Source: Halothiobacillus sp. (GTDB taxonomy: Bacteria; Pseudomonadota; Gammaproteobacteria; Halothiobacillales; Halothiobacillaceae). Taken from it: a stretch of DNA of 40,577 bases. Location: the NCBI GenBank assembly GCA_020061705.1, contig JAGUXT010000017.1, positions 1 to 40,577 on the forward strand. The letters are read 5' to 3'. The notes beneath the pieces are model-generated. The model searched no databases and had not been told where the DNA came from. It was given only the letters and a program-made list of their open reading frames with translations. A program made the position numbers and the translations under genes. Numbering within the stretch: the stretch's first letter is position 1; the number at the start of each line of letters is the position of its first letter. This document shows positions 1-40,577 of this stretch, piece after piece.

Positions 1-197
1 CCTATTCCTACTAAGCCCTCCGACACTCACACGTGACGGGGGGCTTATACTTTGCACTTCTTGAAAGTAGAAAGAGCAGAGTGACAATGCGTTGTCGTAA
101 GTTAAGTCCTGTCTCTAACGCAGGTCGTTGAATAGATTTAACTTAGTGCCTTTGGATAAACGTGTTAAAACGAGCCTAAATATTCTAGGACAGAGCT

Positions 198-389
198 GTG
201 AACCGTGTATTCAAGTGGACGTTGGTAATTGGTATTGTGGTGACATTGTCTGGCGTGATAGCTGGATTTACGACGATGTTTATGGGGTTGGATAACTTTG
301 CACTGTATTTTATTGGTGTGGTGCCAATTGGCTTCTTGTTTGTATTTGCCGCACTGACGGGTTGGATTATGGCAGGCGGAAAGTAAGCA
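198..389 (+). CDS. small two-helix membrane protein, unknown function
   Basis: A 62-residue protein with two hydrophobic stretches (about residues 7-28 and 37-59) separated by a short polar turn; it is probably an inner-membrane protein. The start is GTG at 198, preceded by AGGA at 187-190 with a 7-base spacer, which is good support for translation. The stop is at 387-389. I recognise no family. It faces xerC convergently, with about 25 bp between them. The 197 bases before it show no gene. Confidence 0.6.
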
Positions 390-415
390 CACGCTGGCTT
401 CAACGTATAAGTGCT

Positions 416-1369
416 TCAGTCAGTTTTGTTGTTCAGTCTGGCACGCGGGTGGGCAGAATCATAGATTGTGGCTAAATGCTGAAAATCGAGGTGGGTGTAA
501 ATTTGGGTGGTACTCAGGTTTTCATGGCCGAGCAATTCCTGCACCGCGCGAAGGTCGCTGCTGTTTTGCAAAAAGTGGCTGGCACACGCGTGGCGGAGCA
601 TGTGAGGATGCACTTTTCCGGATAATCCATTGTGTCGCGCGAGGCGGTTGAGACGCTCCTGCACATTACGTGGACTTATGCGGCTGCGACGCTGGCTGAG
701 GAAGAGAGCGGACTCTGTGGGCGTAGCGTAAGCATTGCGCAAGGTAAGCCACAGTCGTATTGCTTTGATTGAGGCTTCGCCCAAGGGATTGATGCGTGTC
801 TTTTGTCCCTTGCCGAAAATGCGTATTTCCCCGGTGCTCAGGTCTAGATCCTGAAGATTCAATCCGCACACTTCTGCCAAACGTAATCCACTGCCGTACA
901 TGAGTTCGAGCATGGCAAGGTCGCGTATTTCGAGCGGGTCTTCGGTGCTGCGGTCAAGGAGTTGCGGTATGGTATCTATCTCCAGCGTTGAGGGTAGATG
1001 GCGCGAGGCGCGTGGAAGGCGCAATCCTTGGCTGGGATCGTTGACTATCAGGTTTTGTTGGCGCAGATATTTGAACAAGGCACGCACTGCGGCTAGACGA
1101 CGGCTTAGGGAGCGTGGGGCAAGTCCTTGTGCATGACGTTTCGCCAGCCAGAGTTTTAGATCGGCGGCTCTTACGTGTTGCCAGTCTGTGAGTTTTTCTG
1201 TTCCAAAGAAGCTCCACGCATCGTGGATGTCTCTGCGGTAGGCAAATCGAGTATGCGGCGAGGTGTTGCGCGCACTGAGTTCGTACAGGAAGGCATCAAG
1301 CTGGGGTACGGTTCCTGCCCCATGAGGCGAAATCTTGGCTGAAAGTGCGTTGCCCTGTTCCCGCTTCAT
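416..1369 (-). CDS. xerC: tyrosine recombinase XerC
   Basis: Site-specific recombinase that acts with XerD at chromosomal dif sites to resolve dimers. The 317-residue protein has an N-terminal SAM-like core-binding domain (about 20-105) and a C-terminal catalytic domain. All catalytic residues are visible: R163 (GSGLRLAE), K187 (FGKGQK), H256 and R259 (HMLR), H282 (GHENLSTT) and the nucleophile Y291 (QIYTH). It lies 19 bp downstream of the DUF484 gene, in the order dapF-DUF484-xerC known from E. coli and Pseudomonas, so this is the housekeeping XerC and not a phage integrase. No clear ribosome-binding site precedes the chosen ATG, so the exact N terminus is uncertain. Confidence 0.95.
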   Translation of the reverse strand: MKREQGNALSAKISPHGAGTVPQLDAFLYELSARNTSPHTRFAYRRDIHDAWSFFGTEKLTDWQHVRAADLKLWLAKRHAQGLAPRSLSRRLAAVRALFKYLRQQNLIVNDPSQGLRLPRASRHLPSTLEIDTIPQLLDRSTEDPLEIRDLAMLELMYGSGLRLAEVCGLNLQDLDLSTGEIRIFGKGQKTRINPLGEASIKAIRLWLTLRNAYATPTESALFLSQRRSRISPRNVQERLNRLARHNGLSGKVHPHMLRHACASHFLQNSSDLRAVQELLGHENLSTTQIYTHLDFQHLATIYDSAHPRARLNNKTD

Positions 1370-1388
1370 GGCATTTTTGTGAGCGATC

Positions 1389-2177
1389 TTAAACGCTCGG
1401 TAAGCTTAGGCGCGCCAAGCTTGCACTGACCAGCTCACTGATTTGTTCCAGAAATAGCTTGCCCATGTCGGGGCTGAAGCCTTGTGGATTGCGTTTAATC
1501 AGGAGCAGTGTGCCGAGGCGCTCGGTGGATAGGCTGGCTTGGTCGATTGTGCGCATTGCATAAATGGGAATGACGGCAGTTGATCCAGTTTCAGGTAGGC
1601 CATGCCGCCGTAAAATTTGACGCAGATCATTGTTATTACGTGGAATTTGAGGCGAGCTCAAGTCAGCAAGCGATTCCCAGGCGGTGGCAAGCGCACTGCC
1701 AATATTGCTTTCAAAATCGAGCTCTGGGCATTGTGCATACAATGCCTGCACGCTGGCTGAGCGGCGATCAAGGTGGAGCAGTGCTGCGGCTAGGTCAAAA
1801 TTGAGGCACAAATGTTCGCGCAATGTTTGCAGCATCAAACAGGGGCTATGTGCGCTGATGAGGTGCACAGCTAAGCGGTGCAGATGAAGTGAGCGGTACT
1901 CGTTAGCTTGAGCTTCACTGTGCAAATTGTGCAGTGCTTTTTCCAGCATATTTTGCTTTTCACGCAACAACTCACTTTGTCGACCAACAAGCGAAAGTGT
2001 GCCGTTGTCGGCTTGGGGCAGGCGTATCGAGGTGAGCAGGTGCTCGTTCGTGATAAAAAAATCAGGATGATCTTGCAGAAATTGACTCACCTCTTCGGCG
2101 TTCACCACATGCTTTGGTTCTATACTCTGCACGGGATTTTCGGTATGCGGGTGGATGTTCACTAACGATGCGCTCAT
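1389..2177 (-). CDS. DUF484 family protein
   Basis: A 262-residue protein of the DUF484 (YigA-like) family. The N terminus has the typical [14 protein letters not shown] motif (about residues 28-41) and a coiled-coil stretch near 60-95. A GAF-like C-terminal half follows. The biochemical role of the family is not established. Its start codon overlaps the dapF stop by 4 bases (ATGA) and xerC follows, so the three genes are probably one transcript. Confidence 0.9.
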
Positions 2178-3004
2178 AAGTCGATATACCCTGTAAATAC
2201 ACGGCTTGCCGGCCCGGTCATGATGACCGGGTGGCCTTCACCCGCCCAATGAATGGATAGTTGCCCACCGGGCAGGTCAACGCGCACCTCATCAGACAAC
2301 CAGCCGTGTAAGTGCCCGGCAACCACCGCCGCGCACGCACCCGTGCCGCAGGCGAGAGTTTCTCCCGCACCGCGTTCGTACACGCGCAAGCGAATGTGAT
2401 CGGTTGCGAGAACCTGCATAAAACCAACATTGGTTCGTTTGGGAAAGCGTGGGTGAGTTTCAATGAGAGCCCCTAGTTCCTTTACTGGGGCAACATCAAG
2501 ATCGTCGACACGCAGTACGGCGTGGGGGTTGCCCATTGAAACAACGCTGATGCTGTGTGTTTCCTGATGCACGCCAAGCGGATAACTCAGGCTGCGTTCG
2601 GGAGCTAGAAAAGGAATATCCGAAGGGTCAAAATGCGGCTCACCCATATTGACCCGTACCTGGCCGTTGGCTTCGATATGTAGAACGATAATGCCGGAGG
2701 CCGTTTCCACTGGAATAGTGTCGGCGGAGGTTAAGCCTTCATCACGTACGAAGCGTGCAAAACAACGCGCACCGTTGCCGCATTGTTCAACTTCACTGCC
2801 ATCAGCGTTGAAAATGCGGTAACGAAATAAGGCATTGTGGTTCTGGCTGGCTTCGACTAGTAGTAATTGATCGCAGCCGATGCCGAAGTGACGGTCGGCC
2901 AAAAAGCATACCTGTTCGGTACTTAGGGTTATGTTTTGGCGCACGCCATCGATGACAACAAAATCATTGCCGAGGCCGTGCATTTTTACGAAGCGTAACG
3001 ACAT
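2174..3004 (-). CDS. dapF: diaminopimelate epimerase
   Basis: Converts LL-diaminopimelate to the meso form for lysine and peptidoglycan synthesis, in the cytoplasm. The 276-residue length is normal. Both catalytic cysteines are present: C75 in EQCGNGARC and C219 in ACGTGACA. The N-terminal [15 protein letters not shown] motif is intact. The usual upstream partner lysA is absent; instead moaA lies 82 bp upstream on the same strand. The ribosome-binding site before ATG 3004 is weak. Confidence 0.97.
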
Positions 3005-3086
3005 AATTCGAGGGGCTTAGAGTGCAAGATGCCTTGGATTATAGCCTTAATCAGCGCGGGCGGTGGGCGTGCATTTGCGGCGTTTA

Positions 3087-4091
3087 TTAACCACCGGTCA
3101 TCGACATGAAGCGCACGATTTGCTCCGGCTTTTCGCTGAACTCGTGGCGTTCTGGCTTGAGTCCGATCGCGGCGATAAGAGCCTCTTTAAGTTCGTCGTC
3201 GGGGATGCCACGGCGCAGCAGGTCGCGTAGCGGATAATTGTGTTCTTGTCCGAGGCACATATACAGCGTGCCATCGACGGATAATCGTACCCGATTGCAG
3301 GTTTCGCAAAAATGCTGCGAGATGGGCGTAATAAAGCCGATATGGGTATTCGTGCCCGCCACGCGCAAATAACGCGCCGGGCCGCCACCGTAGATCAGGC
3401 CGCTATCTACCGAACCGTCGATGGTGGGGATTAAATCAAAACGCTGAGTGAGCTGCTTTTTGACCGTTTGTAGATCGAGATAATGGTCGCTTGCATTGCG
3501 TCCGGTATCACCCATGGGCATGGTCTCAATCATGCGCAAGGTGAAGCCGTGTTCGACACAGAATTCAAGCATGTCGCCGATTTCATCATCGTTGACACCC
3601 TTCATCGCCACCATATTGATTTTGATGGGCGTGAATCCTTCGGCCTTGGCCGTGAGGATGCCGTCGAGCACCTTGTCAAGGCGGCCTTGGGTAATGTCCT
3701 TGAAGCGTTCGGGGCGCAGCGTGTCAAGGCTGATATTGAGGCGATCAACACCCGCCTGGCGCAGGGCGTGCGCTTGTTTGCTCAGGCGGGTGGCGTTGGT
3801 CGACAGGGAAATGTCCTGGACACCAACGTCGTGTTTGAGGCGGCGGGCAAGGTCATCCACGTCTTTGCGTACCAATGGTTCACCGCCAGTAATGCGCACG
3901 CGCTTCAAACCCATGTCGTGCATTAGGCCGACAACGCGCTCGATTTCATCAAAGGTGAGCCAATGCGCCGGTTCTTCAAAGTCGTTGAAGCCTTCGGGCA
4001 TGCAATAAAAGCAACGCAGGTCGCAGCGATCAGTCACTGACAGACGCAGGTATTCGATTTTGCGTCCAAAAGGATCGACCAAAGTATGCAC
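3087..4091 (-). CDS. moaA: GTP 3',8-cyclase MoaA
   Basis: Radical SAM enzyme for the first step of molybdenum-cofactor synthesis, converting GTP to 3',8-cyclo-GTP. The 334-residue protein has the radical-SAM cluster cysteines C23, C27 and C30 (CDLRCFYC), the TGGEPL motif near 68-73, the second cluster ligands C262, C265 and C279, and the catalytic C-terminal Gly-Gly. Its partner moaC lies about 2.2 kb away in a separate same-strand cluster. The cofactor made would serve SoxC, encoded at 8.8 kb. I looked upstream for a molybdenum-cofactor riboswitch and could not support one. Confidence 0.97.
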   Translation of the reverse strand: MHTLVDPFGRKIEYLRLSVTDRCDLRCFYCMPEGFNDFEEPAHWLTFDEIERVVGLMHDMGLKRVRITGGEPLVRKDVDDLARRLKHDVGVQDISLSTNATRLSKQAHALRQAGVDRLNISLDTLRPERFKDITQGRLDKVLDGILTAKAEGFTPIKINMVAMKGVNDDEIGDMLEFCVEHGFTLRMIETMPMGDTGRNASDHYLDLQTVKKQLTQRFDLIPTIDGSVDSGLIYGGGPARYLRVAGTNTHIGFITPISQHFCETCNRVRLSVDGTLYMCLGQEHNYPLRDLLRRGIPDDELKEALIAAIGLKPERHEFSEKPEQIVRFMSMTGG

Positions 4092-4161
4092 GTTGCCTAA
4101 CCTCGTATTGTTTGCTCAGCTACAACGATAGGCATTTATGACTATATTGTAAAACGCTAAT

Positions 4162-4311
4162 TTACGATGATGAATCAATCTTCTTTATCAAGCGCGTCAA
4201 GCTTTGGGCGGAGTCAGGCATGAACCATCCGAGGATGGGTGTGCGTTTCATGCCTGCGTGCAGGAGTCGTTGTATTTCTTCGGGTATAACGATAGATGAA
4301 AAAAATGGCAT
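4162..4311 (-). CDS. possible 49-residue small protein upstream of moaA
   Basis: An uninterrupted 49-codon frame from ATG 4311 to TAA at 4162-4164, on the moaA strand and 70 bp upstream of it. The peptide contains PEEIQRLLHAGMKRTP near its middle, looks soluble with a likely amphipathic helix, and ends KKIDSSS. It starts in the region just before the divergent channel gene. No strong ribosome-binding site is visible. DNA inside the frame also forms a near-perfect stem (4215-4256), so a structured RNA is an alternative reading. I recognise no family. Confidence 0.35.
   Translation of the reverse strand: MPFFSSIVIPEEIQRLLHAGMKRTPILGWFMPDSAQSLTRLIKKIDSSS
4215..4256. repeat. nested stem-loop upstream of moaA
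   Basis: CAGGCATGAA (4215-4224) pairs perfectly with TTCATGCCTG (4247-4256). Inside it CCATCC (4225-4230) pairs with GGATGG (4233-4238) across GA, leaving an 8-base bulge. It lies inside the possible 49-codon frame and between moaA and the divergent mscS-type gene. No T-run follows, so it is not an obvious terminator. Confidence 0.5.
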
Positions 4312-4374
4312 TGCAAGTTTTTTCTGCTTGTATGATTGGGGAAGTGTGTCACTAGCTCAAAGGTACGGATCGTC

Positions 4375-6027
4375 ATGGCTATCTCCCGCGTAATCTCGTC
4401 TGGCTTGTTTGCTTTCTATGCGCTGTGCGCCGTGCTGTTTGCACTTCTAGGCTTGTCTTCGTCGGCGTTTGCAGCCGACGAGACCGGGTCGGTGGTACAG
4501 ACAGCGCCGGTCAGACTGGATGGCGTAGACCTGTTCGTGGTGAGGGGACTATCTTCCCTGCCTGCGGAAAAGCGAGCGGCCAACATCGCCAAGCGTATCG
4601 AGGGCATTGCAACGGATCACTTGATTTCTCCAGACATGTTGCGTGTGGAGTCCAAGGATGAATTTGACTCGATTTATGCGGGTGATCGTCTTGTGGTCAC
4701 CCTGGTCGAAGCCGATGCCAAGGTTGAAGGGGTCAAGTTGCATACCCTGGCTTATGCAACCACTGCCGTGATCGGCGAGGCCATCACGCGCTACCGCGAT
4801 GAACGTCACCCTCGCGCCCTGCTTATCAAGCTGGCCTGGGCGATTGGGTACGCGCTTGGACTGGTGCTTGTGGTTTATTTGCTGCTACGTTTCAGGTCGT
4901 GGTCCATCCGTTTCATCGAGTCCCGTCTGCAACAGCGGATGGCGGCTTTGGAAAACGCTTCACGCAGCATCGTGCGGGCGCAGCAGGTCTGGAGAGTCGC
5001 CGAGGCGCTATTGATGTTCACGGTTGGCTTGCTGATGGTGATTGTGGTTGCGCTGGGGGTAAGCGAGGTGCTGTCACTGTTTCCGTGGACGCGCGGTATT
5101 GGAATAGCGCTGCATGATGCGCTAGTGATGCCGCTGTTTGGTGCTGGGCAGGCATTCATGAGTTATTTGCCCAAGCTGGTCACGTTGTTGTTGATCGTCT
5201 TGCTGTTCAGTTTCCTGTTGAAGATGATGCGCACCACCTTCGAGGCCATTGAGCAGGGGCGTTTGCAGCTCAAGGGCTTTGACCCCGAGTGGACATGGCC
5301 GACGTACAGGCTGATGCGTTTTGGCGTGCTGGCCTTTGCGGTGGTGATGGCCTACCCGTTCATCCCCGGCTCGCAGTCGGAAGCGTTCAAGGGGATGACG
5401 ATCCTGCTCGGTGTGCTGATTTCGATTGGCTCATCGTCGATCATTTCCAATATTGTTGCTGGGTACAGCATGACCTATCGGCGCGCCTTCTCGATTGGCG
5501 ACCGCATTCGTGTCGGCGAGACGCTGGGCGATGTGACGGAGCGTCGCTTGCTGGTGACACATGTCATGACACCTAAAAATGAGGAAGTGGTGATTCCAAA
5601 CTCAATTATCTTGAGTAGCGAGATCGTGAATTACAGCACGATGGCTAAACAGGACGGGGTCATTGTCAGTTCCACAGTGGGGATTGGCTACGACACTCCT
5701 TGGCGGCAAGTGGAGTCGATGTTGTTGCTCGCGGCTTCGCGTACCCTGGGTAAAAAGCCGGGCTCCACGTCGTTTGTACGGCAGAAGTCGCTGAACAGCT
5801 TTGATGTGACGTATGAAGTGTATGTGTTTTGCGACAAGGCGCAGCAGATGCCCGTGTTATTGACGGAGTTGAATCGGCAAATCCTGGATGTATTTAACGA
5901 GTATGGGGTGCAAATCATGACGCCGAGTTATGAAAGCGACCCGGATACAGTCAAAATTGTGCCCAGGGATCAATGGTATGCCGAACCCGCCCAGCCTCCC
6001 GCTAACCCTCAGGCGGGTGCAGCTTAA
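4375..6027 (+). CDS. MscS-family mechanosensitive ion channel
   Basis: A 550-residue membrane channel of the MscS superfamily, opening under membrane tension to release solutes in hypo-osmotic shock. I start it at ATG 4375 because a signal peptide follows directly (hydrophobic run, then SSAFA before ADE). A TTG 13 codons upstream would place a charged tail before it. A periplasmic domain (about 35-150) is followed by several membrane helices. The MscS core has SIGDRIRVGETLGDVTE and VVIPNSIILSSEIVNYS, typical of the pore-proximal beta domain. The C-terminal tail is proline and alanine rich. It stands alone, divergent from moaA. Confidence 0.9.
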   Translation: MAISRVISSGLFAFYALCAVLFALLGLSSSAFAADETGSVVQTAPVRLDGVDLFVVRGLSSLPAEKRAANIAKRIEGIATDHLISPDMLRVESKDEFDSIYAGDRLVVTLVEADAKVEGVKLHTLAYATTAVIGEAITRYRDERHPRALLIKLAWAIGYALGLVLVVYLLLRFRSWSIRFIESRLQQRMAALENASRSIVRAQQVWRVAEALLMFTVGLLMVIVVALGVSEVLSLFPWTRGIGIALHDALVMPLFGAGQAFMSYLPKLVTLLLIVLLFSFLLKMMRTTFEAIEQGRLQLKGFDPEWTWPTYRLMRFGVLAFAVVMAYPFIPGSQSEAFKGMTILLGVLISIGSSSIISNIVAGYSMTYRRAFSIGDRIRVGETLGDVTERRLLVTHVMTPKNEEVVIPNSIILSSEIVNYSTMAKQDGVIVSSTVGIGYDTPWRQVESMLLLAASRTLGKKPGSTSFVRQKSLNSFDVTYEVYVFCDKAQQMPVLLTELNRQILDVFNEYGVQIMTPSYESDPDTVKIVPRDQWYAEPAQPPANPQAGAA

Positions 6028-6050
6028 TCGCTGCGGTTCAGGTTGCCATT

Positions 6051-6285
6051 GCAGCCTGTCGGACTTAAGCCGATCTGGCTGCAAAAGCTTGCTGAATCCT
6101 TCCCTGCATTCCGCCCTTCGGGTGATGCTTCGCATCCCAACGCCGCTCCAGGCGGCGCTTTTCTGGCCGGTTCATATCTCACCGATTTTTTAGCCCATAG
6201 TCCCTGCAATTGCCGAAAAAAAATCGGCATTGCTATCCTCGGTCGGCGACTTTTTCGCTACAGCCGCTCAAGTCCGACAGGCTGC
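6051..6285. mobile_element. MITE-like element with 16-bp or longer terminal inverted repeats
   Basis: GCAGCCTGTCGGACTT at 6051-6066 is exactly matched in inverse orientation at 6270-6285, and the similarity continues inward (AAGCCG against GAGCGG). The 235-bp body has no credible gene and contains a further A/T-rich hairpin (CCGATTTTTT paired with AAAAAAATCGG). Ends, size and lack of a gene fit a non-autonomous transposable element. It fills the gap between the channel gene and moaC and reaches the moaC stop codon. I see no clear target-site duplication. Confidence 0.7.
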
Positions 6286-6779
6286 TAGGGCTGCATCTGC
6301 CAATGCCCGCTCTTGCCGCCCTTCTTTTCCACAACACCAATGCGATCAATCACCATGCCGCGATCGACCGCTTTGCACATGTCGTAAATCGTTAGCGCGG
6401 CGGTGCTGGCGGCCATGAGCGCTTCCATTTCGACACCGGTTTGTCCCTTGAGGGCACAGGTGGCGATGATGTGGATGCAGTTTTCTTCAGGCATGGGGTG
6501 CAAAGCCACCTCCACCTTGGTTAGCAGCAGCGGATGGCACAGCGGAATCAGATCCGGCGTGCGCTTGGCCGCCATAATGCCTGCCACGCGTGCCACGGCG
6601 AGCACGTCGCCCTTTTTGTGCTTGCCTTCGGTTATTAACGCCAGAGTTTCCGGCTGCATGCGCACAATGGCTTGCGCGGTGGCCTCGCGGTGGGTTTCTG
6701 CTTTGTCACCGACATCGACCATGCGTGCCGCGCCGCTTTCGTCAATGTGGGTCAATTTTGGGGAAGTCGGTTCGATCAT
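6285..6779 (-). CDS. moaC: cyclic pyranopterin monophosphate synthase MoaC
   Basis: Completes the first stage of molybdenum-cofactor synthesis after MoaA. The 164-residue protein carries the family motifs [35 protein letters not shown] and GGKSGHW. The family usually ends soon after the last motif. Here QMQP follows and the TAG stop (6285-6287) overlaps the right end of the MITE-like element by one base. The start ATG overlaps the moeA stop (ATGA), so it is translationally coupled as the last gene of moaE-moeA-moaC. Confidence 0.96.
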
Positions 6780-7978
6780 GCCAAAAGCTCGCTTAATAAA
6801 TGGACGCTCACCAAGTCGCCCGGGTGGATAAGGGTGTTTTCCGGCAGTTCAACCAAGGCTTCTGCCCAACTCAGGGAGCTTAAAATGCCGGAACCCTGGT
6901 TGACATACAGTTCAATGCTTTGCTCAGGTGTGATGCGCCCGCGTGCAAACTCGCATCGGTCACTCGTCCGCGTGGTGCTGAATGCGGCAGGCAGGCGCAA
7001 TGGGCGCAAGTCTCCAACCTGCGCACCCATGCGCTTGAGCAGAAAGGGGCGGGCAAACAGCGTGAAGACGGCAAAGCCTGACACCGGGTTGCCCGGCAGA
7101 CCGATAAATGGCGTGTCCTCCACATACCCGAAGGCCAGCGGTTTGCCCGGCTTCATGCGTACTTTCCAGAGATCAATGCGTCCGAGCGACTCGACGGCGG
7201 CCTTGATATGGTCTTCGTCGCCGACGGATACGCCGCCCGAGGTGAGAATGACATCACATTCGCCCGCGATCTGCGCCAGAGCATCGCGCGTGGCTACAAA
7301 ATTATCCGGTAAATGAATTTGATGGCTAATCTGGCAACCCAGTTGACGGAGTAATCCATGTAATAACGTGGCGTTGGCGTTGTAAATGCAACCGGGGCGC
7401 AGTGGTAGGCCTGGAACGGTGACTTCATCGCCTGACGTGAGTAGAGCAACGCGCAAGGGCTCGAAGACTTTAAGATGACTTACGCCTGATGAGGCGATAA
7501 GCCCAAGGTTGGCTGGGCTAAGGCGCGTACCGCGTGTGACCAGGATTTGACCGGCATGGAAGTCGGCGCCTCGGCGGCGCACATCATCGAAAGGGGTGGG
7601 GTGCACACTGAAGTGAACCCGTTCGCCTGTGTGTGTGGCGGCTTCTTGCGCCACGATGGCATCGGCTCCGCTGGGCAGGGCGGCTCCGGTGAAAATGCGT
7701 GCGGCCTCACCTTGGCCTAGTGGCAGCCCTACCGAGCCAGCGGCAATGCGTTGCGTGACGTGAAGACGCGTTTCGCCGTTGGGCGCAAGGTCAACCGTAG
7801 CAATGGCATAACCGTCGAGTATGCTCACATCGCTCGGCGGCGAGTCGCAGAGCGCGTGCACATCCTCAGCCAGCACATGGTTTAAGCCTTCATCCAGGGG
7901 GCATTGGGTAAGGCGATGAATCGGTATAGCTGCGTCAATCAGTTGGCGACGTGCGGCTGCGAAATCCAGCATGCTCAA
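6776..7978 (-). CDS. moeA: molybdopterin molybdotransferase MoeA
   Basis: Inserts molybdate into adenylylated molybdopterin. The 400-residue length is normal. Visible motifs are SILDGYAI (about 48-55), [25 protein letters not shown], the core [13 protein letters not shown] and [12 protein letters not shown]. It is flanked by 4-base overlaps with moaE upstream and moaC downstream, so the three genes form a tight operon. The mogA/moaB and moaD functions must be encoded elsewhere. Confidence 0.96.
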
Positions 7979-8433
7979 TCCTTGTCCCAGCGTGCGGCGG
8001 CATCAAAATCACTCTCACGTGCATCCACCCAATGCGCACCTTCGGGCGTGGCCTCCTTCTTCCAAAAAGGTGCACGCGTTTTAAGATAGTCCATGATGTA
8101 TTCGCAGGCCTCAAACGCGGCATGACGATGGCGACTGGCGACCGCCACCATGACGATTTGATCGCAAGGCTGCAAAACGCCGACACGGTGGATGATGCTC
8201 ACGCCGTTGAGCGGCCAGCGCGCGCGAGCCTTGGCTTCGATGGCTTCCAGTGCGTGCTCGGTCATGCCCGGATAGTGTTCAAGCTCCATCGTACTGATCT
8301 GGCTGTCGTGATGAATATCGCGCACCGTGCCCAAAAAGGCCGCGACCGCGCCAATATCGCTTTGCCCAGCGCGAAGCTGATGAATTTCCACACCGAGGTC
8401 GAAGTCTTCAATTTGCACCCGCACCATCGTCAT
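7975..8433 (-). CDS. moaE: molybdopterin synthase catalytic subunit MoaE
   Basis: Large subunit of molybdopterin synthase, which converts cyclic pyranopterin monophosphate to molybdopterin using sulfur carried by MoaD. The 152-residue protein has GAVAAFLGTVRD near 28-39, LEHYPGM near 52-58, the HRVG motif and APFWKKE, the region of the active-site lysines. It is first in moaE-moeA-moaC. The start could be ATG 8433 or ATG 8427; neither has a clear ribosome-binding site. MoaD, usually encoded next to moaE, is not in the window. Confidence 0.95.
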   Translation of the reverse strand: MTMVRVQIEDFDLGVEIHQLRAGQSDIGAVAAFLGTVRDIHHDSQISTMELEHYPGMTEHALEAIEAKARARWPLNGVSIIHRVGVLQPCDQIVMVAVASRHRHAAFEACEYIMDYLKTRAPFWKKEATPEGAHWVDARESDFDAAARWDKD

Positions 8434-8793
8434 GCACCGTATTATTCAATATGAGTTATGCATCATGCCGCATGGGGCTTGCCAAGGAAATATGTCAAAG
8501 AAACGGGCATAAATTCAAGCTTAAGTAGCATCAAAAGATTAGCAATTGCTGATATTCAAAAGAAACGGTATTCTGAGCGACCATTGAACAAGGCTTTGTG
8601 TGGCGATTTTTTATGCCAAATAAGCCAAGTCAATTTGCTTGTGCCCTAGGCGCAGGTAGAGACTTGAGGGCGAAGGCATTATTTTTGATGCCTAATGTCA
8701 AGCCTGTGATCCTGATAGTGTGCAAACTAAGGACTCAGGTAGGCGCGGGATTTCTCCGCAATTCATAGAATTGCTAACGTGCAGGAGTGAGCA
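8434..8793. promoter_or_regulatory. divergent control region between moaE and soxC
   Basis: 360 bp without a credible gene between divergent moaE and soxC. It holds a small hairpin GGCAT/ATGCC (8675-8692) and a perfect 7+7 inverted repeat GCAATTC-ATA-GAATTGC (8758-8774), ending about 20 bases before the soxC start. AGGAG, the soxC ribosome-binding site, follows shortly after. The inverted repeat could be an operator for a sulfur-responsive regulator; none is encoded nearby, so this is inference. Confidence 0.45.
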
Positions 8794-10158
8794 ATGTCCG
8801 ATAAAAATATCACCGTGCCGGTGAACATCGACGAGCAGGCTGTGGCCAATCAAACTCGCCGTTCGTTCCTCCGCAAGAGCGTGGCTGTTGCAGGTGGAGC
8901 CGTTGTTGCGGCTGTTGCTGCGAATCAAGCGTCCGCCGCTGCGCAGGTTACTGAGCCCCTGGCTATCCCCCCGACCAATAAAATTTTGGGTCGTGGTGTC
9001 GTCAGTATTCCTTACGGTTTGCCTTCAAAGTTCGAAGCCCATGTGGTGCGTCGTAACGTTGAGTGGTTGACCCCCGACACCATCGCGTCGATCAGCTTTA
9101 CCCCGATGCAAGACCTCGAAGGCATCATTACACCAAGTGGTCTGCATTTTGAGCGTCACCACGGTGGTGCGGTGGATATTGATCCAAAAACACATCGTTT
9201 GGTCGTGCATGGTCTTGTGGAAAAGCCAATGATCTTCACCATTGAAGATTTGAAGCGCTTCCCGCAGAAATCCGGTTTCTGGTTCCTCGAGTGCCCCGCC
9301 AACGGCGCGATGGAGTGGAACGGCGTACAGATGGATTCTGTCCAGTTCACCCACGGCATGGTGTCATGCACCGAATGGGTCGGTGTAAGCCTGCTCGACA
9401 TCATGAAAGCTGTCGGCGTGAAGAAGGAAGCCACCTGGTTCTTTGGCGAAGGTGCGGACGGCGCGGCATTGCAGCGTTCGGTTCCACTGCCTGGCGCAAA
9501 AGACCAGTTCGGCAAGCCAATTTCCGACTTTGATGCCAATACCATCTACAAAGACATCATCGTAGCCTATGCCCAAAACGGCGAAGCGCTGCGTCCGGAA
9601 AACGGCTACCCAATCCGTTTGATCGTGCCCGGCTGCGAAGCCAACATGTCGGTCAAGTGGCTGCGTCGCCTCAAGTTTGTCGATAAGCCCTTGGTGACTT
9701 ATCAGGAAACCCGCCACTATACCGATGGTATGAAAGATGGCCGTTTCCGTCAGTACACCCTGGTCAACGAAACCAACTCTGTGGTTACTTTCCCCTGCCC
9801 GGACAAGAAAATGTCAGGCAAGGGCAGCTACGAGATCCGTGGTTTGGCATGGTCAGGTCGCGGCAAGATCAAGGCCGTGGACGTCTCTGTTGACGGTGGT
9901 AAGACTTGGACTGAAGCCAAGTTGGTTGATCCCGTGTTCAGCAAGTGCTTTACACGCTTCACCCTGCCTTGGGAATGGGATGGCAAGGAGGCTCTGGTCA
10001 TGAGCCGCGCCATGGACGAGACCGGCTACGTTCAACCCACCCTCAAGCAACTTATTGATGAGCGCGGCACCAGCGGCATCTATCACAAGAACTCAATCCA
10101 GACCTGGAAGGTTTCCGCGAACGGGGAGGTACATAATGTTCAACTCAGAAGTCTCTAA
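8794..10158 (+). CDS. soxC: sulfane dehydrogenase molybdoprotein SoxC
   Basis: Molybdenum-cofactor subunit of SoxCD, the periplasmic enzyme that oxidises the sulfane sulfur held on SoxYZ during thiosulfate oxidation. The 454-residue protein begins with a Tat signal (TRRSFLRK, residues 21-28, then an alanine-rich stretch), as expected for a folded molybdoenzyme. The sulfite-oxidase-family fold shows the molybdenum-ligating cysteine C167 in FLECPANGAMEW and the dimerisation domain after about 330 (VSVDGGKTWTEA). AGGAG precedes ATG 8794. soxD overlaps its 3' end by 23 bp. Molybdenum-cofactor genes lie directly opposite. Confidence 0.95.
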   Translation: MSDKNITVPVNIDEQAVANQTRRSFLRKSVAVAGGAVVAAVAANQASAAAQVTEPLAIPPTNKILGRGVVSIPYGLPSKFEAHVVRRNVEWLTPDTIASISFTPMQDLEGIITPSGLHFERHHGGAVDIDPKTHRLVVHGLVEKPMIFTIEDLKRFPQKSGFWFLECPANGAMEWNGVQMDSVQFTHGMVSCTEWVGVSLLDIMKAVGVKKEATWFFGEGADGAALQRSVPLPGAKDQFGKPISDFDANTIYKDIIVAYAQNGEALRPENGYPIRLIVPGCEANMSVKWLRRLKFVDKPLVTYQETRHYTDGMKDGRFRQYTLVNETNSVVTFPCPDKKMSGKGSYEIRGLAWSGRGKIKAVDVSVDGGKTWTEAKLVDPVFSKCFTRFTLPWEWDGKEALVMSRAMDETGYVQPTLKQLIDERGTSGIYHKNSIQTWKVSANGEVHNVQLRSL

Positions 10159-10831
10159 GTCAGCATTCGGTAAGTCTGTCCTCGCGGCAGCTCTGTTTGC
10201 AGTATCGTCGTTCGCATTTGCAGCGGATGCCAATGGCATTGGCAAAACCATTACCGAACAAGCGATTGCTCCCTGGAATATCAGCGTGCATTTTGATGGC
10301 GATGGCCTGCCTGCTGGTAAGGGCAGCGTTGCGCAGGGCGAGCCGATTTACCAGGCCAAGTGCGCCATGTGCCACGGCGAGTTTGGTGAAGGTGCCAAGG
10401 GTTATCCCAAGATGCTGGGCGAAACCGTTGAGCATATGACCGAGCTTGCCAAGAAGGGTGAAGACACGGTTGGTGTGCGCGGTATCAACAGCCTGTGGGG
10501 CCATGCCCCGACACTGTATGATTATATCCGTCGTGCCATGCCGTTCTTCGCACCGCAGTCCCTGAGCAACGATGAAGCTTATGCAACCACATGCTATGTG
10601 TTGTATATCGCAGAAATCGTCAAGGACGACAAGCTGGTGTGTGATGCGTCCGTATTGAAGGCCACTAAAATGCCTTCGCAAGACAATTTCTACACCGACC
10701 CGCGTCCCGATGTTAAGAACGCACGCTGCATGAAGGATTGCGCAAAAGGTGATCCTGTCGTCACACAAATGGCTGTGCAGGGTGTTTCTGGTGATACCTC
10801 CAGGAACGTTGCCAAGCCTGCAAACCACTAA
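10136..10831 (+). CDS. soxD: short, monoheme SoxD-like cytochrome c subunit
   Basis: Electron-accepting cytochrome partner of SoxC. ATG 10136 is chosen because GGGAGG precedes it and a Sec signal peptide follows (residues about 1-29, ending SSFAFA). The only heme motif is C76-A-M-C79-H80, with M135 in RRAMPFF as likely axial ligand. At 231 residues with one heme it is shorter than the diheme SoxD of Paracoccus. The C-terminal region has paired cysteines (CMKDC) that are not a heme site. The gene overlaps soxC by 23 bp. Confidence 0.88.
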   Translation: MFNSEVSKSAFGKSVLAAALFAVSSFAFAADANGIGKTITEQAIAPWNISVHFDGDGLPAGKGSVAQGEPIYQAKCAMCHGEFGEGAKGYPKMLGETVEHMTELAKKGEDTVGVRGINSLWGHAPTLYDYIRRAMPFFAPQSLSNDEAYATTCYVLYIAEIVKDDKLVCDASVLKATKMPSQDNFYTDPRPDVKNARCMKDCAKGDPVVTQMAVQGVSGDTSRNVAKPANH

Positions 10832-10901
10832 TCGTTATAAGCCTAGCTCGTACTCTTCTGGGTATGCGCTAGAAGGCTCTTAGATTTTTGCGTTGTGCAA
10901 A

Positions 10902-10934
10902 CAAAAACCCGTCACCTAGGTGGCGGGTTTTTTT
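10902..10934. terminator. bidirectional terminator between soxD and the patatin gene
   Basis: The stem CCCGTCACC/GGTGGCGGG (about 10908-10927) is preceded by AAAAA and followed by seven T, so it can stop both the soxCD transcript and the convergent patatin transcript. Confidence 0.85.
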
Positions 10935-10967
10935 ATTGGCGGCTAACCGTGAAATTCAAAGCCCGGC

Positions 10968-12173
10968 TTATTCAATCGTGTAACCGGGTGGGAAATGCTG
11001 CCAGAAGTTGCCACCCTGAGTGGCTTCCTTGTAGCCGCGTGCATAAAGGGCGCGCATGAAATCGTTGTTAAAGGTGCCTGCATCCGGGTGGTCAAAATCA
11101 CTGGGGATGTAACTTAGATTAAAGGCAACCTTATCGCGCTGCGTGGTTAGAAAAACACGAAACAGGTCGCTCATGCCTTGGTGGTGAATCAGGGTTGCGA
11201 TGGAGCGCCCGGCAATGGTCAGCACGCGGCGCTCGGTTTCTGCCCACTCGGGGTCCATGCGCTCGTTCATGATGACAAACAATGAGCGCTTGCGCTCGCC
11301 ACCGTTTTCCTTGGCCAGTGCGCCAAGGTTTAACGACGGTGGATAGACAAAGACTTGTCCGGTGGTACCGCCATCGACGTGCATTTCACTAAACATCTGA
11401 CCTTTGACTTCAACATCGATCATCACCGGTGGGAAGGCTCCCGGAATGGCAGCCGAGGCCAGCATGATGCGGTGGAATAAACTCAGCGCGCGCGGATCCT
11501 GGCTGGCAGCGATTTTGGTCATGTTCCAGATGACTTTTTGACGTGTATCAAGGTTGGTGGTCGAAATCAGCAAGGTGCGACCTTTTTCGTATTCGATCGC
11601 AATTTTGTCCAGAAAGGCGCGGTCGATCTGCGTGCTGATAAGGTTAAAAAGCGGTGCGGTGTCGATCACCGAGTCTTCGGTCAGAACGGCAAAGACATTC
11701 CTGATTTCAATGAGTTGCTCGCGCGGTGTTTCGGTGTACAGCGCTTTGAGCTGCGCATCATGCTTTGATCCGAGAAAGGCATAGGGTGCAATCAACGCGC
11801 CGGTGCTTACCCCGGTGACAAGCGAAAATTCCGGGCGGGTTCCAGCGGCACTCCAGCCATTGAGCAAACCCGCCGTATACGCACCATTGTCGCCACCCCC
11901 AGAAATAGCCAGCATATTGCTGGGTGCCAGGGCCTTGCCTGATTTGCCTTGGGCAACTTGCCACGCCAGCTCCTTTGGCCACAACGCGGCGGCATCACGC
12001 GACATGCGCCGCATATCATCGGGTGCATCCACGAGATAGCGTACTTCGTTGATATCAAGGGGAACCACGGCTTGCGTCGTCAGTTGCTTGGGCACCGCAT
12101 GTTGTCTGGGTAAGCTCGAACAACCGACTAACACCAGGATACTTAGGCCTGCGATGGCAAATTTTCTATACAT
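10968..12173 (-). CDS. patatin-like phospholipase lipoprotein (copy 1)
   Basis: A 401-residue predicted lipid acyl hydrolase. ATG 12173 is chosen because a lipoprotein signal follows (hydrophobic run to LVLVGC, lipid-modified C18), so it is probably membrane-anchored outside the cytoplasm. The patatin oxyanion loop SGGGDNGAYTAG (91-102), the nucleophile S123 in GVSTG and the catalytic D267 in VDGG are all present. It is clearly paralogous to the next gene upstream, and both point the same way. The substrate is unknown. Confidence 0.88.
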   Translation of the reverse strand: MYRKFAIAGLSILVLVGCSSLPRQHAVPKQLTTQAVVPLDINEVRYLVDAPDDMRRMSRDAAALWPKELAWQVAQGKSGKALAPSNMLAISGGGDNGAYTAGLLNGWSAAGTRPEFSLVTGVSTGALIAPYAFLGSKHDAQLKALYTETPREQLIEIRNVFAVLTEDSVIDTAPLFNLISTQIDRAFLDKIAIEYEKGRTLLISTTNLDTRQKVIWNMTKIAASQDPRALSLFHRIMLASAAIPGAFPPVMIDVEVKGQMFSEMHVDGGTTGQVFVYPPSLNLGALAKENGGERKRSLFVIMNERMDPEWAETERRVLTIAGRSIATLIHHQGMSDLFRVFLTTQRDKVAFNLSYIPSDFDHPDAGTFNNDFMRALYARGYKEATQGGNFWQHFPPGYTIE

Positions 12174-12198
12174 GATGGACTCTGAAGCTAGGGCGAAT

Positions 12199-13422
12199 TT
12201 AGGGTAAGGGCGCAAGGGCACGGGGTGTATGGGTTTCACTGAATCCGGGAGGTGTTTGGCTCCACGCTTCCCCATGAGTCGCTAACTGATAACCGCGATC
12301 AAAAAGGGCGCGCATATAATCGTTATCAAATACCCCTGGATTGGGGTGATTGAAGTCGCTTGGAATAAACGTCAGGTTGAAGTCGATATTGTCACGTTGC
12401 GAGGTTAAGTAGATGCGAAATAAGTCGCCAATGCCCTGGGTTTGAATGAGTGAGTCAATCGAGCGTCCGGCGATATTGAGAATACCGCGCGGCGTATTCT
12501 CCCAGCGCGGGCTGAGGTATTCGTTCATGATGATGTAACCCGCACGTTGGCGCGTGTTTTCACTCGTTTGCAGCGGAAGATGAATATCCAGTTTGGGCGG
12601 ATAAATGAACACTTGCGCCATGGCACCCCCATCCACGTGCATTTCGCTAAAGGTTTCGCCATGCACTTCGACCTCAATCATTATCGGCGGAAAGGCAATG
12701 GGAATCGCCGCTGATGCCATCATGACGTCGTGGAATAACATTAAGGCGCGCGGGTCTTGATAGGTGGCCAATTTAGTCATATTCCAGACTATTTTTTGCC
12801 GCGTATCAAGATTGGTGGTGGCAATCCAGAGTTGCCGGCCTTTGGCGTGTTCGGCGGCAATCGCGTCCAGAAATGCTCGATCAATATAATGTTCAATCAG
12901 CGTGCGCAGTGGCGTGGTATCAAGCAAGGCATCGCTGTTGAGCATGGAAAATATCGAGCGGCGTTCGATAAGGTGCTGGCGTGGCGTGTTGGTATAAAGG
13001 TCTTTGAGCTGGGCATCGTAAGCCGAACCAAGAAAGGCGAAAGGCGCGATAAGCGCGCCCGTGCTTACCCCCGTGACCAAGAGAAATTCGGGGCGCGTGC
13101 CGCTCGCCGTCCAGCCATTGAGCAAACCTGCGCCAAAGGCGCCTTTGTCGCCACCGCCAGAGAGGGCGAGAAAGCTACTGCTCGGTATCGTGGTCAAACC
13201 TCGGGATTGTCGCCATGCCGCCTCTTTACGCGCGGCGGCTGCAATGTCTTGTGCCATGCGCTGCATGTCGTCTTGGCTATCCACAGCGTAACGCACATCA
13301 CCAATACCCGGAATGATTGCCTTGGCCGTCTTGTTTTCCGGCACGGCATCGATACGCGGCAACGTGGAACAACCCGCGACGAGGAATAATGACACGCAGG
13401 CTGCCAGAAGACGATATGTCAT
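12199..13422 (-). CDS. patatin-like phospholipase lipoprotein (copy 2)
   Basis: Paralogue of the neighbouring gene, 407 residues. ATG 13422 starts a lipoprotein signal (LFLVAGC, C18). The oxyanion loop SGGGDKGAFGAG (88-99), nucleophile S120 in GVSTG and D264 in VDGG are intact, so both copies look active. The two proteins align along their whole length (shared TRPEF, NLDTRQK, WNMTK, SEMHVDGG), which points to an old tandem duplication. Only 25 bp separate them, suggesting co-transcription. Confidence 0.88.
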   Translation of the reverse strand: MTYRLLAACVSLFLVAGCSTLPRIDAVPENKTAKAIIPGIGDVRYAVDSQDDMQRMAQDIAAAARKEAAWRQSRGLTTIPSSSFLALSGGGDKGAFGAGLLNGWTASGTRPEFLLVTGVSTGALIAPFAFLGSAYDAQLKDLYTNTPRQHLIERRSIFSMLNSDALLDTTPLRTLIEHYIDRAFLDAIAAEHAKGRQLWIATTNLDTRQKIVWNMTKLATYQDPRALMLFHDVMMASAAIPIAFPPIMIEVEVHGETFSEMHVDGGAMAQVFIYPPKLDIHLPLQTSENTRQRAGYIIMNEYLSPRWENTPRGILNIAGRSIDSLIQTQGIGDLFRIYLTSQRDNIDFNLTFIPSDFNHPNPGVFDNDYMRALFDRGYQLATHGEAWSQTPPGFSETHTPRALAPLP

Positions 13423-13525
13423 GCAGAAGTTCTCTACGGGGGGTGTGAATAAGATATTGAATAGCCTAGCAGAAAGCCCCACGCACTCGCCAGAGCGTGC
13501 CGTTGAGCTGGAGCACTATCTATAG

Positions 13526-13583
13526 ATCGTTGCCACGCTCCAGCGTGGAACGTAATTTCTTGCCGCTGGAGCGTGGGAACGAT
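13526..13583. repeat. inverted repeat, 19/20 arms
   Basis: The left arm ATCGTTGCCACGCTCCAGCG (13526-13545) is the inverse complement of the right arm (13564-13583) with one mismatch. The sequence type, a hairpin around a GCTCCAGCG core, looks like a dispersed intergenic repeat. Shorter related fragments lie just upstream. Confidence 0.7.
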
Positions 13584-13972
13584 AAAAACAGATTTCTCCA
13601 CCCCCCCTTTGAAAAAGGGGTAGGGGGATGGCAGTCCGCGACTGATTCTAGGGTATTAAATCCCCCTCTGCCCCCCGCTTCGCTCTCCCCCTTTTACTAA
13701 AGGGGGAAGGAAACCAAGCCACCAATGTTTTTCACTTATTCATTTTGCCAACGGATATTTCTGCCAACATTTGCCCACCGAAAAAAGATCGTAAGCAGGT
13801 TCTAAGGCCGCAGTCCCCAAGAGAGGGGGGGCGATCAGAAATCATCACAGGGCAGTTTCGTGCGCTTTTTGGCGGGCTTTTTGGCAATATCGACAAGAGG
13901 CGAGTTGCTGGTAGCGCTCGAACAGGAAGGCCATACACGCCATCGAGCGTTTTGGATGTTCGTTGCAGGAAT

Positions 13973-14005
13973 AAAAAAACCCGCAAACCTTGAAGGTATG
14001 CGGGC
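13973..14005 (-). terminator. terminator hairpin resembling the tRNA-Leu terminator
   Basis: Read leftward, GCCCGCATACC pairs with GGTTTGCGGG and is followed by seven T. Its first 19 bases on the plus strand (13973-13991) are identical to the start of the tRNA-Leu terminator at 31694-31712. It may be the original chromosomal terminator of tRNA-Leu, displaced by an island insertion. Confidence 0.6.
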
Positions 14006-14050
14006 TTAGTGTGTTTCTTGCTGCGCTATGAGTCATTTAGAAACTGTGTG

Positions 14051-14070
14051 TAGGAGAAAACCCGAAAACC
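14051..14070. other. candidate decayed att site (tRNA-Leu 3' end remnant)
   Basis: TAGGAGAAAACCCGAAAACC here aligns with TAGGAGAGGACTCGAACC in tRNA-Leu (31769-31786), with 15 matches and a 2-base insertion. It sits 78 bases after the shared terminator start; the equivalent distance at the tRNA is 75. That spacing makes chance less likely, but the match is imperfect and no clean direct repeat exists. Confidence 0.35.
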
Positions 14071-14105
14071 TAGATTTAATGCGGTCTTGAAGCATGTGTT
14101 TTGCC

Positions 14106-14138
14106 GATACCGCAGTCGATACCGTAAAGATACGGTAT
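14106..14138. repeat. GATACCG repeats resembling the integrase-proximal repeats
   Basis: The 23 bases at 14106-14128 match 31628-31650, just upstream of the integrase gene, at 20 of 23 positions. ATACCGT (14119-14125) and ACGGTAT (14132-14138) form an inverted pair. Such repeats could be integrase or excisionase arm sites at the left end of an island. Confidence 0.45.
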
Positions 14139-14229
14139 TTTGTTGCATTGGTGCAACAGGTTCTCGGTAAGGTTTCCATTTGGGGAATCGAATCACGGGC
14201 GAATATAGCCGCAATCGATACGGTGAACT

Positions 14230-16176
14230 CTTCTAAACCGCCCGTGCGGCGGTCAACGTGCCCCATGCCCCCCAGGTACGAGGCTAGAACTTCTAAACCG
14301 CCCGTGCGGCGGTCAACTTACCCCGAAGCCTGCGGACAGGGGCGCGTGTCTTCTAAACCGCCCGTGCGGCGGTCAACAACGGCTACGGTTTTGTGCGCCT
14401 GCCCCATGTCTTCTAAACCGCCCGTGCGGCGGTCAACGGCAAGACCATGAAATACAAAACCACACGCAACTTCTAAACCGCCCGTGCGGCGGTCAACTTG
14501 CATGCGACATTCAACCTTACATTTTTTGACTTCTAAACCGCCCGTGCGGCGGTCAACATGGCCGGGCTGATTGCGGCAGATGCGTGGCTCTTCTAAACCG
14601 CCCGTGCGGCGGTCAACGCCATATCCGATTCATCCATCACATCACGCATCTTCTAAACCGCCCGTGCGGCGGTCAACGACGATCAAGAAGGCTTATCTCC
14701 TCCTCTGTGCTTCTAAACCGCCCGTGCGGCGGCAACGTGTCGGCAATGGCGCGCGGGCTGTAGCCATCCTTCTAAACCGCCCGTGCGGCGGTCAACGCAT
14801 TGACTTGGCTGGCGTAAGCGTCGAACTCCTTCTAAACCGCCCGTGCGGCGGTCAACTAAGTTGCTGCGCCCTGAATGAGCTTGTGCTTCTTCTAAACCGC
14901 CCGTGCGGCGGTCAACGTACAGGCGGAACATGCGCGCCAGACGCTCTACTTCTAAACCGCCCGTGCGGCGGTCAACGCAATCTTGTCGCGCTCCATGGCG
15001 CGGATCTCCTTCTAAACCGCCCGTGCGGCGGTCAACGTATTTTTTCGCCGATGCGGGCAACCATGTAGCTTCTAAACCGCCCGTGCGGCGGTCAACATGA
15101 TGATTCCTGGTTCTGCTGTCGGTTCGTTCTTCTAAACCGCCCGTGCGGCGGTCAACGAAAAACCAAAGTCCAGCGTGTGTCCGCATTTCTTCTAAACCGC
15201 CCGTGCGGCGGTCAACCGGGCAAGAAACGCGCCAAACAGGACGTGACGCTTCTAAACCGCCCGTGCGGCGGTCAACCCTGCCACGGTTGCAGCAAGCCTG
15301 CCCCCGATCTTCTAAACCGCCCGTGCGGCGGTCAACGCGCTAAGCCCGACTTCGCGCTCGAAACATCGCTTCTAAACCGCCCGTGCGGCGGTCAACTCGA
15401 GCTGATTCACGCGGGGGTCGCGCAGCAGCTTCTAAACCGCCCGTGCGGCGGTCAACGCTTTGTCTGGAACGGCACCGCCACCTTTGAACTTCTAAACCGC
15501 CCGTGCGGCGGTCAACATGAGCCCCACTCAAATCATCAATGCCGTGATCTTCTAAACCGCCCGTGCGGCGGTCAACATCTCCAAATGCCCCGAATACTTG
15601 CGCACCGTCTTCTAAACCGCCCGTGCGGCGGTCAACGGAAAAGGACAGAGTTCCGCAAGGCAACTTGTCTTCTAAACCGCCCGTGCGGCGGTCAACTGCG
15701 TCAGGCGACCACGCCCCGTCTCCGGGTACTTCTAAACCGCCCGTGCGGCGGTCAACGACTTGATGAAGCAAGCCGCAAGCGTCATGGTCTTCTAAACCGC
15801 CCGTGCGGCGGTCAACGCACAGACGCTCACCGCGCCACAGCAAACACACTTCTAAACCGCCCGTGCGGCGGTCAACGCTTGGCAGCGGCAGCGTCGCCAT
15901 CGTAGGAACTTCTAAACCGCCCGTGCGGCGGTCAACAGTGCCAACCCCGCCGCATCACCCTCGTTTGTCTTCTAAACCGCCCGTGCGGCGGTCAACATGT
16001 TCACAGGAGTACACCACGCCTACATCTTCTTCTAAACCGCCCGTGCGGCGGTCAACAAGCCAACGGATACCCAGTAATCCTGCGATTACTTCTAAACCGC
16101 CCGTGCGGCGGTCAACTGCACGGCGGCGATGGCGACGGCCTCGGTCATCTTCTAAACCGCCCGTGCGGCGGTCAAC
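14230..16176 (-). CRISPR. type I-F CRISPR array, 33 repeats and 32 spacers
   Basis: 28-bp repeats alternate with 32-bp spacers at a strict 60-bp period. Read on the minus strand the repeat starts GTTGACC, has a CCGCC/GGCGG stem and ends TTTAGAAG, the pattern of type I-F repeats cut by Cas6f. All copies look identical except the one at 14710-14736, which lacks one base and is 27 bp. Every spacer is exactly 32 bp and I saw no duplicate. The leader and first spacer lie on the right, next to cas1. The leader-distal repeat at 14230 is not degenerate. Sixteen of the 32 spacers start with G on the plus strand. Confidence 0.99.
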
Positions 16177-16273
16177 TGTTGGATTCTATCCATTTTTTTA
16201 AAGAAAACAACGAATTAGAGCCAATAGCAGAACGCGATCTTCGTTTGATCTGCCATGCCTCAACCCATTGAAA
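16177..16273 (-). promoter_or_regulatory. CRISPR leader
   Basis: 97 bp of A/T-rich DNA between the cas1 stop and the first repeat, in the position of the leader that drives array transcription and marks the insertion end. It contains A/T runs next to the array and GATC-containing short repeats further away. The precise promoter is not clear. Confidence 0.75.
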
Positions 16274-17227
16274 CTAAACGCTTTTTCTTGCAGACTCTAC
16301 AAGGAAGCTCATAAGGAAGTCCAAAACTTTCAAGCTTTGTGCTAACTCAATCAGTTCGGCTCGAAATGCATTGTCCTTACTGGCCTTCTTGCCGTGCTTA
16401 AATGCAAGCGGCATCACAAGCCCGTCTTTGATGAGATCTGCAACGTCAAAAACCAGTGCGCCGCGTCGTGTTTTTCCGTGCAGTACAGGTAGTGCAAAGG
16501 GAATACCCAGTCCATGTAAGGCTGTTGCTGCGTAACCGTAAGCAATGTAGTTCCCATGATCGAGAAATGCATTGGCTTGATCTTCGGTGGTCGATTTTGA
16601 ACGCTTGCCCTCTTCTCGCGTAAAGTCCATGCCATGATGTTTTGCCAAAATGGCGTACAGCCTTTTCGCCCATACCGCCTCAGCAGCCAGAAGGTCGTTC
16701 GTGGTTGATCCACTATGTATAGCGCTCTCAAACGACTGGAGCTGGCTGTCGGGAATGACTAGCCCCTGGGCATCCCAACGTTCAAGTGTCCATTCCATGC
16801 GTGCATGAAGGAATGCTTTGGCAAGTGCCAAACGCTGTGTTTCGTCCAGCCATTTTTGCATCCATGCCTGCATGTACTCGGTGGGGCGATACTCGTCTTG
16901 GGGCGGCAAAAACGTGATGTCCATTCCCGCGAACAAGGGTGACCCCCCGCTGCCGCAGAAACCGACCATAACATTGGATTCGGCTAACTTGCGCATGGCT
17001 GCGTCGGTGATGGAGGTGCCTTTTCCAAGCAGGAGAAAGGCTGTGTTTTTGTCGGGGATATTGAACATTTTCTCAATGTTCGCGCCGGTGTCAGTGAGGT
17101 AGACCAGTCGATCATCCACTTGAATGACACGGGCGCGCTCCAGATAAAACACATTGGCTCGTTTTGATAGCATCACGGCGCGTGGACGTGGTGCTTTGAT
17201 ATGCACACCGTTTGCCGCGAGGTTCAT
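16274..17227 (-). CDS. cas1: CRISPR integrase Cas1, type I-F
   Basis: Metal-dependent integrase that inserts new spacers together with the Cas2 domain of Cas2-3. The 317-residue protein has the I-F features SKRANVFYLE, LLLGKGTSIT, VGFCGSGGSPLF and EYRPTEYMQAW. Likely metal ligands are E183 (LAAEA), H250 (VLHGKTRRG) and D264 (DVADLIKD). Its ATG overlaps the cas6f stop (ATGA), so it is the last gene of csy1-csy2-csy3-cas6f-cas1, next to the leader. In the usual I-F order cas1 comes first, followed by cas2-3. Confidence 0.97.
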   Translation of the reverse strand: MNLAANGVHIKAPRPRAVMLSKRANVFYLERARVIQVDDRLVYLTDTGANIEKMFNIPDKNTAFLLLGKGTSITDAAMRKLAESNVMVGFCGSGGSPLFAGMDITFLPPQDEYRPTEYMQAWMQKWLDETQRLALAKAFLHARMEWTLERWDAQGLVIPDSQLQSFESAIHSGSTTNDLLAAEAVWAKRLYAILAKHHGMDFTREEGKRSKSTTEDQANAFLDHGNYIAYGYAATALHGLGIPFALPVLHGKTRRGALVFDVADLIKDGLVMPLAFKHGKKASKDNAFRAELIELAQSLKVLDFLMSFLVESARKSV

Positions 17228-17796
17228 CCGAGTCTCGGTAATAAAAGTGGTGCTTCTTTGCGGGACAGGCCGTAGCTATCCGTCGATCCTGTGGGTTCTA
17301 TACGAGATGGATATATGTGCTGCTGGATCATGATCGAGAAGGATTGCTGCGTTGACGCGCTGCTCAGCAAAAAATAAGGCAAGTTGCGGGCCTCCTCCAG
17401 ACGTTTTGCGCGTAAACGTAGGCGTTTTTCTTGATGCTCCTCGCTTTTTCCACGACGTGCGGGAACACGATAACGCTGGTATTCAACCCACTCGCCTTCG
17501 TATTGCTCCGGGGTGCGACGAATACGACCCGTGATAACAAAGGGACTCAAACGCGTGTTTTGTTCAATTCGATCACTGGCGGTTTCAATTTCATCCCGAC
17601 TCTCCGAAAACAGGCGCAAGATGTGTCCGGGTGTTGGCGCATCTCCCATTTTCATTGCAGGGAATGCGAGTGCGTAACGATTGGGGTTTTCAGTGAACAC
17701 CGAATGCAGGATTTGCATGACCGCCGATGCAATCACTGGCACGGTGACCCCCGCCGCGCTACGCAGGGTGAGGTCGGCGTAGTAATCAGGCTGCAT
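17224..17796 (-). CDS. cas6f: CRISPR endoribonuclease Cas6f (Csy4)
   Basis: Cuts the pre-crRNA at the 3' base of the repeat hairpin and stays bound to the crRNA. I start it at ATG 17796, because MQPDYYADLTLR aligns with the family start; a longer frame from 17859 would overlap csy3 deeply. At 190 residues it has normal size. H31 (ILHSVF) corresponds to the family catalytic histidine and S148 (SSASTQQSF) to the catalytic serine. The C-terminal YGLS motif is present. It overlaps csy3 by 11 bp and cas1 by 4 bp. Confidence 0.95.
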   Translation of the reverse strand: MQPDYYADLTLRSAAGVTVPVIASAVMQILHSVFTENPNRYALAFPAMKMGDAPTPGHILRLFSESRDEIETASDRIEQNTRLSPFVITGRIRRTPEQYEGEWVEYQRYRVPARRGKSEEHQEKRLRLRAKRLEEARNLPYFLLSSASTQQSFSIMIQQHIYPSRIEPTGSTDSYGLSRKEAPLLLPRLG

Positions 17797-18880
17797 CTGT
17801 CGCGCCCTCCTTGTTTTTGGCGGTTTTTTCCGCTTTTTCGCTCTCGCTAAAAACACCACCGCGCATAAGGCTTGCGATCAGGAACATACCGTCGGCGGTA
17901 TCCGGGTTGATATGATTGATACGACGCATCAGATCAAATGCAGAAAACTTTTTGTCATTTCCTTCTCGACGGAAAAACATCTGTGCATCAAGGCTTGCGC
18001 CATTGGGTTCAACCGGTATCGGTTTGGTGTGTTCACCAAAGGCGGGATACCAGGTGTCGATGGTGCGCAGTGCATTACCTATTTTCTGATCACGTAATGC
18101 CGCCTGCCCCATGACACGAATATCGGAAAAATTCAGTAAGGCACCACCTTCGCGATTAGCTTCGGATGGGTGGCCGACTTTGTATAACGGGCGGGCAAAT
18201 CCGCTGGGTTTTTTTTCAACGTAGTTTTGGGACGGGAATAATTCAACAGCGCCCGTGAAGCCGAACAGGATATGCGCCTCAACATCTAATGCGGTCGTCG
18301 TCACACCACGCATGTTTTCAGCAATGGCTTTCCCCAAGGTGATTTCATCTTGGCTGTAGGCATCAAAATGCTGCAATGAGATAGAAAGAGCATTGTCGCT
18401 TTGCGCCAGCGGTTCTTGATGCGCATACACATGAATCATGATGCGTTCACCCAAAATCCGGTTACGCCACAGCCAACGACCATTGAGGATATTGCGCGCA
18501 TAACGAAGTGCAACTTCTTCAAGACCTGCACTGGTTTGCGCTTTTTCAATGAAGGCTTGCAGGGATTGGCGCAAGGTTTGTTGCTCTGCGCCAGCACAGG
18601 CAAATAGGGTGTCGTTCAAAGATAATGTTCGGAGGCTGAATCTGACCTTTACGCCACAGGCTTTGCTGTCCGATTTTGCTGATTCGGTGACCTGGATATT
18701 GGAAATTTCGGTTTTAGAATCGTTATTGATGTTTTGTGTTCCATGAATGCCGTGACGCACAACATCGACCGGTCTTTCCAGGCCGTCATTATCGACACTG
18801 AAAAACAGGCCATCACTGATGACAAAACCGCGTTGAAAACTCAATACTCCGGGTAGCTTTTTGAAAGTAACGTCGCTCAT
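17786..18880 (-). CDS. csy3: CRISPR Cascade backbone Cas7f (Csy3)
   Basis: Backbone subunit that polymerises along the crRNA in the type I-F surveillance complex. The 364-residue protein starts at ATG 18880 with SDVTFKKLPGVLSFQRG, a typical Csy3 opening. Family motifs such as IMVHVYA-like (IMIHVYA), FTGAVELFPSQ and the helical end (MFLIASLMRGG) are present, then a charged tail. It overlaps csy2 by 4 bp (ATGA) and cas6f by 11 bp. Confidence 0.95.
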   Translation of the reverse strand: MSDVTFKKLPGVLSFQRGFVISDGLFFSVDNDGLERPVDVVRHGIHGTQNINNDSKTEISNIQVTESAKSDSKACGVKVRFSLRTLSLNDTLFACAGAEQQTLRQSLQAFIEKAQTSAGLEEVALRYARNILNGRWLWRNRILGERIMIHVYAHQEPLAQSDNALSISLQHFDAYSQDEITLGKAIAENMRGVTTTALDVEAHILFGFTGAVELFPSQNYVEKKPSGFARPLYKVGHPSEANREGGALLNFSDIRVMGQAALRDQKIGNALRTIDTWYPAFGEHTKPIPVEPNGASLDAQMFFRREGNDKKFSAFDLMRRINHINPDTADGMFLIASLMRGGVFSESEKAEKTAKNKEGATDAA

Positions 18881-19731
18881 GCTGATGGCTCCTGTTGGAT
18901 GGTCGATAAGGTGGCTGTGTGGGTGATAAATACGTCGTCGCGCGGCCAATGACCGCGCCAAAAACAAGGGAATTGCGCCGTAGCGGCTAGGCCTTGCGCA
19001 GTAATGTGTCGAATGCTTTGATAGGCAACCAGTCCTACCAGCGGCTCGGCAAACGCATGGGGCGCGTTTTCGCGTGCATTATTGCGTGCTTCAAAAGGGG
19101 TCAGTGTGGCGTAACCCAGAACCGCTGGACTCAGCCAGCGGCGCGACTCGCCTTCGGGAGCTGAATCATTCACCCGAGATAACAAGGTTTCCAGTCGTCC
19201 CTGATCGGTCGAAACCAGCTCATGGCTTTGATCGGTGATGAAAAAACCATGGTGAATGGCCTTGAGGCTCGCCTCAAACGACTCGTGAATGCTTGGCTTG
19301 CCATGATGCGTTATCAGGCCGCCAGCAATCCGGCGCTGTGACAAGGCCGTTTTCACTTGGTGCAGGGAAGGACAGGTGTCAGCAAACAACAGAAGCAGGC
19401 TAATCTCAAGATGCATGGAGGCAGTCGGTTGCAGCGAGAGTGCGTGTTTGTTGTGTTTGCTGTAATCATTTTTGTCAATATAGGTGGCTGCCCTGAATTG
19501 ATGCGGATAATCACCGTAGTCCTTGAGTAGGTCGCTGGGTAGGTCGCTTTCGGCCAAAAACTGCGCATCGTGGTGAATGATTGCCACGCCAGCGGGTTGA
19601 ATACCAATATCTCGACCGAAGGCATGTGCGAACAGAGTGCAGGCAAATACAGGGGTCATGGTGATCGCCCAAGCTGTGGCCAAAGCATTAGCGCGTTGCA
19701 CTTCAATATGTGGAATGAGCAGGTAGCGCAT
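18877..19731 (-). CDS. csy2: CRISPR Cascade subunit Cas5f (Csy2)
   Basis: Binds the 5' handle of the crRNA together with Cas8f. The 284-residue protein opens with a family-like beta strand (YLLIPHIEVQRANALATAW) and has the later PAVLGYATLTPFEAR and PLVGLVAYQSIRH segments. It is shorter than the roughly 325 residues of the Pseudomonas aeruginosa protein. It sits 3 bp after csy1 and overlaps csy3. Confidence 0.92.
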   Translation of the reverse strand: MRYLLIPHIEVQRANALATAWAITMTPVFACTLFAHAFGRDIGIQPAGVAIIHHDAQFLAESDLPSDLLKDYGDYPHQFRAATYIDKNDYSKHNKHALSLQPTASMHLEISLLLLFADTCPSLHQVKTALSQRRIAGGLITHHGKPSIHESFEASLKAIHHGFFITDQSHELVSTDQGRLETLLSRVNDSAPEGESRRWLSPAVLGYATLTPFEARNNARENAPHAFAEPLVGLVAYQSIRHITAQGLAATAQFPCFWRGHWPRDDVFITHTATLSTIQQEPSA

Positions 19732-19734
19732 GAC

Positions 19735-20778
19735 TCAAAGCTCCGTGATAAGTTGATGCAAGCGCCGACGCTCTTCCGGCGAAAAACTGAGCCGAATCGT
19801 TGTGCCATCTGGATTTGCGCCAAAACGAAAACTATCAAGCGCATTCAATAACCATTGCGCACGTCGGTCTGCATGGTTTCTTGTGGGTGACAGAAAGGCT
19901 TCCAGCAAAGCGTCCTGCCTTGGCTCAAGAAATTCATCAGCGTAGTCATGTATAGAACGCTCAGCCTTTTGCGCCTGATTCCGCACGGCATCCAGCATGG
20001 GGGAGATCAGAGAAGACTCTTGCGCCCTGAGCGCCAAGGTCATGTTTTTATCCTGCACGTCTTTTTGCCAGATGCCATATCGACGCACCATGTCGTAGGG
20101 AAGGCTTGGACGGAAGCCGTTGTAATGGAGACTAAAGGCGGCACGCAGCTTGGGATTCAGCTTGGGTACGTTGACGAACACCAACGGCCTGCTCATCGAA
20201 CGGACACGACCTCCTACGTTTTGCGGATTACTGCCGCCCACAGAAAAACTGTTGACATGGCGATCAAAGCCTATTGTAGGTGACTGATTATCTTTGATTT
20301 TTCTAGCATCTTGCCGTTTGCGTGATACCGCGCTGATATGCTCACTCAAGCCCGCTGATGCCAAGGGTGTAATGGCAACATAACCTGCCGCTCCCTGAGG
20401 GATTAGAAGCTGTCGTAAACGAGGGCTGACCGTATGCAAGCCTTGTTCAGCATGCTGTGTAATGATTGCAAGGTACTTGTCTGCAACCGAATTTTTTGCA
20501 TCAGGCGTATCACTCTCCAGTGCATCAATTTCACCAATCAACTGACGCACTCGTTTGAAATAAGTAGCGTCTTTGCCCGCATTCACCAGGTAATCGAGGC
20601 CAACCTGCTTACCCTCTGCCATGAGTGTGCGGACGCTTACATAAGGCAGGTCGAGTACCTGCTCGGCACCCAGTCGAACGCCGCCGGGTCTGACGTTGCT
20701 GTTGATGGTTTTGCATGAAAAATGAAACAGGTTTTCATCCATCCACTGCAACAAGATCTGATGTTCTGCTGATTCCAT
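19735..20778 (-). CDS. csy1: CRISPR Cascade large subunit Cas8f (Csy1), compact form
   Basis: Large subunit that recognises the PAM and helps open target DNA. I start it at ATG 20778: GGAG lies 6 bases upstream and ESAEHQILLQWMDENL fits the N-terminal helix. A frame from 20853 would run into the divergent control region. Family stretches include NVGGRVRSMSRPLVFVNVP, LVTPLA-like YVAITPLASAGLSEHI and the C-terminal FGANPDGTTIRLSFSPEER. At 347 residues it is clearly shorter than the ~430 of well-studied I-F1 proteins. It is the first gene of the five-gene interference operon. Confidence 0.9.
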   Translation of the reverse strand: MESAEHQILLQWMDENLFHFSCKTINSNVRPGGVRLGAEQVLDLPYVSVRTLMAEGKQVGLDYLVNAGKDATYFKRVRQLIGEIDALESDTPDAKNSVADKYLAIITQHAEQGLHTVSPRLRQLLIPQGAAGYVAITPLASAGLSEHISAVSRKRQDARKIKDNQSPTIGFDRHVNSFSVGGSNPQNVGGRVRSMSRPLVFVNVPKLNPKLRAAFSLHYNGFRPSLPYDMVRRYGIWQKDVQDKNMTLALRAQESSLISPMLDAVRNQAQKAERSIHDYADEFLEPRQDALLEAFLSPTRNHADRRAQWLLNALDSFRFGANPDGTTIRLSFSPEERRRLHQLITEL

Positions 20779-20916
20779 GCGCGGCTCCGACTCAGGTGTT
20801 GATGTGGATTGAACAGTAAACCGACACCTGTCAGAATGCAAAAATATCTCCAAAAGAAGGAATCAAATTGATTTGTTTATTTTCATATGAACTATCATGA
20901 ATCAAGTTTATTTGTT
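20779..20916. promoter_or_regulatory. divergent CRISPR-Cas control region with paired operator-like repeats
   Basis: The 108 bp between csy1 and the divergent regulator gene, and the first bases of that gene, hold two direct copies of AATCAAnTTnATTTGTT (20861-20877 and 20900-20916), 39 bp apart. The first contains a perfect palindrome AATCAA-A-TTGATT; the second is imperfect and lies just inside the regulator gene. The layout fits sites for the adjacent WYL regulator controlling both transcripts. TTGATT and TATCAT (20893-20898) could be weak promoter elements for the rightward unit, which has no ribosome-binding site and may be leaderless. Confidence 0.55.
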
Positions 20917-21705
20917 CTAAGGCGCTGTGTATGGGCGGGGCGAACCACGCGCGCAGATCTGATGCAGGCTTTTGGCATCCCCTCTGCCACAGCGACACGC
21001 GCCCTCAGTTATGCAGTGAGTCACTTTCCTCTCACGCTCGGGCAAAAACCCAAGTGGGTAGAAAGCATTCCCCACGCAGCCATCCCCACACCCGCCTCGG
21101 CAGGTGTCTTGCTCAGGCTGCTAGGCGAAAACCCTTATCAGTTTGCTGTCACCGGGCTTAAACCGAGCGAGTTAAATGTTGTCATCACGCGGCTAAAACA
21201 CGATGTCGCTCTGAGTGTAGACAATGCTGTGTTGACACTTCTTTTACGTGCCACCATCAACAGTACACGGATTGATATTCGATATGTCGGTCTGCGCCTT
21301 GGTGAGTCCGCGCGTTGGCGTTCGGTTGTTCCCGTTGCCCTGAATTATCTACAAAACCAATGGCGACTCATGGCGCACGATCTCGAAACCACTGATTTTC
21401 CTCTGAAGTCTTTCGTTATTCCGCGCATTCTGGACGCACAGCTTACGACACAGAAACGACCTCGCGGCCTGAGGCTGCAAACAGGCGATATAGCTCAACG
21501 GGTTTATAAAATAAGGCTTAATAGCCGAATGACCGTTGACCAACAAATCGCCATTCGACGTGAGCTTGGAATCAATCAGAACGACGAAATCACGCTTGCA
21601 GATAATGTATTGTTTGATTTCAGAAAAACTTATATGGAAAACGAGATCAAGGCGGATGCAAACATTGTCTGGCCATTGGTTGTCGAACTGCAAAGAGCGG
21701 GGTAG
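20887..21705 (+). CDS. WYL-domain transcriptional regulator (BrxR/CapW-like) of the cas locus
   Basis: A 272-residue protein with an N-terminal winged helix-turn-helix (about 5-60, with TTRADLMQAFGIPSATATRA as likely recognition region) and a WYL domain in the middle (about 125-190). The C-terminal domain (about 200-270) is like the WCX dimerisation region. The WYL signature reads WRLMAHD, followed by LKSFVIPRI, close to the BrxR/CapW type of defence-island repressor. It is divergent from csy1 and only 3 bp upstream of cas2-3. I infer autorepression and control of both cas units, relieved by an unknown ligand. ATG 20887 has no ribosome-binding site. Confidence 0.8.
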   Translation: MNYHESSLFVLRRCVWAGRTTRADLMQAFGIPSATATRALSYAVSHFPLTLGQKPKWVESIPHAAIPTPASAGVLLRLLGENPYQFAVTGLKPSELNVVITRLKHDVALSVDNAVLTLLLRATINSTRIDIRYVGLRLGESARWRSVVPVALNYLQNQWRLMAHDLETTDFPLKSFVIPRILDAQLTTQKRPRGLRLQTGDIAQRVYKIRLNSRMTVDQQIAIRRELGINQNDEITLADNVLFDFRKTYMENEIKADANIVWPLVVELQRAG

Positions 21706-21708
21706 GTC

Positions 21709-24700
21709 ATGCACATCACACTCGTCTCACAATGTGAAAAAAAAGCTCTTAAGCGCAGCCGAGCGCTTATCGACCGTTACGCGGTACGTATTTCAGATCG
21801 AAGCTGGATAACACCCATCACGACTGAGGCATTAGACGATCTGCGCATGGCTTTGCGCCAAACGGCAACTCGCCAAACCGCCGTAGCCTGTTACATCAAC
21901 CAAGGCAAAAACTCAATGAAATTGGCTTGGACAGTCGGGCGATCTGACTTTTTTGGTGAACACGGTGCATTGGCTGTGGGTACACGACAACGCCACAGAA
22001 CTGAGCCGCCTTTATGGCTTCGTGTTGCTGCACTCGTGGCCAAGGCCGCTGGGTTAGTTCATGACTTTGGTAAGGGCTCCATTCATTTTCAGGAAAAACT
22101 CAAATCGACATCGATTATTAAAGACAAAACCCGTCACGAATGGATTTCCATGAAGCTGTATCAAGCGATGAGATCGTTGAATCAATTTTCATGGGATGCG
22201 GCGTGGACATATGTCCGAGAAAGTCCTGATCGACATGCCATGCCATTCATGAATGGGAAAGAATTTTATCCTATACACTCCGCATTTGATGCCATTGACT
22301 TCAGCGTACTTACCCACCATAGATTACTTGCGCCATCCGCAAACAAGAAAAGTGCCTGCGGCGACAGGCCTGAAGAAATAGAACATACACACCGCGAAGG
22401 GGGCGCAGGTGATGAATTGGACATATTCACCGAAGCAGCTCCTCTGACTGCCAAAATTTTAGATATATTGGCGAAAACCACGGAGCGCATCGCGCAAATT
22501 CACTTGGATCGGCCAAGTGACCCCTTGTTTTTTCGCGGAATAACCCTAATCGCTCGTGCGGCTTTGATTTTAGCTGATCATGAGGTTTCGGCATTGACAA
22601 CATCTTGCAAAAACCAAAAGAACAACAGCGATTTATATGCCAATACATGCCGAATTAATGAAAAATCGCAACTGAATCAAAAGCTCGATTGGCATCTTGA
22701 GAATGTTTCTCAGCGTGCTCAGGAGATTATTCATTACTTCGATAACCATGAGCTACCTACACTTTGTCCTCAAACACGTGCAAACATCGATGCCGACTCT
22801 GGGCAAGGAAGATACCAGTGGCAAGACAAAGCCGCTTCCCATCTGCGTGGTTTACAGGAACAAAATCAACACCCCACATTGATATTCAATCTTGCCGGAA
22901 CAGGCGCAGGGAAAACGCGTATGAATGTACGCGCATTAGCCGCTCTGCGCGGGGAGGATGAACCCTTACGCATTGCCGCCGGTTTCAATTTGCGCACACT
23001 CACCCTGCAAACACATCGGGCATTTAAAACGCAACTCGGTATGAGTGATGACGAAGTTGCCTGTGTCATTGGTGATCGCTTTGCTCGCGCCATGTATGAG
23101 GACAACAGCAACACCGATGAAAACAACATAAACATACTTGAATATGACTCCGTTGGGCAGCCTGTGGATTATCCGCAATGGTTGCAAACCATGGCAAAGG
23201 GGGATCCCGGGCTTTTGAACCTGATCGGTGCGCCTGTTCTCGTTTCAACCATGGATTACCTGGTCAATGCCGGCGACCCCACCAAACAAGGTCATCACGC
23301 CCACGCACTTCTGCGTATTGCAAGTAGCGACCTCATTCTGGACGAGGTAGATAGTTACGACCCTATAGCTCTGGTTGCTGTTGTTCGCATCGTACAGATG
23401 GCCGGTTTATTCGGAAGGCACGTCGTCGCATCAAGCGCAACTCTTAGTGAACCCGTAGCTGAAGCGATTTTCAAGGCCTATCAATCGGGCGTTGCCATGT
23501 ACGCAGCTCTCAGACTCGCCGATATATCGCCCCGACTGAGTTTTATTGATCATCAGTTATATCCCTCAAGCTTTATCACCCATTCTTCTGGCGAATTTAT
23601 TGAGAAATACGGCGAGAGATTGAATGAATTAGTGATGCACACACAGCAGTTGCCCGCTTATCGTGCATGCAATTACCAACGTATGAATGTCCCGACCAAT
23701 CGTGAAGACGCATTTAATGTGCTTGCAGAGTCCGTACAAACGGCCTCGATGGAGCTTCATGCAAATCAGTCATGGGCGTATGGCACAACAGGCAAGCATG
23801 TATCCATTGGATTGATTCGAGTGGCATCTGTAAAAACCTGCGTTGAATTGGCATCCAGCCTTATTCAAACGATGCCTAACGCGCATGTGACTGCATATCA
23901 CGCGGTTGACCTTCGTTTGCGTCGTTGGCGCAAGGAAGAGTCACTTGATCGCTTGCTCTATCGGAATCCTGATGACGGTTCTGACGGCAATAGCGCTTTA
24001 CTCAACGATACCGACATTCAAGATCGCGTCGCACGTACGCTAGGTAATGATGTCATGTTCATTGTCGTTGCCACACCGGTTGAAGAGGTGGGACGTGATC
24101 ATGATTTCGACTGGGCCATCATTGAGCCATCCAGTGTTCAATCTATTGTTCAGCTTGCTGGTCGCGTGAATCGACATCGGCTTGTTCATGTTTCAAAACC
24201 CAATGTCAGTATTTTGCAATTGAATCGTAGAGCGCTACAAGGTGAAGAGCGCGCCTTTCATCGTCCGGGCAATGAGGTTGGCGATGCGCTTTATAATTCT
24301 CACGATGCCATTAAATTACTTGGTGATGAATTAAAGCAAATTGATGCGTCCTTGCGCTTTGGTGATACCCATGGCAAATGTATCTTTGCCGTGCTGGATG
24401 ATAAAAGTATTCAGCAACGCATGAATCAACCCATGGGGACTGTATTAGGTGAAAGTAACAGGCCGCTGACGTGGACGACGCAGTGTCATTATGAGCTTTA
24501 TCCGTTAAGGAATAATAGCGAGCGTAGACGTTTTAGATTTTCAAAATCCAAGACTGATAAGATCGTTGTTGAAGAATTTTTCGCCCACATGGCAAACAAG
24601 AAAACCCCTCAATGGAGGGAGACTGATTGCGTCAGTTTGACTTCCAAAACGATGAAAGAAAGTTACTGGCTAGCGCCGACCATTGAAGACTTAATAAGTG

Positions 24701-24798
24701 AGCAAAAAAATTATATTCATGATTCACATCATTTAATGGAGTTTGAGGTTGTTGATGTTGAACGGGTTTCATTCCATGCTTTCTTTGGTGGGTATTAG
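21709..24798 (+). CDS. cas2-3: CRISPR Cas2-Cas3 fusion, type I-F
   Basis: 1029-residue fusion that joins adaptation to target degradation. Residues about 1-95 form the Cas2 domain that associates with Cas1. A HD nuclease follows (H118-D119 in GLVHDFGKGSIHF). The SF2 helicase has Walker A GTGAGKT (K402), the DEVD box (545-548), SSATLSEP and motif VI QLAGRVNRHR (815-824). All key residues are intact, so shredding and helicase activity are expected. It is coupled to the WYL gene 3 bp upstream and separated from cas1, which is on the opposite strand, an unusual split for a I-F system. Confidence 0.96.
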   Translation: MHITLVSQCEKKALKRSRALIDRYAVRISDRSWITPITTEALDDLRMALRQTATRQTAVACYINQGKNSMKLAWTVGRSDFFGEHGALAVGTRQRHRTEPPLWLRVAALVAKAAGLVHDFGKGSIHFQEKLKSTSIIKDKTRHEWISMKLYQAMRSLNQFSWDAAWTYVRESPDRHAMPFMNGKEFYPIHSAFDAIDFSVLTHHRLLAPSANKKSACGDRPEEIEHTHREGGAGDELDIFTEAAPLTAKILDILAKTTERIAQIHLDRPSDPLFFRGITLIARAALILADHEVSALTTSCKNQKNNSDLYANTCRINEKSQLNQKLDWHLENVSQRAQEIIHYFDNHELPTLCPQTRANIDADSGQGRYQWQDKAASHLRGLQEQNQHPTLIFNLAGTGAGKTRMNVRALAALRGEDEPLRIAAGFNLRTLTLQTHRAFKTQLGMSDDEVACVIGDRFARAMYEDNSNTDENNINILEYDSVGQPVDYPQWLQTMAKGDPGLLNLIGAPVLVSTMDYLVNAGDPTKQGHHAHALLRIASSDLILDEVDSYDPIALVAVVRIVQMAGLFGRHVVASSATLSEPVAEAIFKAYQSGVAMYAALRLADISPRLSFIDHQLYPSSFITHSSGEFIEKYGERLNELVMHTQQLPAYRACNYQRMNVPTNREDAFNVLAESVQTASMELHANQSWAYGTTGKHVSIGLIRVASVKTCVELASSLIQTMPNAHVTAYHAVDLRLRRWRKEESLDRLLYRNPDDGSDGNSALLNDTDIQDRVARTLGNDVMFIVVATPVEEVGRDHDFDWAIIEPSSVQSIVQLAGRVNRHRLVHVSKPNVSILQLNRRALQGEERAFHRPGNEVGDALYNSHDAIKLLGDELKQIDASLRFGDTHGKCIFAVLDDKSIQQRMNQPMGTVLGESNRPLTWTTQCHYELYPLRNNSERRRFRFSKSKTDKIVVEEFFAHMANKKTPQWRETDCVSLTSKTMKESYWLAPTIEDLISEQKNYIHDSHHLMEFEVVDVERVSFHAFFGGY

Positions 24799-25527
24799 AT
24801 TCACTGTTTAATGGTGAAATCAATTTGTCATTTATGGTTTTTAGTGGTCTTGGTTAGAAAATCCCCATAGGATGTTGCAAAAATTGATTGCCGCCCAATT
24901 AGCCCCCAAAGCCAAGCACCAGCCCGCAGGATAGTCAGTCGCCATGGATTAAACGAGGGGGTGAGCCCGCCTACACCCCCCCCATCCCATCCGCAGGGGG
25001 TGAAAGAGGGAAAGAAAATCCAAATCAAGGCAGCCTACTTTGTTGGCTGATTTATTGGTGAGCTTGGTTTTTTTTGGACACCAAAGCAGAAGCGTTTACA
25101 GACTTTTTAAAGTGTACCCCTTGCGCTAGGGGTGTCCTGATGCTTGCTTCTTGCTCACCCTGTGTGGTAGGCGGTTTTGGTGTGGGTTATCCCGAAATCC
25201 GGTGAAGAGCAAGCAATGTTTTCGTCTAACAAAATCCACTCGCGTAGATTCTTGTTAGACGAAACATCGCCCCTCTGCCCTCCCTTGCGGTCGGTTGAGT
25301 GGCTTTGCTTGGCAGGGGTGAACCCCTGCACCCCGATTTTCTCCCTCGGTCGAAAATCAAATCCAACAGCCGAACAGCCTGCATGAGTATGCGCCTGTTC
25401 TTTCCCTCCTCCGCCTGCGGGTGGGGGGGTGTGTCATCCTCCCCTCATCCTCAACCATCAGGGCGAGGGGAGGGGCAGAGTCTCCCTGGTTTTATGTTGA
25501 ATTGGGTTAGGCCAGTTAATCTGAGCG
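24799..25527. other. non-coding spacer between CRISPR-Cas and mobilisation modules
   Basis: 729 bp without a convincing gene; short frames on both strands have low-complexity Pro/Gly/Trp-rich translations. It contains C-rich repeats (about 24956-25006), a hairpin ACCCCT-tgcgct-AGGGGT (25117-25134), and a strong inverted repeat at 25216-25267. Composition changes sharply here, suggesting a module junction. Confidence 0.6.
25216..25267. repeat. 20-bp inverted repeat with attC-like core boxes
   Basis: ATGTTTTCGTCTAACAAAAT (25216-25235) pairs with the stretch ending at 25267 with about two differences, around a 10-12-base loop. The arms contain GTCTAAC and GTTAGAC, which fit the integron R'' (RYYYAAC) and R' (GTTRRRY) consensus. 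The core-to-core span of about 38 bp is shorter than usual attC sites and no internal L boxes are clear. No T-run follows, so a terminator is unlikely. A transfer origin or another recombination site is an alternative. Confidence 0.55.
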
Positions 25528-25854
25528 TTATCTTGGTAGTGCTAGATGAAGTTTGATTGCATCCTCGACGGCTAGCATGTCGGCCTTTGTCAGCGTGCCA
25601 AGTTGACTCTTGAGCCGTGATTTGTCCGCCGCCATGATCTGATCGCTCATAGCCTTGCTGCTTCGGTCGCCTACGGTTACAACCGCTTCACCGGGATACA
25701 GTTTTCCGGTGTTGCTGGTGAGGGGTACAACGACAACACGTGACAGGTTTCGATTGGCGGCATCGTTGCTCACAATGACGGCAGGGCGCGTCTTACGGAC
25801 TTCGCTTCCTACTGCCGGATCAAACTCAACCCACCAGACATCACCGCGCTGCAT
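25528..25854 (-). CDS. MazF/PemK-family toxin
   Basis: A 108-residue endoribonuclease toxin of the MazF/PemK family. I start it at ATG 25854, because MQRGDVWWVEFDPAVGSE is the typical opening; a longer frame is an artefact. Family motifs KTRPAVIVSNDAANR, VVPLTSNTGKLYPGE and ADKSRL are intact. It overlaps the upstream antitoxin gene by 14 bp. Such pairs commonly stabilise plasmids and integrative elements, which fits the relaxase and integrase next door. Confidence 0.92.
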   Translation of the reverse strand: MQRGDVWWVEFDPAVGSEVRKTRPAVIVSNDAANRNLSRVVVVPLTSNTGKLYPGEAVVTVGDRSSKAMSDQIMAADKSRLKSQLGTLTKADMLAVEDAIKLHLALPR

Positions 25855-26071
25855 CGGCCATGTCTCCGGCAAGGGCGTTACACCATTCCAGGGCTTCGGC
25901 TTCGCGCTCTTGATCGGCGGCCATTGCGCGGTAGCCCTCATCGAGTGAGGTGTCTACAACATGCGGGCGCAGCAAGTCTTCAATGAATTGGCTCATACGG
26001 CGCTTGCCTACGCGTCGGTACAAGCCTTCATAAACAGCTTCATCCAGCGTAATGGTCATGCGCTTGTGCAT
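25841..26071 (-). CDS. ribbon-helix-helix antitoxin
   Basis: A 76-residue partner of the MazF-type toxin. The first 30 residues (RMTITLDEAVYEGLYRRVG) form a ribbon-helix-helix DNA-binding motif; the acidic C-terminal part probably wraps the toxin. ATG 26071 is chosen over a longer upstream frame because the motif starts directly after it. It probably represses its own promoter through the palindrome at 26094-26106. Confidence 0.88.
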   Translation of the reverse strand: MHKRMTITLDEAVYEGLYRRVGKRRMSQFIEDLLRPHVVDTSLDEGYRAMAADQEREAEALEWCNALAGDMADAAR

Positions 26072-26093
26072 TTGAGTTTCTCTGTGTGCGTTG

Positions 26094-26106
26094 TGCGTTA
26101 TACGCA
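26094..26106. promoter_or_regulatory. palindromic operator of the toxin-antitoxin pair
   Basis: TGCGT-TAT-ACGCA is a perfect 5+3+5 palindrome 23 bases upstream of the antitoxin start. Read on the minus strand it contains TATAAC, a possible -10 element, so a bound antitoxin would block the promoter. The remaining DNA up to 26256 shows no gene. Confidence 0.5.
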
Positions 26107-26256
26107 TTTTAGTACATGGACGAACGGCTGCCCTACTTTTCCTGAAAGTCCAAAGTTGCAAAAAAGTGGGGCAACCAGGGCAAGCCCTGACAGAATGCGG
26201 GTTTGCACTGCCCTAGTTTTGATTGTCAAGATAGGACAGTAGGGCACCTAGGCAGA

Positions 26257-28407
26257 CTATCGGCTTATGCCATGATAATGGCGTGAAGCCAGAGCATCCG
26301 CCTTGATGTGCGCCTGAACATCAGGCTGCATGAGCGCCGCATGGACAGTCCTGTTGGCATAGTCCGCTTCATGGCCGGGTTTACGGGCTTCGATACTTGG
26401 AGAGTTCTCCAGAATCGCCCGTTGCACAATCTCAACCGAATAGCCTTGTTTCAAAAGTGATTTGGCAACCATGAAGTCAAGCCGGGATAAGTCTGGGACG
26501 GGGTATTTATCCAGTATTTGCCGAGCTTGATGCTTGTACTCCTGCCCAGCATCCCGCCCGTAGCGTGCTTGATCGGGCTCGCGTTGTATTGCATCCAGCC
26601 GCTCCACTGATTCAGCTTGCTGGGCTTCGTTACTCAATCCCTGCACCACTTCGGCCAACAATGCAGGGGCAGCACTGGCTATTTTACCGGGACACTCATG
26701 TGCAAGGACATAAGGTGAACGACCATCCCGCTCATGCTTCGGTTTACGGTTGGTGAAGCCTGCCAGCCTGCCAAAATGACTCGCATCGACGCTGTTTTTG
26801 TCGCCCTCATATTCCTTGGCAAAGTGCAGCGCAATGGCTTTTCTAACATCCTTGGGCAGTGGCGTGTCACTGATTTTTACCCATGCCTGATAATTATTGG
26901 GGCTGGTTTCAATCAGGGCGGCTGGGTTAAATCTATCGTGCCGCATCCTATGGATTGAATCCGCATTCAAGTCATCAACAATAATTAATCCAGATTCATG
27001 GCCTGGCTTAATGTAGATGTCTTCGCCTTTGGCGTTTTGCCTTTTCAGCCAGCTTAGCGCATCAAGTATTTGAAGTTTTGACCACCGTCGATTCATGAAC
27101 TTGCCCGATTTTGCATTCCTCATTCCAATTTCATAGAAATCGCAATCCATTGCCATTATCTGTTTTTCGACGGCGGCAAGGGTGCGGTCTGGTTTGGAGG
27201 CTGGGGTGGTTGTTGGACGAGGTACGGAAGCAGGATTTCTGCCACTTGTGCTGGGTCGAGGTTCACTGAGTTGTTGGTAAGGGGTGGCGGGAACGCCCAG
27301 CGCAGCAATCCGCTGACGAGCAGACTCGAAGTCACCCCGATCACCAGGGCGATCCCCCAGACCTTGAGGTTCTGGGCTTGAGTCGCTTTTTGAATCTGGT
27401 TGGCCGCTTGGCGAGCCAACTTGACTTGATCCGCCAATACCTTGGATTGGGCTTCGGCCTTGTTCTGGATGGATTCCAGTGTTGATCTCGCTTCGTCCGT
27501 GAGATTTGTCAGGCTCAACGCCAGAGGCTCGATCAAGAACGCTAATTCCTCCGCTGACCTGGCATTCGTTGTTCGCAATGTCTCGATCTGGGCAGTCAGT
27601 GATTCGATCCTGTTCGCGTTTGATGCACTGGCTAAGTCTTTCAAGGTCTCTGTCTTTTTCATAATGTATATCCGTCTTCGCTAGCCCTAAGGGGCTGTAT
27701 TTTTTTCCAAGGTCGCTGGCTTTCATGGTGACACCATCAATCCGGTAACTAAGTCCCGACAATTCAGTGTCGTTTTTCCGTAGGCGCGGAATGACCTCCA
27801 AACCTGCCAGCTCGCAGGTATCGACCAGTTCACGCATGGTTTTTGCAGTTGGCAGAATCGAGTCAAGAAGATGCTGCATCTGCATTTTTGTGGATGGCAG
27901 GCCAGTGCGGATTGCACCCTCAATTTCCCCTTTGGTTGGGGCGCGTTTTTGAGATTCCCTTGAGGGAATAACCTGTTGTAATCCAAGTTCCTTTTCAAGT
28001 TTTCGCAGTGCGTTTTCCAGTTTTTGAAAGTCATGACTTGAATCAACCGCGCTTCCATTCATGCGAATCCTGTTTGTGACCACATGGATATGCTCATGCT
28101 CGGTGTCGTGGTGCTTAAAAATCACGAATTGATTATCCGTAAAGCCTAGTGATCTCATCGACACATCAACAATGTGCCGCCATTCGTCATCTGATAAATG
28201 CTCGCCTAGGGCTAGACTGATACTGAAGTGCTCGACAGCAACCCCTAGGCTAGGGCGGAGGCGGCGGACAGCCCCGAACTCGCTTGAAAGCTCGCGGGGA
28301 GTGGAACCAGCCATATTTCCGCCGATGATTTGACTTTTCTTTTTAGGGTCGAAGTTGTACGCAAGCACCCCCCGGAAGCTCGTGCCTCTCTTTATTTTTC
28401 CGATCAT
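26257..28407 (-). CDS. MOBP-type relaxase fused to a RepB-like primase domain
   Basis: A 716-residue mobilisation protein. The N-terminal relaxase domain (about 1-250) has the likely nicking tyrosine Y17 (VLAYNFD) and the histidine motif H100-DTE-H104-E-H106-I-H108. A Ser/Gly/Pro-rich linker (about 250-410) follows. The C-terminal part resembles the RepB-type primase (NRRWSKLQILDALSWLKRQN, GLIIVDDLN, NNYQAWVKIS, HFGRLAGFTNRKPK). This arrangement recalls the MobA-RepB fusion of RSF1010-like plasmids. The start overlaps mobC by 4 bp. The linker DNA also encodes a second protein in another frame. Confidence 0.92.
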   Translation of the reverse strand: MIGKIKRGTSFRGVLAYNFDPKKKSQIIGGNMAGSTPRELSSEFGAVRRLRPSLGVAVEHFSISLALGEHLSDDEWRHIVDVSMRSLGFTDNQFVIFKHHDTEHEHIHVVTNRIRMNGSAVDSSHDFQKLENALRKLEKELGLQQVIPSRESQKRAPTKGEIEGAIRTGLPSTKMQMQHLLDSILPTAKTMRELVDTCELAGLEVIPRLRKNDTELSGLSYRIDGVTMKASDLGKKYSPLGLAKTDIHYEKDRDLERLSQCIKREQDRITDCPDRDIANNECQVSGGISVLDRASGVEPDKSHGRSEINTGIHPEQGRSPIQGIGGSSQVGSPSGQPDSKSDSSPEPQGLGDRPGDRGDFESARQRIAALGVPATPYQQLSEPRPSTSGRNPASVPRPTTTPASKPDRTLAAVEKQIMAMDCDFYEIGMRNAKSGKFMNRRWSKLQILDALSWLKRQNAKGEDIYIKPGHESGLIIVDDLNADSIHRMRHDRFNPAALIETSPNNYQAWVKISDTPLPKDVRKAIALHFAKEYEGDKNSVDASHFGRLAGFTNRKPKHERDGRSPYVLAHECPGKIASAAPALLAEVVQGLSNEAQQAESVERLDAIQREPDQARYGRDAGQEYKHQARQILDKYPVPDLSRLDFMVAKSLLKQGYSVEIVQRAILENSPSIEARKPGHEADYANRTVHAALMQPDVQAHIKADALASRHYHGISR
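27156..27662 (-). CDS. MobB-like protein nested inside the relaxase gene
   Basis: A 168-residue frame lying completely inside the relaxase gene, on the same strand but in another frame. It has a long coiled-coil region (about 15-95), one membrane helix (about 102-126, VWGIALVIGVTSSLLVSGLL) and a Pro-rich tail. RSF1010 encodes MobB in the same manner inside mobA, where it stabilises the relaxosome and contacts the transfer apparatus. The relaxase linker over this stretch is low complexity, as expected if the DNA is constrained by the other frame. The ribosome-binding site is weak. Confidence 0.7.
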   Translation of the reverse strand: MKKTETLKDLASASNANRIESLTAQIETLRTTNARSAEELAFLIEPLALSLTNLTDEARSTLESIQNKAEAQSKVLADQVKLARQAANQIQKATQAQNLKVWGIALVIGVTSSLLVSGLLRWAFPPPLTNNSVNLDPAQVAEILLPYLVQQPPQPPNQTAPLPPSKNR

Positions 28408-28778
28408 GACTCACCCCTTCCAGTATTCATCAGGTCAAGCCGCACAGACTGGAGGAGACCATGTAACTCACGGATTTCATTCATTACGCCCACGGGCTGA
28501 CCGCCCGAGTTTGCGATTTTTAGAAGCTGGTTGATGTTGCTCGCCAACCTGCCAAGGTTTCCGTAGGCCTCAAGATTGATAGGAGGGGGAGGCGGTGGGC
28601 GCACTGGGGTTTGCAGAGCGACTGATCTGAAATATTCGCTAAGTGTGACCCCCATTTTTTCGGCATTTTTCTTGACTCGGTCACGTTCTGAATGGGTGAA
28701 TCGAGCACCTAGGTAGGCATTCAAGATCGTGTCAGAGTTGGCGTTGGGGCGTCCGGTACGTATTGTCTTGGGCATGAT
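28404..28778 (-). CDS. mobC: mobilisation auxiliary protein MobC
   Basis: A 123-residue protein of the MobC/ribbon-helix-helix type that helps melt the transfer origin for the relaxase. The N-terminal half has RFTHSERDRVKKNAEKMGVTLSEYFR-like residues typical of the fold, and the C-terminal part the NLGRLASNINQLLKIANSG motif of the family. A Pro run (59-65) separates them. It overlaps the relaxase start by 4 bp. I could not locate the transfer origin. The end given includes the few bases up to the next gene boundary. Confidence 0.88.
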   Translation of the reverse strand: MMPKTIRTGRPNANSDTILNAYLGARFTHSERDRVKKNAEKMGVTLSEYFRSVALQTPVRPPPPPPINLEAYGNLGRLASNINQLLKIANSGGQPVGVMNEIRELHGLLQSVRLDLMNTGRGES

Positions 28779-29689
28779 TACCCCCCCCTAGATGCGCGCG
28801 CGTAAGCACTTGAATTATCGACAGATCGAGGCCGCACAGGCACATGCGCAGGCGCACCCTCAACAGCAGGCTCAACAGCAGGCTCAACAGCAGGCTCAAC
28901 AGCAGGCTCAACAGCAGGCTCAACAGCAGGCTCAACAGCAGGCTCAACAGCAGGCTCAACAGGCTCTCCGTATGAAAATAGGCGATCCCTATATAACGTG
29001 TGAAGACGCACCCTACCCATGGGTGTGGTTATCTTGGCGGCATTCTGTGAGTCATGGGTGAACAAAATTTCTGATTTTCGGAGTGCTTTTGAGATTTTAC
29101 GAAGTGTCCAATCCGGGGCAGATTGCTGCAATGATTCTTTTGTGAAGCTTATTAGATCTGATTTTTTAGAAAAGAACCCCAATCGATCTCCACGGAATTT
29201 TTCATCACCAGCTATATCTTCAAATTGAGTTGATTTTTTAATGTAGAACTCTCGAATTGATTGAATAATCAATAAGTCATCTTCTGTATACGAATGAACT
29301 CTGCCCTGAGGATTAAATTCACTCAAAAAATCAATCAATAAAGGATATTTTTTTGGAATTAGCGAAAGACCAAGATTGGCAAGTGAGGCTGCAACTCGTC
29401 GTGGCTTATCAATTAAGTCCCCTGCCTTTATGAAATGTCTTTTGACATTTTTGTTTTTATCAACAAACTCAATATGCATTCCCCATTCTTCATCCGCATC
29501 TGACTGAGCCGTTACCCAAACTGGTGCATTTGTGATTTTGACAGGTTCCGGATCGGTATTCTTATCGGTCGCATCCGGCAGTTTGAATACGCCACACTCT
29601 GATACTTGCCATGCGTGAGGCACTTCCATTGGATTCCAATGGTGCGGCAAACCAGCAGAAGTCGCGCCGCTGTCCTGAGAGTTATCCAT
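28778..29689 (-). CDS. shortened DUF927-type protein with Pro-Ala-Val-Glu repeats
   Basis: A 303-residue protein. I start it at ATG 29689, 2 bases after the AlpA stop. Residues about 30-125 look like the N-terminal part of DUF927 proteins (GVFKLPD, WGMHIEFVD, KRHFIKAGDL, LANLGLSLIP). The later stretch up to ~265 resembles the C-terminal domain of such proteins (TTPMGRVRLHTLYRDRLF). The helicase-like centre is missing, so an internal deletion is inferred. The C-terminal tail has eight exact PAVE units from a 12-bp tandem repeat. Function unknown. Confidence 0.6.
   Translation of the reverse strand: MDNSQDSGATSAGLPHHWNPMEVPHAWQVSECGVFKLPDATDKNTDPEPVKITNAPVWVTAQSDADEEWGMHIEFVDKNKNVKRHFIKAGDLIDKPRRVAASLANLGLSLIPKKYPLLIDFLSEFNPQGRVHSYTEDDLLIIQSIREFYIKKSTQFEDIAGDEKFRGDRLGFFSKKSDLISFTKESLQQSAPDWTLRKISKALRKSEILFTHDSQNAAKITTPMGRVRLHTLYRDRLFSYGEPVEPAVEPAVEPAVEPAVEPAVEPAVEPAVEPAVEGAPAHVPVRPRSVDNSSAYARASRGG
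28859..28954. repeat. 12-bp tandem repeat, eight exact copies
   Basis: CTCAACAGCAGG occurs eight times in a row, then a partial copy to 28963. On the minus strand it encodes Pro-Ala-Val-Glu in the tail of the DUF927-type protein. Exact identity suggests recent slippage expansion. Confidence 0.95.
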
Positions 29690-29942
29690 GTCGAGCTGAC
29701 ACATTTGGCCATGTTGCAGCGGCTTGGCGGGCGGCACGAGTGTCGGCGGTGTCTGCAACAGGCAGGCTTTCTAACCAAGCTTCAACGTCTGAGCTGCGCC
29801 AACCTATGGCTCGACTTCCGATTTTTACGGGTGGTGGGAAACTGCCATTTGCAACCCACCTGAAAATCGTATTTTTTGACGCGGAAGTTAATGCCAAGAT
29901 TTCCGCCTGGCGCATGATTCGTTTGTTGGGTGGGTTTTGCAT
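29682..29942 (-). CDS. AlpA-family excisionase/regulator
   Basis: An 86-residue protein with a MerR-like winged helix: IMRQAEILALTSASKNTIFRW (9-29), then the wing GSFPPPVKIGSRAIGWRSSDVEAWLES. AlpA proteins regulate or assist excision by P4-type integrases, and such an integrase gene is upstream. The stop overlaps the next gene region by only 2 bases' distance, so the pair is probably co-translated. Confidence 0.9.
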   Translation of the reverse strand: MQNPPNKRIMRQAEILALTSASKNTIFRWVANGSFPPPVKIGSRAIGWRSSDVEAWLESLPVADTADTRAARQAAATWPNVSARHG

Positions 29943-30291
29943 TCTCTGATCATCCTCTCAAGGGTAGGTATTATAAGTAACTTGATTCACCCAGCTTTGG
30001 AAGCTCGCGGGGTTTAATTTGCCTAAAAATCTAATACCCAAGATAACCTTTAAAAGCCCTCTGTCAACTCCCATCAAACCGCCTAAATAGACCATTATTT
30101 CATTATGGTCTTTTGGTTTTATCGTAAACGCCCCCGTTACATTTTATAATTTATGTGTTTATTTTATCTAAATGCGCTCTAAAAAATATTATTTTATTGC
30201 TGGCGTGTCCATGGTAGTTTTTGACTATGGGGTGGTCGGAAAACAAAAAAAACCGCACATGGCGGGCTTGTTTTGATTTTTTTAAAAAAAA
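29943..30291. other. A/T-rich gap with two terminator-like hairpins
   Basis: 349 bp without a gene between the AlpA and integrase genes. It contains a hairpin AGACCAT/ATGGTCT with a T-rich end on the plus strand (30089-30120). A second, the integrase terminator, is at 30243-30272. The rest is A/T-rich and probably carries the AlpA promoter. Confidence 0.55.
30243..30272 (-). terminator. terminator of the integrase gene
   Basis: On the minus strand CCCGCC-ATGT-GCGG is followed by eight T, about 20 bases after the integrase stop. Confidence 0.75.
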
Positions 30292-31593
30292 TCAGGCAGC
30301 TTTATGGAAATTCACGTTTATTACATTTTTGCTTAATCTCAATTCATCCAGATAATCACTCCAGAATTGCATCATTTGTTTTCTTTTTTGTAAGTGCCTC
30401 GTTCGATTATATGCCCCATTATTCGGGTCTTTAATTATATGGTTTAATTGCAATTCAAGGATTTCAGAATCAAATCCATGAACTTCATTAAGTATCGTTC
30501 TTGCAACTGCCCTCAAACCATGCCCGGTTAATTCGTTTCTTGTATCTATTCCCAATCTTTTTAAAGCTTGATTGATTGTGTTTTCACTAAGCGGCCTATT
30601 TGATTGTTCTGACCTTGCTCCACTGAATGCATACTCTCGCTGTCCTGTTATTTCCTTGAGTTCGCGTAGCATTGCGATGACTTGGCTGGATAACGGTACG
30701 ATGTGGTCTTGATTTTTCTTCGTGGCGAGGTAACGCCACTCCCTTGCCTCAAAATCCACGTCCTTCCATTTCATTTGTCTTAGCTCGCCGGGGCGGGTGA
30801 ACGTATGAGGTGCAATCTTCAGAATCATTGAAACTTGAGGGCTGCACCTGCTGTTTTCTTCATTGCCGTAGTTGTACATCTTGCGCAAGATTGGTGCGAA
30901 GTCTTGCGGCTCAATCGGTGCAGCCATGTGGCGGGTTCGTGGTGGCGGCATCAGCACTGTTTGCAATGCTGGCACAGGGTCATACATTGCCCTGCCTGTT
31001 GCGATTGCAAACTTGATCACATTGCTGATGTGCTGCTTTGTTTTCTTGGCAACTTCAAAAATGCCTTTGGCTTCAAGTTCACGAAGGGTTTCAAGTACGA
31101 CGGGGGCAGTTACTTCATCAACGGGAAGGTTGCCCAGCTTGGGAAAGGCGTAGTCGGTCAGTTGCTGCTCAACCTTGACTTGATGTTTGCGTGTGCATCT
31201 TGCCAGTCGAGTTGCCATCCATTCTTCTGCAATCGCCTTGAAACTGTTGGGCAAGGCAATTCCTTTCTCAATCATGCGTTGGCGTTCACGCGAAGCATCA
31301 ATCTCTGCCTGCCTATTTTTGATCTCGCTCTTTCTGTCTTGCTTGATAGCGCCTGGATCAACCAGATCGTTGAGCTTCACCTTGGCGGCATCTCTTGCCT
31401 TACGCGCATTTGCAAGGCTCATGTTGGGATGGGTGCCTAGCGCCAGCGTCTTACGCTTGTCGCCGAACTTGTAGTCAAAGCGGAATGACTTCACACCGCT
31501 GGGCAGGATGGCTAAATAAAGCCCGCCTGCGTCAGTCATCTTGTACATTTTTTGTGCTGGCTTTGCCGCCTTGATTTGCAATTCATTGAGCAT
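30292..31593 (-). CDS. P4-type tyrosine integrase
   Basis: 433-residue site-specific recombinase. The N-terminal DUF4102 arm-binding domain is clear (KMTDAGGLYLAI, FRFDYKFGDKRKTLALGTHP). The core-binding domain spans about 115-215. Catalytic residues are R267 (FTRPGELR), K292/K293, H358 and R361 (GHGLRAV), H385 and Y395 (AYNR). The start faces tRNA-Leu, 169 bp away, the common place for this family to insert. Palindromic GATACCG repeats lie just upstream. The 3' half is more A/T-rich than chromosomal neighbours, a sign of transfer. Confidence 0.95.
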   Translation of the reverse strand: MLNELQIKAAKPAQKMYKMTDAGGLYLAILPSGVKSFRFDYKFGDKRKTLALGTHPNMSLANARKARDAAKVKLNDLVDPGAIKQDRKSEIKNRQAEIDASRERQRMIEKGIALPNSFKAIAEEWMATRLARCTRKHQVKVEQQLTDYAFPKLGNLPVDEVTAPVVLETLRELEAKGIFEVAKKTKQHISNVIKFAIATGRAMYDPVPALQTVLMPPPRTRHMAAPIEPQDFAPILRKMYNYGNEENSRCSPQVSMILKIAPHTFTRPGELRQMKWKDVDFEAREWRYLATKKNQDHIVPLSSQVIAMLRELKEITGQREYAFSGARSEQSNRPLSENTINQALKRLGIDTRNELTGHGLRAVARTILNEVHGFDSEILELQLNHIIKDPNNGAYNRTRHLQKRKQMMQFWSDYLDELRLSKNVINVNFHKAA

Positions 31594-31612
31594 CTTGCGC
31601 CCCTCACTCTGA

Positions 31613-31650
31613 TTACGGTATCGGCAGAATACCGTACTCGATACCGTAAA
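31613..31650. promoter_or_regulatory. integrase-proximal inverted repeat (possible arm sites or operator)
   Basis: TTACGGTATCG (31613-31623) and CGATACCGTAA (31639-31649) form a perfect 11-bp inverted repeat with a further ATACCG half-site between. It ends about 20 bases before the integrase start region, fitting arm sites or an operator of the integrase promoter. A 20/23 copy lies at 14106-14128. Confidence 0.55.
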
Positions 31651-31693
31651 AAAGTGTGGGGCGCTATGGGGTCAAATGGGATGCTATGGACAC

Positions 31694-31730
31694 AAAAAAA
31701 CCCGCAAACCTTATTCTGGTGCGGGTTCTG
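31694..31730 (-). terminator. terminator of tRNA-Leu
   Basis: Leftward, ACCCGCACC pairs with GGTTTGCGGGT and seven T follow. It lies about 32 bases past the tRNA 3' end. Its first 19 plus-strand bases equal 13973-13991. Confidence 0.8.
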
Positions 31731-31761
31731 ATGTTTTTTCTTCCTTGAAAAAAAGTCGAAG

Positions 31762-31846
<85 letters not shown>

Positions 31847-31908
31847 TTTAAGTGCGCGTATCTTAAGGATTTGGCTTGGTGTGTCAAGAGTATTTTGCGG
31901 TTTTTTTA

Positions 31909-32008
31909 GGACTTGCGCAAAACCGCCCCAGCGGCGTTCAATCGCCTCGCCGTACTAGGTGTACTGTCTTCGGTGCTTTGCCTTGTTGGGGCGCTTTTGC
32001 GTAAGTCC
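31909..32008. mobile_element. 100-bp inverted-repeat element, copy A
   Basis: GGACTTGCGCAAAA at the left and its near inverse TTTTGCGTAAGTCC at the right bound a 100-bp sequence, about 80% like the copy at 33729-33827. The body has no gene. It lies between tRNA-Leu and folB and may be a small non-autonomous element. Confidence 0.75.
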
Positions 32009-32101
32009 AATTTTTATAGAAGTGGCCTCAGCGGTGTGGTTGAATCGCGCACTATTGCTGTGCGACAGGCAGCCAGGTGGCAAAAGCGGGAGGTTGGTCA
32101 G

Positions 32102-32455
32102 ATGGATAGGGTTTTTATCAGCGATTTGCGTATTGAGACCATTATTGGCATTTTCGACTGGGAGCGTGTGACTCCGCAGGTGGTGCGACTGGATTTGGAG
32201 ATGGCTTGGAACAATCGTCCGGCGGCGGCAAATGAGGATATTGCGTTAGCTTTGGATTATGCCGCTGTGGCGCAGCGGGTGAAGCAGTGTGTGCTGGAGG
32301 GGCAGTTTTTGTTGGTCGAAACGATGGCAGAGCAGGTCGCACAGATTCTTATGCAGGAGTTTGCCTGTCCGTGGGTGCGCGTGCGCGTGGCCAAGCCAGG
32401 GGCGGTGGAGGGCGCGGCTGAGGTGGGTGTGCAAATCGAGCGGGGGGTGGTTTGA
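32102..32455 (+). CDS. folB: dihydroneopterin aldolase
   Basis: Folate-pathway enzyme that splits dihydroneopterin. The 117-residue protein has the family opening DRVFISDLRIETIIGIFDWER, the central ALDYAAVAQRV, FLLVETMAEQVA with the catalytic region, and VRVRVAKPGAV. ATG 32102 is chosen because GGGAGG precedes it; a longer upstream frame is translated repeat DNA. Its stop overlaps the following start (TGATG). Confidence 0.95.
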   Translation: MDRVFISDLRIETIIGIFDWERVTPQVVRLDLEMAWNNRPAAANEDIALALDYAAVAQRVKQCVLEGQFLLVETMAEQVAQILMQEFACPWVRVRVAKPGAVEGAAEVGVQIERGVV

Positions 32456-33690
32456 TGTCGTCGTGTGTGTCGTCGTATGTAAGGCCGCAGGCTTCGCGTG
32501 CCAAGTCATTGCACAAGGATGGTTTGCCTGCACTTGAGCCAGAGGTTTTAGAGTATGGCGAGCGGGTACTGGCTTTTTTGCGTGAGCAGATTGAGCTTGC
32601 GGGTGGGGCGTTGGATTTTGCCGAGTTTATGCGCTTGGCGTTGTATGCGCCGAATTTGGGTTATTACGCGGCGGGCATGACGAAGTTTGGCGCGGCGGGA
32701 GATTTTGTCACTGCGCCGGAGGTTTCGCCGTTGTTTGCGCGCACGCTGGCGCGGCAGGTGGCTGAGATTCTGATGGAATTGGATCAGGGCGAGGTGCTGG
32801 AATTCGGCGCGGGTTCGGGGGTTATGGCGGTCGAGTTGTTGCTGGCCTTGGAGCGTTTGCATTGTTTGCCGATCCGCTATCTGATTCTTGAGGTGTCGGC
32901 GAGTTTGCGCGCGGTGCAGCGTGAGCGTTTGTTGCAGGCGGTGCCGCATTTGCTGGAGCGCGTGGTGTGGTTGGAGGCTTGGCCGCAGGATTTCGTCGGT
33001 GTGATGCTGGGCAATGAAGTGCTGGATGCCATGCCGGTGCGTATATTGGAGGTGACGGCTGGCGAGCCGCTGCGTGTGGCGGTGAGCGATTCCGCACAGG
33101 GGCTTGCGTGGGCGAAGTTACCCGCATCTGAGGATGATCTGCGTGTGCTGGCGGAGCTTACGACAGCGCGGGGTGAGAGCTTTGCAGAAGGTTACCGTGT
33201 GGAGTTTCATCCTGATTTGCCCGGTTGGATGCGCGGGGTTGCTCAGTCTCTCAAGCAGGGTGTGGTTCTGCTGTTCGATTACGGTGCGGCGGCGCGTGAG
33301 TTGTATGCGCCGGAGCGCTGGATGGGGACGCTGCGTTGCCATTTGCGCCATCACGCGCACAATGACCCGCTGTTGCATCCGGGGTTGCAGGATATAACGG
33401 CCTGGGTGGATTTTAGTCGGGTGGCGCGTTGCGCACAGGCCAGCGGGCTGGATGTATTGGGATACACCATGCAGGCGCATTTTTTGTTGGGTTGCGGCTT
33501 GGCTGAGGTGTATGAGGATGCGTTCGCAATGGCGGAGCGTGAGGTGGATCGTTTGCAGTTGGCGCAAGGCTTTAAGACCTTGATGATGCCCGGTGAAATG
33601 GGCGAGCGCTTTAAGGTTTTGGCTCTAGGGCGTGATGTGGGGGGGGATTTGGCAGGATTTGGTATGCGCGATTTTCGTGGGGGATTGTAG
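32455..33690 (+). CDS. SAM-dependent methyltransferase, MidA/NDUFAF7 family
   Basis: A 411-residue class I methyltransferase of the family that includes the mitochondrial complex I assembly arginine methyltransferase NDUFAF7. Motifs are MRLALYAPNLGYYA, FGAAGDFVTAPEVSPLF, the SAM loop VLEFGAGSGVMA, GNEVLDAMPV and VLLFDYGAAARELY. The bacterial substrate is not known. ATG 32455 overlaps the folB stop. Confidence 0.9.
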   Translation: MSSCVSSYVRPQASRAKSLHKDGLPALEPEVLEYGERVLAFLREQIELAGGALDFAEFMRLALYAPNLGYYAAGMTKFGAAGDFVTAPEVSPLFARTLARQVAEILMELDQGEVLEFGAGSGVMAVELLLALERLHCLPIRYLILEVSASLRAVQRERLLQAVPHLLERVVWLEAWPQDFVGVMLGNEVLDAMPVRILEVTAGEPLRVAVSDSAQGLAWAKLPASEDDLRVLAELTTARGESFAEGYRVEFHPDLPGWMRGVAQSLKQGVVLLFDYGAAARELYAPERWMGTLRCHLRHHAHNDPLLHPGLQDITAWVDFSRVARCAQASGLDVLGYTMQAHFLLGCGLAEVYEDAFAMAEREVDRLQLAQGFKTLMMPGEMGERFKVLALGRDVGGDLAGFGMRDFRGGL

Positions 33691-33728
33691 CGCTTCTTTC
33701 CCTTTTCAAAGGGGGGAGTTCGCGCATA

Positions 33729-33827
33729 GGACGTACGCAAAGCCGCCCCAGCGACATTCAAGCGCCTTACAGTACACATGCACTGTCTTCGGCGCTTTGC
33801 CTTGCGGGAACGCTTTTGCGTAAGTCC
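33729..33827. mobile_element. 100-bp inverted-repeat element, copy B
   Basis: Second copy, same orientation as copy A: GGACGTACGCAAAG...CTTTTGCGTAAGTCC ends with an internal CACTGTCTTCGG block shared with copy A. It lies 38 bp after the methyltransferase gene. The two copies bracket folB and the methyltransferase gene. Confidence 0.75.
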
Positions 33828-33861
33828 TGGAGCTTAAAGCAAGTTCGTGAACAGGTTCTCG

Positions 33862-33893
33862 AAAAACAAAAAAGCCCCGCACATTGGCGGGGC
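33862..33893 (-). terminator. terminator of soxB
   Basis: Leftward, GCCCCGCC-AATG-GCGGGGC is followed by a T-rich run, 40 bases after the soxB stop. Confidence 0.85.
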
Positions 33894-33933
33894 AGTTAAT
33901 AGCTTGACCTGCTAGAAACAGGTCAGGAGCCGA

Positions 33934-35745
33934 TTACCACTTGGGATAGGCAGGGGTGATGCCGGGGTTGCCTTCCATGCCGATCAGTTTCGGCGAGTTC
34001 AGCTCGACCTTGGTGATGTGCTTCTTGGCAACGAGGTATTCTTCCATGACGTCCCAGATCATCTTGCCGGTGTCGCCCGCGATCTCGCCGGGCTTGGCTA
34101 CAGAAGCCCAACCAGCCACTTTGTAGTTCTTCTTCGGATCCAGTGGCTTGCCGTTGAGGGTCATCTGGCTGATGCGCTTGCCAGACTCACCGCCCGGGGC
34201 AATGGCGTACTTCAGGCCGCCAACACGCACCATGTCGCCACCTTGCTGGTAGAACGGATCAGGGTTAAAGATGTTGTCGCACACATCTTCGAGGATTTCC
34301 TTGATGCGTTCGCCCGTGAATTCGTTCACGGTGACGTTCGGATAGGTCAGGCCAACTTCGGTCATCAGGTCTTCATAGGTGATGTCCTGGCCGGGAACCA
34401 GGGAGGTACCCCAACGCACGCCGGGAGAGAAGGAGATTTCGCAGTTCTGGGTTTCGATCAGGCCATCGCAGATGAGCTGATCCCAGGTGCCGGAGAAGTT
34501 GCCACGGCGGAAGAGCATGGTGTCGTTCTTGGCGAGGACTTTGTTGAGCCTGTCATTGGCGACAAATTCCTTGCCCTGGAATTTGACGGTTTGCGCGTGA
34601 GCCTTGTCCAGGAAGTCCTGCATGTCCTTGTCGGCTTCGAGGAAGTTGGAGAACACGGGCAGCAGCTTGTACTGGAAGCCAGCAACTTTTCCGCCTTTGA
34701 CATCCAGATCAAGCACGCCGAGGAACTTGCTGTTAGAGCCTGCGTTGCACACCAGCGTCTGGCCGCCGGAGTTTTTGACGGTGGTGGGGTAGGGGACGGC
34801 ATCGTGGGTGTGGCCGCCCATGATGGCGTCAATGCCGCGTACCTTGCTGGCCATCTTCAGGTCAACGTCCATGCCGTTGTGCGAGAGCACGATAACGGCT
34901 TGCGCGCCTTTGCTGCGTACTTCGTCAACCATCTTTTGCATGTCGTCGTCACGGATGCCGTAGGACCAGTTGGGAATCATCCAGGCCGGGTTGGCGATAG
35001 GTGAGTAAGGGAAGGCTTGACCGATGATCGCGACTTTGACGCCATTCATTTCACGCATGGTGTAGGGCTTGAATACGCGCTCGTCCATTTCCTTGTCGAA
35101 AATGTTCTGGGCGACAAAGTCCATGCCGCTGGATTCGAGTTCCTTGATGCCTTGCACCATGCGATCTGCACCGTAAGTGCACTCCCAGTGGGCGGTCATC
35201 ACGTCCACGCCGAGTTTTTTGGAAGCGTCGATCATAACTTGAGCGTTGCTCCACAGCGCGAGGCCGGTACCCTGCCAAGTGTCGCCGCCGTCCAGCAGGA
35301 TGGCGCCTGGGCGTGAGGCCTTCATTTTCTTGACCAGGGTGGAGAGGTGGGCAAAGCCGCCGACCATGCCGTACTTTTGCGCAGCTTCGGTGAAGTTCAG
35401 GTAGGTGAACGCATGGGCTTCCGGTGTATTGGCTTTCACGCCAAAGTGCTTGAGGAATTTTTCGCCCACGAGGTGCGGCACGTTGCCTTTCATGCTGGCA
35501 ACGCCAAGGTTGACCGATGGCTCGCGGAAATAAACCGGGCGCAACTGCGCATGGCAGTCGGTCATGTGCAGGATGTGGACGTTGCCGAATTTTGGTACTT
35601 CGTACATATCCGCAGATGCCATGTTGGGCTTCACGGTGGAGGCAACTTTCTGGGTACCGGTTTCAGCTTGAGCCGTACCTAGGCTGATGCCGCTGGCGCT
35701 GGCTACGGCCAACATTTGCATGAATTCGCGACGTGAAAGACTCAT
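33934..35745 (-). CDS. soxB: thiosulfohydrolase SoxB
   Basis: Periplasmic dimanganese enzyme that releases sulfate from SoxYZ-bound thiosulfonate. The 603-residue protein starts at ATG 35745 (GGAGT upstream) with a Tat signal SRREFMQML. The metallophosphoesterase half shows HILHMTDCHAQLRPVYF, LLDGGDTWQGTGLALW and VMTAHWECTYG; the 5'-nucleotidase-type C-terminal half follows about residue 390. Third gene of soxX-soxA-soxB, after a 216-bp gap that holds a terminator and a long inverted repeat, so it probably has its own promoter. Confidence 0.97.
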   Translation of the reverse strand: MSLSRREFMQMLAVASASGISLGTAQAETGTQKVASTVKPNMASADMYEVPKFGNVHILHMTDCHAQLRPVYFREPSVNLGVASMKGNVPHLVGEKFLKHFGVKANTPEAHAFTYLNFTEAAQKYGMVGGFAHLSTLVKKMKASRPGAILLDGGDTWQGTGLALWSNAQVMIDASKKLGVDVMTAHWECTYGADRMVQGIKELESSGMDFVAQNIFDKEMDERVFKPYTMREMNGVKVAIIGQAFPYSPIANPAWMIPNWSYGIRDDDMQKMVDEVRSKGAQAVIVLSHNGMDVDLKMASKVRGIDAIMGGHTHDAVPYPTTVKNSGGQTLVCNAGSNSKFLGVLDLDVKGGKVAGFQYKLLPVFSNFLEADKDMQDFLDKAHAQTVKFQGKEFVANDRLNKVLAKNDTMLFRRGNFSGTWDQLICDGLIETQNCEISFSPGVRWGTSLVPGQDITYEDLMTEVGLTYPNVTVNEFTGERIKEILEDVCDNIFNPDPFYQQGGDMVRVGGLKYAIAPGGESGKRISQMTLNGKPLDPKKNYKVAGWASVAKPGEIAGDTGKMIWDVMEEYLVAKKHITKVELNSPKLIGMEGNPGITPAYPKW

Positions 35746-35836
35746 CGTGGGGTACTCCGTAATTAAACACTGCTGTTGAAACTGTAATGGTAAGCCAAAC
35801 CGTGTTTTGGGTAGGGCATTAGCCGGGCATAATATA

Positions 35837-35901
35837 CAAGCCCTCACACTTGCGCCCCTAAAAAATTATCCTTAACGATAAAGCGCAGTAATGAGGGCTT
35901 G
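35837..35901. repeat. perfect 10-bp inverted repeat upstream of soxB
   Basis: CAAGCCCTCA (35837-35846) pairs exactly with TGAGGGCTTG (35892-35901), and TTGCGC/GCGCAG extend the symmetry inside. It lies about 90 bases before the soxB start. A TATATT box on the minus strand (35831-35836) adjoins it, so an operator or leader hairpin for soxB is plausible. Confidence 0.5.
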
Positions 35902-35911
35902 AGTTGAATGC

Positions 35912-35942
35912 GAAAAAAAACCGGCAAGCTGTGCCGGTTTTT
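35912..35942. terminator. terminator after soxA
   Basis: ACCGGCA-AGC-TGTGCCGGT with eight A before and five T after can terminate in both directions, 20 bases past the soxA stop. Confidence 0.85.
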
Positions 35943-35961
35943 GGACAGGGGTATCAGAGTT

Positions 35962-36807
35962 TTACTTGCGCACAGCTGGACCGGTCATGACTAAACCGTT
36001 GTCAATGTAGGCCAAGAAATACTCCAGATTACTGAACTCGGTGCCGTAAAGTGGGTAGGTCTTGGCGCGAGTATCATTGACACAGCCAGCGAGGCGTTCG
36101 TGGAAGGTGACAAGACCATCTGCCTTCAAACGCCACGATGGGAAGTGGGCGGTATTACCGATAGCGGGATGCATGGTTTCGGAGCGCGCACGCTGACCCG
36201 CGTGGTATTGGTGGCAATCTGCGCATGACAAGTTGAGTTGCCCCGTTTTTTGATACCAGCGTGTTTTACCTTCCTCGAAGGCTGCAAGTGCTTTGTCGTT
36301 GGGTACGCTGACATCAACCTTCATACCGCGTGATTCGCTGGAAAGGTAGGCGGAAATAGCTTTGATTTCTTTGCTTTTTGGCTTGATCTTGTCATCACCA
36401 TAGGCTTGGGCACATTGAATGACATCGGCTTCAAGCACGCGAACCTTGTTGGCAGTGGTGTCAAAGAACGGGTACATGGCGCGCAAGCCCTTGGCTTGTC
36501 CCAGGCAATCCTGCAGGGATTTGCCGTTGGCCAGTGGCTTGCTCCACAGAACCTTGCCCTCGGCAATGGCGCCATCATAGGGTGGGAATTCATTCATGGC
36601 ATCAAACTGTGAGCGATAATCCTCATTCAAAGCATATACACCATAAATGAAGTCGGCGGGCTTGACATCCGGGAAACGTTTGTAAGTGAAGTCGCGAAAT
36701 TCTTTGGCTTGGGCTTCGGCGGTGGCGGAAGCATCGGCGGCCTGAACTGCCGGGACAGCCAAGGCAAGTGCAAGCAGGGTGGTGGTAAGCATTTTGTTCA
36801 TCGTCAT
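35962..36807 (-). CDS. soxA: thiosulfate oxidation cytochrome SoxA, monoheme type
   Basis: Catalytic subunit of SoxXA, which links thiosulfate to SoxYZ. The 281-residue protein has a Sec signal (to VQAADA), a single heme motif C195-A-D-C198-H199, and the active-site cysteine C242 in RLAGCVND, which ligates heme and carries the persulfide. The N-terminal cytochrome domain keeps C101 and C132, which replace the second heme of diheme SoxA. The start could be ATG 36807 or ATG 36801. soxX lies 38 bp upstream. Confidence 0.95.
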   Translation of the reverse strand: MTMNKMLTTTLLALALAVPAVQAADASATAEAQAKEFRDFTYKRFPDVKPADFIYGVYALNEDYRSQFDAMNEFPPYDGAIAEGKVLWSKPLANGKSLQDCLGQAKGLRAMYPFFDTTANKVRVLEADVIQCAQAYGDDKIKPKSKEIKAISAYLSSESRGMKVDVSVPNDKALAAFEEGKTRWYQKTGQLNLSCADCHQYHAGQRARSETMHPAIGNTAHFPSWRLKADGLVTFHERLAGCVNDTRAKTYPLYGTEFSNLEYFLAYIDNGLVMTGPAVRK

Positions 36808-36845
36808 TAATCCTCTATTTGGCCTTTGTTGGTATCCATGCCGGC

Positions 36846-37223
36846 TTACAGGCCGTGGACAAAATCCACAACTTTATTGACTTCGTCCTTGCTCAGGATG
36901 CCGTAGGCGCCAATGGGTGGCATGGCGGTGTTGGGGAATTTGTGGCGAGGATCCCACACCACTTCGAACAGAGCCTGACGATCTGGGTAACGCGCCTTCA
37001 TGGCAATCAGCGGTGGCCCCATGGTGCCGGGCTGGTCGCCGCCGGCAATCATATGGCAGGCCAGGCAGTTGCCCTTGGAGGCATCAAAAGACAGTTCTTG
37101 GCCGGTCAGTTCCTTGGCAGGCGCCTTTTCATCGGCGGCGAGGGCATGGCCGCTTAGGGCAATGCTGCCTACAAGCAGGGCAAATGCCAGGTGGCGTGGG
37201 GTGCCTAGAGTGATTTTTTGCAT
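36846..37223 (-). CDS. soxX: thiosulfate oxidation cytochrome SoxX
   Basis: Electron-transfer subunit of SoxXA. The 125-residue protein has a signal peptide (to ALAAD), heme motif C53-L-A-C56-H57 and the axial M101 in NTAMPPIGAYG. ATG 37223 is preceded by GAGGA. First gene of soxX-soxA-soxB; soxYZ are absent here. Confidence 0.94.
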   Translation of the reverse strand: MQKITLGTPRHLAFALLVGSIALSGHALAADEKAPAKELTGQELSFDASKGNCLACHMIAGGDQPGTMGPPLIAMKARYPDRQALFEVVWDPRHKFPNTAMPPIGAYGILSKDEVNKVVDFVHGL

Positions 37224-37589
37224 GGTGTGTCCTCGGGTTAATTGGTGGCCGCTTTGCACGTTTTGTGGCATTTGGAGCTCGGGCTCTGAGGTCATTGTGC
37301 TCTTGGTCGTGTCTTGGCGGTTTATACTCCAATTGTCAGCATAGTCACTTCGGCTTGTGAGGCAATGAAGTTTTTTTTATTCGGTTATTGCTGCAGGTTT
37401 TATTAGGAAATACTGATATTTGACCCGGATGTTTCATAAATTACCCCCGCCCTCGCTAGTCTCTTGTCCGTACAAGGAATTTTCCTCAGTCGACCGTATA
37501 GCCCGATACGGCGCTTCTTCGGAAAATCCCTTGTACGAACAATATCCTGCGCGATCATCGCGCGAATTTATGAAACATTCGGGTTAATT
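37224..37589. other. soxX upstream region and nested palindrome
   Basis: 366 bp without a gene. The right part is a nested palindrome (37421-37586). The left part (37224-37420) must hold the soxX promoter; I see no definite -35/-10 pair. Confidence 0.55.
37421..37586. mobile_element. 166-bp triple-nested palindrome, probably a MITE
   Basis: The outer arms ACCCGGATGTTTCATAAATT (37423-37442) and 37565-37584 match at 19 of 20. The middle arms GTACAAGGAATTTTCC (37470-37485) and 37521-37536 match at 15 of 16. The centre is CCGTAT/ATACGG. GCGCGAT-C-ATCGCGC is a further palindrome near 37549-37563. The structure has no gene and looks like a transposon-derived repeat ending 4 bases before the bepA stop. 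Confidence 0.7.
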
Positions 37590-39068
37590 TCAGTGCCTTT
37601 GTTCCTTTTTTCGCTCGCGTGCGGCGAGGATTTGCGTCTCAACGAGTTTGATTTGTGCATCAAGGCGTTGGCGGGCGATTGCTTCGCCGCCTTGGGAGCT
37701 TTGTTGGGTCATTGCGCGCGCAGTTTCAAACTCGGATAGCGCTTCGGGCAGGCGTTGTTGCGCCAAAAAGTACATGCCCAGGGCCTCGTGGTGCTCGACG
37801 GGGCGGTTGGAGCGGGCGGCGGCTTCGGCAAGAGCGCCGAGCAAGGCATCGCTGTGTGGGGCGTTGCGCAAGGCTTGGCGCAGGAACTGGTACGCACGTT
37901 CGGGGTCGTCTTCCATCCACAGTTGTGCGAGTTTGAGACTGAGAACCGGATGGTCTGGATAGTAAGTCAGTTGTTTTTGCAGGGTTTGACCCGCCGCCTG
38001 GTCTTGCCTTACCTGGCGCTGAGTGTCGGCAAGGGCAATGCCAATCCAGAGGTTTTCCGGATTTTTGTCATACAGCGTGCGAAGAATGTCGAGAGCCTGT
38101 TGGCCTTGTCCGGCACGCGCCAGTAGCAGGGCGTAAGCGTAACGATTGACCGCCGGGGTGTTTTTGTTGTCGGTTTTGGCGAGGACTGAGGCGCTTATGA
38201 TCGGTTGGGCGGCTAACTCAGCCGCGAGGGTGGCTTTGGCGTAAGCGTAGTCGGGTGTGTTGAGGATTTTTCCGGGGCGCTCCAAATTGGCACGGTTGCT
38301 GGCTTCGGCAATGCGGTTGGTGGTGACGGGGTGGGTGCGCAGCAGTTCGTTGTGGGCATAGAATCCGTCGCCTTCCTGGCGGCCAAGTTTGTCGAAGAAG
38401 CTGACCATGCCCCTGGGGTCGAAGTTGGCATCCGCGAGAATTTTGATGCCAATGCGGTCGGCTTCGTATTCATTTTCACGGGTGAAGTTGATCTGTTGCT
38501 GCATGACACCGGCCATGCCGAGGCTGGCGGCGGCCATGCCGGCATCGGGCGAGCCGGAGGCTGCACCAATGACCAGAGCCGCAGCGACGGCGGCCAGGGT
38601 GGTGAGGTCAATGCTGCCGCGCCCGACGATCATGCGGGCGATATGGCGCTGGGTGACATGCGCCATTTCGTGTGCCATAACCCCGGTGAGCTCATTTTCG
38701 TTTTCAGTGCGTAGAATAAGACCGCTAAACAGGCTGATATAGCCTCCTGGGGCGGCAAAGGCGTTGATTTCATCGTCCTTGATGATGCTGAAGTGAAACG
38801 GGTAGGCTTGCCAGCCGCTGGCCGAGGCGAGTCGCTGGCCTAGTGATTGGATGTAGAAGTTCAGCATGGGGTTTTCGATCAGGGTGGCTTGTTGACGCAG
38901 TGCCTTGTAAAAGCCCTGCCCCATAATGAGTTCTTCCTGCGTGGTGATGTCGCGGTCGATGGCCTCGCCCATGTCGGGAAGCTTTGAGTAGGGGTCGCTC
39001 CACGCGACTGGGCTGATGAGCACAGACAGAAGCACGAGAAGATAAGTTGGGTATTTTGCTGCGTTCAT
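37590..39068 (-). CDS. bepA: M48 metalloprotease/chaperone BepA-like with TPR
   Basis: Periplasmic quality-control protease for outer-membrane assembly. The 492-residue protein starts at ATG 39068 with a signal peptide (to PVAWSD). The zinc motif is HEMAH (133-137), and the third ligand lies in ENEYEADRIG near 202. A TPR-like C-terminal half (about 300-470) follows. It is divergent from rhd with 50 bp between starts. Confidence 0.93.
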   Translation of the reverse strand: MNAAKYPTYLLVLLSVLISPVAWSDPYSKLPDMGEAIDRDITTQEELIMGQGFYKALRQQATLIENPMLNFYIQSLGQRLASASGWQAYPFHFSIIKDDEINAFAAPGGYISLFSGLILRTENENELTGVMAHEMAHVTQRHIARMIVGRGSIDLTTLAAVAAALVIGAASGSPDAGMAAASLGMAGVMQQQINFTRENEYEADRIGIKILADANFDPRGMVSFFDKLGRQEGDGFYAHNELLRTHPVTTNRIAEASNRANLERPGKILNTPDYAYAKATLAAELAAQPIISASVLAKTDNKNTPAVNRYAYALLLARAGQGQQALDILRTLYDKNPENLWIGIALADTQRQVRQDQAAGQTLQKQLTYYPDHPVLSLKLAQLWMEDDPERAYQFLRQALRNAPHSDALLGALAEAAARSNRPVEHHEALGMYFLAQQRLPEALSEFETARAMTQQSSQGGEAIARQRLDAQIKLVETQILAARERKKEQRH

Positions 39069-39118
39069 GGTTGTATCGTGGTTATATTTAATTGAGTTAA
39101 TTCGAGGATGGTAAGCCG

Positions 39119-39460
39119 ATGGTTGCAATAAAGCATGTCGAAGCGCGTGAGCTTTCGACTTGGTTGGAGAATGAAAAATTCCTTTTGCTGGATGTGCGCA
39201 CCCCAGGCGAAACCGCTTACGGGATTATTCCTGGGGCGAAACTGCTGCCTTTGCACTTGTTGCCGCTACAGCTTGATAAGCTCAAGGGGCATGACAAGGT
39301 GGTGGTGTATTGCCAAAGCGGGGCACGTTCGGCGCAGGCGTGTATGTTTTTGGCGCGTAATGGCATTGAGTCTAGCGTGAACCTGTCGAATGGCATTATG
39401 GCGTGGGCAGCGGAGCGTTTGCCGATGGTGCGCCCTGATGAAAATAGTCAGTTGATTTGA
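39119..39460 (+). CDS. rhd: rhodanese-like sulfurtransferase
   Basis: Single-domain rhodanese of 113 residues with the persulfide cysteine C65 in YCQSGARSA and the domain start LLLDVRTPGE. In sulfur oxidisers it loads sulfane sulfur on TusA. GAGGA precedes ATG 39119. Its stop overlaps the tusA start (TGATG). Confidence 0.93.
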   Translation: MVAIKHVEARELSTWLENEKFLLLDVRTPGETAYGIIPGAKLLPLHLLPLQLDKLKGHDKVVVYCQSGARSAQACMFLARNGIESSVNLSNGIMAWAAERLPMVRPDENSQLI

Positions 39461-39702
39461 TGCAGAATTTTGATGCAGAACTGGACGCACGCGGTGTGCC
39501 GTGTCCCTTGCCATTGCTGAGAACCAAGCAGGCCTTGTCAGGGCTGGCGGCAGGGCAGGTGTTGCGCGTGCTGGCGACGGACGCAGCCGCGCCGCGTGAT
39601 TTCGCAGCCTATGCCGAGGCCACGGGGCATGTTTTATTACAGACCGAAAGTGCGGATGGTTTGTGTGTGTTGTATCTGCGAAAGAGGGAGGACGCGACAT
39701 GA
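39460..39702 (+). CDS. tusA: sulfur carrier TusA
   Basis: 80-residue sulfur carrier; active cysteine C15 in the signature CPLPLLRTK. It passes sulfur between rhodanese and DsrE-type proteins in dissimilatory sulfur oxidation. ATG 39460 is used, as a TTG one codon earlier is unnecessary. Its stop overlaps the next start (ATGA). Confidence 0.93.
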   Translation: MQNFDAELDARGVPCPLPLLRTKQALSGLAAGQVLRVLATDAAAPRDFAAYAEATGHVLLQTESADGLCVLYLRKREDAT

Positions 39703-40070
39703 GCAAACGCATGGCCTTGTTGATTACTGCGGCAACACCGCAGGCAGCGTATGCGCCGTGGATGATGGCGGCGACGGCAGCAGCGATGGGTTTTGAGTGC
39801 AAGCTGTTTTATGCGTTTTCCGGCCTGGATTTGTTGCGCGCGTCGCCGCGAATTCATGGTGAATTCATGGCGCTACCGGGTACGATGCCTGAACCGTTGG
39901 TCTTGCGCTCCATGTGTATCGAGCAGGGTGTAACCTTGGTGGCCTGCTCGGCTTCATTGGCGGCGCAGGGTTTGACGCAGGATGATGTGTTGCCCGGCGT
40001 GGAGCTGTCCGGTATGGCGAGTTGGTTGGCTTTTGCCGCAGGGGCGGAGATTCAGTTGAATTTTGGCTGA
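39699..40070 (+). CDS. DsrE/DsrF-like sulfurtransferase
   Basis: A 123-residue protein of the DsrE/F/H-like family with C83 in LVACSASL as likely sulfur-binding residue, plus C34 and C73. The fold opening MALLITAATPQAAYAPWMMA is typical. It ends the rhd-tusA-dsrE cluster, a set conserved in many sulfur oxidisers; whether it is DsrE2 or another subtype is not decided. Confidence 0.88.
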   Translation: MSKRMALLITAATPQAAYAPWMMAATAAAMGFECKLFYAFSGLDLLRASPRIHGEFMALPGTMPEPLVLRSMCIEQGVTLVACSASLAAQGLTQDDVLPGVELSGMASWLAFAAGAEIQLNFG

Positions 40071-40577
40071 GAGTTGGTTGTCTTTGCCGAGGCGAAGGAT
40101 TTTGATTTCCCTTCCCCCCTTTTGATGCCGCCGTGGCGTAAGCTGCAAAAGCTGGGTAAAAGCGCCATGGATGGCGCATTTAGCCCCTTTGCGACAGGAT
40201 GTCGCGTAGGGGCGACCCGGTTTTTGCGGCTTACGTCACGGCTTGCCCGCAGGGCGGCATCAACGGGGTGCATTTCTTTGGTGACTTTCTTTGTGCAAGC
40301 AAAGAAAGTTACTCGCCCGTATCAATCATGCTTTGTGCGAAGTCGCACCGTAGAGGCGGGCGAAATAATGCCACCGCCCTTGAACGGCTGGTGGGCTTTT
40401 TCGCCCGTCTTAACGTAGCCACTCCGTTGCAAATGAACGTGGCAACGGGCGAGTTACTTTTCTTGCTCGTGCAAGCAAAGTAACCAAAAGAACACGCCCC
40501 AAGGGGTCGCCCTACGGGCAAGCCGTGAACGCAGCGCCTACGGCAAGGCCGTCCCGACGCAACATCCATGTTGCGAC
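40071..40577. repeat. repeat-rich non-coding tail
   Basis: 507 bp without a credible gene. About 41-bp inverted arms lie at 40280-40320 and 40445-40485 (both ending or starting at CTCGCCCGT). The left arm is itself palindromic (CTTTCTTTG-tgcaag-CAAAGAAAG). Similar intergenic repeats occur in many proteobacteria. The stretch runs off the window. Confidence 0.6.

Follow-up and report, generated by a model that had tools for sequence, protein, structure and literature searches.

Organisation of the type I-F locus

The window, i.e. the whole 40,577-nt stretch of Halothiobacillus sp. DNA that was analysed, encodes a type I-F CRISPR-Cas locus with a gene for a WYL-domain regulator at its centre. 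The regulator gene (20887-21705, + strand, 272 aa) lies between csy1/cas8f (19735-20778, - strand; PADLOC Cas8f, 1.1e-40) and cas2-3 (21709-24798, + strand), the latter encoding a 1029-aa Cas3f with an N-terminal Cas2 domain (TIGR02562, E 8e-214; PF21384 Cas2 domain). A first-pass annotation made from the sequence had described the regulator as divergent from csy1 and coupled to cas2-3, and both were confirmed, with only 3 nt separating the regulator stop at 21705 from the cas2-3 ATG at 21709. The same annotation had started the gene at 20861, which is incorrect: an in-frame TGA at 20869 precludes an earlier start than the ATG at 20887, and position 20861 thus belongs to a repeat and not to the gene.

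On the - strand, csy1 is accompanied by csy2/cas5f (18877-19731; PADLOC 2.8e-36), csy3/cas7f (17786-18967 for the ORF as listed, the true start being probably downstream; PADLOC 3.9e-74), csy4/cas6f (17224-17859; PADLOC 4.4e-24) and cas1f (16274-17227; PADLOC 4e-114). A CRISPR array (14230-16176), assigned to the - strand from its I-F repeat, contains 33 repeats, 32 of them identical, and 32 spacers of 31-32 nt. While Csy1 and Csy2 are divergent and fall under the NCBIfam cut-offs, the locus has the cas1f gene, the Cas2-Cas3 fusion, csy1-4 and the 28-nt repeats with 32-nt spacers that characterise type I-F, and judged by gene content the system looks complete. Variant I-F4 systems have an HNH domain fused to Cas8f and usually lack Cas3, and I-F3 systems carry Tn7-like transposition genes. 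Here cas2-3 is intact, Csy1 gave no HNH match and transposition genes were absent among the ORFs scanned, placing the locus in neither variant. A search for self-targeting spacers within the window, allowing up to 6 mismatches, found none.

The entire I-F locus is carried on a mobilizable element of ~17.7 kb (approximate extent 14052-31761), integrated at tRNA-Leu(cag) (31762-31846). This follows from an empty site in the sister genome G004, in which the left flank (to ~14051) is joined directly to the tRNA-Leu 3' end; a degenerate copy of the tRNA-Leu end is found at ~14052. The element encodes an integrase (30292-31593), a MobA/RepB-type relaxase-primase (26257-28407) and a NikA-like protein (28404-28775). 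A 19-bp repeat (13973/31694) was rejected as the attachment site, since the empty site in G004 puts the insertion at the tRNA-Leu end. A DUF927-like ORF of the element contains 8.7 copies of a perfect 12-bp repeat, CTCAACAGCAGG (28859-28962). Adjoining the element are two adjacent patatin-like phospholipase genes (10968-12275 and 12199-13482), apparently tandem duplicates, and past the tRNA a sequence of ~110 bp (31890-32028) is a small dispersed repeat with many copies in this and sister genomes.

Relationship of the regulator to CapW and BrxR

The regulator consists of a wHTH domain (residues ~1-60), a linker, a WYL domain (113-187) and a shortened WCX domain (~204-272). Pfam detected only the WYL domain (PF13280, E 1.3e-6, residues 115-185), and a single-sequence phmmer search reached CapW at E 0.039. 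A profile built from 19 orthologues, described below, matched the PDB sequences of CapW 9c5g (1e-17), S. maltophilia CapW (2e-15) and Acinetobacter BrxR (9.5e-15). The AlphaFold (AF2) model of the regulator (pLDDT 90.2) contained the WYL fold, and its Foldseek matches were headed by ssDNA-bound CapW, followed by other CapW and BrxR structures and then by PafBC and DriD. Whole-chain VIA comparison gave Z scores of 13.4 for BrxR and 12.9 for ssDNA-bound CapW, the large rmsd of ~14 A arising because the matching domains are placed differently, and the wHTH-WYL-WCX architecture of the BrxR/CapW family was evident from both the AF2 model and VIA.

The ligand pocket was compared using the residues given for S. 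maltophilia CapW (PMC9122588). Y145, W170, F185 and R189 of CapW are kept as Y133, W159, F176 and R180, and R183 is replaced by K174, a position occupied by K or R in 19/19 orthologues; the set Y145, R183, F185 and R189 is thus represented by Y133, K174, F176 and R180. In contrast, S147, R169 and H171 of CapW correspond to G135, Q158 and R160. The WYL/BrxR-like identity initially proposed for the protein is supported by its profile matches and predicted fold, each pointing to CapW and BrxR, and by the retained pocket residues. It does not extend to the BrxR family sensu Picton et al. 2022, which was delimited by BLASTP hits to pEFER BrxR with E < 1e-5 among 13.5 million database proteins: the single-pair match of the regulator to pEFER BrxR (E 4e-4, 31% identity over only 62 residues) would lie far above 1e-5 in a database of that size, and the regulator falls in a separate clade.

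Like CapW, a repressor associated with CBASS, which is its best profile and fold match, the regulator is encoded directly upstream of a defence operon. Unlike CapW, it adjoins a CRISPR nuclease gene, has a shorter C-terminal extension and belongs to a clade of its own. It shares domain order and predicted fold with the BrxR proteins of pEFER and Acinetobacter, which differ in having a longer C-terminal extension, and its clade is dedicated to one Cas gene. CRISPR loci with WYL genes have been described for types I-D and VI-D and for Serratia I-E* (PMC9981886; PMC4012209), and a count of BrxR homologues in the neighbourhood of CRISPR systems has been published (PMC9122601). Among these, Sll7009, a WYL repressor of the Synechocystis I-D system, resembles the window protein in being an HTH-WYL protein at a CRISPR locus, and the Serratia I-E* WYL gene is likewise situated upstream of cas3, but both belong to other subtypes.

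Conservation of the regulator between csy1 and cas2-3

The head-to-head form of the I-F locus, with cas1-csy4-csy3-csy2-csy1 in one direction and cas2-3 in the other, was widespread among relatives of Cas2-3. Where the csy1/cas2-3 junction of such loci was present in the sequence, a WYL orthologue was found between the two genes, on the cas2-3 strand, in 19 of 54 cases, the remaining 35 being without the gene. Among 50 loci with another or undetermined gene order only L092, a locus truncated at its contig end, had a member of the clade. The regulator was thus present in 20 distantly related CRISPR loci. Wherever the spacing was measured, the cas2-3 start lay -10 to +11 nt from the WYL stop, with several candidate starts in L103, and in L104 the WYL gene spans two frames, reflecting a frameshift or a sequencing error. 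The hosts represent at least three phyla, including Nitrospirota, one Neomarinimicrobiota genome and many Pseudomonadota, in addition to one viral-collection contig, with the proviso that MAG contigs among them may be misbinned.

All orthologues grouped in one clade, whose support was 100/100 when BrxR and further WYL proteins were included, and a single clade was again obtained when they were set against 41 other WYL regulators. Distances among the WYL proteins correlated more strongly with those of Cas2-3 (Mantel r 0.78) than with those of Csy1 (0.55) or Csy3 (0.57), with 0/5000 permutations as high. Presence of the gene was clustered on the Cas2-3 tree (9 changes vs 18.4 when shuffled); early presence followed by several losses is plausible, the count of changes being unable to separate gain from loss. 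When two partly overlapping sets of 369 and 398 genomes were searched by profile, only the window protein and that of G197 scored above 100 bits, the next match having 96, and both are encoded at csy1/WYL/cas2-3 loci. These two scores are inflated because both sequences are in the profile, but the tree with the 41 other regulators independently placed the next-best matches outside the clade. Scanning genome_contigs and viral_contigs with the regulator sequence alone detected no relatives, nor did a two-sequence WYL alignment in viral_contigs, and the orthologues came to light only via the Cas2-3 relatives. In a literature search we found no description of a dedicated WYL clade between csy1 and cas2-3 of type I-F, although unread work or supplements may contain one. 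What seems new, judged from the gene orders compared, is a distinct WYL clade fixed at this position, recurrent rather than one-off.

Other arrangements were seen among the I-F loci. In loci of canonical order, a co-directional YafY-like WYL gene is located beside cas1 (L045:6704-7672, L046:9235-10209, L118:639-1628 and L130:3485-4444), showing that type I-F has recruited WYL regulators separately here. BrxR-like WYL genes outside the clade also adjoin I-F cas1, being divergent from it in L121 (3582-4448) and L123 (4925-5779) and found as well in L181, L217 and L221. Nine head-to-head loci (L054, L098, L100, L102, L103, L106, L107, L132 and L139) showed a Cas3 match only from residue ~97-110 and no cas1 detected in the operon; some are on plasmids, and L103, L132 and L139 have the WYL gene of the clade. 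The short matches suggest loss of the Cas2 domain in what looks like an interference-only variant. On one Acinetobacter plasmid a CRISPR array occupies the WYL slot between csy1 and cas2-3 (L038:11565-13230), and on another the gap is filled by a small KilAC-domain gene that may encode a regulator as well (L040:13278-13595).

Candidate operator repeats at the regulator start codon

Two 18-bp direct repeats, 16/18 identical and 39 bp apart from start to start, flank the start codon of the regulator and are regarded as candidate operators. Repeat 1, GAATCAAATTGATTTGTT (20860-20877, + strand), ends 9 nt 5' of the start codon, while repeat 2, GAATCAAGTTTATTTGTT (20899-20916, + strand), coincides with codons 5-10. 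A comparable pair arose in 0/3000 dinucleotide shuffles of 20779-20930 and in 4/3000 of 20700-21000. With the CRISPR array and a minisatellite excluded, the window contains just one further pair of this kind. Across the 2.27-Mb genome, the only two exact sites for the repeat pattern were repeats 1 and 2 themselves, other matches carrying 2 mismatches. The direct repeats noted in the first-pass annotation are thus real and beyond chance. Their assignment to a shared control region holds for repeat 1, which is intergenic, but that region would extend partly into the gene, since repeat 2 is regulator coding sequence. As to the palindromic nature claimed for one of them, repeat 1 does contain a perfect 13-bp palindrome, AATCAAATTGATT, but the best palindrome of the AT-rich control stretch was no better than chance (p 0.44); when a two-fold symmetric site of ~19-27 bp near the promoter was sought, the direct repeats were significant and palindromes were not. 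The sites of BrxR, in comparison, have 10-5-10 and 11-5-11 geometry.

A possible, weak sigma-70 promoter for WYL-cas2-3 (TTGAAC-17-CAGAAT, 20809-20837, + strand) scored 9.1, whereas random 200-nt stretches had a 95th percentile of 8.5; a stricter scan gave no promoter, so that the two scans disagree. If this promoter is real, it would be closely followed by repeat 1, placed between promoter and gene like the R-BOX of pEFER BrxR (PMC9122601). Among the orthologues, no common operator motif stood clearly above shuffles, the yield being just AT-rich words, and the candidate operator therefore rests on one genome. Conserved palindromes were at shuffle level in most orthologue loci. One word, TTTTGCATTCTGwCA, occurs in the window, in L057 and, with one mismatch, in L099, but was dropped as its strand in the window is opposite to that in the other two. 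BrxR sites are known to diverge (PMC9122589), which fits the lack of a family-wide motif.

Proposed role of the regulator in cas2-3 expression

With fold, family, position, operon coupling, conservation, common ancestry and co-divergence with Cas2-3 all established by computation, we consider it probable, at roughly 60%, that this BrxR/CapW-like protein controls the cas2-3 operon as an autorepressor released by ssDNA; position, coupling and family all point to autorepression. Most likely, a dimer of the regulator would occupy the candidate operator repeats on either side of the regulator start codon, repressing the transcript shared by the regulator and Cas2-3. The regulator would be released once its basic WYL pocket takes up a ligand, for which ssDNA arising from infection or damage is the likeliest candidate, and the nuclease level could then be raised when needed. 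In the passage of PMC13373217 citing Blankenchip and Corbett 2024, CapW/BrxR is described as repressing until ssDNA is bound, and by analogy with CapW the ligand is probably ssDNA here too; the ligand- or damage-responsive control predicted in the first-pass annotation would likewise be carried over from CapW/BrxR. We infer that the repeats act as operator, that the outcome is repression rather than activation and that cas2-3 is controlled selectively. The earlier claim that the nuclease is the most tightly controlled component receives indirect support from the coupling of WYL to cas2-3 throughout the members measured, the single clade and the co-divergence. Against autorepression stand the lack of an operator motif common to the orthologues, the site geometry unlike that of BrxR, the disagreement of the promoter scans, the three pocket replacements, the 35 of 54 loci without the gene and the fact that DriD and PafBC are activators.

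This last point bears on an opposite mode of action, in which ssDNA bound by the WYL domain turns on cas2-3, and perhaps csy1. DriD and PafBC, which are ssDNA-dependent activators (PMC11804915, PMC12340889) of damage-response genes, share the wHTH-WYL-WCX layout and are among the structural matches of the regulator. They are weaker matches, the regulator being nearer to the repressors CapW and BrxR in both sequence and fold, and repeats that straddle a start codon would be odd for an activator site; activation is thus unlikely. The head-to-head placing of csy1 and WYL-cas2-3, fixed in the clade, would also suit a regulator that sets the two oppositely from the shared region, in keeping with the switch between Cascade and Cas2-3 initially envisaged. 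Such a switch was not shown: the repeats are both located towards cas2-3, at least ~80 bp away from csy1, nothing ties them to a csy1 promoter and the csy1 promoter call is itself weak. We regard such two-way control as improbable, and think that csy1 is affected less than cas2-3.

The strict coupling and the closer co-divergence with Cas2-3 than with Csy1 could alternatively mean that the WYL protein has Cas2-3 itself, or nucleic acid, as its target instead of transcription. A precedent is the accessory protein WYL1, described as modulating Cas13d where PMC9122588 cites it. The intact wHTH domain and the repeats at the start of the regulator gene speak against such a partner role, to which we give slightly less credence still. 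Finally, the I-F locus resides on an integrated element with a relaxase and an integrase, and the protein could be a regulator of transfer genes lying incidentally beside cas2-3. The conserved coupling, with clade members adjoining cas2-3 in many unrelated genomes, makes such a passenger very improbable.

Returning to ssDNA-released autorepression, the retention of a predicted sensor family at that spot in 20 loci makes it probable that the nuclease is held in check until the cell detects a threat. A further, speculative extension, which we regard as doubtful, is that interference is licensed by damage: the surveillance complex would be made independently, with the nuclease held back by an ssDNA-reading repressor. 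Enzymes of the Cas3 type unwind their target DNA and degrade it, so the inducer would come from the first cuts, or else from phage DNA in replication, and Cas2-3 would rise further, giving a self-amplifying and self-limiting CRISPR response. If true, this could protect a new host at the first entry of the mobile element.

The cas2-3 nuclease is the step of the pathway most dangerous to the host, and a distinct WYL clade appears to be tied to its gene, providing a sequence signature by which regulated I-F loci can be found. If the proposed control is confirmed, adaptive immunity shares a trigger with the innate defences BREX and CBASS, and the limits on CRISPR self-damage, notably when mobile elements enter new hosts, would become directly testable.
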